A stretch of 50,402 nt of DNA. It comes from Acidimicrobiia bacterium (GTDB lineage: Bacteria; Actinomycetota; Acidimicrobiia; Spongiisociales; Spongiisociaceae). The translations under genes were made by a program, and so were the position numbers. The DNA is taken from assembly GCA_009838635.1 (NCBI GenBank), contig VXRE01000035.1, positions 1,065-51,466 on the forward strand, written 5' to 3'. The notes beneath the pieces are model-generated. The model was not told where the DNA came from and did no database searches. It saw only the letters and a list, made by a program, of their open reading frames with translations. Shown here piece by piece: positions 1 through 50,402 of the stretch; the first letter of the stretch is position 1; each line of letters begins with the position of its first letter.

Positions 1-2048
1 CTTCGGCTGAGCAGGCGGTGGCGAGTGCGTTGGCGCAGCTTTCGAGCGCGGAGGAGGCTTTGGCGGGTCTTTCGGAGCCGCCTGGTGTGGGTGATGTGGC
101 TTCGGCTGAGCAGGCGGTGGCGAGTGCGTTGGCGCAGCTTTCGAGCGCGGAGGAAGCGCTGGGGGACCTGCTGGCCGATCCGACCGAAATCGAGACCGCC
201 TCCGCTCGATCGGCGGTGGCACAGGCGCAGGCCCAACTGTTGAGCGCGGTCAGCCATGCGAACGACTCCTGGGTGGCCCTGGGCGAGGCCTGGGACGAGT
301 ACTGCGACGAGTACGGCGCCTATAACGTCGCCGCGGTGACCTGTGCGGGGACCCTGCCTCTCGAGGGCGACGAGGTCGTGGATCCGCTCTCGGACGAGGA
401 GGTGGAGGCTCTGCACGAGACGCTCGAGGGTCGTTCGACGAACTACCAGCAGCTCGCCAACGCCCTCATAGACGGCAACCTCGAGTTCATCCTCGCCGAG
501 GCTGCGCGGCAGACCGCGGTGACGAGCCTTGCCACATCCGAGGATCGACTGGCCGACCTCCTCGTACCGGCCTCCGAAGAAGACTTGCGCCAGGCGGAGT
601 TGGCGGTGGACGCCGCCCGAGCGAGCCACACCGCAGCCGTCGCCCGCCTAGAGGCGCTCCGGGAGGAGCCCACATCCCAGGACCTATACCAGGCGGAACA
701 AGCGGTGAACGCCGCCCGCGCCAACCACACCGCAGCCGTCGCCCGGCTCGATCAACTCCGGGGCGACCCTACGGCCGAGGATTTCTACCAGGCTCGACAG
801 GCCGTGGACGCCGCCCGCGCGAGCCACACCGCGGCCGCTGCTCGCCTTGAGGAACTACGAACGCCGGCCGACGAGAGCGACTACCAGCAGGCTCAAGCCT
901 CGCTGGACGCCGCGCTGGCGAGCCTGGCCACCGCCCAGGCACGTCACGACGAGCTTCTGGCGGGCGCCACCGCCAACGCCATCGCTCAACAGGAGGAGAA
1001 CGTGCGGCTCGCCGAGATATCGCTGGAGGAGGCTCGCTCCGCCCTGGCCGATCTGTCGGTGGTGGCCCCCTTCGACGGAACCGTAGAGGCGGTGAACGTC
1101 CACCCGGGCGACCGGGTGACCCAGAGCGTCGTCGCTTTCTCGATGAGCACGCCGGACCGGATGATGATCGCCCTGGCTGTTTCCGAAGCTGATCTGCTGG
1201 CGCTCGAGGTGGGGCAGGCCGGCTTTGCCTCCTTCGATGGAGTGGAGGGCGTCCAGTACCCGGCGCGGATCGTTTCGATCAGCCGCCTGCCCGACACCGC
1301 CCAGGGTGTGGTGACCTACGGGGTGGAGGCGCGGATCCTCACCGGCGCCGAGACCGTCGAGGTGGCGAGCCAACTGGCGGTCATCGCCGGCCAGGGGGTC
1401 GTTCCCGGAGTCGCCGGACTTCCTGAGTCTGTGACCGGCGCTGGAGATGGCGGGGTCGGGGCCGGCTTCGGTGGGGGCAGGCCGGATGGGCCGCTTGCCG
1501 GGATGGAGTTACCCGAAGGCGTGACCATCCAGGACGTTGTGCAGGCGGTGGTCAACGGTGAGCCCCCTCCTGAGGGGGTGAGCTTGCCCGAGGGCTTCGA
1601 GATCCCCCTGCAGGAGCGCGAGCGTCTTGCGGCCGGTGGGTTGCGACCACTCGGTCGGCAGGGCCAGGCCGGGACGGCCTGGGACGGCAGCCGCGTGCTT
1701 CCAGCGCCCGGAATGAGCGCCACCGTCACCATCCTCACCGAGGTGCGGGAGGAGTCGGTGCTCGTTCCCGTTTCCGCCGTGCGCCAACTCGACGGCGAGT
1801 GGTTCGTGACCGTTCCGGCGGCTGGCGCCGGCGCCGGAACCGGTTTTCAGCGCGTCACGGTCGGAGTAGGCGAGTCCGACGGGGTGAACGTGGAGATCAC
1901 GAGCGGTCTTGAGAACGGCGCCGTGCTGCTCATCGGGGCCGACAGCGTCGGCATCGCTTACCGCACCATCCAGCAGCAGGACTCGCAGCCGGGGCTCGGA
2001 TTCGTCCCGGGTGGCACGCCCGGCGGCTTCGGCGGAGGCGGACGGTGA
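1..2048 (+). CDS. Efflux RND/MacA-type periplasmic adaptor (HlyD family) with long coiled-coil hairpin; 5' end outside the window
   Basis: Open frame from base 3 with no stop upstream of the called GTG; coiled-coil heptads, then a lipoyl/beta-barrel segment (SVVAPFDGTVEAVNVHPGDRV); followed by MacB-like genes. Confidence 0.85.
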   Translation, partial: SAEQAVASALAQLSSAEEALAGLSEPPGVGDVASAEQAVASALAQLSSAEEALGDLLADPTEIETASARSAVAQAQAQLLSAVSHANDSWVALGEAWDEYCDEYGAYNVAAVTCAGTLPLEGDEVVDPLSDEEVEALHETLEGRSTNYQQLANALIDGNLEFILAEAARQTAVTSLATSEDRLADLLVPASEEDLRQAELAVDAARASHTAAVARLEALREEPTSQDLYQAEQAVNAARANHTAAVARLDQLRGDPTAEDFYQARQAVDAARASHTAAAARLEELRTPADESDYQQAQASLDAALASLATAQARHDELLAGATANAIAQQEENVRLAEISLEEARSALADLSVVAPFDGTVEAVNVHPGDRVTQSVVAFSMSTPDRMMIALAVSEADLLALEVGQAGFASFDGVEGVQYPARIVSISRLPDTAQGVVTYGVEARILTGAETVEVASQLAVIAGQGVVPGVAGLPESVTGAGDGGVGAGFGGGRPDGPLAGMELPEGVTIQDVVQAVVNGEPPPEGVSLPEGFEIPLQERERLAAGGLRPLGRQGQAGTAWDGSRVLPAPGMSATVTILTEVREESVLVPVSAVRQLDGEWFVTVPAAGAGAGTGFQRVTVGVGESDGVNVEITSGLENGAVLLIGADSVGIAYRTIQQQDSQPGLGFVPGGTPGGFGGGGR

Positions 2049-2761
2049 TCATTCTGCGCGATGTGACCCGCGTGTATGCCACCGGAGGCATGGCGGTGCG
2101 GGCTTTGGCGGGTGTCAACCTCGAAATCGACCGCGGGGAGTTCGTCGCCGTCATGGGTCGGTCCGGCTCGGGCAAGAGCACTTTGATGAACATCATCGGC
2201 CTGCTGGACCGGCCCACGACCGGCGAGTATCTTCTCGCCGGGCGCGATGTGGAGCGGTTCACCGAGGACGTCCGATCTCGCCTGCGCGGCGCCGCCTTCG
2301 GGTTCGTATTCCAGTCCTACAACCTGCTCCCGCGCATGACAGCCCTCGAGCAGGTCGAGTTGCCGTTGATCTACCAGCGTGCCCAGGATCGCAGGCGGCG
2401 GGCCGCCGAGGCGCTCGTGCGAGTAGGTATGCAACACCGGATCGCGCACCTGCCCAACGAACTCTCCGGGGGCGAGCAGCAGCGCGTGGCGATCGCCCGA
2501 TCTCTAGCCGTGAACCCACTCATGCTGCTGGCCGACGAACCGACCGGTGCCCTCGACACGGCGACCGGTGGGGAAATCATGCGACTGTTCACCGAGTTGG
2601 TCGAAGAGCGGGGCGTAGCCGTCGTGCTGGTGACGCACGAGACCGAGGTGGCTACGTACGCCCGGCGGACCATCCGTATGCGCGACGGGAAGATAATCGA
2701 GGACAGCGGCAAGAGCGGGGGGCCGCCGGCCCGGGCTCCGGCAGGGGCGTCCGGGCATTGA
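2045..2761 (+). CDS. ABC transporter ATP-binding protein, MacB/LolD type
   Basis: Walker A GRSGSGKST, signature LSGGEQQR, Walker B LLADEP; overlaps the upstream stop. Confidence 0.93.
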   Translation: MIILRDVTRVYATGGMAVRALAGVNLEIDRGEFVAVMGRSGSGKSTLMNIIGLLDRPTTGEYLLAGRDVERFTEDVRSRLRGAAFGFVFQSYNLLPRMTALEQVELPLIYQRAQDRRRRAAEALVRVGMQHRIAHLPNELSGGEQQRVAIARSLAVNPLMLLADEPTGALDTATGGEIMRLFTELVEERGVAVVLVTHETEVATYARRTIRMRDGKIIEDSGKSGGPPARAPAGASGH

Positions 2762-4014
2762 GCCTGATAGACGCCTTCCGCGTCACCCTGCGAGCCATCT
2801 TCGCCAACCGGCTGCGCAGTGTGCTGACCTCGCTCGGGGTGGTCATCGGGGTCAGCTCGGTCATCGCGCTGGTGGCGGTGGCGCAGGGTACGCAGCAGGG
2901 TGTCACCGACCGCATCCGCGGCCTCGGCACGGGCCTGATCTTCGTAGAGTCGAGCGCAGCCGCCACCACCTCGCAAACCGGCGGGCCTGCCGGGCTCGTT
3001 CAGTCGACGCTGGTTGCCAGTGACGCCGCCGCTATCGCGGCCGACGCCATTCCGGGCGTCATCGCGGTCGCGGCCCACGCCGCGGTCGACACGCAGCTGG
3101 TCGCAGGAGCGAACAACGTGGGGGCCACGGTGGTCTCCACATCAAGCGAGTACGGCGAGGTGCGCGACCTGGACGTCCGTTCGGGCTCGTTCATCACTCC
3201 TGCGCATGACGAGGAAGGTTCGATGGTGGCCGTGCTGGGAGCGCGGGCCGCGGAGACGCTGTACCCCGGCGCGGACCCGGTAGGACAACAGGTGCGGCTC
3301 TCCTTCGCAGGTGGCCGTCTCACGCTCGCCTTCGTGGTGGTCGGGGTCCTCGAGGAACAGGGCGGCGCGGGCGAGGCTGACGACCAGGCTTTCATACCGC
3401 TCACGAGCATCGCCAACCGCCTGCGTTTCCTGTACACGCCGGCCGGGGACCTACGGGTCACCCAGATCGACGTCCGGGCCGCCGATGGCGTCGACGAGGA
3501 CCGTGTCAAGGAGGAGATAAGCGAGCTGCTGCTCTTCCGCCACGAGACCACCGAGCCGGACTTCGTGATCCAGAGCCAGGACGATCTGATCAGCGCGGCG
3601 ACCGAGGTCAGCAACACGCTCTCGATCCTGCTGGGAAGCATCGCCGGCATCTCCTTGCTGGTCGGCGGGATCGGGGTGATGAACATCATGCTCGTCTCGG
3701 TCGCCGAGCGCGCTCGCGAGATCGGCATCCGCCGCGCGGTGGGCGCCACGTCGCGCGACATCGTGACGCAGTTCGTGACCGAGGCGCTGACATTGAGCCT
3801 GTTCGGTGGCGTGGTCGGCATCGCCCTCGGGACCGGAGCTTCGTTGGCCGTCGACGGCCGGGCAGTGGGCGGGCAGGAGTTGGCGGTGCTGATTCAGCCG
3901 TGGAGCATCGCGGCGGCCTTCCTGGTGGCGGCCGGCGTGGGCTTGGCCGCCGGAAGCTATCCGGCCTACCGCGCCGCCACCATCGATCCCATAGCCGCGC
4001 TCCGGAACGAGTAG
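2758..4014 (+). CDS. ABC transporter permease, MacB/FtsX family (TTG start proposed)
   Basis: SLIDAFRVTLRAIFANRLRSVLTSLGVVIGV N-terminus, C-terminal GGIGVMNIMLVSVAERAREIGIRRAVGA; TTG at 2758 overlaps the ATPase stop. Confidence 0.9.
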   Translation: MSLIDAFRVTLRAIFANRLRSVLTSLGVVIGVSSVIALVAVAQGTQQGVTDRIRGLGTGLIFVESSAAATTSQTGGPAGLVQSTLVASDAAAIAADAIPGVIAVAAHAAVDTQLVAGANNVGATVVSTSSEYGEVRDLDVRSGSFITPAHDEEGSMVAVLGARAAETLYPGADPVGQQVRLSFAGGRLTLAFVVVGVLEEQGGAGEADDQAFIPLTSIANRLRFLYTPAGDLRVTQIDVRAADGVDEDRVKEEISELLLFRHETTEPDFVIQSQDDLISAATEVSNTLSILLGSIAGISLLVGGIGVMNIMLVSVAERAREIGIRRAVGATSRDIVTQFVTEALTLSLFGGVVGIALGTGASLAVDGRAVGGQELAVLIQPWSIAAAFLVAAGVGLAAGSYPAYRAATIDPIAALRNE

Positions 4015-4042
4015 GCCGGGCGAGTCCCGGGAGAACCGGCTG

Positions 4043-4408
4043 TCAATCCAGCAAGGGTTCCAGTTTGTCGAGCAGCCCACGTACCTCCGCCAACCCACCT
4101 GCCACGTAGTCCGCGCTACCCCAGTTTTCGTAGAAGTTCTGGTGAAGGGCGTTGGCAGACCTGAACCGGTCACGGATTCCTTCGTCGCCGGTTTCGCGCA
4201 CCAGCCGGTCGATCACGCCGTAGAGAGAGGCGTGGCTGTCATGGCTCCATCCGCGGCTGGAGGCGACGGCCTTGATCATCTGCGCGGCCGCACCCCATCC
4301 CTTCTCCGATGCCTGGCGGGAGTCTCCCTGGGCCAACTCCTCGAAGCCTTGGGTCAGCAGGTGCCGGGCCGCGTCCTGGTAGGTCAATGTTGTCATCGCA
4401 CTCTCCAT
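4043..4408 (-). CDS. PaREP1-like HEPN-domain protein
   Basis: QASEKGWGAAAQMIKAVASSRGW and RSANALHQNFYENW resemble the PaREP1/HEPN family; ORF can extend to 4450 but a TATAAT box precedes the ATG at 4408. Confidence 0.6.
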   Translation of the reverse strand: MESAMTTLTYQDAARHLLTQGFEELAQGDSRQASEKGWGAAAQMIKAVASSRGWSHDSHASLYGVIDRLVRETGDEGIRDRFRSANALHQNFYENWGSADYVAGGLAEVRGLLDKLEPLLD

Positions 4409-4415
4409 GTCGCGA

Positions 4416-4421
4416 ATTATA
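4416..4421 (-). promoter_or_regulatory. -10 box TATAAT, 7 nt upstream of ATG 4408 (possible leaderless transcript)
   Basis: Minus strand reads TATAAT-TCGCGAC-ATG. Confidence 0.45.
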
Positions 4422-4504
4422 ACGTTGTCCTCCGTTGTCGATAGTAGCATATGGTGTCAGCTACCGGGTGATGCGAGCGCGGGCGGGCGTGTTCACCAAC
4501 CCTG

Positions 4505-5419
4505 CTAGCCGGCGATGGACATCACCAGGCCGACCGCCACCAGCCCTACACCCGTCCACTGCAGGTGGTGTAGGCGTTCGTGGAAGAAGATGACCCCGCC
4601 GATCACCGCGATAACCCGGCCGCTCTGGGAGAGCAACCCGATCAGCCAGGCCGGCGCGTAGGCCAGACCGTACCCGAAGGTCACGAAGGAGATGGCGTCG
4701 ATCACCCCGACCAGGACCAGCAGCCATCCGTTGCGCCAGGTGATCTTCGATTGCCTCTTGTCCCAGTCCTCCAGGCGAGACTCTTTCCCTTCGCGGTTCC
4801 TGTTCTGGGTAATCCGGGCGATGATCACGAACACCAGGGCGACGTACGCGACCGTGTAGAACCGCTGGGTGATGATGGTCCAGTTGGAGTCGAGGCCGTC
4901 CCGGATGGGAATCTTCAGCCCGGCATTGGAGAGCGATCCCACCAGCACCGCGATCATGGCGAAGACCGGGCCCCACGTGACCAGGCGGATCTTGGTGCCC
5001 TTCTCGATGACGAGCGAGGCCAGGACGGCACCTGCCGCGGCGATGGGGATGCCGATCCACTGCACGGCGGTGGGCCTCTCCGCGAGCAGCCAGTAGGAAT
5101 AGAGCACGGTGATCGCGCCCGACAGGGCGCTGATGGGGCTCACCACCGAGACCGGACCGAGCCGCAGGGCCATGTAGCTTCCCAGGAACGAGGTGGCTGC
5201 GGCCGCCCCCAGCAGGCCCAGCAGGATGACCTGGTCCCTCGTTATCTGGTCGGGCACGCCGATCGCCACCGCCCAGGCGATCATTACCACGAAGGCGATG
5301 GTCAGGGTGACGGTGGTGGAGCGGAGCACCCCGAAGCGACGGGCCACGACCGCCGTGAGCAGGTTGTTGACACCCAGCGTGACCGCCGTGATCAGCCCGA
5401 AGACGGTCCCGATCAGCAT
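4505..5419 (-). CDS. DMT-superfamily (EamA) transporter
   Basis: About 10 hydrophobic segments in two halves; WTGVGLVAVGLVMSIAG C-terminus. Confidence 0.85.
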   Translation of the reverse strand: MLIGTVFGLITAVTLGVNNLLTAVVARRFGVLRSTTVTLTIAFVVMIAWAVAIGVPDQITRDQVILLGLLGAAAATSFLGSYMALRLGPVSVVSPISALSGAITVLYSYWLLAERPTAVQWIGIPIAAAGAVLASLVIEKGTKIRLVTWGPVFAMIAVLVGSLSNAGLKIPIRDGLDSNWTIITQRFYTVAYVALVFVIIARITQNRNREGKESRLEDWDKRQSKITWRNGWLLVLVGVIDAISFVTFGYGLAYAPAWLIGLLSQSGRVIAVIGGVIFFHERLHHLQWTGVGLVAVGLVMSIAG

Positions 5420-5473
5420 GATCCATGTCCTGACGGGGTCACTGCCGTGGACTGAGCCGGTTGTCGATTCGGA

Positions 5474-6691
5474 CTATTCGTGGAGTTGGTCTCCGGCGCG
5501 ACCGGCAGCGCCCGCGGCTCCCGCCACCTTGGAGATGTCCGTCGTGCCGCTGACTCGTTGCGGCATCCAGCTGACCATCCGGTTGAACATCTGGTTGAGC
5601 AGGTAGAAGGTCAGCAAGGAGTAGAAGGCGACCACGATGGCCACGATCACCAGGCGGGCTGTGTTGGTTTCCTGAACCGCCGCGGCGGCCATGAAGCCCA
5701 GCCCGGTCGGGAAGCCCAGGAACTCGGCGGCGATCGTCAGCGACCACCCGAGCCCACCGGCCAGCAAGAGCGCGGTGCGTAGTTCCGGCATGGCGCCCGG
5801 AACCACCACTTTGAAATAGGTGCGCAGCCGCGACGCGCCCAGCGTGCGGGCGCTCTCGATATACCTGTCGGGCACGTTGGCCACTGCGTTCATGGTCGCC
5901 ACCACCAGCATCACCCACACGCCGAAGCCGATGAAGAGCGTGGTAGCGCGTAGGTCAACTCCGAGGGCGAACTGCATCCAGGGGATGGCTGCCAGCAGCG
6001 GGATCATTCTCAGGAAGTTGAACGGCGCCCACGAGATCTGGCGCAGGGCGGACCAGTAGGGGAGGGCGAGACCGGTGGCCAGGCCGGCGATCAACCCGAC
6101 ACCCAGGCCAGCTACCAGTCGGGACAGGGTCATGAAGGAATGGAAACCCAGCGCCAGGAACACAGCCGTCCAGGTCCTCGATTCAGCACCCTCTATGGCG
6201 GGGAACGGCGCCAACTCTCCGAACTGCAGGGTCAGTCCGGCAAAGCTGAACCCTCCGAACAAGTCCCAGTTGCCGGACAATCTGTAGAGGGCGTTGTAGA
6301 TGATGTAGTCGAATCCTGGGACGAGCGGATGTTCAAGAGTCCCCTTGGGTGCGATGTACGACACGATCTGCCAGCCCACCAGCAGTACCGCCCAGGTGAT
6401 GAAGAAAAGCGGATTGTTCTTCACAGCGTTCAAGATGCGCTCGGGCAGACGGACAATGCCCTTCCCGATCCTGATGACCGCTGCGACCGACCTTCGGTAT
6501 CGGAAGACGAATGTGTAGGCCCACCACAAGACAACCCAGAAGGAGATGAATTGCCAGGTGAGATGGAGTGTGCCCTCTTCGAACTGCCAGTCTCCAAGCG
6601 ACGAGAAGGCGAGGACGACCAGACCTGAGCCGAAGATCCAGGCGGCCCATCCGACCCAGAATAGGATCCTCAAGAGTCTGGTGAGGCTCAA
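5474..6691 (-). CDS. ABC importer permease, NitT/TauT (SsuC-like)
   Basis: EAA-loop region ARTLGASRLRTYFKVVVPGAMPELRTALLLAGGLGWSLTIAAE. Confidence 0.88.
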   Translation of the reverse strand: MSLTRLLRILFWVGWAAWIFGSGLVVLAFSSLGDWQFEEGTLHLTWQFISFWVVLWWAYTFVFRYRRSVAAVIRIGKGIVRLPERILNAVKNNPLFFITWAVLLVGWQIVSYIAPKGTLEHPLVPGFDYIIYNALYRLSGNWDLFGGFSFAGLTLQFGELAPFPAIEGAESRTWTAVFLALGFHSFMTLSRLVAGLGVGLIAGLATGLALPYWSALRQISWAPFNFLRMIPLLAAIPWMQFALGVDLRATTLFIGFGVWVMLVVATMNAVANVPDRYIESARTLGASRLRTYFKVVVPGAMPELRTALLLAGGLGWSLTIAAEFLGFPTGLGFMAAAAVQETNTARLVIVAIVVAFYSLLTFYLLNQMFNRMVSWMPQRVSGTTDISKVAGAAGAAGRAGDQLHE

Positions 6692-7464
6692 ACCTGGGTC
6701 GCTTCCTCTTCGGTGATTCCCAGGTGGGCCAGGATCGTCTTGGTGATATCCACCGCGCCGGCACTGGCTCGCACATCTTCATCACGGGGGCGGGGCAGGT
6801 CGACCGGGATGTCATCGACCAGTTTTCCTTCGGCCAGGAGGATCACGCGGTCGGCCAGGATCAATGCCTCCTCGATGTCGTGGGTCACGAAGAAGATGGT
6901 CTTCTGGGTCTCTTCCCACAGGTCGAGGAGCACGTCATGGAGATTGCGGCGGGTGAAGTAGTCGAGGGATCCGAAGGGTTCGTCCATGAGGATCACATCG
7001 GAGCCGACCGCCATGGCTGCCGCCAGCGCCACCCGCTTGCGCATACCTCCGGACAGTTCCCGGGGCCACGAGTCGGCGAAGTCGGTCAGCCCCACCGCGT
7101 CCAACCAGTGGGCGGTTGTGGACTTTCGTTCCTCGTCGTCCACCTTGAGGGCGCGGAGGCCGAACTCGACGTTATCGCGGACGTGAAGCCAGGGAAAGAC
7201 GGTGTCCTGCTGGAACACCATCGCCCGGTCGGCGCCGGGCCCTTCGACAACTTCCTCACCCAGCCTTATCTGACCGGCGGTCGGCGGCTGAAGTCCGGCC
7301 AGAACCCGCAGCAGGGTGGTCTTCCCGTGCCCGGATCGCCCGACCACGCACACGAATTCGCCCGGTTGGACCTCGAAGTTGACATCGTGGAGGGCGTTGA
7401 CCAGTTGGCCGGACCGGTGCTCGAACACGCACCATAGGCCCTCGAAGCTAACGACTCTTGACAT
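6688..7464 (-). CDS. ABC importer ATP-binding protein, NitT/TauT
   Basis: GRSGHGKTT, LSGGMRKRVALA, VILMDEPFGSLD; start set at ATG 7464 (MSRVVSFEG). Confidence 0.92.
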   Translation of the reverse strand: MSRVVSFEGLWCVFEHRSGQLVNALHDVNFEVQPGEFVCVVGRSGHGKTTLLRVLAGLQPPTAGQIRLGEEVVEGPGADRAMVFQQDTVFPWLHVRDNVEFGLRALKVDDEERKSTTAHWLDAVGLTDFADSWPRELSGGMRKRVALAAAMAVGSDVILMDEPFGSLDYFTRRNLHDVLLDLWEETQKTIFFVTHDIEEALILADRVILLAEGKLVDDIPVDLPRPRDEDVRASAGAVDITKTILAHLGITEEEATQV

Positions 7465-7480
7465 AGCTGTTCCTCCTTGT

Positions 7481-8569
7481 CTACAGCCCAAGTCGGCGGC
7501 CGGCCTCGGACCACCTGGTCAGGTAACGGATGATCACCAGCAGCAATGCATCGACCACTACCGCAAGAACTCCGTAGAAGGTGATCAACGCCACGAGCGC
7601 CGATGGGGCTTGGAGTTGGCCGATCAGGAACCTCCAGATGTCGATCAGGTGCCCTCCGCCGACCTGTATTCCGAGCACCTCGACCAGGACACCCAGACCC
7701 CAGGCACCTGCCAGTGCTATGCGGAATCCCCCCGCGATCTCTGGAACTGTGCCGGGCAGGTAGACCCAGCGGAATATCGAGCGGGGTGTTCCGCCCAGGG
7801 TCAGGGCCGACTCCACGATCCCGACAGGGATGTTCTCGGCGGCCCGCCGGCTGAAGAAGTACATGAGCAGCGTCGTGTAGAAGGTGACCAGGCCGATGGT
7901 GGTCATGATCGGCACCTCTACACCGAACCAGATGACGAAGAACGGTGCGGCGATGAAGATGGGGGCGGTTCCGAAGAAGGAGGCGATCGGCGTGAACACC
8001 TGGGCGACCTTCGGGAACACGAGGCTGGACAGGCCGATCGCGAGACCGGCGATGGTGCCGAACGCAGCGCCGAGCAGGATCCGGATGATCGTCACGACCA
8101 GGTGAATGCCGTAGCCATAGCAATAGTCGGGTAGCTGGCCGATCGGAACCGGCAGAGGGCCACCGGTTAGGGCAGCGGTGTCAGATGTGTACTTCCATCC
8201 CATCAGGCTCGAGGCGACTTGCCTGAAAGGATTGTTGACGTTTGCCGGGTGAAGATCGGGGCAGGCGTGGACGAACTTGATCCTCATGTCCTGGCTGGTT
8301 CCGAGGTTGCTCCAGAAGTGGGCTATGGCGCCTTCCTCCCGGAACAGTCCCCACACCCCCTGGAGTATGTCCTGGAAGGGACCCACCGCGCCGAATGGCG
8401 GAGGGATGTCGTAGTGCCAAGGAGATGCCTCGAGGGAGAGCAATACCCAAGCAACGAAAAAAAGTGTTATCCCTATCGCAATGTAGACGATGCTGGCAAT
8501 TCTGCGCCGTCTCTTGTCTCGTTGTGCCTTGGCTCTCACATCGAGAACGTCTGTGGAGGTCATCGTCAC
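7481..8569 (-). CDS. ABC importer permease, NitT/TauT
   Basis: ESALTLGGTPRSIFRWVYLPGTVPEIAGGFRIALAGAWG. Confidence 0.88.
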   Translation of the reverse strand: MTMTSTDVLDVRAKAQRDKRRRRIASIVYIAIGITLFFVAWVLLSLEASPWHYDIPPPFGAVGPFQDILQGVWGLFREEGAIAHFWSNLGTSQDMRIKFVHACPDLHPANVNNPFRQVASSLMGWKYTSDTAALTGGPLPVPIGQLPDYCYGYGIHLVVTIIRILLGAAFGTIAGLAIGLSSLVFPKVAQVFTPIASFFGTAPIFIAAPFFVIWFGVEVPIMTTIGLVTFYTTLLMYFFSRRAAENIPVGIVESALTLGGTPRSIFRWVYLPGTVPEIAGGFRIALAGAWGLGVLVEVLGIQVGGGHLIDIWRFLIGQLQAPSALVALITFYGVLAVVVDALLLVIIRYLTRWSEAGRRLGL

Positions 8570-8652
8570 TGGATCTCAAGCCCCTTTACGTAGTGGCGAC
8601 TGACGGAGCGTTCTTGGGAGGGTGATCTGGTTGGTCTCTAGTCCACAAGCCA

Positions 8653-8684
8653 ACGCGGGGCCGGATGGCGATCCGACCCCGCGT
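8653..8684 (-). other. Intercistronic stem-loop (14-bp arms, 4-nt loop) between SBP and permease
   Basis: acgcggggccggat-ggcg-atccgaccccgcgt, one G/T mismatch. Confidence 0.7.
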
Positions 8685-8695
8685 CGGTCCTTCTC

Positions 8696-8716
8696 ACTTG
8701 CCTGCACCAGGCAAGT
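8696..8716 (-). other. Second intercistronic stem-loop (perfect 9-bp arms, 3-nt loop)
   Basis: acttgcctg-cac-caggcaagt just 3' of the SBP stop. Confidence 0.7.
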
Positions 8717-8739
8717 CACGTTGTCTTCGGCGGATGAGA

Positions 8740-10539
8740 CTAGCCGATCAGGGCTGCCTCAAGGAAGCGAAGACTGTCGTAGAAGTTGTAGTTGTCGTAG
8801 AGGGCCTGGGCCTGGTCGATCAGAGCCTGCTGGCTGGCCGACAGGTCCATGCCGCTCGCCCGAGCGAACAGGTCATCGGAGCGATCCTGCATGCCCTTGA
8901 GGTCGTAGTAGATCTCCTGGGCCAGCAGGAACTGTTCCAATCCCGCCTGAGTGTCGTAAGTCTCGGACAGGACTCCCCTTGCCTTCAGAGCCTCGATCTG
9001 GGTTCTGAACACCGTCTCGGGGTGGTAGCTCGGCAAGCTCAGGTCCCACAGAGCTTCCTGGTCTTCCCAGTTGAAGGACGGATCGATCGTATCCCAGATC
9101 ACTCCGATGTCTGCGGGCTCCATGGTGAGGCCGCGCTTCTCGTTAATGATGTTGGCCTCGATCTCCCAACCCGTCTCCTGGACCGCGGGATCCTCGAGAT
9201 AGGCGAGAATACGGTTCGCCATCGCTACGACCCGATAGGCGAGGTCCTTGTTCTCCTCGACCCATTCGCGGCGAGCCAAGAGGCCGGTGCCGCCAACGGT
9301 GGATGAGGCGATCGCGGTCTGCTGTGACAGGGCGTCGTGCTCGTACATCATGGCGAAGTTGATCAGCGGATCCCACCCGTTGCGCATCATCTGCACGAGG
9401 GTCGGAGCGCCATAGGGCATGGCGAACTCGATCCGGCCCGCTTGTGCGGAGAGCTGCACGATGGTCGGGTCATCCACGTACACCGGAGTGGAGTAGTTAC
9501 GCCAGTCGTTGGTGGTGATGCGGATGGGCTGGGTGTTACCCGCGTCGTCCAGCACCGGGGTTCCGTCCAGGCCTAGGAGGACCAACGGGTTGCCCTCGCC
9601 GTCCAGGGCCGGAATGTCCTCCACTACGTCCTCCCACCACTGGGGCAGGTAGGCGAAGAAGGCATCCGAGTACTGGGACTGCGTCGTGCTGTGCGGCGGG
9701 ATATGGACTTCCTTACCGACCAACTGCTGTACCGCAGCGGTGGCCGCGTCCGTGAAGCTCATGCCCTCGTCCATGAACTCGAGCGCTGTCTTGGCCTCGC
9801 TGTCCGGGGCTACGAGGATCGCATAGCCGACGTAGATGTCAGCAAAGTGGATGGGCGGAATGGTCTGACCGAAGGTCTCCAGCGTTCCGAAGACGCCAGG
9901 TACCCAACCCTGCGCGACATCGCCGTCACCACGCTCCAACCAAGGAACGATCTCCTGGGAGGCGGTGAAGTAGTGATAGGTGGGCTGGTTCGGAGTGATG
10001 GTGATACCCCATTCCTCCCACCATCCCAGCTCGATCGGGATCTGCCAGTAGGCAAGGTCGGCACAGCACGGATAGATGCCCATACGAACCTCTGCGGCGC
10101 GGATCTCGGGCGCCGTGACCATCATGGACTCTTCGAGAGCCATCTGGGCTTCCTCGGCCGCCATCTCGGCTTCCTCAGCCATCGCAGCAGCCTCATCGGC
10201 CTTCATCTGGGCCTCTTCCAGAGCTGCCTGGGCCTCAGCATCGCCTGCCTCCGCCGCCGCCTGGGTGGCTTCGAGGTCGGCCTGAGCCTGTTCCAGGGCC
10301 GCCTGGGCCGCCGCTGCATCGGCTGCGGCCGCGTCGGCTTGCGCCTGGGCTTCCGCCGCCTGGGCTGCCGCTGCGTCGGCTTGCGCCTGAGCCGCAGCTG
10401 CCTCGGCCTCGGCCGCCTGGGCCTCCGCCGCCGCCTGGGCTGCCGCTGCGTCGGCTTCGGCCGAACCGTCGTCGCCGCAGGCTGACGCCAGCAACGCTAG
10501 GGCCACCATCAAGATGATGGCGCCACGAAACTTCTTCAT
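8740..10539 (-). CDS. NitT/TauT-type ABC substrate-binding lipoprotein with N-terminal Ala-rich coiled-coil stalk
   Basis: MKKFRGAIILMVALALLASAC lipobox; about 115 aa of Ala/Gln/Glu heptads; SBP domain; adjacent to cognate permease and ATPase genes. Confidence 0.85.
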   Translation of the reverse strand: MKKFRGAIILMVALALLASACGDDGSAEADAAAAQAAAEAQAAEAEAAAAQAQADAAAAQAAEAQAQADAAAADAAAAQAALEQAQADLEATQAAAEAGDAEAQAALEEAQMKADEAAAMAEEAEMAAEEAQMALEESMMVTAPEIRAAEVRMGIYPCCADLAYWQIPIELGWWEEWGITITPNQPTYHYFTASQEIVPWLERGDGDVAQGWVPGVFGTLETFGQTIPPIHFADIYVGYAILVAPDSEAKTALEFMDEGMSFTDAATAAVQQLVGKEVHIPPHSTTQSQYSDAFFAYLPQWWEDVVEDIPALDGEGNPLVLLGLDGTPVLDDAGNTQPIRITTNDWRNYSTPVYVDDPTIVQLSAQAGRIEFAMPYGAPTLVQMMRNGWDPLINFAMMYEHDALSQQTAIASSTVGGTGLLARREWVEENKDLAYRVVAMANRILAYLEDPAVQETGWEIEANIINEKRGLTMEPADIGVIWDTIDPSFNWEDQEALWDLSLPSYHPETVFRTQIEALKARGVLSETYDTQAGLEQFLLAQEIYYDLKGMQDRSDDLFARASGMDLSASQQALIDQAQALYDNYNFYDSLRFLEAALIG

Positions 10540-10807
10540 ACGAGGTCCTTCCGCTCGCTTGCTTGCCATGTTGGGCACAGTCAATTCCCAAGGATCACGC
10601 CGCGTACCGGCGCAACCCGTATTTATAGCGCCTGTCGCTCTCCGATCCCAAAGGGCTTCACAGACTCGGGGCCTGGGGGCTCGGAGAGGACTATGCACTA
10701 CGTCTGCCGGTGCCGGAACGGCTGGCCGGGTCACTGTAGCAGGGACCCCCGGAACGCGCCCATGAGAGCGCACCTCCCCGCATCGATTCTCGGCCCCGAT
10801 GAGGCGC

Positions 10808-12481
10808 CTATCCGTACGGTGTCGGCGACTGTCCGCTCGGTGCCAGGGAGAGGTAGAGGCCGCGCCGGTCGCCCGATACGGAGCCGGTTACATCGGCATT
10901 CGTGATCAGGTCGGTGCGGTAGACGTGGTGCGTGTTGACGTAGACGACACCGATGAACGGGTACCCGTTCTCCGCTTCGAGCAGCTGGACCCTCCGGAAC
11001 ACATCTGAGCGGTCCTCGTCGCTCGCCGTCGCCAGGTCCGTCAGCGCCGGGATCAACTCGGGGAGGACTTCCTCGGAAGGCGCCTGCCAGCCCGGCCTCG
11101 GGAGCACGTAGCGGTAGGGGTTGGCGTACCAGCCGTGGCGGGTCACGGTCAGGTCGTAGTCGGAAGTGACGAGCCTGGCGAGCCAGGTGGCTCGGTCAAC
11201 GGGGACCGGCTCGACCCTGACCCCGGCCTCGGCCCACGAGGCCACTAGGACGTCGAAGAAGGCCTCCGGGTACTCCTGCTCCGGATAGAGCAGTTCGAGG
11301 CTGACCCCGCCCTCGTACCCCGCCTCTGCCAGGACCTGCGCGGCCGCCTCGACATCCCGTTGGTATCCCGGTAGCTCGGTAGGACCTAGACCGGACGCGA
11401 GCAGGGGATGGGAGGTGGACCACGGCTCGGCCTCACCGGCGAAGGCGGTGTCGGCCAGTCCCTGGCGGTCCAGGGACAGCCATGCGGCCCGAACCACCGC
11501 GCCGTCCGCGGTCATGCCCCTGCGGGCGGCATGGAGCCAGATGGTCCAAGCCGGCGTTCCTACCACCTCGAGCTGCGGATCCCCGAAGAGGCCGATCGCT
11601 GCCTCGATGGTGTCGGTCCGGATGAGAGCCACTTCCCCCGACTCGAGGGCGGACACCCGGTCCTGCTCGTTCTCGATGATGCGAACCCGGAGCAGTTCGT
11701 ACCCGGGGAGGGCAGCCGGATCCCAGTAGTCCGGGTTGGGTTCGAGAACCAACTCCGAGCCCGGCGTGTAGGAGACGAACCGCAACGGCCCGGTCCCCAC
11801 CGGCTCCGTTCCGTGGGCGGGTGCCGACTCGGTCAGTATCGACGAGAACCCGCTCCCGGTGGGGTCGGCTACTTCGAACAGGAAGGCGCTCGACGGCTCC
11901 CTCAACTCGAAGACTACCGTGTAGTCGTCGGTTGCGGTCACGCTCTCCAGGTTGCGGGCCCGTTGGCTTACGACCGGGCTTCCGTCGGTGAGGGCCCGCG
12001 TGACGCTGTAGACCACGTCCCGAGCCGTGAAGTCGGCGCCGTTGTGGAACCTGACGCCCTGCCTCAAGTGGAAGGTGTAGGTCCTGCGGTCCTCGGAGAT
12101 GCTCCATTCGGTGGCAAGGCGGGGCAGTACCTCACCGGAGGGGCTGGTCCAGGCCAGGGTCTCGTAGACGGTGGTCAGCGCCGGAGCGTCCCGACCGCTG
12201 CCGTCGGAGTTGATCGGATCCAGCGTGCCTATGCCGGCCGGTTCCGCGATGACGATTTCGACGATCTCCGGCGCCTCGGGCGGGCCGGCAGTGGTGGTGG
12301 TCACCTCAGCCGGGATCGAGGTGGTGGTGGTGGGAGGGGTGGTCGTCGTGGATTTCGACGTGGTGCCGGGTGGGGCCGATGTGGTGGTCGTGGCCGGTTG
12401 TGAGGTGGTAGTCGTGATTGGCTGAGTGGTCGGAGGCTGCGTGGAGGGGGGCGCATCCCGTTCGCTCGTCCCGCAGGCCAC
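10808..12481 (-). CDS. Family 5 (peptide/nickel/opine) substrate-binding lipoprotein; N-terminus uncertain
   Basis: DPALTTVYETLAW..LRQGVRFHNGADFTARDVVYSVTRAL; in-frame LQWILPILVLFAVAC lipobox upstream of the called start. Confidence 0.85.
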   Translation of the reverse strand: MACGTSERDAPPSTQPPTTQPITTTTSQPATTTTSAPPGTTSKSTTTTPPTTTTSIPAEVTTTTAGPPEAPEIVEIVIAEPAGIGTLDPINSDGSGRDAPALTTVYETLAWTSPSGEVLPRLATEWSISEDRRTYTFHLRQGVRFHNGADFTARDVVYSVTRALTDGSPVVSQRARNLESVTATDDYTVVFELREPSSAFLFEVADPTGSGFSSILTESAPAHGTEPVGTGPLRFVSYTPGSELVLEPNPDYWDPAALPGYELLRVRIIENEQDRVSALESGEVALIRTDTIEAAIGLFGDPQLEVVGTPAWTIWLHAARRGMTADGAVVRAAWLSLDRQGLADTAFAGEAEPWSTSHPLLASGLGPTELPGYQRDVEAAAQVLAEAGYEGGVSLELLYPEQEYPEAFFDVLVASWAEAGVRVEPVPVDRATWLARLVTSDYDLTVTRHGWYANPYRYVLPRPGWQAPSEEVLPELIPALTDLATASDEDRSDVFRRVQLLEAENGYPFIGVVYVNTHHVYRTDLITNADVTGSVSGDRRGLYLSLAPSGQSPTPYG

Positions 12482-12608
12482 GGCGAAGAGGACAAGGATC
12501 GGGAGTATCCACTGGAGGTGACGGATCGCGCCGGCTCCTAGCGGTGACTGAGCCCGTTCATGACTACCCGGACTCGCTTCCCGAGTTGCGGACCGCGCCG
12601 GGGTGCGA

Positions 12609-13118
12609 TCAGATCGAGAACGGATGAGTCGCCCCGTTGACGGTCACGGTGTAATCCCCGGGCTCGAACCCGTTACCGATCGGTACCACCACCTCGAACG
12701 GCTCGATTACCTGGGCGCAGGCGGAGCCGGGTTCCGGCGCCACGCTCCAGACCATGACGGTGTAGTCGCTTCCGTCCTCCGTGACCTCGGTGAAGGTCTC
12801 GTGGCAGGGTGTGGGATGGTCGCCTTCGATCTCCACCGACACCTGCGGTGGGAAGGACTCGAGGATGGACACCTCCACACTGCGGATGTGGGCCGGCGGG
12901 TCCTCCGCGGTCGGTTCGTCCGCCTCGATGGTGGTCGTGGTCTCTTCGACCGGCGCGGGCCGGGTGGCGATTGTGGTGTCGGTGATGGGATCCTGGGCGG
13001 TGGTGATCCCGGACGACGTTCGTTCGTCGGAACCGCAGGCAACCGACACCATCGCCAGCACAGCGACGACGAGGAGGACTGCCAGGAGCTTCCGGCGTAG
13101 CCGGTGGCCGAATTGCAT
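12609..13118 (-). CDS. Hypothetical secreted lipoprotein
   Basis: MQFGHRLRRKLLAVLLVVAVLAMVSVAC signal/lipobox, Thr-rich linker. Confidence 0.7.
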   Translation of the reverse strand: MQFGHRLRRKLLAVLLVVAVLAMVSVACGSDERTSSGITTAQDPITDTTIATRPAPVEETTTTIEADEPTAEDPPAHIRSVEVSILESFPPQVSVEIEGDHPTPCHETFTEVTEDGSDYTVMVWSVAPEPGSACAQVIEPFEVVVPIGNGFEPGDYTVTVNGATHPFSI

Positions 13119-13145
13119 GCTCGGAAAGTCTATCCGGCTACAGGG

Positions 13146-13625
13146 TTAGGACAGCCGGAGGATGATGATGCCGGCCAGGGTGATCAGGTTGATCCGGGTG
13201 GAGTCACGGATGGCGTTCCAGCTCTCCGACTGCCAGCTGACGAACCACTCGGCGCCCACCACCTGGATGACGAGGAACCAGACCACCAGGGCCGCCATGA
13301 AGGCCAGGTAACCGAACAGTTTGGCCGCTTCCCAGGCGTCGGCCGGTGCACCGAGGTTGGTAGCCAGGTAGTAGCTACCGACCAGCGACAGCACGGTGAC
13401 CGCCACCTCGAACAAGAGGATCGTGACAAAGGCGATCCGGTGGAGGGCCGGCGACCGGATCTCTCGCCACTGCGTTCCCTTGTCCATATTGGTGGTGTCC
13501 ATCGTCATGATGTGTTCGACGAAGGCCAGGTTGGCGCCGGGTGCGGTGAGGTTGTTGAGCACCACGATGCCGCCCATCACTCCGGTACCGAGCAGGATCA
13601 GCAACGGGATGAGGCGGAAGACCAT
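13146..13625 (-). CDS. Small integral membrane protein, about 4 TM segments
   Basis: Several hydrophobic helices, e.g. FVTILLFEVAVTVLSLVGSYYLA and LAFMAALVVWFLVIQVVG. Confidence 0.65.
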   Translation of the reverse strand: MVFRLIPLLILLGTGVMGGIVVLNNLTAPGANLAFVEHIMTMDTTNMDKGTQWREIRSPALHRIAFVTILLFEVAVTVLSLVGSYYLATNLGAPADAWEAAKLFGYLAFMAALVVWFLVIQVVGAEWFVSWQSESWNAIRDSTRINLITLAGIIILRLS

Positions 13626-13979
13626 CTCGACGGTGGTGATGTCGGCGTCGATCGCTCGTCCTCCTCGGTCGGCTTCCGGTCACGGGGGCCACCAGAATAG
13701 GGGCCAGGGCAGGAGTGTGGTCGGAAACGATCGGCTCGTCACCCCGACCGCGCGGCGCCTGTCTGCGATTGGCACGCCTGGCGTCGTCACCACGTACCAC
13801 CCGGCACCGCCTGCGAGTGCGAGAGAGACGCTGATCATCCACGGATTCGGTGACGTGGCTCTCGATCCCGTCTTACATGCCGACGTTCCCCTCGGAGGGA
13901 TGTGGCGCGGCGTTATCGGGGCCCGGTGAGGTGCACCGGTCTGGCGGCGCGACTCTCGCGTTCTTTCCGGGCTCGGACG

Positions 13980-14570
13980 CTAGACCCGGCGGGCCATCAT
14001 CTTGTCGATCACCCCGCCGATGGTGGTGGTGAACACCTTCAGCGACATTTCGCTCAGCTCCTTCGAGCAGTCGGCCGGGGCGAAAGTCTGGGGCTCGGCA
14101 AGGCGCGCCCAGTGCGGGGCCAGGGTGTTCGGGCCGGTTATGCCTCCCTTGCCGACATCGCTTGCTACGTAGAGGGTGGTGGTGACAGCCGAGTTGATGA
14201 TCCTGATCGTGCACATCTCGCACGGTTCGAGCGAGGTGACCAGGGTGTGACCCTTCAGATTCCCGCCATCAGGATGCGTGTCCTCGTATACGTTCAGCGC
14301 CGACATCTCGGCGTGCAGGTCGCTTCTGAACCTGGGCGCCAGCATCCGGTTGCGGTCGCTGACCAGAACCTCTCCGTCGGGATCGAGGATCAGGCAGCCC
14401 ACCGCGGCGTTGCCCTCGAGTCCGCCCGTGATGGCTTCCTGGATGGCCTGGCGGGCGATGGCGTCATCCGGTCTGGCTCCGTCAAAGGCCTCAACGCGTT
14501 CCCGCAGATCGAGCAGCTGCTGTTTCGTCTCGGCCGGGATGGTCCCGGCCCCATCAGGATGTAAGCTCAT
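13980..14570 (-). CDS. Cytidine/deoxycytidylate deaminase-fold protein
   Basis: Zinc motif HAEMSAL ... SLEPCEMCTIRI; start MSLHPDG at 14570. Confidence 0.82.
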   Translation of the reverse strand: MSLHPDGAGTIPAETKQQLLDLRERVEAFDGARPDDAIARQAIQEAITGGLEGNAAVGCLILDPDGEVLVSDRNRMLAPRFRSDLHAEMSALNVYEDTHPDGGNLKGHTLVTSLEPCEMCTIRIINSAVTTTLYVASDVGKGGITGPNTLAPHWARLAEPQTFAPADCSKELSEMSLKVFTTTIGGVIDKMMARRV

Positions 14571-14721
14571 GTCGTGCCCAGGTTCTACTCCGCGCTCCCG
14601 TTGCTTGTCAACCGGCAATTGCTCGGAGTGAGGAGCCGGGCACCGTCGCTCCGGGCCACCAGCGCTGTCTTGACCCGGGGTGATGGCGGACCGACGGCTT
14701 GAAAGGACGGAGTTCGGGCAT

Positions 14722-16332
14722 ATGGCGGGACAACCTCTCGATCTGGTGGTAACCAACGGCACGGTCGTGACGGGCGGCGGACGCTACCGGGTGGCGGTCG
14801 GCGTCAAGGACGGCAAGGTGGCCATGCTGGCTCCCGAGGAGTTGATGCCGTCTGCCAAGAAGACCATCGACGCACGGGGCAACTACGTGCTCCCGGGGGT
14901 GGTGGACTCCGAGGCTCACCCGGGGTGCTACGTGCCGTTCGACTACGACATGACCACCGAGTCGCGGGCGGCTGCCACTGCGGGTATCACCACCTGGGGT
15001 ATCCAGGCTCCGACCACTCGTTTGGGCACGAAGCCGTTCAAGGAAGTGGTGGGCAGGGCCGACGTGGTCTCGTTCAACGAGTCGTTTCCTTCGGGGCGGG
15101 ACGTGATCAACGAGGTGAGCCATGTCGACGCCTACCTGACCTACATGCTCGAGACCGACCAGCACGCCCGAGAGATCCCCCAGTACGCCGAGGAACACGG
15201 GGTCACCTCCTTCAAGCTCTACCTGCAGACCCGTTCGATGAAGGGCATGTCGGACGAGGACGACACCAACTGGCCGTCCCGGCGGGCCGGCCTGGGTACG
15301 GGCATCGATGACGGCACGGTCTACCTGGTGATGGAGGAGGTCGCCCATATCGGCCATCCGGGGATCGTTCACATCCATCCCGAGAACTGGGAGATCGGGC
15401 GGATCTTCGAGGACCGCCTTCGGAGTAGCGGCCGCACCGACTTCGGTTCGTGGACCGACCGCTCACCCGATTTCCTCGAGGCCCACCACGTCCGCTCATA
15501 CGCCTACCTGGCCATGCAGACCCCCGGCCACGTTCCCCTCTACCTCCAGCACTGCACCACCAAGCTGTCCTTCGAGGAAGTGGCCCGAGCTCGCGCCGAG
15601 GGTCTGGAGCTGTACGCGCAGACCGGTCCACCATGGCTCTGGGCCGAGCCCGAGTACGGCTGGAGGATCAACGTCCCGCTCCGCCGCAGGGACAACATCG
15701 AGGCGCTCTGGGTGGCGCTGGCCGAGGGCATCGTGGACGTCGTCGGGTCCGATCACGTGGTTGGATGGGAGCCGTCCTCCCACGAGGAGATGTTCAACCC
15801 GGTGATCTGGGATTGCCGTACCGGGTTCTCGAGGGTGGAGTTGTTCCTGCCCGTGATGCTGTCGGAAGGGGTCAACAAGGGCCGCATCAGCCTCGAGCGG
15901 GCCGTCCAGGTGAGTTGCGAGAACCCCGCCAAGACCTCCGGCCTCTGGGGAACCAAGGGCTCGCTCCTCCCGGGCTTCGACGCGGACATGGTGATCATCG
16001 ACCTGGGTCGGGAGGTGAAGGTCGGCAAGGAGCACATCAACACCAGGTCCGGATGGTCGATCATGGAAGGCCATACCTTCACCGGCTGGCCGATCATGAC
16101 CATCCTGCGGGGCGAGGTCAGCGCGGAATGGGCGGACGACTCACCCGGGATGCGTCCGGTCGGAGATCCGCGGGGCCACTACCTGCCTCGCAAGCTGGGG
16201 CCCAGCCATCAGGTCCTGGACGCCAACAGCCCGGCCCGGGTGGCCCCCACCCAGCGCTGGCTGGCCGACAAGTTCGCCCGACCCGGCTTCGCCCCCGAGA
16301 CCACGAAGTACACCCGGCCCATCGGGGGTTGA
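14722..16332 (+). CDS. Dihydropyrimidinase/hydantoinase-like cyclic amidohydrolase
   Basis: LPGVVDSEAHPG, TSFKLY carboxy-lysine region, LQHCTTK, VGSDHV, PGFDADMVIIDL; start MAGQPLD at 14722. Confidence 0.82.
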   Translation: MAGQPLDLVVTNGTVVTGGGRYRVAVGVKDGKVAMLAPEELMPSAKKTIDARGNYVLPGVVDSEAHPGCYVPFDYDMTTESRAAATAGITTWGIQAPTTRLGTKPFKEVVGRADVVSFNESFPSGRDVINEVSHVDAYLTYMLETDQHAREIPQYAEEHGVTSFKLYLQTRSMKGMSDEDDTNWPSRRAGLGTGIDDGTVYLVMEEVAHIGHPGIVHIHPENWEIGRIFEDRLRSSGRTDFGSWTDRSPDFLEAHHVRSYAYLAMQTPGHVPLYLQHCTTKLSFEEVARARAEGLELYAQTGPPWLWAEPEYGWRINVPLRRRDNIEALWVALAEGIVDVVGSDHVVGWEPSSHEEMFNPVIWDCRTGFSRVELFLPVMLSEGVNKGRISLERAVQVSCENPAKTSGLWGTKGSLLPGFDADMVIIDLGREVKVGKEHINTRSGWSIMEGHTFTGWPIMTILRGEVSAEWADDSPGMRPVGDPRGHYLPRKLGPSHQVLDANSPARVAPTQRWLADKFARPGFAPETTKYTRPIGG

Positions 16333-16334
16333 CG

Positions 16335-17090
16335 ATGCCTATCTGGGACGACGTCCTCACCGAGACGGATCGGACGGTCTTCGCCGCGGCCGGTTGGGGC
16401 AAGCGGGCCGGGTACGGCGACCGTCCCGCCATCATGGTCATCGACGTCAACTACAACTTCTGCGGGGACCGAGCCGAGCCGATCCTCGAATCGATCGAGC
16501 GGTGGCGTTACGCGTGCGGGCCCGAGGCCTGGGAGCGCGGGATCCCCGCCATCCAGGACATCCTCGACGTGGCGCGCGCCAAGCGCCTTCCGGTCATCTA
16601 CACCACCAACCCGCGCCGGGCCGACGGCTTCGACCTCGGGATCTGGTCGCTGAAGAGCACCCGGGCGGAGGACGAGGTGGACGTGATGGGGCATAAGGGC
16701 AACGAGATCGTGGCCGAGGTGGCGCCCCGACCCGACGACCTGTTCATCGAGAAGCGCAAGCCGTCTGCCTTCTTCGGAACGCCGCTGGTGAGCCACCTCA
16801 CCATGATGAGGGCCGATTCGCTCATCCTCACCGGCACCACCACCAGCGGATGCGTGCGCGCCAGCGCCGTGGATGCCCTCTCGAACGACTTCAAGGTGAC
16901 GATCCCGCATGAAGCGGTGTTCGATCGTGGCGAGGTGTCACACAAGATCGCCCTCTTCGACCTGCATATGAAGTATGTGGACGTCACCGACCTGGACGAC
17001 GTTCTCACGTACCTGAGAGACCTGCCGGTGGGCTTGTTCGACGACACCTATCCGCCTGCCGCCGCGGCTGCCGGGAGGGAGTTGCTGTGA
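16335..17090 (+). CDS. Isochorismatase-family amidohydrolase (N-carbamoylsarcosine amidase/maleamate amidase-like)
   Basis: Asp-Lys-Cys triad context: MVIDVNYNF, EKRKPSAFFGTPL, TGTTTSGCVRASAVDA. Confidence 0.87.
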   Translation: MPIWDDVLTETDRTVFAAAGWGKRAGYGDRPAIMVIDVNYNFCGDRAEPILESIERWRYACGPEAWERGIPAIQDILDVARAKRLPVIYTTNPRRADGFDLGIWSLKSTRAEDEVDVMGHKGNEIVAEVAPRPDDLFIEKRKPSAFFGTPLVSHLTMMRADSLILTGTTTSGCVRASAVDALSNDFKVTIPHEAVFDRGEVSHKIALFDLHMKYVDVTDLDDVLTYLRDLPVGLFDDTYPPAAAAAGRELL

Positions 17091-17668
17091 GCCTTGACTT
17101 TTCCATCAGGAAGGTCATCAACCAGATCGAGGAGGAGCGGATCAGGGAGGGGATCGAAGCAGATCCGCCGCTCCGCAAGGCAGTGGTGGCGGCAGTGATA
17201 CACAACCCCTACGCGGGGAGTTACCACGAGGACCTGTCGGAGGCGGTCGCGTTCTCGGCCGGCCTGGGTCGGATCCTTGGGGAGATGGCCATGGACGCCC
17301 TGGGAGAGCCGGTCGTGTCCTACGGCAAGGGAGGGATCGCCGGACTAGATGGATCGCAGGAGCACGCGGTGATGTTCCTTTCCACCGCCTTCGCCAACCC
17401 GCTCCGCCAGACGCTCGGAGGGGGAGTCGCCTGGATGTCCTCGGCCACCATCGTGGCGGCGGCCGGAACCCCGATCACCATCCCGCTGGCCCACAAGGAC
17501 GCCCTCTATGTCCGCGATCACTACGACGCCATAACGCTGTATCCCGGCGACGCTCCCCGGCCGGACGAAGTACTGGTGGCCGTGGGGGTCGCCAACCGGG
17601 GGAGGCTCAACGCCCGGATGGGAGGCCTGGCGGCCGAAGACGTGATCGGCGAGGACGGATTGCGCTAA
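17087..17668 (+). CDS. DUF1185 (amino acid synthesis family) protein
   Basis: VIHNPYAG..VSYGKGGIAGLDGSQEHAVMFL..FANPLRQTLGGGVAWMSS. Confidence 0.8.
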   Translation: MSLDFSIRKVINQIEEERIREGIEADPPLRKAVVAAVIHNPYAGSYHEDLSEAVAFSAGLGRILGEMAMDALGEPVVSYGKGGIAGLDGSQEHAVMFLSTAFANPLRQTLGGGVAWMSSATIVAAAGTPITIPLAHKDALYVRDHYDAITLYPGDAPRPDEVLVAVGVANRGRLNARMGGLAAEDVIGEDGLR

Positions 17669-17672
17669 CGCG

Positions 17673-18869
17673 GTGGGCAGACCACGCCGGACCGCGATCG
17701 TCAACATCGGGACTCTGGTCACGGGTGACCTGGCCGGCCCGGTCACGGATGCGGAGGCGCTGTTCATCGAGGACGGGTCCATCGTGTCGATCGGATCCTC
17801 CGAGGGCTACGAGCACGCCGACCAGGTGATCGACGCCAACGGGGCCACCGTCGGGCCGGGATTGATCGACTCCCATTGCCACGTGGTCATCGGTGACTTC
17901 ACCCCTCGCCAGAACGTGGTCGGCTTCCTCAGCTCGTACGTGCACGGTGGGATAACCCAGGTGATCTCACCCGGAGAGATCCACGCGCCGGGTCGACCGC
18001 ACGATGCCGACGGGGTGGTCGCCCTGGCCGTGTTCGCCCAGCGGTCATGGAGCAATTACCGGCCCAACGGGATGAAGGTCAACGGCGGAGCGGTGGTGCT
18101 CGAGCCGACCCTCCAGCCCGAGCACTTCCGTTATCTGGCTGACCAGGGGGTGTGGCTGGCCAAGTTCGGGTTCGGCCGGTACGAGGACCCGGCCGACGGA
18201 CTGCCGCAGGTCCGGGCGGCGCAGGAGGTGGGGATCAAGGTGATGTGCCATTCGGGTGGGGCGTCCATCCCCGGTTCGAAGCCCATCACCACCGATCATC
18301 TGATGCTGCTCCGTCCTGACGTGTGCGGCCACATCAACGGTGGCCCCTCGTCGCTTGACGATGACGGAGTCGTCCGGATCGTGTCCACGACCGATCTGGT
18401 GCTCCAGATCGTCCAGGCCGGTAACCTGCGGAGCGCCATCCAGATAGTGGAGTCGGTGCTCGAACACCGGGCTGAGCACCGGGTGATCATCGGGTCGGAC
18501 ACGCCCACCGGGACCGGTGTCATGCCGCTGGGCGTGCTCAAGACGATGGCCGAACTCTCCTCCCTCACAAATGCCGATCCGGCCACCGTGTGGGCATGGG
18601 CCTCGGGGGTGACGGCGGACGTCTACGGCTTGGATGCGGGGAAGGTCGAGGTGGGCCGGGCGGCCGACCTGGTGATCGCCGATGCGCCCTGGGGATCGTA
18701 TGGCGGAGACGCCCTCGGCGCCCTCGCCAGGGGCGACATCCCGGGCATCACCGCGGTCCTAATCGACGGCCGGGTCCGCGCCTTGCAGAGCCGCAACACC
18801 CCCGCCGCGGCCCGCCAGGTGACCGTCACCCCCGAGATCGGTGAGCTCCCCGGCTCTGCCCACGTCTGA
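17673..18869 (+). CDS. Enamidase-like amidohydrolase
   Basis: Extended resemblance to recalled E. barkeri enamidase: GLIDSHCHVVIGDFTPRQNVVGFLSS.VHGGITQVIS, KPDV-HINGGP, GSDTPTGTGVMPLG, GDIPGITAVLIDG...SRNTPPAAR. Confidence 0.83.
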   Translation: MGRPRRTAIVNIGTLVTGDLAGPVTDAEALFIEDGSIVSIGSSEGYEHADQVIDANGATVGPGLIDSHCHVVIGDFTPRQNVVGFLSSYVHGGITQVISPGEIHAPGRPHDADGVVALAVFAQRSWSNYRPNGMKVNGGAVVLEPTLQPEHFRYLADQGVWLAKFGFGRYEDPADGLPQVRAAQEVGIKVMCHSGGASIPGSKPITTDHLMLLRPDVCGHINGGPSSLDDDGVVRIVSTTDLVLQIVQAGNLRSAIQIVESVLEHRAEHRVIIGSDTPTGTGVMPLGVLKTMAELSSLTNADPATVWAWASGVTADVYGLDAGKVEVGRAADLVIADAPWGSYGGDALGALARGDIPGITAVLIDGRVRALQSRNTPAAARQVTVTPEIGELPGSAHV

Positions 18870-18875
18870 ACCGCA

Positions 18876-19100
18876 TCAGCGGAGGTACTTGCGGGCCACG
18901 GCCGCGTCGCGAAGGTCGTCTCGCTCGTTCGGCCGGAACTTCCCCCTCCACTTCGAGGCAAAGGACGGTGTCGACTCTCCTACCGCCTCCCTGAGTAGTT
19001 GCTCAATCATGGAGGAGAGAGACATCCCACGACTTCGGGCGTAGCTCTTGGCTACCGGGATCAACTCGGCGTCCACGGTGATGGTGAGCTTCCTCGTCAT
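18876..19100 (-). CDS. DUF6364-like RHH antitoxin-type protein
   Basis: MTRKLTITVDAELIPVAKSYARSRGMSLSSMIEQLL. Confidence 0.65.
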   Translation of the reverse strand: MTRKLTITVDAELIPVAKSYARSRGMSLSSMIEQLLREAVGESTPSFASKWRGKFRPNERDDLRDAAVARKYLR

Positions 19101-19109
19101 GCTCCTCCT

Positions 19110-19136
19110 GTACACGTATACACATAAACGTATCGT
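19110..19136 (-). promoter_or_regulatory. Possible autoregulatory operator of the RHH gene
   Basis: Minus strand GATACGTTTATGTGTATACGTGTACAGGAGG: repeated ATACGT beside the RBS. Confidence 0.35.
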
Positions 19137-19354
19137 CCCTCTAACCGATGGGGAATCCGGGATGGGTTCAGGTTGCCGATCCGCCGGGAGACCATCTACA
19201 ACCAACTACTATCGCCGCGAGAGTCCGCGCTCTGGGCAAGGGGTTCAGTAAGACTCCGACCAAGGCACGTCCGTGTCACGTAGGCGCATTCAGGACAGGT
19301 CACGACCGCGTCAGGAGCAGTGGACGTCGAGAAGCCGCCAGAGGAGACCGAGAA

Positions 19355-19957
19355 ATGAGCCTAGAACACGAGGTAACCGTTCCGGCCAGGGAGGGTCGGG
19401 GTGTCTACGTCCGCAAGGGTCAGTTGCTGGACATCGTCGATGTCGAAGGCCACCAGGTCGGGGATTTGATCGCGTGGTTCCGCAACGATCCCTCCGAGTA
19501 CCTGTCTCCGACCCACACCGTGTCGTGCAACGCCTCGATCGAGTTGGCGACGGGATCGCAGGTCTTCTCCAACCGACGCAACCCGGTGTTCACCATCGTC
19601 CGGGACGACGTGGAGCGCCACGACATCATCGTGCCGTGCTGTGACCACGAGCGTTTCAAGCGGGACTACGACCTCGACGATCACGACCATTGCCTGGCCA
19701 ACCTCTACCAGGCGCGCGACCTGCTCGGGGAGGACTTCGGCTTGCAAGGCGAGATGGCCTGGAACGTGTTCATGCACAACCGGGTGACCGACGACGGGGA
19801 CGTGGTGACCGATCCCGCCGCCCACGACGCCGGCGCCACGATGACCCTGCTGGCCCACGAGGATCTGGTGGTGCTCCTGTCCGCCTGCCCCCAGGACCTC
19901 ACCCCGTGCAACGATTTCAACCCCACCTCGATGCTCATGAGGCTTCGGGAGGACTAG
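19355..19957 (+). CDS. DUF1989 urea carboxylase-associated / carboxyguanidine deiminase-like protein
   Basis: VEGHQVGDLIAW...LSPTHTVSCNASIEL...SNRRNPVFTIVRD...PCCDHERF...CLANL...FMH...LLSACPQDLTPCNDFNPTSM. Confidence 0.85.
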   Translation: MSLEHEVTVPAREGRGVYVRKGQLLDIVDVEGHQVGDLIAWFRNDPSEYLSPTHTVSCNASIELATGSQVFSNRRNPVFTIVRDDVERHDIIVPCCDHERFKRDYDLDDHDHCLANLYQARDLLGEDFGLQGEMAWNVFMHNRVTDDGDVVTDPAAHDAGATMTLLAHEDLVVLLSACPQDLTPCNDFNPTSMLMRLRED

Positions 19958-20120
19958 TGGTCTGTCTGCGAAACAACCGGGTGCTCTGGCGGCCATCGGA
20001 GTCCCGTCGCTGCGTTCCGCTTCCTCAACGTACCCTGCGGGTACGCCTTCGTCAGCGGGCCTTGCGAGGAACACCGCTGCCTCGCCATACCACACCGCCA
20101 TTACACAGACAGACCACTAG
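19954..20120. mobile_element. MITE-like element, 167 bp, inverted termini (copy 1)
   Basis: Ends ctagtggtctgtctgcg and cacagacagaccactag are inverted repeats; internal hairpin cgtaccc-tgc-gggtacg; second copy at 46247-46321. Confidence 0.75.
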
Positions 20121-20150
20121 ACGGCACAACTAGACGGTTAGGAGGACCTG

Positions 20151-21185
20151 ATGACCACAACGATCCGGCACGAACCGGACGCCGCCCGCCTGGCTGAATC
20201 GGCTCGCAAGATCCGCTCACCGTTTGAACTCGACCTGTCTCTCCGGTTCTACTCGCCGCAGGCCAACCTCGACGGCATGCAGCATCCGCAGATAGCCGAT
20301 TGGCATCGCTACGTCGGCGAGGAGTGGACCCCGCCACCCACGCCCTCCGGCGGGCGGCGGGTGGCGCTGCTGATCCCTTGTACCAAGTACAAGCCCTACT
20401 CGACCAGCCGGGAGCATCGGGCTATCAACCGGGCGCTTCTGGAAGCGGGTTGGCGTCCCGAGGGAGCCTCTACCGCACCGGCGGGTATGGTCGGTCACCT
20501 CGACGACGGGGAGAGTCCGGATCTTCTCCATGACGGACCGCTCCGGCGTGGCGACGTGTTCCTGGACCGGTTCGTGCTGTCGGAGCCGATGGCGATCGTG
20601 CCCTATTCCCACATCTACTACTGGCGAGACGCCCCCAGCCCCGCCGCTTGCTACGACGATCCCGGTCTGTTCGAGGCGCGCGGGACCTCGGTGTCGCCGG
20701 AGCGGCCCGACTGCACGGCAACTCCGCTCGCGAACGGGAAGTGGAGGTGGGGTCCGGCGGAGCGCCAGGCCTTCGCCGAGACCCACAACTATCTGGCCGT
20801 GATCATCCGCCGGTGCCTGGTCCGGCTGTCGCCCGCCTATGCGGAGACAGGGGCGTGGGTTTCACCCGGATTGACTCATCGCAGCTTCCTGGCCGACGAC
20901 GCGTTCCGGCGCGCGGAGGGTCTGCCGCGGTCTCGAAAGGGCACTGCCGGGCCGGTCAAGCTGGTAGGGGTCCTGGAGGGCGCGCCGAGCCTGGTCACGA
21001 TGATGCCCACCCAGGATCAACTGGAGGACGCCCGCAGTCGCTTGGCGGGACGGCTGGAGGCGGAAGGCCGCCCGGCCACGCCGGCCGCGGTCCGGGCGGT
21101 CTACGCCCGCGGGGACGGGAACGACACCCCGCTCGGTCTGCCAGAGGCGCTCACCCATCTCACGGGTTGGCTCGACACGGTATGA
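20151..21185 (+). CDS. Stand-alone DUF5591/ArcS catalytic-domain-like protein
   Basis: PCTKYKPYSTSREH matches PCX3KPYX2SX2H; downstream VLSEPMAIVPYSHIYYWRDAP.ACYDDPGLFE parallels the ArcS core; no TGT or PUA region seen. Confidence 0.65.
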   Translation: MTTTIRHEPDAARLAESARKIRSPFELDLSLRFYSPQANLDGMQHPQIADWHRYVGEEWTPPPTPSGGRRVALLIPCTKYKPYSTSREHRAINRALLEAGWRPEGASTAPAGMVGHLDDGESPDLLHDGPLRRGDVFLDRFVLSEPMAIVPYSHIYYWRDAPSPAACYDDPGLFEARGTSVSPERPDCTATPLANGKWRWGPAERQAFAETHNYLAVIIRRCLVRLSPAYAETGAWVSPGLTHRSFLADDAFRRAEGLPRSRKGTAGPVKLVGVLEGAPSLVTMMPTQDQLEDARSRLAGRLEAEGRPATPAAVRAVYARGDGNDTPLGLPEALTHLTGWLDTV

Positions 21186-21883
21186 GTGAGGACCTGGAGG
21201 GGCTGCGGAGCGCCGTCGCCTCGACCGCCCGCATACTGGCTTCCGCCGGGCTGGCCGAGGCCTTCGGGCACGTCTCTGCCCGGACTCCCGCCGGGTTCCT
21301 GATCACGAGCACCAGCCCGCTGTTCGAGGCCACGGCCGATGACGTGATCCGGGTCGAGGCCGGCGTGCCTGCCGGGGGGCCGACCCACGCTGCTCCGCTG
21401 GAAATGCCCATGCACGCGGCCATCTACGACTCCCGTCCCGATGTAGGGGCCATCTGCCGCGGCCACCCGCCGTACGTGGTGACCTGGGGGGTGTCCGCCG
21501 AACCGCTGCCCCTGCTGCACGGGCTGGGCGGCATGGCGGGCCGGACCGTTCGGACGCACCCGGAGATCGAGTTGGTCAAGACGGCTGAGGCGGGCAAGTC
21601 GGTAGCCCGGACCCTCGGGGATGATTCCAGCGTCCTGCTGGCCGCCAACGGGTGCCTGGCGGTGGGCGCCGACCTCCTGGAGGCTGCTACCCGCCTGTGG
21701 TTTCTGGAGGAGCGGGCACGGGTGGTGGTCCAGGCTCGCAGCGCCGGCCTGACCCCGCTGACGGTCCGCGAGTACACCTGGGACCGGCGCTTGTCCGACT
21801 CCGCCCCGGAGTTGGTTCGAGCGCGGGAGTGGATGCGCCGGTCCTTCGCCCCCGATCAGGACAAGGGAGGCAGTCCATCATGA
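21182..21883 (+). CDS. Class II aldolase/adducin-family protein
   Basis: GLAEAFGHVSART.AGFLITST, EMPMHAAIYDSRPDVGAICRGHPPYVVTWG; ATGA overlap with upstream gene. Confidence 0.85.
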   Translation: MSEDLEGLRSAVASTARILASAGLAEAFGHVSARTPAGFLITSTSPLFEATADDVIRVEAGVPAGGPTHAAPLEMPMHAAIYDSRPDVGAICRGHPPYVVTWGVSAEPLPLLHGLGGMAGRTVRTHPEIELVKTAEAGKSVARTLGDDSSVLLAANGCLAVGADLLEAATRLWFLEERARVVVQARSAGLTPLTVREYTWDRRLSDSAPELVRAREWMRRSFAPDQDKGGSPS

Positions 21884-23145
21884 GCGAACCTGTCGGCAAG
21901 CAGCTCGACCACCACCCGGAGATGTCCGCCCACGAGGCCGACGCCTACCGGAACGACTTCGTCCGCCACCTTTGCCAGACCGTGCCCGGCATCAAGGAGA
22001 GCGTGATCGTGGACGCGGCCGGCTGCTCGCTCAAGACGGCCGAGGGTCGGATCCTTCTCGACATGATCTCGGGCATCGCGGTGTCCAACCTGGGTCATTG
22101 CCATCCCGCGGTGGTCAAGGCCGTCCAGGACCAGGTTGCGCGGTTCTCCCATGTTGACGTGTACGGCCGGTTCACCCTGCCCCCGCAGGTGGAGATCGCC
22201 CGGCGGCTGGCGTCGGTCACGCCCGGCGATCTGGATGTGGCCTTTCTGACGAGTACCGGAACGGAGGCGACGGAGGGCGCCTTGAAGCTGGCCCGCAAAT
22301 ACACGGGCCGTCCGGGGTTCGTCGCGTTCCAGCGTTCGTTCCATGGGCGCACGTTGGGCTCGCTCTCCGTGACCTGGCGGGAGGAGTGGCGCAAGCCGTT
22401 CGAGCCCCTTCTCGAACCGGTGCGCTTCGCTCCCTTCGACGACCTCGATGCGGCCGACCGGGCCATAGACGACGCCATAGCGGCGGTCATAGTGGAGCCC
22501 ATCCAGGGCGAGGGCGGGGTTCGCATCCCTTCGGACGGGTTCCTTCCGGGACTCCGGGAGCTCTGTACCGAACGGGGTGCGTTGCTGATCTGCGACGAGG
22601 TCCAGGGCGGCATGGGGCGCTCCGGCAAGTGGTTCTCATGCCAGAACTGGGGGGTGACGCCCGACGTCATCACCGTGGCCAAGGCCTTCGGGGGCGGCCT
22701 TCCCCTGGGCGCGTTCATCTCCACCGCCGAGATCTTCTCCACCTTCCTGGACCCGCCCCTGTCCCACCTCACCACCTTCGGCGGGAACCCGGTCTCCTGC
22801 GCCGCCGCCATAGCCGCCTTCGACGTGATCCGGAACGAGGGCCTGGTGGAGCGGGCCGCGGATATGGGGGTGTACCTCCGCAGCGGCCTCCGTTCCGTCC
22901 GCCGGGACCATCCCGGGACGTTGGCAGGCATCCGCGGCATGGGCCTGTGGTGTGCGTTCGACGTCCAACCGGCCGAACTGGCTCAGCCCCTGGTGGAGGA
23001 GATGGCCCGCCGCGGGGTAGTGGTCGGGTCGATGCTCAACTCGGCCGGAACGGTCCGGGTGGCCCCACCGCTGGTGGTCGAGCAGGAACACATCGACCGG
23101 TTCCTCGGGATCCTGGAAAGCTCCCTGAACACCCTGGAGGGCTGA
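21880..23145 (+). CDS. Class III PLP aminotransferase (4-aminobutyrate/ornithine type)
   Basis: FLTSTGTEATEGALKLAR, FHGRTLGSLSVT, LLICDEVQGGMGRSGKWF, VITVAKAFGGGLPLGAF. Confidence 0.93.
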   Translation: MSEPVGKQLDHHPEMSAHEADAYRNDFVRHLCQTVPGIKESVIVDAAGCSLKTAEGRILLDMISGIAVSNLGHCHPAVVKAVQDQVARFSHVDVYGRFTLPPQVEIARRLASVTPGDLDVAFLTSTGTEATEGALKLARKYTGRPGFVAFQRSFHGRTLGSLSVTWREEWRKPFEPLLEPVRFAPFDDLDAADRAIDDAIAAVIVEPIQGEGGVRIPSDGFLPGLRELCTERGALLICDEVQGGMGRSGKWFSCQNWGVTPDVITVAKAFGGGLPLGAFISTAEIFSTFLDPPLSHLTTFGGNPVSCAAAIAAFDVIRNEGLVERAADMGVYLRSGLRSVRRDHPGTLAGIRGMGLWCAFDVQPAELAQPLVEEMARRGVVVGSMLNSAGTVRVAPPLVVEQEHIDRFLGILESSLNTLEG

Positions 23146-24530
23146 TGCCGCCTTCCGTTCCTCCCGGCGAGCATTTGATCGTCCGGGGTGCCTGGGTGCT
23201 GACCATGGGACCCGTTGGTGCCATCGAGGACGGGGCCGTCCATATCGAGGGTGGCGGGATCACCTCGGTGGGTCCTTACCGGGAGTTGAGGAGGCAGCAT
23301 CCAGACGTGGCCGTGGTGGGCGACGAGCACAGCATCGTGCTTCCGGGTCTCATCAACGCCCACACCCACCTCTCCGAGGCGCTCATTCCGGGCATGGGCT
23401 CGGAGCTGAGCCTCTACGAATGGGGCGAACGCCTGGTCACTCCCGTTTCGAGGAACCTCACGGCGGAGATGGCGCGGGAGGGGACCATCCTGAAGGCCGC
23501 CGAGATGATCCGTTCGGGGATCACCTTCGTCAACGACATGTTCGTCCACTCGAATCCCGGGACCCGCGCATCGCTGGGCGTGGTCGAGGGCCTCGTGGAA
23601 GTGGGCCTTCGTGGAGCCGTCAGCTTCGGGGCGGAGGATGCCCTGGGCGACACCTCCTCGATCCCCCCGATGGGGGTGGAGGAGGTCCTTGAGGAGCATC
23701 ACGATCTGGCGGCCGCTGCTCGGGAGTCCGGCCTGGTGGGATTCCGGTACGGAATCGGGACCCTGCTCGGGCAGTCCGACGAGCTGCTCGAGGCCGGAGC
23801 GGCTGCCTGCCGCGAGAACGGCTGGGGGGTTCACACCCATCTCTCCGAGGTACGGGAGGAGGTTGTCCACTCCTCCTTGCGGTGGGGGCGGCGCCCGGTG
23901 TCGCAAGCCGCTCACCTGGGCTTTCTCGATGTCCCTCTCCTGGCGGCTCACGCCATCTGGGTCACCCAGGAGGACATCGAGATCCTGGCCGGGGCGCGGG
24001 CGGGGATAGCCCACAACCCGGTCGCCAACATGATCCTGGGCTCCGGCGTGTGCCCGCTGGCGCGGCTCCGAGCAGCGGGCCTCGAGGTGGGGATCGGAAC
24101 CGACGGGGCGGCTTCCAACGACTCCCAGAACATGTTCGAAGCCGTGAAGATGGCCGCGCTCCTCCAGAAGGTTCACGAGTTGGATCCCGCAGTGATCTCG
24201 GCCGATGAGGTCCTGGAGATGGCGACCATCGGCGGCGCCCGGGTGCTGGGCGTTGATAGCGAGGTGGGCAGCCTGGAGGCCGGGAAGCGGGCCGACCTGG
24301 TCCTGCTCAGCGGAACGGTCGAGCTGGCCGCCGTCCACGACCCCTACCAGCAGGTCGTCTACTGCGCCGGTCCGGGCTCGGTCAGCGATGTCTGGGTCGA
24401 CGGGCGCCGGCTCTTGGCGGAACGATCCCTGACCACTATCGACGAGGCCGCCCAGATAGCCCGGGGGCGGTCGCTGGCCCGCGCAGTGGTCCGGGAAGCG
24501 GGGCTGAGCGGGGTTCACTCCCTCTTATGA
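23145..24530 (+). CDS. TRZ/ATZ (MtaD/AtzA-like) amidohydrolase
   Basis: LPGLINAHTHLSEALIPGM, HTHLSEVREEV, AHAIW, IGTDGAASNDSQNM, EAGKRADLVLL. Confidence 0.92.
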   Translation: MPPSVPPGEHLIVRGAWVLTMGPVGAIEDGAVHIEGGGITSVGPYRELRRQHPDVAVVGDEHSIVLPGLINAHTHLSEALIPGMGSELSLYEWGERLVTPVSRNLTAEMAREGTILKAAEMIRSGITFVNDMFVHSNPGTRASLGVVEGLVEVGLRGAVSFGAEDALGDTSSIPPMGVEEVLEEHHDLAAAARESGLVGFRYGIGTLLGQSDELLEAGAAACRENGWGVHTHLSEVREEVVHSSLRWGRRPVSQAAHLGFLDVPLLAAHAIWVTQEDIEILAGARAGIAHNPVANMILGSGVCPLARLRAAGLEVGIGTDGAASNDSQNMFEAVKMAALLQKVHELDPAVISADEVLEMATIGGARVLGVDSEVGSLEAGKRADLVLLSGTVELAAVHDPYQQVVYCAGPGSVSDVWVDGRRLLAERSLTTIDEAAQIARGRSLARAVVREAGLSGVHSLL

Positions 24531-26101
24531 CCCGCGTGGCGGTCATCGGAGGGGGCCACAACGGTCTGGTCTGCGCATGCTTCCTTGCCAACGCCGGTCT
24601 CGACGTCACCGTCTTCGAGGCCAACGCGACGGCGGGCGGATGTATCTGGACCGACCAGCTTGCTTCCGGCTACCGCCTGGAGCGGGGCGCCATCGATCAC
24701 GGCATGATCCTCGGCATCGCTGAAGAGCTGGGCCTGGCCCGGTTCGGCCTGGAGTACGCCTTCCGGGAGGTGTCGGTCGGGGCAGGCTTCGGGGACGGCA
24801 CGCGGTTGCTGTTCCACGGGGACCTGTCAACCACCCTGGCGGGTTTCGGCGCCCTCGACCCCCGAGACGTAGAGGGCTACCGGAAGCTGTCGGAGCTGGG
24901 AACCGGTCTGCTGGGGATGATGGACGCCTTCGCCACCCCGCCGTCGCTGGCCCAGATCGCCGAGCTGGGACCCATAGCAGGGTTCGACCCGCTCCGGACG
25001 GTCCTGGCCTCGGCCGAGAAGGTGGTCGGCGCCCACATCGCCGATCCGCACCTGGCCGCTGCTCTCACCATGTACGGGGCGTTCAGCCAGCTCCCCCCGT
25101 GGGTACCCGGCACCGGCCTGTTCGGCCTGCTGCTGGCCGGTTCGCACGGCCACGGGGCCGGGCGCCCCATCGGCGGCTCCGTCCAGCTGGTCAATGCCCT
25201 GGTCGGTGCCCTCGAGTCGGCCGGCGGGAAGATCCTCACCGACACTGCGGTGGCGTCGATCCATCGGTCGGGCGCCGAGTCGAGGATCACCACCGCGGCC
25301 GGGGACACCGCAACCTTCGACCGGGTGGTCTCGGCGCTCGACGTGGCGCGCACCGCCCGGCTTATGGCCGAGCCCGTGCCGGAGCTCGACGAGGCGGCCC
25401 GGATGGTGACCAGCGGATCCCTCAACGTTGCCGAGTTCAAGGTGGATCTGGCGCTGTCCGCCGTGGCCGAGCCCGGTCGGTTCGGTCACCCCGAGGCGAT
25501 CTGGCTGCTGCAGCAACACCCCGGCTCCATGGACCGGTCGTTCGGCGAGATCGCGGCCGGCCTCTATCCATCGGAACCGGCCATGCTCTGGGCCTCGCCC
25601 TCGGCCCTGGACCCGTCGGCCGCGCCCGAGGGTGGCGGCGTAGCCTGGTTGTCGACCTTCGTGCCGGCCCGTCTCAGGCATGGGGATTGGACGGGGGCGG
25701 AGGTGTCGAGGCATGCAGAGCGCGTGATCGACGGCTACCGGGCCATCACGGGCGTCTCGCTCAGGGACCGGATCGTTGACAAGCGGGTAACCGGCCCTGT
25801 GGACTGGGAGAGGCGCATGGGCGCCAGGTTCGGCAATCCCAACCACATCGACATGACCATCGACCAGATGTTCTCGCTCCGGCCCGGCGCCGGCCGGGGT
25901 TACCGGACCGCCGTTCCCTGGCTCTACCTGACGGGCGCCGGCACGTTCCCGGGCGGAGGCTTGTCGGGTGTGCCGGGCAAGAACGCCGCGCTGACCGTGC
26001 TCCACGACTTGGGCCGCAAGCGTTCCCGGCAGGCTGAGCCGTCCACCATGTCGACGCTGGTCCGCGGTTGGCGCATGTACCGTTCCCTGAAGAAGCGATG
26101 A
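24527..26101 (+). CDS. NAD(P)/FAD-dependent oxidoreductase (phytoene desaturase-like)
   Basis: VAVIGGGHNGLVCACFLANAGLDVTVFEANATAGG Rossmann/FAD motif; C-terminal PWLYLTGAGTFPGGGLSGVPGKNAA. Confidence 0.9.
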   Translation: MTRVAVIGGGHNGLVCACFLANAGLDVTVFEANATAGGCIWTDQLASGYRLERGAIDHGMILGIAEELGLARFGLEYAFREVSVGAGFGDGTRLLFHGDLSTTLAGFGALDPRDVEGYRKLSELGTGLLGMMDAFATPPSLAQIAELGPIAGFDPLRTVLASAEKVVGAHIADPHLAAALTMYGAFSQLPPWVPGTGLFGLLLAGSHGHGAGRPIGGSVQLVNALVGALESAGGKILTDTAVASIHRSGAESRITTAAGDTATFDRVVSALDVARTARLMAEPVPELDEAARMVTSGSLNVAEFKVDLALSAVAEPGRFGHPEAIWLLQQHPGSMDRSFGEIAAGLYPSEPAMLWASPSALDPSAAPEGGGVAWLSTFVPARLRHGDWTGAEVSRHAERVIDGYRAITGVSLRDRIVDKRVTGPVDWERRMGARFGNPNHIDMTIDQMFSLRPGAGRGYRTAVPWLYLTGAGTFPGGGLSGVPGKNAALTVLHDLGRKRSRQAEPSTMSTLVRGWRMYRSLKKR

Positions 26102-27069
26102 TCGACAACGACTGGCAGCTCATCGACCTGGTCACCGGGTACCAGCCTGCCGCGGCGATCACGACCGCCCATCGGCTGGGCGTGTTCTCGGTTCTCGGGC
26201 GCCTTCCCCGGTCGGCCGGTGACATGGCGGCGGAGTTGGCGGTGGATGCCACCAACCTCGGGGCCTTGCTGGAGGCGTTGGTCGGGATCGGCCTGCTGCG
26301 CAGGGAGGGCGACCGGTTCGCCGCCACGCCCTACGCCGCGGAGCGCCTGGGTCCGGACGGGGAGATGGGCCTCGTAGTGGCCAAGGAGGCGGTGTTCGCC
26401 GGGGCATGGTCCCGCCTGGACGAGGTGGTGACCGAGGGGCGTCCCGTCATGGAACCCTGGCGATCCCAGCTCGACCGGAATCCGGAGCAAGCCCGGGCAC
26501 TCCTGGACGCGCTGGATGTGTTGGCGAGGATCGGCGGGCCGCCGCTCCATGAGCTCGGCGAGCTTGCCCCCGGCAAGCGGGTCCTCGACGTGGGCGGCGG
26601 TCTCGGAAGCTATGCACGCCCGCTCTCCGAGGCGGGCTCTCATGTCACTCTGGTCGACTACCCCCTCGTCACCGGCTGGGCAAGCGAGGAGTTGGAGGGC
26701 ACGGGAGTGGAGGTGGTCGGGGTGGACCTCTTCGAGCATCCTTCATGCGGGGTCCCGCCCGGATCGATGGAAGCGGCCCTCGTGTCCCATTTGATCCATG
26801 ACCTCGCCGAGGACCAGGCGGTGGAACTGCTGCGCAGGGTGCGGTCGGCGATCGCACCGGGCGGCCACGTCGTGGTCAACGACTTCGCCGGTGACAGCGG
26901 TCCAGGAGCGTTCGGCGCCCTCTTCGATGTCATGATGAGGGTCGAGACCGGTGGAGCAGCCCATTCGAGGAAAGCTTTGGAGTCCATGCTGGCCGGGGCA
27001 GGGTTCGAGAGGATCAGGCGGTTGCCGTACGACGACCCCCTCACGATCTACATAGGCGTCAGGCCATGA
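26098..27069 (+). CDS. SAM-dependent O-methyltransferase (family 2-like)
   Basis: N-terminal dimerisation/HTH region, VLDVGGGLGSYARPLSEAG, SHLIHDLAEDQAVELLRRVRSAIAPGG. Confidence 0.88.
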   Translation: MIDNDWQLIDLVTGYQPAAAITTAHRLGVFSVLGRLPRSAGDMAAELAVDATNLGALLEALVGIGLLRREGDRFAATPYAAERLGPDGEMGLVVAKEAVFAGAWSRLDEVVTEGRPVMEPWRSQLDRNPEQARALLDALDVLARIGGPPLHELGELAPGKRVLDVGGGLGSYARPLSEAGSHVTLVDYPLVTGWASEELEGTGVEVVGVDLFEHPSCGVPPGSMEAALVSHLIHDLAEDQAVELLRRVRSAIAPGGHVVVNDFAGDSGPGAFGALFDVMMRVETGGAAHSRKALESMLAGAGFERIRRLPYDDPLTIYIGVRP

Positions 27070-27219
27070 GGTCCTCACCACTGAGACCTGCTCTCCTTTA
27101 CTAGCTGTTAGTTGCTAGTGATATATACCGGACACGGAGCTCAGTAGCTAAGGGTCCGCTAGGCACGGTCATTCCCCACTGAATTCCGATGAGTTCCCAA
27201 TCCTGACGGCTAGTTGCGT

Positions 27220-27248
27220 TTGACTTTTCTCACAAAATGGTGTACCCT
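27220..27248 (+). promoter_or_regulatory. Sigma70-like promoter upstream of SBP gene
   Basis: TTGACT - 17 nt - TACCCT, then GAAGGAGGG RBS before ATG 27300. Confidence 0.5.
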
Positions 27249-27299
27249 TTTGAGATTCGGCCCGCGCGTGAGGCGCACGCGTTTTGAAGGAGGGTACTC

Positions 27300-28646
27300 A
27301 TGGGGCAAACGGGGAGTCGACCAGCGAGGAGTAGGGCCCGGGTACTCGCCCTGGGGGTAGTGATAGCGCTTATGGCATCCGCCTGTGGCGCAGATGACAG
27401 CGACGACACGAGTGTATCCGAGTCGCCGACGACGACCCAAGTCGCACCGGAGCCGACAGAGGCGTCCCCAGCGACCACAGAAAGCTTGTCATTGCGTGAT
27501 TCTCTCCTGGAAATGCTTCCGGAGGAGGTTCACCCCCTGACCGAGGACATTCCTGACAACCTCTTGCAACTTCTCGTTGATGTGCGCGGTCAGGGACCCG
27601 CGGAGCTTGTCTGGGTCGATGCGGGTGGCGAAGTTCACGAAGGGTGGAGCGAAGCCTTTCTCGACGATTGGGAGGCAATAACCGGTTGGACTGTGATCGA
27701 GTCGGCCCCAGGGCTGGACCTCTCTACTGCAGCGGTGCAGGCGCAAGTCGACTCCGGAGCCACAGAGTGGGACGTGTTCGCCATCTTGGATTACGGAACG
27801 GCTGAGCGTCTTGCGTTAGAAGGCTACTGGGAGCCTATTGATTACAGCCTATTCGACGTTGCTGCCCTCCCCGACGTAGCCTTCTACTCGGATGAAGAAG
27901 GCAACCTCGTCAGGGGTGGCTCGGGAGGAGCTATTCCATCGCAGGGTTACTACGTGGGTGCCTCAGACTTCGGAATCGTCCTGCAATACAACACCGACGT
28001 GTTTGCGGAAGGCTCCCAACCCGACTCGACACTTGACTTCTTTGACGTAGAGCAGTTCCCCGGCAAACGGTGCGCGTTCAACTTCGCACAGTTCGGCGGC
28101 AACCTCGAGTTCGCCGCTATGGCCAACGGTGCTACGTGGGACGAGGTCTACGACGTACTAGCCACTGAAGAGGGGCTACAGGCAGCTTTCGACCGACTTG
28201 ATGACATCTACGACGAGATCGTCTGGGCAAACAGCGGCGCTGATTCCATTCAGTTCCTGCTAGATGGCCAATGCGACCTTGGCATCACATTCAACGGTCG
28301 ACCAGCACTTCGCATCAAGCAGGAACCCGGACTGCCGGTGACGATTACTTGGGGTGGAAGCATCGTCAACGGTGGACCGTTTGCCATTCCCAAGGGCGCT
28401 CCCAACTACGATGCCGCCCTGTCCGTCTATGCGCTCTCCATGCTGCCCTCCCGGCAGTGTGCGGCACTGAACGCAATCGGCTACGGCGTCGTCATGAACG
28501 CTGATCCATTCCCGGGTTGCCTCGACGACTTTGGATCCGAGTGGGGACCGCAATACGGAGCGGCTGCCGGACTTGCCGATCCGTTCTTCTTCTCCGACCG
28601 ACCCGAGGTCGAAGAGGCCTGGGCGGAGTGGCAAAGCGGCCACTAG
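27300..28646 (+). CDS. ABC extracellular substrate-binding lipoprotein (PotD/Fe-type)
   Basis: LALGVVIALMASAC lipobox; DVFAILDYGTAERLALEGYWEPIDYS; upstream of Pot-like ABC genes. Confidence 0.83.
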   Translation: MGQTGSRPARSRARVLALGVVIALMASACGADDSDDTSVSESPTTTQVAPEPTEASPATTESLSLRDSLLEMLPEEVHPLTEDIPDNLLQLLVDVRGQGPAELVWVDAGGEVHEGWSEAFLDDWEAITGWTVIESAPGLDLSTAAVQAQVDSGATEWDVFAILDYGTAERLALEGYWEPIDYSLFDVAALPDVAFYSDEEGNLVRGGSGGAIPSQGYYVGASDFGIVLQYNTDVFAEGSQPDSTLDFFDVEQFPGKRCAFNFAQFGGNLEFAAMANGATWDEVYDVLATEEGLQAAFDRLDDIYDEIVWANSGADSIQFLLDGQCDLGITFNGRPALRIKQEPGLPVTITWGGSIVNGGPFAIPKGAPNYDAALSVYALSMLPSRQCAALNAIGYGVVMNADPFPGCLDDFGSEWGPQYGAAAGLADPFFFSDRPEVEEAWAEWQSGH

Positions 28647-28661
28647 GAAGAAAGAGGGTTT

Positions 28662-28687
28662 CATTACGCAGTTATGAATGCGTAGTG
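28662..28687 (+). other. Inverted repeat spanning the ADH start codon
   Basis: cattacgca-gttatgaa-tgcgtagtg, 8/9 pairing, contains ATG 28678. Confidence 0.5.
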
Positions 28688-29757
28688 CCACGTTGAAGAA
28701 GGCAATGCGAGCGGCTCTGATGGTCGGGCAAGACGAGCCGCTCGCGATGTCCGAAGTTGATTTCCCACGAGTTCCCCCCGATGGCGTGGTCGTCAAGCTT
28801 GATGCTTGCGGCGTATGCAGGACAGACTGGCACATCTGGAAAGGACACTGGGATTGGCTGGGGGTGCACCCACGGTTGCCTTTGATACTCGGGCACGAGA
28901 TGGCTGGGGTTGTTGTGGAGGTGGGCGGCGAGGTCCGGAATCTTCATGTGGGCAATCGAGTCGTTGCGCCGTTCCACTACTCGTGTGGGCTTTGCAATCG
29001 GTGTCAGGCGGGCTTTCAGAACCTCTGTAAGCGTCCCCAGTTTCCTGGATCTTCGCTCCAAGGCGGATTCGCAGAGTATGTGCCTGTCCCACGTGCGGAA
29101 GTGAACCTTCTTGTGTTGCCGGACAGTGTCGATTCACTTGCCGCGAGTACCCTTGGCTGTCGATTCATGACAGCATTTCATGGAACGGTCGAGATTGCCC
29201 AGTTACGGCCGGGAGAGCGGATCGCTGTTTATGGATGCGGTGGGGTTGGTCTGTCAGCAGTGATGATCGCCTCTGCCTTGGGGGCCGAGGTCATTGCTGT
29301 TGACATCGACGATGTGAAGCTTGAGAAGGCCCACGAGGTTGGTGCCAGCTTCAGTGTCAATAGTTCGAGCGAGGACCCAGTCGCAGCAATCAAGGAGTTC
29401 ACCAACGGTGGTGTTGAAGTGACGATCGACGCTCTCGGGATAGAGGAGACGGTCCAGAACTCAATCGGTACGCTACGCGTGCGTGGGCGTCATGTTCAGA
29501 TCGGCCTGACTACGGCAAAGGAGCGAGGCCTGGTCGCGATGCCCATAGACATCATCGTTGCCCAAGAGATCCGGATAGCGGGCTGTCATGGCATGCCGCG
29601 ACGGCGCTATCCCGATCTACTGCGGATGGTTGACAAGGGGCTGATCCAACCGGCGTCCCTCATTGGCCAAGAAGTAAGTCTTGAGAATGTGAATTCTGTA
29701 CTTGACGGGATGTCAAGCTTCGAGAACGTCGGGTTCTCAGTAATCACTACATGGTAA
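28678..29757 (+). CDS. Zinc-dependent alcohol dehydrogenase (MDR)
   Basis: CGVCRTDWHIWKGHW, GHEMAGVVVEVG, CGLCNRCQAGFQNLC, VYGCGGVGLSAVMIA; ATG 28705 is an alternative start. Confidence 0.92.
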   Translation: MRSATLKKAMRAALMVGQDEPLAMSEVDFPRVPPDGVVVKLDACGVCRTDWHIWKGHWDWLGVHPRLPLILGHEMAGVVVEVGGEVRNLHVGNRVVAPFHYSCGLCNRCQAGFQNLCKRPQFPGSSLQGGFAEYVPVPRAEVNLLVLPDSVDSLAASTLGCRFMTAFHGTVEIAQLRPGERIAVYGCGGVGLSAVMIASALGAEVIAVDIDDVKLEKAHEVGASFSVNSSSEDPVAAIKEFTNGGVEVTIDALGIEETVQNSIGTLRVRGRHVQIGLTTAKERGLVAMPIDIIVAQEIRIAGCHGMPRRRYPDLLRMVDKGLIQPASLIGQEVSLENVNSVLDGMSSFENVGFSVITTW

Positions 29758-29860
29758 ACGGTATTGGTAGCGATCTTGTCGTCTGACGATCTGTTGAGAG
29801 CGGAGTACAATCCTCTGAAGAGCGACGTCTCGATGAGAAGAGCGACCAGGATGCTAGAGG

Positions 29861-31186
29861 ATGGCTGAGGATCCTCTCAATACGCGACCAAGCAGCTTCC
29901 AAGAGAGGACGCTGGGCCTTGTCGAAGAGTTGATCAGGCAAGACACATCGAACCCTCCTGGCAACGAGCATCGAGCGGCACGACCTCTGATGCGGTTTCT
30001 GTTGAACGAAGGGCTTGATGTTGAGTTGATCGAGTCCAGCAGCAGCCGCAGCAGCGTGGTTGCCCGCATGAGGGGCGTTTCGGCCCGTGCTGGGCCGCCA
30101 GGACTTCTGCTGTCCCATCTAGACGTGTCACCTGTGCAACGTTCGTTCTGGTCCACCTCTCCCTTTACCCCCACCGTTCAGAGTGGTTATCTGTGGGGAC
30201 GCGGAGCGATAGACCTGAAGACTCTGGTGGCGGCACATGCTGTTGGTCTGGCAGAGTTTGCGCGTCAGAACCCGTCTCCTCATATCGACGTCATGCTGTT
30301 GGCCGCGGCTGACGAGACGCGTGGCGGCAAGGCGGGCATCCGCTGGATTGAGGAGCATCGGTCCGATATCTTGGACTGCGCCTGGGTCTTGGGAGAAGGT
30401 AGTTTCAGCTATCCAACGCTGCTGGGCAGCAAGGATCCCGTTTTCACGTACTGTCCACAAGAAAAGACTGCTCTTTGGCTTGTTGTGGAAGCTCAAGGTG
30501 CAGGTGGGCATTCCTCGGTTCCACGTGAGTCGACTGCTGTGACCAGACTCGTAGGTGCCCTTGCGGCTATCGGGTCTATTCAATCTCCACGCCACGCGGG
30601 CCACATACAGGAGGAGTTCATCGAGGTCATGATGCGTGCGTCTGAGTCCGACCGGAGCAGGGTCGAGACGTCGATTGCAGAGTCTCCTGCGTTCTCGGCG
30701 ATGTTCACAGACACAGTCAGCATCACGATTGTTGAAGCAGGAATGGAACCGAGTGTTGTGCCATCGTCGGCGAAGGCCACTCTCGATTGTCGACTATTGC
30801 CAGACACGGACCCGAGCCAATTCATTGCCGATCTGGAGACCGTGATCGCCGAGTTTGGGGTCAGTGTGACTGAGACCTTTCGAGCCGTCAGCGGTGCTTC
30901 TGACCCACGGGGGTTGGTACCCCGAGCGCTGGAACGAGCCCTCGCGGCGACTGTCCCAGGCGCGGCGATGGTTCCGGTGGTCTCTGCCGGCTATACCGAC
31001 TTGCGGATCTTCCGAGCGCGGAACATACCCGCCTACGGGTGTCACACAGCGCCTATCACCCTCGAGGATCGGGCCACTATTGCGGGTCACGATGAAAGGG
31101 TGCCGATCCGCAGCCTTGGGATCGCCGCCGAAGTGATCTTCAACTTCCTCGGCGAGGTCAACGCCGATGCGGCTAAGGCCGCATGA
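29861..31186 (+). CDS. M20-family metallopeptidase/deacylase
   Basis: LLLSHLDVSPV, LWGRGAIDLKTLVAAHAVGL, AADETRGGKAGIRW. Confidence 0.88.
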   Translation: MAEDPLNTRPSSFQERTLGLVEELIRQDTSNPPGNEHRAARPLMRFLLNEGLDVELIESSSSRSSVVARMRGVSARAGPPGLLLSHLDVSPVQRSFWSTSPFTPTVQSGYLWGRGAIDLKTLVAAHAVGLAEFARQNPSPHIDVMLLAAADETRGGKAGIRWIEEHRSDILDCAWVLGEGSFSYPTLLGSKDPVFTYCPQEKTALWLVVEAQGAGGHSSVPRESTAVTRLVGALAAIGSIQSPRHAGHIQEEFIEVMMRASESDRSRVETSIAESPAFSAMFTDTVSITIVEAGMEPSVVPSSAKATLDCRLLPDTDPSQFIADLETVIAEFGVSVTETFRAVSGASDPRGLVPRALERALAATVPGAAMVPVVSAGYTDLRIFRARNIPAYGCHTAPITLEDRATIAGHDERVPIRSLGIAAEVIFNFLGEVNADAAKAA

Positions 31187-32316
31187 GCGAGTCCACACCC
31201 TCGACGGAGTCGCGCTCCCTTCAGCCTTCGACGGGAGCCAGGATTGAGATAAGGGGTGTTCGGCACAGTTTTGGGGATGTGCTGGTCCTCGATGAGTTCG
31301 ATCTGACTGTCGAACCGGGTGAGTTTCTCACTCTTCTGGGCCCTAGCGGATCGGGCAAGACGACTCTTCTCAGGATTGTTGGTGGACTGACGATTCCTGA
31401 CGAGGGCAGCGTGATCGTCGGGGGTGTTGACATGACACTTCTACCGGCACGGGAGCGTGGAATGGGGTTCGTGTTCCAGAACTACGCCCTGTTTCCTCAT
31501 ATGACAGTCCAGGACAACGTCGCGTTTCCCCTTCAGATTCGCGGGATCTCCTCTGACCAGATCGATCGAGACGTCGAGCGAGCTTTAGAGCTGGTCAACC
31601 TCCAAGGGTTGGGTTCCCGTCTTCCCAGAGAACTGAGTGGCGGCCAGCAACAGCGAGTGTCGCTGGCAAGAGCGCTGGTCTTTAACCCCACGGTTGTCTT
31701 GATGGACGAACCTCTCGGCTCTCTAGATAAGCGATTGCGCCAGTACCTACAGAACTCTATCCGACTCCTTCAGAAGGAAATTGGCTTCACGGCGGTGTAC
31801 GTCACTCATGACCAGGAAGAGGCCTTCGCGATGTCAGACCGAATTGTGGTCATGCATGGAGGCACTGTGCGACAATTAGGAGTTCCAGAAACCGTCTACC
31901 GCTCGCCGACGGAGCATTTCGTTGCAGACTTCGTTGGAGACATCAACGAGATTGAGGGCGTCTTGCGTGAGTCCGGTCACGGACTCATCATCGAAATAGC
32001 TGAGGGCAACACCCTGGTGGTGCCGCCATATGTGAGCCGGTCGCTGGGGGAAGGAGACCGCGTGCTTTGTGGCATTCGACCGGAGATGGTAGTGATCCAA
32101 GAAGAGCCGATGGGTAGCCCGCGCTTGCAGGCGACCGTCGAGTTGGTGTCGTTCCACGGAAACTCCTATCGAATCCTGTCTCGTCTCAGAGATGGCCGCC
32201 GCTTCATCGTTGAATCAAGTTCATCACTGGCGGCACCCGCCGAAGGCTCAACTGTCTGGCTCCATTGGGACGAGGAACAGACGATTGTCCTCATCCCGCC
32301 AGACGGGCAACCATGA
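31183..32316 (+). CDS. ABC ATPase, PotA-like
   Basis: GPSGSGKTT, LSGGQQQRVSLARAL, VVLMDEPLGSLD, C-terminal TOBE-like region. Confidence 0.93.
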   Translation: MSESTPSTESRSLQPSTGARIEIRGVRHSFGDVLVLDEFDLTVEPGEFLTLLGPSGSGKTTLLRIVGGLTIPDEGSVIVGGVDMTLLPARERGMGFVFQNYALFPHMTVQDNVAFPLQIRGISSDQIDRDVERALELVNLQGLGSRLPRELSGGQQQRVSLARALVFNPTVVLMDEPLGSLDKRLRQYLQNSIRLLQKEIGFTAVYVTHDQEEAFAMSDRIVVMHGGTVRQLGVPETVYRSPTEHFVADFVGDINEIEGVLRESGHGLIIEIAEGNTLVVPPYVSRSLGEGDRVLCGIRPEMVVIQEEPMGSPRLQATVELVSFHGNSYRILSRLRDGRRFIVESSSSLAAPAEGSTVWLHWDEEQTIVLIPPDGQP

Positions 32317-33191
32317 GTAGAGGCGGCTGGCGAAGACGGACCCGACGGCGTCCATACCGGGACTCCCTTGTTGGCCTAGCTCTATTGTTGCCGTGCCTGG
32401 TAGTCGTACTGCTCTTTTTTGCTTATCCGCTCATAGGTGTGTTCGTGAGAAGCGTCTCCGACCCGGCTCCAGGCATAAGTAACTACGTTGAGATCTTTTC
32501 GTCGCGGGCCTTTCGCAACATCTTGAGACTGACAGTTGAGGTCTCACTCCTAACAACTGTGGGTTGTCTAGTGCTCGGATTCCCTGTGGCGTGGTACATC
32601 ACGACCCTCGAGAAGAGAAGAGCACAGCTGTTCCTGGTTCTGAGCACCGCTCCGCTATGGGTGGCGATTCTGGCCCGGCTCTACGCGTGGACAGTGATTC
32701 TTGGGAGAAGAGGATTAATAAATGACTCGTTGGCGGCTATGGGACTGGTTCAGGAACCACTCGATCTCCTTTTCAACACTCGAGCGATTCTCATCGGCAT
32801 GATCCACGTGATGCTGCCATTCATGATCCTTGTTCTCTACTCGTCTATGAGCGGAGTGGATGAATCGCTTGTCGAGAGCGCCGACAGCCTCGGGGCTCGT
32901 CCGCGGCAGACGTTCGTCCGGATATACCTGCCCCTAATTAGCCCTGGGTTGATTGCCGGGTCATTGCTGGTCCTAATCATGTCTATGGGTTTCTTCATTC
33001 TTCCAGCCGTCTTGGGCGGAGGGGGAGATATCACCATTCCCATATATGTGCAGACGCAGATACGTCTCTTCAAATGGGGGATCGCCAGCGCAATGAGCAT
33101 GATCCTCCTGATCGTGACGCTTGCGCTCTTCGCTTTGCTGACCAAGGTCTTCGACCCCAAGAGTGTGGTAGTTGGAGGTAGCAGACGTTGA
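32313..33191 (+). CDS. ABC permease, PotB-like
   Basis: ESADSLGARPRQTFVRIYLPLISPGLIAGSLLV EAA loop; 4-bp overlap with the ATPase gene. Confidence 0.9.
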   Translation: MSRGGWRRRTRRRPYRDSLVGLALLLPCLVVVLLFFAYPLIGVFVRSVSDPAPGISNYVEIFSSRAFRNILRLTVEVSLLTTVGCLVLGFPVAWYITTLEKRRAQLFLVLSTAPLWVAILARLYAWTVILGRRGLINDSLAAMGLVQEPLDLLFNTRAILIGMIHVMLPFMILVLYSSMSGVDESLVESADSLGARPRQTFVRIYLPLISPGLIAGSLLVLIMSMGFFILPAVLGGGGDITIPIYVQTQIRLFKWGIASAMSMILLIVTLALFALLTKVFDPKSVVVGGSRR

Positions 33192-33991
33192 GGCTGGGCA
33201 AGATAGGGCAACGCGTATTGGCCATTTTGGGCAACACCGTGGTCGCCTTCCTGGTCCTGCCGATTCTGGTTGTGATTCCGTTGTCCTTCACACCGGGGAC
33301 AGTCTTCGACTTTCCGCCTGACGGTCTTTCCCTTAGGTGGTACCAAGACTTCTTCGGCGACGAGCGCTGGATCAGTGCTGCTTGGTTGAGTATCAGACTT
33401 GGCGTGGCGGTCGCTATCACCTCGACGGCGCTTGGCCTGCTCGCGGCCATTGCCCTCACTCGATACATCAAGAAGGGGGCATTCCTGGTTCGCGGTCTTC
33501 TCGTTGCGCCGCTCATCGTTCCACCGATAGTCACAGCTGTTGCCGTCTTCGACATATACGTGAGGGTGGGGCTTCTCCGCACGTTCCCAGGGCTGGTTGT
33601 TGCTCACACGATCCTGGCCCTACCGTTTGCCGTGCTTCTCATCGAGAGTGCGCTCAGAGCCGTCGACTTCGGTCCGTTCGAAGCAGCGCTCAGCCTCGGC
33701 GCCACGAACCGGCGGGCCTGGCGGATGGTCGTACTTCCAGGGATCACTCCCGCTCTCGTGGCTTCTGCCGTCTTCTCATTCCTCATTTCGTGGGATGAGG
33801 TGGTGCTCGTGGTCTTCATCGGCGGAGCGAGATCACAGACACTGCCTCTGCGCATGTTCGAGTTCATTGAGACACAGATCCGACCCACATTGGCAGCCGT
33901 GTCAAGTCTCATCGTCTATGTGATAGCGGCGGTGTTGACTATCGCCTATCTTCGGTACCGTCGATCGATATCATCCCCTGACCGCACCTAG
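33188..33991 (+). CDS. ABC permease, PotC-like
   Basis: EAALSLGATNRRAWRMVVLPGITPALVASAVFSFLISWDEVV. Confidence 0.9.
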   Translation: MRLGKIGQRVLAILGNTVVAFLVLPILVVIPLSFTPGTVFDFPPDGLSLRWYQDFFGDERWISAAWLSIRLGVAVAITSTALGLLAAIALTRYIKKGAFLVRGLLVAPLIVPPIVTAVAVFDIYVRVGLLRTFPGLVVAHTILALPFAVLLIESALRAVDFGPFEAALSLGATNRRAWRMVVLPGITPALVASAVFSFLISWDEVVLVVFIGGARSQTLPLRMFEFIETQIRPTLAAVSSLIVYVIAAVLTIAYLRYRRSISSPDRT

Positions 33992-35023
33992 CCCGCTCGA
34001 TCCCTTGTCATCAAGCAGCGGTATCAGCCGCCGTGAGGTCAACTCGAGATGCTCCATGGCGTCTTCGTGGGGTACACCAGGAAGCCGATGCCAGAAGGCC
34101 AGATCATGCCAGGGAGCCTTCACGTGGGTCGCGCGTAGTCTCCGGGCAAGGTCCTCCGGTGTACCCACCAGTACACCCTGCCTGAGCGCCTTTGAAGTCA
34201 TGCCCTCAAGGGCATCCTCATGTCCTGACCACTCGAGATACTTCTGCTGCCGGTAGGCCAGGGCAGGCTGAATCGTTGTGTCCCAGGCGCGCTCAGGGTC
34301 GTCGCTCGCCCATAGGACAACGCCTACTCCGAAGAAGAAGCTACTGAGGTCCCTTCCGGAGTGTTGTAGGGCGGGGATCAACTTCTCGGCGTAGAATGCC
34401 GGGAGGTTCCGCTCTGGAGCTATGTAGTCGTATGGAAGGCAGCCGTCCGCCATCCGCACGGCCCGGTGCACAGCAGGCGAGGAAAGGCCTCCGTAGTAGA
34501 TGGGCAGGTTGTCTTGAGCGGGGCGAGGACTAATCGGGACCGGCTGTCCATCCTTACCGTCATGCAGTACTCCGGTAGTGAGTGCTGTCCGGAGGGCCCG
34601 AAGGGCACTCTCGGCCCTTCGGCCTCTCGTAGATGGAGAAACACCGAAGACGTCGAACTGGGCAGTCCGACCGCCTGCTCCAACACCGAGTTCCAGCCGA
34701 CCTGAAGAGAAGAGATCAACGACAGCAGCCTGTTCGGCAATCATCCGCGGATTGTGTAGAGCCAATGGGATGGCATACGTCATCAGCTTGATGGTGTTGG
34801 TCACCGCGGCGACTGCTGCCAAGACGGTCAGAGGAGCGGCTGCCATTCCGTCGTCGTGCCCATGAGACTCGGGTATGCGAACTGTTCGAAACCCGAGTGA
34901 GTCCGCGAACCTGATCTCCTCCAGACACTGGTCATAGTGCGTCACCCAGTCTTCACATCCAGGACCCGGACGCAGGTCCGTCATGATGCTGAGTGTGAAG
35001 GCAGTCTCGGGTGCCGACAACAT
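33971..35023 (-). CDS. LLM-class flavin-dependent oxidoreductase (luciferase-like)
   Basis: SIMTDLRPGP, VRIPESHGHDDGMAAAPLTVLAAVAAVTNTIKLMTYAIPLALHNPRMIAEQAAVVDLFSSGRLELGVGAG. Confidence 0.9.
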   Translation of the reverse strand: MLSAPETAFTLSIMTDLRPGPGCEDWVTHYDQCLEEIRFADSLGFRTVRIPESHGHDDGMAAAPLTVLAAVAAVTNTIKLMTYAIPLALHNPRMIAEQAAVVDLFSSGRLELGVGAGGRTAQFDVFGVSPSTRGRRAESALRALRTALTTGVLHDGKDGQPVPISPRPAQDNLPIYYGGLSSPAVHRAVRMADGCLPYDYIAPERNLPAFYAEKLIPALQHSGRDLSSFFFGVGVVLWASDDPERAWDTTIQPALAYRQQKYLEWSGHEDALEGMTSKALRQGVLVGTPEDLARRLRATHVKAPWHDLAFWHRLPGVPHEDAMEHLELTSRRLIPLLDDKGSSGLGAVRG

Positions 35024-35453
35024 GTTCAGATTTCGCCTCCTGTTGAGACTCTACCTGTGACGGGGGAAGTCGGAGTCCACCAGAAGTGAGGCGGGCCCTC
35101 CATAATCGGGTGTTGAGAGCCACATCCGAGACAGGAGGACCCCTGGGGAATCTGGTCCTACGCGCATGAGCGAGTTGTTGGTAGGCCTAGGTGAGTGGAT
35201 CTGTTGGGGATCGACAACACAACCACTAACGACTCGTCTACCACCGACCTGGACGTTGTCCGGATGATCTACATGGACGCGGGTGAGTTGGCGGAACAGG
35301 CTTCGCCCGAGGACCTGATCCGCAGGCCACGGAACAAGAGCCTGAAGAGGATCCTCGGCGCCATGTCTGCCCCGTGACAGCGCAAACCACTAGGATGCCT
35401 GCCCGAGTAGCGTTGTCGGCTGTTACATCCCAGGTTCAAGGTGGCGGTGTCGC

Positions 35454-36440
35454 ATGATTCCCATAGCCCAGCAAGCCGGTAGTTCATCGGCCGCGTGCGC
35501 CGACAGTACGAGCTTCGTTTGCGACACCGTTTACGAGTGGACCGGCAACGAGGCCGTGGCCGGGATAGCGGCCTGGCTCTTGGGACGCGGGTTGGTCCTG
35601 GCCCTGATCCTGGTGGGCGGGTGGTTGGTCTCCAGAGCCGTCAAGCGGGCGATCGAGCACTTCACAGAACGGATAGGAAGGCCGGATCTGCGGGACGTGG
35701 GCCGTGACCCCGCTGCCAACGAGGAAGCGGAGACGGTGCGGGCAAAGGCCCGGGCCGAGACGCTGGCCGTGGTTCTTCGCAGCGTGGCCCAGACCACCAT
35801 ATGGGCGCTGACCGCGCTGCTGGCTCTGGGCCAGCTAAATATCAACCTCGGGCCCCTGCTCGCCGGCGCCGGCGTCGTCGGTATAGCGATAGGTTTCGGT
35901 GCCCAGTCGGTGGTCAGAGACTTCTTGGCTGGGATCTTCCTGATGGTCGAGGACATCTACAGCGTGGGAGATGACATAGACTTCGGGCGGGGCCGGGGAA
36001 CCGTGGAGAAGATAAGTCTGCGGTCCACCTCGATCCGTACCCGTCAGGGCACCGTCTGGAATGTTCCCAACGGCAAGCTCGACTTCGTGGCCAACTACTC
36101 GCAGCTGTGGGCCCGGGCGCAGATCGATGTGGAGGTCCCGTACGACTGCGACCTCCGCGAGGCCATGGAGGTGATCCGCCGAGCCGGTCAGGAGATGTGG
36201 GAAGACCCGGAGTGGGGCGAGGACGAGCTCTCGGAGCCCCCCGAGGTCAAGGGCGTCCAGAACCTCGCCGAGTCCGGCATCTTCATCCGGGTCAGGGCCA
36301 AGACCCGGCCTTCCGTGCAGTGGAGAACCGAACGGGAGTTGCGCCTACGCATCAAGGAAGGCCTCGATGCCGCAGGCATAGAGATGCCCTTCCCCCACCG
36401 CACCGTGATCATCCGTGGTGGTGGCCAGGAAGGGGCCTGA
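35454..36440 (+). CDS. MscS-family mechanosensitive channel
   Basis: LLAGAGVVGIAIGFGAQSVVRDFLAGIFLMVEDIYSVGD, RTRQGTVWNVPNGKL. Confidence 0.93.
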   Translation: MIPIAQQAGSSSAACADSTSFVCDTVYEWTGNEAVAGIAAWLLGRGLVLALILVGGWLVSRAVKRAIEHFTERIGRPDLRDVGRDPAANEEAETVRAKARAETLAVVLRSVAQTTIWALTALLALGQLNINLGPLLAGAGVVGIAIGFGAQSVVRDFLAGIFLMVEDIYSVGDDIDFGRGRGTVEKISLRSTSIRTRQGTVWNVPNGKLDFVANYSQLWARAQIDVEVPYDCDLREAMEVIRRAGQEMWEDPEWGEDELSEPPEVKGVQNLAESGIFIRVRAKTRPSVQWRTERELRLRIKEGLDAAGIEMPFPHRTVIIRGGGQEGA

Positions 36441-37143
36441 AACTCCACCGTCTCCGCTCGGTTGTGGTGGCGTTTCGGTTCAGGAACGGGCCGGGAGAGA
36501 ATGCCGGCCGAGCTACCGGGCGACCGTTGACACAGGCCAAGTGGCCGCTCTCGAGTTCCCTAACGATGTGACCGATTCTCAGAATCCCGATACCGAAGGA
36601 CATCTTCCTAACACCGACCGTGTCGTCCTGATCGGTACCACCGGCGCGGGAAAGACGACAATGGCTATGAGGATTGCTCGAGTGCTCGACATGGCGCACG
36701 TCGAGTTCGATGCCCTTTGGCATGGGCCGAATTGGACTGAGACACCGGACGATGTGTTCAGGGAACGGTTGAGGCTGGAACTGCAAGGCGACAGGTGGGT
36801 CGGAGACGGTAACTACAGCGTCGCGCGCGACATCGTCTGGTCCAAAGCCACCATGCTGGTCTGGCTGGACTACCGGATTCAAGTGGTCTTGTGGAGGCTG
36901 TTTTGGAGGACTCTCCGCCGCGGAATCCTTCGCGAGCAGCTATGGCACGGCAATACGGAAAGGCTTCGGTGGCAATTCTTGAGTCGAAAGTCGCTCTTTC
37001 TCTGGGCGCTGCAATCGCATTGGCGGCGGCGCCGGACGATTCCACGGGCGTTAGCCCATCCCGATTACGCCCATCTGCACTTGGTCCGCCTGCGCTCACC
37101 CAGGGAAACGCGCGAGTGGCTCCTGACCCTACGGCAGGGGTAA
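36415..37143 (+). CDS. P-loop AAA/adenylate-kinase-like protein (topology modulation type); start uncertain
   Basis: VVLIGTTGAGKTTMAMRIARVLDMAHVEFDALWHGPNW; the N-terminal ~60 aa may not be translated. Confidence 0.75.
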   Translation: MVVARKGPETPPSPLGCGGVSVQERAGRECRPSYRATVDTGQVAALEFPNDVTDSQNPDTEGHLPNTDRVVLIGTTGAGKTTMAMRIARVLDMAHVEFDALWHGPNWTETPDDVFRERLRLELQGDRWVGDGNYSVARDIVWSKATMLVWLDYRIQVVLWRLFWRTLRRGILREQLWHGNTERLRWQFLSRKSLFLWALQSHWRRRRTIPRALAHPDYAHLHLVRLRSPRETREWLLTLRQG

Positions 37144-37234
37144 CCCCTCGCTTCCCGACTCGGATCCGATGAGCCTGGTGTTGATCACTGACCTGCCTTT
37201 CATGTTATGCCGGAGTGTGCTCGGCGCTGGCGGG

Positions 37235-38587
37235 TCAGGAACGGGCCAGTAGGGAATGCTGTCCGATTTCCGCGTGACGGGCGAGCCGGCGGGCCAGCGG
37301 GCGGGACCGTTCGGCGACCTCGGCCGGGTTGACGTGGACCACCTCACCTGCGGCGACTGACTTCGATCCTGTCACCCACACGTCGGAGACCTCGCGTGGG
37401 CCGGCGCAGTAGACGACCTTCTGGAACGGGTCGTGGATATTGGCCAGGGCCGGGGAGGAGCCGTCGAATACCACGAGGTCGGCCTGCTTGCCCGGTTCTA
37501 TGGAACCGAGTTCGCCATCGAGGTGCAGGGCTCGGGCGCCCTCGATGGTGGCCATCGCCATCGCATCACGAGCGGACAGAGCGGTCGCCTGGAGCCGGTC
37601 GACCCGCTGGAGGAGCACTGCCATCTTGATCGCTTCGAGCATGTTCTGGCTGTCGTTGCTGGCGGGCCCGTCCACCCCGATCCCGACTGCCACACCGCGG
37701 CGGCGTAGGGCGGGAACCGGGCACACACCGGATGCAAGGATCATGTTCGAGACCGGGTTGTGAGCCACCCCCACTCCGTGCTCCGCCAGCAGGTCTCGAT
37801 CGCTCTCGTCCAACCACACGCAGTGGGCGGCGATGGTGGGACCGTCGAACAGGCCCAGACGAGCGCACTGCTCGATGGGTGACCGCCCCGTGGCGGCCCT
37901 CACCGCCGTCACCTCCTCGCGGACCTCGTGGAGGTGAATGTGGCTTCCGTGGGCTGCGGAGAGCCTCACAGAGTGCTCGAAGAGTTCCTCCGACTGCGCG
38001 CCCATGAGCGCGATCCCGACTCGGAAACGGGACAGGCGGCTCGCTTCGCACGCCTCCCGTAGGGCGGCATGCTCTTCGAGGATCGCCGACACGGCAGCTC
38101 CCCTACGGTCGGCGGCGCCGAAGGTGACCACCCCGCGCATCCCCAACTCGTCCAGCGCCCGGACGATCCCGGGGGTGACAGGTTTATCGGCCGGGTCGCA
38201 GACGTACATGTCACTCGCCACGGTGATTCCGGTCCGGAGCATCTGGATGCCGGCCAGGAGCGTGCCCACGTAGGCCATCTCGTGGTCGTGATGGGGCGCT
38301 GTGGGATTGATCACCGCCTCGATCCACTCCCAGAGGGTGAAGTCCTCGGCGATGCCTGTGAAGAGGCCTTCCGAGAAGTGTCCGTGGGTGTTGACGAACC
38401 CGGGTGTGATGATGGAGTGGCGGTCTCCCTGAACCTCATCGTACGGATGGCGGGCGCTCAGGTCGGTCCATGTCCCGACCTCGTCGATCAGTTCGCCGAC
38501 GATACGAACCGCTCCGTCCTCGATCATCTCCGGTGTCGAAGAGGTCAGGACGTAGCCGCCCCTGACCAGGATTCCTCGGTCCGTCAC
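37235..38587 (-). CDS. TRZ/ATZ-family amidohydrolase (paralog of 23145-24530)
   Basis: ITPGFVNTHGHFSEGLFTGI, IHLHEVREEV, AHCVWLDESD, IGVDGPASNDSQNMLEAIKMA; GTG start 38587 overlaps upstream stop. Confidence 0.9.
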   Translation of the reverse strand: MTDRGILVRGGYVLTSSTPEMIEDGAVRIVGELIDEVGTWTDLSARHPYDEVQGDRHSIITPGFVNTHGHFSEGLFTGIAEDFTLWEWIEAVINPTAPHHDHEMAYVGTLLAGIQMLRTGITVASDMYVCDPADKPVTPGIVRALDELGMRGVVTFGAADRRGAAVSAILEEHAALREACEASRLSRFRVGIALMGAQSEELFEHSVRLSAAHGSHIHLHEVREEVTAVRAATGRSPIEQCARLGLFDGPTIAAHCVWLDESDRDLLAEHGVGVAHNPVSNMILASGVCPVPALRRRGVAVGIGVDGPASNDSQNMLEAIKMAVLLQRVDRLQATALSARDAMAMATIEGARALHLDGELGSIEPGKQADLVVFDGSSPALANIHDPFQKVVYCAGPREVSDVWVTGSKSVAAGEVVHVNPAEVAERSRPLARRLARHAEIGQHSLLARS

Positions 38588-39450
38588 TGCGACGGGGGAG
38601 GGGTATGGAAGTCGTACAGGTCGGGACCCGGCTTCACCAACTCCTCGTAGAGTTCCGGACGGCGGGCCCTGAGCAGGCCGGGAATGGATGAGAAGCCCTT
38701 GGGCTCCACCATCGAGTCGTCGTTCGACCTGAGCCACTCCACCCGTTCCAGGTCGAGGTTGGCCAGGAGCAGTTCCTCCGTTCCCGAGCTCACCGCCACG
38801 TATTCCGGGCCGGCGATCATCGCCGCGCCCACCTCGTCGCGCCAGATGTTGTTGGTCATGGCTACGTAGCAGAGATTCTCCATGGCCCTGGCACGGACGA
38901 TGGTCTGCCAGTTGTCTGTAAGAGAGGTGAATCCGCCACCGGCCGGGGACAGGATCAGTTGGGCGCCTCGTAGGGCCAGCACGCGGGTGGGCTCGGGTAT
39001 CCACAGTTCCGAGCACACCACGATCCCCATCCGGACCCCGTCAATCTCGATAAGGGCCAGATCGGGCCCCGGCGCCACCCAGACCCTCGTCTCGTCAGGC
39101 GGGAGTGTGGCCGGATGTGCCCGTTCGTAACGGAGCAACTGCCGACCCTCGGGGTCCACTACGTAGACCACGAGGCGGTAGTTTCCGTCAGCGCACAACT
39201 CCATGCGGCTCCAGCACACCGAGATACGGTGGTCCGCTGCGGCGGCCGCCATGGCCCCCGCCGCCTCGTACGTGTCCCGCGGCTTGCCGAGCACCGGACC
39301 GGGGTAACCCTCGGGAAAGAGGATCAGGTTCGCCCCGAGATCGGCTGCCCGGGCGGCCAGCTCCACCGCCCGGGCAACGTTCACTTCTGCGTCGGGATTC
39401 ACCACCGTGCGCGGCTGCGCGACGGCGAGCCGGAGCGATCCCGCCGCCAT
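38584..39450 (-). CDS. Carbon-nitrogen hydrolase (nitrilase superfamily)
   Basis: LILFPEGYPGPVLG, GIVVCSELWIPEPTRVLALRGAQLILSPAG; start MAAGSLRLAVAQ. Confidence 0.86.
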   Translation of the reverse strand: MAAGSLRLAVAQPRTVVNPDAEVNVARAVELAARAADLGANLILFPEGYPGPVLGKPRDTYEAAGAMAAAAADHRISVCWSRMELCADGNYRLVVYVVDPEGRQLLRYERAHPATLPPDETRVWVAPGPDLALIEIDGVRMGIVVCSELWIPEPTRVLALRGAQLILSPAGGGFTSLTDNWQTIVRARAMENLCYVAMTNNIWRDEVGAAMIAGPEYVAVSSGTEELLLANLDLERVEWLRSNDDSMVEPKGFSSIPGLLRARRPELYEELVKPGPDLYDFHTPPPSQ

Positions 39451-39454
39451 TTCC

Positions 39455-40657
39455 CTACAGCCCGATCGAGAAGTCGATGAACTCGTTGGTGACGAGGTCT
39501 TCCGGAGCGAGCCCGCTGACGTCCGCCTCGGTGACCTGGTCGATGATCGCCAGGAGCCCGACGACCCGGTCCATGTCGAAGTCGCCGAGGGTGTCGTTGT
39601 CACCATTGCCCATGATGCCGAGTTCCAGCATCGTGGACACCGCGAAGTCGGCCACGCCCTCGGTGTAGATCCATCCGGTGTCGTAGACGTCCACCAACTC
39701 CAGGATCAACTGGTTGGTCGGATCCGGGTTGTTCAGGAAGTCCACGTGGGCCTGCTGGATGATGGGCACCACTTCCCGGAGGCAATCGGCCCGGTCGGTG
39801 GCATCGGCGGCCCGGACTCCGAGCGCCTGGAAGTACTCCTCGAAGCCGGTGTCATGGATCAACTGGGTCTTGACCGGCTTGCCCCACTCGGGCACCTCCA
39901 CCTCGTAGATGTAGGGCTCGGCGGTGGCGAACCCGGCCTCGGCGACCTCGCCGCCGGCGCCGATGAACGCAGCCGGCTTGGGCGCGTCGGTCAGGTCCAT
40001 CTGGGACTCGTCCATGATGCCCTCGGCGACCCACCAGTCCTGGAACACATCCGGGCGTCCGAGCAGGATGATCGCTCCCTCGTCTTTGAGGTCGGCGATC
40101 TCGTTGACGTTCGGGTAGGTCTCCGGGTCCCAGTAGATCGCGAAGGCGCTCTTCTCGAACGTTGCCATCACGCTCACGACCGGAACATCCGCATAGGTCG
40201 ACATGGCTTCGGTAGCCCGCACGAAGCCCATGAAGATGTCCTGGTCCTGGTACAGCAGCGACTGCACCGGCTGGAAGCCGACCGCGAAGCCGCCGATACG
40301 CACCTCGATGTCGATGCCGGTGTCCTCGCCGCCCGCGACCATCGGACCGCGGACGCTCTTGGCGTCGTTGTTGATCTCGTAACCGGGACCGACCAACTGG
40401 TAGATGCCGCCATGCTCCGACTCGGGTTCCCAGTCGAGCTGGATCACGAGCGGGTCGGGGCAGACATCCGCCAGCGTCATCGCCGCAGCCTCTGTCGTAG
40501 CAGGCGCTGCGGTGGTGGCCGGCGCTGCGGTGGTAGCCGGGGCCGCCGTGGTGGCGGGGGCTTCCTCTTCGCCGCCGCACGCCGCTGCCACCAGCGACAG
40601 AGCGGCGATCAGGGCCAGCGTGGTAGCTGCCCTTCCTCGTATCCGATGTCTTCTCAT
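39455..40657 (-). CDS. NMT1/THI5-like or NitT/TauT substrate-binding lipoprotein
   Basis: MRRHRIRGRAATTLALIAALSLVAAAC lipobox; LVIQLDWEPESEHGGIYQLVGPGYE. Confidence 0.88.
   Translation of the reverse strand: MRRHRIRGRAATTLALIAALSLVAAACGGEEEAPATTAAPATTAAPATTAAPATTEAAAMTLADVCPDPLVIQLDWEPESEHGGIYQLVGPGYEINNDAKSVRGPMVAGGEDTGIDIEVRIGGFAVGFQPVQSLLYQDQDIFMGFVRATEAMSTYADVPVVSVMATFEKSAFAIYWDPETYPNVNEIADLKDEGAIILLGRPDVFQDWWVAEGIMDESQMDLTDAPKPAAFIGAGGEVAEAGFATAEPYIYEVEVPEWGKPVKTQLIHDTGFEEYFQALGVRAADATDRADCLREVVPIIQQAHVDFLNNPDPTNQLILELVDVYDTGWIYTEGVADFAVSTMLELGIMGNGDNDTLGDFDMDRVVGLLAIIDQVTEADVSGLAPEDLVTNEFIDFSIGL
40495..40566 (-). repeat. 18-bp tandem repeat encoding (APATTA)n linker
   Basis: Protein APATTAAPATTAAPATTAAPATTEA; DNA gctgcggtggtggccggc-type units. 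Confidence 0.75.
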
Positions 40658-40728
40658 GTCGGCCTCCTTTCCGATCTTCCGTTGCTGCCTGTTCCATGGC
40701 TCGCCCGATTCCGGTCGGATTCGCACGT

Positions 40729-41586
40729 CTAAGTGTCCTTGTTCCGCTCGTCAGCCCACGACGGATCCCAATGGCCCACGGCCCGGCGGCCGATCACCCC
40801 GAATATCCAGAAAGCCACCACGCCGAGCAGGCAGGCGGCGATGACCGCGGCCAGCAGTTCCTCGCTTCTGAGACGGCGGCTGTATCGGTCGAGCAGGATG
40901 CCCAAGCCGGGTTGGCCCCGACCGAAGAAGAAGTCGCCCACGATCGCTCCGATCACCGACAGGCCGGCCGAGGTGCGGAGCCCGGTGAAGATGAGCGGGC
41001 GGGCGGCAGGGACCTGGAGCTTCAGAGCCCGGGTCCACCGGCCTGCGTTGTGGAGCGTGAGCAGGTCATGCAGTCTGGGGTCGGCACCCTGCAAGCCGGT
41101 CAGGGAGTTGATGACGATCGGGAAGAGAGCGATGATCACGCAAACCGTTACCCGAGACATCAACCCGAAGCCGAACCAGAAGCCGAGGAGCGGGACCAAC
41201 GCCAGGATCGGCACCGTCTGGCATACGACGGCCCAGGGGTAGAGCGAGCGCTCGATCCACTTGGCCTGGCTCATCACCAAGGCCATCGAGAACCCCAACG
41301 CGAAGCCGATTAGCAGCCCGAGGCCGGCGACCATGGCGGTCCGGTACAGGCCGCCCATGATCTCCGCCAGCACCTCTCCGTCGAGAATCCCCTCCTCGAT
41401 CACGCCGTGGGGAGGCGGGAGGAGAAAGCGCCGGTCGGGCTCGAGCACGAAGAAGGTGATTCCGTACCAGAGGAGGATTATGGCCAGGGCGACCAGAGCG
41501 GGTGGAATGGCAACGCCGAGCAGTTCCCGGATGCGGGCGGGGCCGGCGCGGGAGGCGTTGGTGGTCTCGCCGGTCCGGTTACTCAT
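40729..41586 (-). CDS. ABC importer permease (NitT/TauT/ThiX-like)
   Basis: LYRTAMVAGLGLLIGFALGFSMALVM; TLHNAGRWTRALKLQVPAARPLIFTGLRTSAGLSVIGAIVGDFF. Confidence 0.9.
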   Translation of the reverse strand: MSNRTGETTNASRAGPARIRELLGVAIPPALVALAIILLWYGITFFVLEPDRRFLLPPPHGVIEEGILDGEVLAEIMGGLYRTAMVAGLGLLIGFALGFSMALVMSQAKWIERSLYPWAVVCQTVPILALVPLLGFWFGFGLMSRVTVCVIIALFPIVINSLTGLQGADPRLHDLLTLHNAGRWTRALKLQVPAARPLIFTGLRTSAGLSVIGAIVGDFFFGRGQPGLGILLDRYSRRLRSEELLAAVIAACLLGVVAFWIFGVIGRRAVGHWDPSWADERNKDT

Positions 41587-42362
41587 GATGCCTCTGCGAG
41601 GGCGGCGGCGACCTGGCCGGCCAGCACCGCAAACTCCGGCTCGTAGCGGATTTCGGGCTGGCGGGGGAACTCGTAAGGGATTTCGAACTCGGCCACGAGC
41701 CTTCCCGGCCGTTTGCTCATCACGAGCAGGCGAGATGCCAGGAATACGGCCTCGTCAACCGAATGCGTGACGAACAGGGCCGCGAAGCGTCGCTCGGAGA
41801 ACAGGGCGCACAGCTCTGCGTTGAGCCGGGCCCGGCTGATCTGGTCCAGCGCACCGAACGGCTCGTCGAACAGGAACAGGTCGGGATCGAGCAGCAACGA
41901 CCTGGCGATGCTGGTGCGCATCTTCATCCCGCCCGACAGGGCCAGGGGATAGTGGTCGCGGAACTCCTCGAGCCCGACCAGCGAGAGCACCTCGTCGGCG
42001 CGCCGCCTGGCCTCCTGGCGGCCCAACCCGTCCAGTTCGCCGAGGAAGGTCACGTTCTGTTCCACCGTACGCCACGGCATCAGCGTGGGCTCCTGAAAGA
42101 TGTAGCCGACGTTGTCCGAAGTCCGGCTGACCGTGCCTTCCGTGGGCTCGATGAGTCCCGAGCCGAGCCTCAGAACGGTTGACTTCCCGCACCCGGAAGG
42201 TCCCACGAGGGATACGAACTCGCCCTTTCGGATGGTGAGGCCGATGGGATCCAGGGCATCGATTGACCCGAAGGACTTGGTCACTTCGGTGAAGGCGATT
42301 ACCGGATCCAAGGCCAAACGGGTCCTTCCTGCGACACACACCACCGTGATACCGAGTAGCAC
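41583..42362 (-). CDS. ABC importer ATPase (NitT/TauT/ThiZ-like); start uncertain
   Basis: GPSGCGKST, LSGGMKMRTSIARSL, LFLFDEPFGALD. Confidence 0.92.
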   Translation of the reverse strand: MLLGITVVCVAGRTRLALDPVIAFTEVTKSFGSIDALDPIGLTIRKGEFVSLVGPSGCGKSTVLRLGSGLIEPTEGTVSRTSDNVGYIFQEPTLMPWRTVEQNVTFLGELDGLGRQEARRRADEVLSLVGLEEFRDHYPLALSGGMKMRTSIARSLLLDPDLFLFDEPFGALDQISRARLNAELCALFSERRFAALFVTHSVDEAVFLASRLLVMSKRPGRLVAEFEIPYEFPRQPEIRYEPEFAVLAGQVAAALAEAS

Positions 42363-42423
42363 GTAGCGATGAACAGTTGACCAAGCCTAGCAACGCGGCC
42401 CTAGCATCCTCCCTGGCAGCCCG

Positions 42424-43461
42424 ATGACCTCGGAGGAGCCCGTGCTGGTCTATGTCCATCCCGACCACCGTCTCCATAATCCCTCGGAGCCCCACCGATT
42501 CGGGGGAGTCCTCTTGCCTCCGGCAGAGACCGCGGCGCGAGCCGACCGCATTCTGTCCGCCTTGGCACAGCTCGAAGCAGTCGACGTGGTTTGCCCCCCT
42601 CCTGTGGACGAGCAGGACCTGCTCCTCGTACACGAGCCCGAGTACTTGGAGTTCCTGCGCATGGCGCACGACCGCTGGCGGGCCGCCACCGGCGCCCCGG
42701 CCGACGGCGAGGCGGTGGCCTACATCCGTCCCATCCCCGGATTGCCGGGCCGTCCCCCTACCCACGTCGACGCTCAACTCGGCATCTACTCCAACGATGT
42801 CGATCCGATCCTGGAAGGCACCTGGCCGGCGGCGCTCTCGGCGGCGGCATCCGCTGTCGCCGCGGCCGGTGCCATCCATGACGGGGGGAAGGCCGCCTAT
42901 GCCATCTGCCGACCACCCGGCCACCACGCTGCTCCGGCGACCTTCGGCGGCTACTGCTACCTGAACAACACCGCTCTCGCGGCGGCGTGGCTGGCGTCAC
43001 GGGGGGCCAGAGTGGCGATCGTGGATGTCGACACCCACCACGGCAACGGCACCCAGGCGGTGTTCTGGAGCCGTGGGGACGTGCTGACTATCTCGATCCA
43101 TGGTGACCCCGAGGTACATTTCCCATACTTCTCCGGCTTTCCCGAGGAGCGGGGGGACGGGTCCGGGTCGGGCGCCAACCTCAACCTTCCCCTCCCGAGC
43201 GGGTCCGGTTGGCCGGCATACCGCCCTGCCTTGGATGAGGCCGTCGAGGCAGTCGGTTCCTTCGGAGCAGAATTCCTGGTGGTGGCTCTGGGAGTGGACA
43301 CCCATGTCACCGACGGCGTGCTGGCCCTGACCGACCAGGACTATCCGCTGCTAGGGGAGGCTCTGCGCACCGGCCTGCCCACGGTGATCATCCAGGAGGG
43401 TGGATACGGTCCCGGCGTACTCGAGGCGGCAGTGCCTGCGGTGCTGGCCGCGTTTGTGTAG
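42424..43461 (+). CDS. Histone deacetylase-family (acetylpolyamine amidohydrolase-like) protein
   Basis: CRPPGHHAAPATFGGYCYLNN, VAIVDVDTHHGNGTQAVFW, SIHGDPEVHFPYFSG. Confidence 0.92.
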   Translation: MTSEEPVLVYVHPDHRLHNPSEPHRFGGVLLPPAETAARADRILSALAQLEAVDVVCPPPVDEQDLLLVHEPEYLEFLRMAHDRWRAATGAPADGEAVAYIRPIPGLPGRPPTHVDAQLGIYSNDVDPILEGTWPAALSAAASAVAAAGAIHDGGKAAYAICRPPGHHAAPATFGGYCYLNNTALAAAWLASRGARVAIVDVDTHHGNGTQAVFWSRGDVLTISIHGDPEVHFPYFSGFPEERGDGSGSGANLNLPLPSGSGWPAYRPALDEAVEAVGSFGAEFLVVALGVDTHVTDGVLALTDQDYPLLGEALRTGLPTVIIQEGGYGPGVLEAAVPAVLAAFV

Positions 43462-43590
43462 TGGCCAGTGGCCGGTTGCCAGTGGCCAGTCAGCGGCCTA
43501 TGGGTGATCAAGTTCCCCTGGCCCCCCGGCCTGTGTTCCCTCCCAAACAATTCCGTCTGACCACTGACCACTGACCACTGACCACTGGCC
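43459..43590. repeat. Inverted heptamer-repeat element: left arm (tggccag)-type, right arm (ctgacca)x4
   Basis: gtggccagtggccggttgccagtggccagt ... (ctgacca)x4 ctggcc; arms mutually complementary. Confidence 0.75.
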
Positions 43591-43618
43591 GCTCGGGGCT
43601 TCGTTAGTCTTGGGCGGC

Positions 43619-44449
43619 ATGAGTGTTGATTTCCTGGAGGCGCTCGACTCGCAAGCGCCCGACCAGGACCGACCCAAGCTCAAGCGGAAGGTCTACGAGA
43701 CGGAGTTGGGCCGGCTCCAGGAGGAGTTGGTCCGCCTGCAGCGCTGGATCAAGCACCAGGGTCTCAAGGTGGTGGTCATCTTCGAGGGCCGCGATGCCGC
43801 CGGCAAGGGTGGTGTGATCAAGCGGATCACGGAACGGCTGAATCCCCGCGTCGTGCGGGTGGTGGCGCTCGGCACCCCCAGCGACCGGGAGAAGACGCAA
43901 TGGTGGTTCCAGCGGTACGTGGCCGAGTTGCCCGCCGCCGGCGAGATGGTCCTCTTCGATCGCAGTTGGTACAACCGGGGGGTCGTCGAGCCGGTCATGG
44001 GTTTCTGCACCGAGGAGGAATACCGTGAGTTTCTCCGCTCGTGCCCCGAGTTCGAGCGCATGCTCATCCGCTCCGGCATCATTCTGATCAAGTACTGGTT
44101 CTCCGTGAGCGACGCTGAGCAGGAGAGACGTTTCCAGTCCCGGATCCACGACCCGAGAAAGCGTTGGAAACTGTCCCCCGTCGACGTGGAGGGGAGGTCC
44201 CGATGGGTGGAGTTCTCCAAGGCGAAAGACATCCTGTTCGCCCACACGGACATCAAGCAGGCCCCCTGGTACGTGGTCAACGCCGACAACAAGAAGCGTG
44301 CTCGCCTGAACTGCATCGCCCACCTGCTGGACCAGATTCCCTACGAGGATGTTCCTTGGGACGACATAGAGCTACCCGAACGTCAGTCGGGGGTCGGCTA
44401 CGTCCGTCCTCCTATCACGGATCAGACCTTCGTCTCCGAGAGGTACTGA
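43619..44449 (+). CDS. ppk2: Polyphosphate kinase 2
   Basis: VVVIFEGRDAAGKGGVIKRITERLNPRVVRVVALGTPSDREKTQWWFQRYVAELPAAGEMVLFDRSWYNRGVVEPVMGF. Confidence 0.96.
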   Translation: MSVDFLEALDSQAPDQDRPKLKRKVYETELGRLQEELVRLQRWIKHQGLKVVVIFEGRDAAGKGGVIKRITERLNPRVVRVVALGTPSDREKTQWWFQRYVAELPAAGEMVLFDRSWYNRGVVEPVMGFCTEEEYREFLRSCPEFERMLIRSGIILIKYWFSVSDAEQERRFQSRIHDPRKRWKLSPVDVEGRSRWVEFSKAKDILFAHTDIKQAPWYVVNADNKKRARLNCIAHLLDQIPYEDVPWDDIELPERQSGVGYVRPPITDQTFVSERY

Positions 44450-44467
44450 GGGCCTTTTCCAGGCAAG

Positions 44468-45274
44468 ATGGCAGAGCACCTCGACCTGACGACCGCTATC
44501 TCCCGCCACGTCCGGGACGGCGACACGGTGGCGCTGGAGGGCTTCACACATCTGATCCCGTTCGCGGCCGGTCACGAGATCATCCGCCAGGAGAAGCGCA
44601 ACCTGACCGTATCGAGGATGACGCCGGACCTGATCTACGACCAGTTGATCGGGGCCGGATGTGTTCGCAAGCTTCTCTTCTCGTGGGGCGGGAACCCGGG
44701 AGTGGGTTCGCTGTACCGCTTCAGGGATGCGGTGGAGAACGGCTGGCCGACACCCCTTGAGTTGGAGGAGCACAGCCACGCCGGTCTGACCAACCGGTAC
44801 GTGGCCGGAGCCTCCGGGATGCCGTTCACTGTCATGAAGGGATACCTCGGCAGTTCGCTCGGCGAGATAGCCCCTCATGTCCGGTTTCTGGACTGCCCCT
44901 TCACCGGCGAGCCGGTGGCGGCGGTGCGCGCCCTGAACCCCGACACGGGGATACTCCACGCCCAGCGGGCGGACCGGGCTGGCAACGTCCAGGTCTGGGG
45001 GATATCCGGGTGCTTCCGGGAGGTGGTCATGGCGTCCCGGCGGGTCGTGGTGACGGTGGAGGAGGTCGTCGAAGTCCTGGAGCGGCGCCCAGGCGATTTC
45101 GTCATCCCATCCATGGCCATCACCGCGGTGTGCGAGGTGACCGGGGGCGCCTGGCCGTCCTACGTGCAGGACTACTACGACCGCGACAACGACTGGTATC
45201 GCAAGTGGCCCGCGCTCAGCAGGGATCGTGATGCCTTCCTGGCCTGGCTGGACGAGTACGTCATGGGAGCTTGA
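44468..45274 (+). CDS. CoA-transferase subunit A (GctA-like)
   Basis: GDTVALEGFTHLIPFAAGHEIIRQEKRNLTVSRMTPDLIYDQLIGAGCVRKLLFSWGGNPGVGS. Confidence 0.88.
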   Translation: MAEHLDLTTAISRHVRDGDTVALEGFTHLIPFAAGHEIIRQEKRNLTVSRMTPDLIYDQLIGAGCVRKLLFSWGGNPGVGSLYRFRDAVENGWPTPLELEEHSHAGLTNRYVAGASGMPFTVMKGYLGSSLGEIAPHVRFLDCPFTGEPVAAVRALNPDTGILHAQRADRAGNVQVWGISGCFREVVMASRRVVVTVEEVVEVLERRPGDFVIPSMAITAVCEVTGGAWPSYVQDYYDRDNDWYRKWPALSRDRDAFLAWLDEYVMGA

Positions 45275-45277
45275 GCC

Positions 45278-46042
45278 GTGGCCGACCGCACGCCGGCCTG
45301 GGCCGCCGATGAGATCATGACCGTGGTGGCGTCGCGCCTCCTACGGGACGGGATGTCATGCTTCGTGGGCATCGGTATCCCCAGCACGGTCGCCAATCTG
45401 GCCCGCAACACCCACGCGCCGAACTTGTTCCTCATCTATGAAGCAGGGCCCCTCGGCGCCAAGCCCTACCGCTTGCCGCTGTCGATCGGCGACGGCGAGT
45501 TGGCGGAGACCGCCGACGCGGTTGTCTCGGTGCCCGAGGTCTTCAACTACTGGCTGCAATGCGGACACATCGATGTCGGCTACCTGTCCGCCGCCCAAAT
45601 CGATCGGTTCGGCAACCTGAACACCACCGTGATCGGCCCGGACTATCACGATCCGAAGGTTCGCCTACCCGGAGCGGGAGGCGCTCCCGAGATCGCCGCC
45701 CACTGCCATGAGGTGACGGTGATCATGCGCCACACCAGGCGGGCCTTCGTGCCCCGGGTCGACTTCGTCACCTCGGTTGGCCTGGGTCCGGCGCCCGACA
45801 CCAGGTCCCGACTCGGCTTCCGGGGGGCAGGGCCTGTCAACGTCATCACCGACCTGGGGATACTGAGGCCGGATCCGCAGGACAACGAGCTGACCCTGGT
45901 GGCGGTGCATCCGGGTGTGGACACGCAAGATGTCCAGGATAAGACCCAGTGGCCGCTCAGGGTGGCATCGCCCCTCGACGTGACGGATGCCCCGACCAGC
46001 GAGGAGTTGGCGGCGCTCCGGGACCTCAAGAGCCGTACCTAG
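45278..46042 (+). CDS. CoA-transferase subunit B (GctB-like)
   Basis: GIGIPSTVANLARNTHAPNLFLIYEAGPLGAKP; GTG start. Confidence 0.88.
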   Translation: MADRTPAWAADEIMTVVASRLLRDGMSCFVGIGIPSTVANLARNTHAPNLFLIYEAGPLGAKPYRLPLSIGDGELAETADAVVSVPEVFNYWLQCGHIDVGYLSAAQIDRFGNLNTTVIGPDYHDPKVRLPGAGGAPEIAAHCHEVTVIMRHTRRAFVPRVDFVTSVGLGPAPDTRSRLGFRGAGPVNVITDLGILRPDPQDNELTLVAVHPGVDTQDVQDKTQWPLRVASPLDVTDAPTSEELAALRDLKSRT

Positions 46043-46046
46043 GCCT

Positions 46047-46242
46047 GATTATTCATGTTCCCAGGACACCGACGCGGATCAGGCCACTTCAACCGCGTCA
46101 CTTCGCGACGCGGCGGCCTTCACCCGCCGGTTGGCTTTACGCCCGGCTGGAAGATGGGGCTGTCAAATGGCTATGACCTCCAGTTCAGGAGTACGAAGCA
46201 CCCATTCCGATCACCCGCACAAACCCCCATCCATGAATTATC
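46047..46242. mobile_element. Short TIR-bounded element, about 196 bp
   Basis: gattattcatg ... catgaattatc are 10/11 inverted termini; no intact ORF; internal ccgcgtc/gacgcgg hairpin. Confidence 0.45.
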
Positions 46243-46246
46243 GGGG

Positions 46247-46321
46247 CTAGTGGTCGGTCTGTGGAATGGCGGCGTGGGATGAACGCCAGAGCACGCCTGG
46301 TTGTCTCGCAGACGGACCACT
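46247..46321. mobile_element. MITE-like element, about 75 bp (copy 2, internal deletion)
   Basis: First 35 bp match the reverse complement of copy 1 at 31/35; last ~38 bp also match with few changes; middle absent. Confidence 0.75.
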
Positions 46322-46331
46322 GAGAGAAGGC

Positions 46332-47474
46332 ATGGCCGGCCGCACCTGCGATGTCCTCGTGATCGGCGGGGGAGTGACGGGTTGCGCGACGGCCTGGAAT
46401 CTGGCGGGGCTCGGCGCCGAGGTGGTGCTGCTGGAGCAGTTCGACCTCAATACCCAGGCGTCGGGGAGGAACGCAGGCAGCCTCCACGGCCAGATCCAGC
46501 ACTCCTCGTTCCTCGAGTTCGGTGAGGAATGGGCCCGCGGCTTCCTGCCGGCCCTTCGATTCCTGGCCGACTCCCTGGAGATGTGGAGGGATCTGAGCGA
46601 TGTGCTGGACACCGACCTGGAGGTCTCGCTCAACGGGGGCCTCCTCATAGCCGAGACCTCCGAGCAGATGGGGGACATAGAGCGGAAGGTCGCCATCGAG
46701 CGGTCCGCCGGCGTGGAGTCCGACCTCCTCGGGCCTGCAGACCTCCAGCGGATCGCTCCCTACGTGTCCGAGTCGATGGTGGGCGCCCAGCTCACCCGGG
46801 TGGAGGGGAAGGTCAACTCGATGCTGGCGGCGCCCGCATTCGCCCGCGCCGCCGTGTCCAGGGGAGCGGTCATCCGGACCGGCGCCGAGGTGATCGGGCT
46901 GGAGTGGCATGACGGCACCTTCACTGCCTCCACGCCCGTCGGTCAGGTGAGTGCCGGCCGGGTGGTGCTGGTCACGGGCAACGACCTCAACCGGTTCGCC
47001 TCGATGTGGGGTGGCGACCTGGCCATCTCCGACGATCCGGCCCAGGTCGGCGCGACCGAACCCCTGGCTCCGATGGTCCACCACCTGGTCTACTTCGCGG
47101 GCGGCCAGTTGACCTTCAAGCAGGCCAAAGCCGGGACTTTGCTGATCGGCGGCGGCTGGTCATCGGACCTCGACCCCGTGACCGGTCACAACAGGGTCAA
47201 TCCCCGCAACCTGGTCGCCAACATGAAGGTGGCGCTGCGGGTCGTGCCGTCGCTGGCCGGAGTTCGCCTGATACGTACCTGGCCCGGACGCGGCCTGGCC
47301 ACCCCGGACCTGTCCCCGATCATCGGGAACGTCGGCCCGCCCGGCCTCGTGGTCGGCGTCTATCCCCACATGGGCCTGACGGCGGGCCCGCTCATGGGCC
47401 GCGTGCTGGCCCAGTTGGCGCTGGACCGCACTCCCGAGGTCGACCTGACCCCCTTCGCCCCCGACCGCTTCTGA
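46332..47474 (+). CDS. FAD-dependent oxidoreductase (DadA/glycine oxidase-like)
   Basis: DVLVIGGGVTGCATAWNLAGLGAEVVLLEQ, SGRNAGSLHGQ, TWPGRGLATPDLSPIIG. Confidence 0.9.
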   Translation: MAGRTCDVLVIGGGVTGCATAWNLAGLGAEVVLLEQFDLNTQASGRNAGSLHGQIQHSSFLEFGEEWARGFLPALRFLADSLEMWRDLSDVLDTDLEVSLNGGLLIAETSEQMGDIERKVAIERSAGVESDLLGPADLQRIAPYVSESMVGAQLTRVEGKVNSMLAAPAFARAAVSRGAVIRTGAEVIGLEWHDGTFTASTPVGQVSAGRVVLVTGNDLNRFASMWGGDLAISDDPAQVGATEPLAPMVHHLVYFAGGQLTFKQAKAGTLLIGGGWSSDLDPVTGHNRVNPRNLVANMKVALRVVPSLAGVRLIRTWPGRGLATPDLSPIIGNVGPPGLVVGVYPHMGLTAGPLMGRVLAQLALDRTPEVDLTPFAPDRF

Positions 47475-47566
47475 CGTCGATCGCCTGGGGTTCCCGGTGC
47501 GGACTCCGTCAGGGCCGGATGCGGGTACTGGGAGTCATGATCGGTGTGGAGCGGTAGTGTGTCCCC

Positions 47567-48244
47567 GTGCTCGGAACTGTCTGCGTGGTCAACCCGAACA
47601 GCTCGGAGAACATCTCCGTGCAGATCGAGGATGCCATGAGTGCCCTCGCTCACGACATGGGAGTCGAGGTTGAGGTGGTCACCTGCCGCGGCGGTCCCGC
47701 GGCCATCGAGTCGGATGAGGACGTGGCCGCCCCCGGCGGCCCCAATGTTGAGACCGCTCTGGGCCAACCCCCCGCTGCCAACGGAGTGGCGTGCTTCTCG
47801 GATCCGGGGGTCGCCGAGTTGAGGAACGCGCTGGAGGCGCCGGTGTTCGGAATCGCCGAGTCGGCTGTTCTCGCCGCCATGTCTCGAGGACGTAGGGTCG
47901 GAATCATCTCCGCCCTCGACATCGCCATACCGCGCCACTACCGCTATTGGGACCGCATCGGCGTGTCGGCGCGGATCGTGGCCGACATCGCCACGGGCAG
48001 GGGAGTGCTGGATCTCGAGAGCGAGGATGCGTACCAGGACGTGCTCGTAACGGGGCGGAAGCTGGCAGAAGCCGGCGCGGAGGCTGTGGTGCTGGGCTGC
48101 ACGGGTATGACCCACCTCCGCACCCGGCTCCAGAGCGACCTCGGGATGCCGGTCATCGAGCCATGCCTGGCGGCGCTCACCCTCGCCGCCTCAGCCCTCC
48201 GGGATGCATCTCCGGAAACCGGAACGGATTCGCCTCTCAGCTAG
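47567..48244 (+). CDS. Asp/Glu/hydantoin racemase-family protein
   Basis: VNPNSSENIS, GVACFSDPGVAELRNALEAPVFGIAESA, VLGCTGM two-Cys pattern; GTG start. Confidence 0.87.
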   Translation: MLGTVCVVNPNSSENISVQIEDAMSALAHDMGVEVEVVTCRGGPAAIESDEDVAAPGGPNVETALGQPPAANGVACFSDPGVAELRNALEAPVFGIAESAVLAAMSRGRRVGIISALDIAIPRHYRYWDRIGVSARIVADIATGRGVLDLESEDAYQDVLVTGRKLAEAGAEAVVLGCTGMTHLRTRLQSDLGMPVIEPCLAALTLAASALRDASPETGTDSPLS

Positions 48245-48393
48245 AAGCAAGGCCGGCAGCCCACCTTCCCAACACCCCGGCCGCTCCAGCGCACCTCTGA
48301 CCGAGCATTCGGCACCCCTTGCCGCGTCTCCGCACCGCTCGACCGGCTTCGGGGGTCGTCCAGCCCTGACCGGTGTGCCCTTCTTCGGCGAAA

Positions 48394-48427
48394 TAATTAG
48401 TAAAGTAACTTGACAAACTAACTAGGG
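48394..48427 (+). promoter_or_regulatory. AT-rich promoter/operator region upstream of ROK gene
   Basis: attagtaaagtaacttgacaaactaactag: imperfect inverted TTAGT..ACTAA and TTGACA-like hexamer. Confidence 0.4.
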
Positions 48428-48615
48428 GAGGGGGACAATGCTGCTCGAGTCGGCGAGATCCACCCGGTCGCCAGGCCGCACGGATTGCCGTCAACGGATC
48501 ACGGGGATGGGATGACGTCCGGCACCTGCGTCTACTGGTGTGAATCGGGCTTCCGGGACAGACGGTCACCGGCGCGGCGTGACGCCCACCTCCAACACCG
48601 CGAAGAGCGCCGGAC

Positions 48616-49806
48616 ATGATCGACGGGTCCGGCTCCTGGGCACTTCGCCTCCGCAACGGTCAGGCGGTCTTCGACGAGTTCATGGAGGCTGCGCCGTTCC
48701 CGATCTCACGCGCCACTCTTGCCCGCCGGACCGGCTTGTCGAAGCCGACCGTGTCCGCCCTGGTTTCCGACCTCGAGGACGCCGGCGTGGTGAGCCTCAT
48801 CCCTCCCGAGGCTTCCCAAGGCCGGATCGGGCGCCCGGCTGCGCCCTACGCGCTGGTTCCGGACGCCGCGGTGGTGGTGGGAGTGGACATGGGGGCCACC
48901 AAGGTGATCGTGGGTGTCGCAGACCTCCTCGGGCGGGTACTGGCGGAGGACCGTATCGAGACCGCATCACATGCGAGAGCCGCGGTGGACACTGTCGTGG
49001 GGTCTACGACCCGGCTGCTCGCGGGCCTCGGCAAGGGCCACCTCCTGGAGTCCGGGTGTGTAGGCGTGCCCGGCGTGTACCGGCCGCGGCCGGACAGGGT
49101 GGAGATGTCCCCCAACCTCGCAGGATTCTCCGATCTCCCGATCCGTGCGGAACTCTCCGAGCGCCTCGGCGTGCCGGTAACGATCGAGAACGACGTGAAC
49201 CTGGCGGCGGTGGCTGAGGCTGAGGCGATGGACGACCGTGGTGGGCTCGACTTCGTCGCCATCTCGGTCGGCACCGGAATAGGCGCCGGTCTGGTGATGG
49301 ACGGGAGGCTGTACCGGGGAGGACACGGCGCCGCCGGAGAACTCGGGTCGATCGACATCTCGGGCGTGACCGACAACCGGGCGGGACGCCAGACGCTGGA
49401 GGATCTGGCCTCCGCTCCGGCTATCCGTAGGCGGTTCCGCCATGCAATAGACACCGGCCTTACCTCCCGCCTCGAGCGCGATGCCGAGGTCTCGGAGATC
49501 CTCCTCGCGGCGTCCTCGGATGACGAAGCCGCGTCCGAGGCCCTCGGCATCGCCGCCGAGGCGATGGCATCGGCGGTGGCCTGGCTCTGCTGGTTCAGCG
49601 ATCCGGCCCGGATCGTCTTCGGGGGAGGGGTGGGATCCAATCCCATATTCGTCGATGCCGTGCGCTCCAGACTGGGGGGTTACCTGGACGAGACGCCTGA
49701 ACTGGTCGCTTCGGCACTGGGGAGCCGGGCTGCCTTCATGGGAGCGATCTCAACCGCTCGGGCCTCGGTGAGGACCACGTTCGTACGGGGCCGGTTGGGC
49801 CGATGA
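48616..49806 (+). CDS. ROK-family transcriptional regulator
   Basis: N-terminal HTH (SRATLARRTGLSKPTVSALVSDLEDAGVV), ROK core VGVDMGATKVIVGVADLLG, IENDVNLAAVAEAEA, GTGIGAGLVMDGRLYRGGHGAAGELG. Confidence 0.92.
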   Translation: MIDGSGSWALRLRNGQAVFDEFMEAAPFPISRATLARRTGLSKPTVSALVSDLEDAGVVSLIPPEASQGRIGRPAAPYALVPDAAVVVGVDMGATKVIVGVADLLGRVLAEDRIETASHARAAVDTVVGSTTRLLAGLGKGHLLESGCVGVPGVYRPRPDRVEMSPNLAGFSDLPIRAELSERLGVPVTIENDVNLAAVAEAEAMDDRGGLDFVAISVGTGIGAGLVMDGRLYRGGHGAAGELGSIDISGVTDNRAGRQTLEDLASAPAIRRRFRHAIDTGLTSRLERDAEVSEILLAASSDDEAASEALGIAAEAMASAVAWLCWFSDPARIVFGGGVGSNPIFVDAVRSRLGGYLDETPELVASALGSRAAFMGAISTARASVRTTFVRGRLGR

Positions 49807-50402
49807 AGGCGAGCCTGAGGTCACCGGCCGACGAGATCGCAGCCGCGGTCAACGAGGAGGAACTGGTCGGACTGGTTCTGGAGGCGGTGAGGATCCCGAG
49901 CATCACTCCGCACGAGAAGGCCTTCGCCGAATGGGTCGGGAGCCGGATGGAGGAGGGGTCCTGGGACCGGGTGCGTCTTGTAGAGGCGGAACCGGGACGG
50001 CCCAACGTCTACGCGGAGACCGGCCGGGCACGAGGACGTTCCCTGGTACTGGCCGGGCATCTCGACACGGTGCACGCCGACGACTGGGTGCGGGAGTGGG
50101 GCGGGACCGACCGTTCCGACCCATTCACCGGACGCATTGTCGACGGCGAGATATGGGCCCGAGGCGTCACCGACCAGAAAGCGGGAGTCTGCTCGATCAT
50201 CGAGGCGGTTAGAGCAGTAAACCGGGCCGGATACCGCCTGGCCGGCCGCCTCACCGGCTTGCTCGTGTGCGATGAGGAGTCCGGTCAGCCCGGCACAGGG
50301 CTCTCCGTAGGAATGCAGGCAGCTGTGTCGCATCTCTTCGACGGTCCCGATGAGGCACCTGACTTCGCCATCTACACCGAGCCGACCACCGGGGCGATCT
50401 AC
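49803..50402 (+). CDS. M20-family peptidase/deacylase, 3' truncated by window end
   Basis: ATG 49803 overlaps ROK stop; LVLAGHLDTVHADDW, IWARGVTDQKAGVCSIIEA, DEESGQPGTG; open to the last base. Confidence 0.88.
   Translation, partial: MKASLRSPADEIAAAVNEEELVGLVLEAVRIPSITPHEKAFAEWVGSRMEEGSWDRVRLVEAEPGRPNVYAETGRARGRSLVLAGHLDTVHADDWVREWGGTDRSDPFTGRIVDGEIWARGVTDQKAGVCSIIEAVRAVNRAGYRLAGRLTGLLVCDEESGQPGTGLSVGMQAAVSHLFDGPDEAPDFAIYTEPTTGAIY

Follow-up and report, generated by a model that had tools for sequence, protein, structure and literature searches.

The ArcS-like gene and its surroundings

The window (the whole stretch of 50,402 nt analysed here) contains at 20151-21185 of the forward strand an ATG-initiated open reading frame, the product of which resembles the core of archaeosine synthase (ArcS). 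The gene is enclosed by a run of genes on the same strand (14680-27069), and a second block of genes is located at 37235-43461. The functions of the neighbours are assigned at family level only, with scores far under the equivalog cut-offs. The features are:

14680..16332, + strand: hydantoinase/dihydropyrimidinase-like amidohydrolase (nearest PDB entry 1gkr, L-hydantoinase; in 7 of 14 lineages)
16329..17090, + strand: isochorismatase-fold amidohydrolase (nearest named solved structure N-carbamoylsarcosine amidohydrolase, followed by RutB and biuret hydrolase)
17087..17668, + strand: AA_synth protein (PF06684)
17673..18869, + strand: amidohydrolase (Amidohydro_1/3; "enamidase-like" is a working name only)
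19355..19957, + strand: DUF1989 protein (urea-amidolyase-associated family, under the equivalog cut-off)
20151..21185, + strand: ArcS-core-like (DUF5591) stand-alone protein of 344 aa (from motif, Pfam, NCBIfam, hhalign and model)
21182..21883, + strand: class II aldolase/decarboxylase-like protein (4-bp overlap with the ArcS-like gene)
21880..23145, + strand: class III aminotransferase (family-level profile matches)
23145..24530, + strand: deaminase-type amidohydrolase (TRZ/ATZ; like MTA/SAH and 8-oxoguanine deaminases)
24527..26101, + strand: FAD-dependent oxidoreductase (CrtO/CrtI-like)
26098..27069, + strand: O-methyltransferase (Methyltransf_2)
37235..38587, - strand: second deaminase-type amidohydrolase (family level)
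38584..39450, - strand: carbon-nitrogen hydrolase of the nitrilase superfamily (weakly like deaminated-glutathione amidase and N-carbamoylputrescine amidase)
39455..40726, - strand: putative ABC substrate-binding protein (no Pfam match; placed by its neighbours)
40729..41586, - strand: ABC permease (by reading and context)
41583..42362, - strand: ABC ATPase (by reading and context)
42424..43461, + strand: histone-deacetylase-family amidohydrolase (nearest solved structures acetylpolyamine amidohydrolases)

The original prediction described the gene as leading a six-gene operon and overlapping a class II aldolase gene by 4 bp. The overlap is real, and the genes after the aldolase (21880-27069) are packed as tightly. 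The leading position was not borne out, because conserved same-strand genes (DUF1989, amidohydrolase, AA_synth, isochorismatase and hydantoinase) are found directly upstream, and the unit comprises more than six genes. At the related locus L024, the DUF1989 and ArcS-like genes share 4 bp.

Between the methyltransferase gene and the gene at 35454 there is an insert of about 8.3 kb (27074-35388), containing by reading a polyamine-type ABC importer, an alcohol dehydrogenase, an M20 peptidase and LLM-type genes. It is missing from loci L017 and L020, its GC content is 0.56-0.61 compared with about 0.70 alongside, and its identity to L019 reaches 97-98% over 27.5-31.2 kb, against 88-95% for the sequence next to it. 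On these three grounds the insert is probably a recent acquisition.

Membership in the DUF5591 family and predicted structure

The ArcS signature PCx3KPYx2Sx2H, which had been proposed for this protein, is fitted exactly by residues 76-89 (PCTKYKPYSTSREH, nt 20376-20417), and the motif elements of the 344-aa protein are PC-TKY-KPY-ST-S-RE-H. The window contains no second match in any of its six frames. Residue frequencies predict about 1.3e-7 matches per window, and this value, together with the invariance of the motif in relatives, rules out a chance motif. An alignment of 18 sequences, which share 41-97% identity with the window protein, shows no variation at the signature residues, and relative L041 (~40% identical) has them too. 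In the alignment C77, K79, K81, Y83, S86, E88 and H89 are invariant, as are S144-E145-P146, P151-Y152, Y168-D169-D170-P171-G172, T242-H243 and S245.

The Pfam family PF17884 (DUF5591) matches the protein directly over some 46 residues (69-114 only), with 26.7 bits, barely above the gathering cut-off of 26. Among its relatives, L032 (34.5), L041 (30.7) and L029 (26.4) also score above the cut-off, and L028 (24.9) falls just below it. A family profile built from the 18 sequences (A1) was compared by hhalign with STSV2_16, a stand-alone DUF5591 protein, giving a probability of 96.5% and an E-value of 7.3e-10 over 90 columns. The two are collinear from an HP..W..Y segment through PC..KPY to SEPM..VP..YD.P, so that most of the core is covered and the order of the motifs is the same. 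This collinearity upholds the further claim that the region downstream of the motif (SEPMAIVPY...ACYDDP) parallels the rest of the core. As the Pfam match is above its cut-off and is backed by hhalign, the homology originally suggested holds, and the product of 20151-21185 almost certainly belongs to the DUF5591 superfamily.

With ArcS itself the protein shares the PCx3KPYx2Sx2H motif and the segment preceding it, and the SEP..VP...YD.P segment is common to the window protein and the DUF5591 core. The NCBIfam ArcS models (NF040592 and NF053620) match weakly at residues 39-99, with 27.1 and 26.9 bits against equivalog cut-offs of 600 and 440. Unlike ArcS, the window protein is bacterial, is encoded in a catabolic operon and has no N-terminal TGT-like module or PUA domain; PF17884 is the sole Pfam domain found in its 344 aa, as had been anticipated. 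It is also longer and has stretches peculiar to its family, among them SPGLTHRSF and RGDG. Judged by the missing parts and by scores of 27 bits versus 440-600, the protein is not ArcS. The proteins of Sulfolobus viruses STSV1/STSV2 (phrog_34505) and of Vibrio phage nt-1 (R9TEI9) are likewise short and lack the TGT and PUA parts, but they have 185-226 aa compared with 344 aa in the window, and their setting is viral. The free-standing STSV1/STSV2 core protein (L053:2423-2977) is encoded near a thymidylate synthase gene. On a Haladaptatus plasmid (L054:2495-4513 and 5233-7194), two TGT proteins with C-terminal DUF5591 are encoded close together. Our literature search found no paper naming DUF5591 and no description of the bacterial branch, and to our knowledge the formation of archaeosine in archaeal tRNA is the sole chemistry characterised for DUF5591.

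The AlphaFold model, predicted with 17 sequences, has a pLDDT of 90.3 and a pTM of 0.89. Foldseek against viral proteins gave a single significant match, the DUF5591 protein R9TEI9 (E 5.9e-4, probability 1.00, TM 0.41/0.60, the latter on the target), in agreement with the family assignment. Against the PDB no structure was matched at E <0.001. The top neighbour is Thermus uracil-DNA glycosylase (2d3y; E 0.062, TM 0.15-0.21, not significant), and the Thermotoga enzyme appears lower in the list (E 5.4) with a low TM-score. By sequence, the only PDB relative of the family profile at E <1 is AF0587 (2q07; E 0.0018), which carries the LLLPCTARKPYLTSRTHRAL motif; only the motif region is aligned, and the 50 matches that Foldseek listed for the model do not include AF0587. 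Invariant residues are enriched directly after the core strands 69-76, 136-144, 148-151 and 232-236 (p 5e-4, for windows picked after the model was seen). From the order of the strands, rather than from coordinates, the motif residues would lie where Rossmann-like sheets usually have their pocket.

Distribution and gene content of the island

Relatives with 41-97% identity were identified in Acidimicrobiia MAGs, Actinocorallia, Mycolicibacterium austroafricanum, Nocardioides, a Propionibacteriaceae MAG, a Frankia MAG and a Rhizobium plasmid, the proteobacterial distribution being based on plasmid records only. A further member, ~40% identical, is present in G262, another actinobacterial lineage. 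The gene is rare, with 3 carriers among 397 genomes sampled across Actinomycetota. Its bacterial context, as first described, extends to several actinobacterial lineages and the Rhizobium plasmid. A phage origin was rejected, as the scan of viral contigs gave no relative and annotated phages gave only the Sulfolobus viruses, over 15% of the query; a defence system was also rejected (no PADLOC match).

The surroundings of the gene were compared in 14 lineages. The resulting counts are mostly lower bounds, as several contigs are short, and one carrier (G120), whose gene was missed by the gene caller, is known from the 397-genome survey. Matches to the ABC permease and to the ATPase are each found near the ArcS-like gene in 12 of 14 lineages, although the ABC and Rhizobium matches are partly just 25-46% identical and may include paralogues. 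The class III aminotransferase and the deaminase-type amidohydrolase follow with 10 lineages each, and the FAD oxidoreductase, the methyltransferase and an aldehyde dehydrogenase with nine each. The recurring set includes an aldehyde dehydrogenase or a class II aldolase, often together with hydantoinase, N-carbamoyl-amidohydrolase-like and DUF1989 genes, and several of the islands gave no match to the HDAC-like and nitrilase-like genes. A search at E 1e-40, run without its own positive control, detected no hydantoinase homologue in the Mycolicibacterium, Nocardioides and Frankia-MAG genomes or on the Rhizobium plasmid. Strict coupling to the hydantoinase module was therefore discarded; that module is not obligatory, which leaves the importer, aminotransferase, deaminase, FAD oxidoreductase, methyltransferase and aldehyde dehydrogenase as the steadiest partners. 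Overall, the claim of a small-molecule operon is strengthened by a catabolic set that recurs over 14 lineages, including distant bacteria, and the protein represents a true bacterial lineage within the ArcS-core family, free-standing and encoded inside a catabolic island.

Among 99 relatives the ArcS-like gene is present in 15 genomes, and all 15 carry an orthologue of the 17673-18869 amidohydrolase. This orthologue (at least 71% identity) occurs in 16 genomes; in the sixteenth (G001), which gave no ArcS-like match, the contig ends right after the DUF1989 gene, just before the position of the ArcS-like gene. The pair formed by AA_synth and a 17673-type amidohydrolase was considered as a marker and dropped, because the G121 and G322 loci keep the pair without the ArcS-like gene and the pair is consequently not specific. 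These pair-only loci look like other pathways. The one in G121 adjoins ring-hydroxylating dioxygenase genes, and at L075:8511-10681 the pair is near Rieske ring-hydroxylating dioxygenase and LigB genes.

The type of importer varies by family, being either NMT1/THI5, whose nearest PDB entry is the pyrimidine-binding ThiY, or PnrA-like Bmp, which two lineages use. By their sequence resemblances these importers suggest an N-heterocycle as the substrate. The PnrA/Bmp importers, the first rank of Thermus uracil-DNA glycosylase among the PDB neighbours (with the Thermotoga enzyme further down) and the fact that no nucleosidase could be recognised among the island genes would also fit a nucleoside hydrolase or glycosylase-like protein, with a nucleobase pocket like that of uracil-DNA glycosylase that frees a modified base from an imported nucleoside. 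We consider this unlikely, given that the structural match is not significant, that the protein has the invariant Cys motif of ArcS, and that ThiY-type importers point to bases and not to nucleosides.

preQ0 supply and proposed function

The original prediction left room for an unrecognised tRNA step and proposed a check of the genome for queC and TGT. TGT is present in the host genome, but full-length QueC is not, with partial matches of 20-32 bits only. The same was found in 19 related genomes, including 16 carriers (partial 20-32-bit matches and no full-length QueC). Five more carriers were checked, and a true QueC (260.7 bits) turned up in Mycolicibacterium alone, where it lies among que-like genes on a 1.43-Mb contig; the ArcS-like gene of this carrier is on a separate 682-kb record. 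QueC is thus missing in nearly all tested carriers, which implies no home-made preQ0 there and means that endogenous preQ0 is unnecessary for keeping the ArcS-like gene. No tRNA-modification genes were found in the neighbourhood of the gene, and together with the lack of full-length QueC this is evidence against the tRNA step. The motif and core homologous to ArcS and the TGT of the host would agree with a true archaeosine-type synthase in bacteria that works on tRNA or DNA. Nevertheless such an enzyme is extremely improbable in view of the distribution of QueC, whose only true copy lies on a different contig, the missing PUA and TGT-like parts, the low ArcS scores and the catabolic neighbours.

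At L081:3044-8910 the Mycolicibacterium carrier has QueC clustered with genes that by reading are QueE-like, QueD-like and otherwise que-like. Transposase-like genes lie close by, as does a gene whose product contains LTIIVNCTDRKS close to its N-terminus. This arrangement suggests an island for DNA modification with 7-deazaguanines that has no connection to the ArcS-like gene.

As the conserved set of import and breakdown genes occurs in unrelated soil and marine bacteria, the ArcS-like protein has probably been re-used on a small nitrogen-ring compound and not on tRNA. The explanation that we favour, with reasonable though limited confidence, is a bacterial DUF5591 enzyme in an import-and-breakdown pathway for a small N-heterocycle, for which we propose a purine-, pyrimidine- or 7-deazaguanine-like substrate class. 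That the protein acts on a free small molecule of the pathway seems likely. There is a precedent for such a role, since ArcS of T. kodakarensis, which joins lysine to preQ0, accepts the free preQ0 nucleoside and 5'-nucleotide and refuses the base (PMC11298593).

The joining of lysine to preQ0 would also be consistent with a protein that forms or cleaves an amidine or amide linking a heterocycle to an amine (such as lysine or a polyamine) during degradation of a conjugated natural product. Relatives of acetylpolyamine amidohydrolase and N-carbamoylputrescine amidase are among the neighbours, as are a class III aminotransferase with resemblance to putrescine aminotransferase and an aldehyde dehydrogenase. 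However, all these resemblances are remote and under the equivalog cut-offs, and the islands without HDAC-like and nitrilase-like matches also speak against such a role, which we judge improbable.

For the pathway of a small N-heterocycle, the compound would be imported by the ThiY/NMT1-type or PnrA/Bmp-type ABC importer. Cys77, with Lys79, Lys81, Tyr83, Ser86 and His89, may then carry out carbon-nitrogen chemistry, the target being an electrophilic nitrile or amidine carbon of a free base or nucleoside, attacked by Cys77 via a thioimidate. The model for this attack is the Cys thioimide formed with the preQ0 nitrile in QueF and QueF-like (PMC5485725); these enzymes are not homologous to ArcS and serve as an analogy for Cys77, from which both the step and its direction are inferred. 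Nitrile or amidine chemistry is possible, with somewhat less than an even chance. Afterwards the deaminase, aminotransferase and aldehyde dehydrogenase, with the hydantoinase and N-carbamoyl amidohydrolase where present, would dismantle the rest.

Creatinine and pyrimidine breakdown (Rut pathway) involves a deaminase, a hydantoinase and an N-carbamoyl amidohydrolase. The island neighbours belong to the same enzyme families and offer a plausible order of action, although they are under the equivalog cut-offs and hydantoinase is unmatched in four carriers. Through this family-level resemblance, a ring with a guanidine-type unit would suit the neighbours. A 7-deazaguanine substrate is rather unlikely. 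So too, with a slightly lower chance, is a salvage or breakdown pathway for 7-deazaguanine nucleosides or bases (preQ0, archaeosine or queuosine-derived), in which the ArcS-like enzyme would act on the C7 substituent and the deaminase- and hydantoinase-type enzymes on the ring.

A bacterial branch in a catabolic island would show that the nitrile/amidine-handling core of ArcS has been recruited to small-molecule metabolism, and DUF5591 proteins of this kind should not be named tRNA-modifying enzymes. The island would also provide an entry point to a pathway for an N-heterocycle in marine, soil and rhizosphere bacteria.
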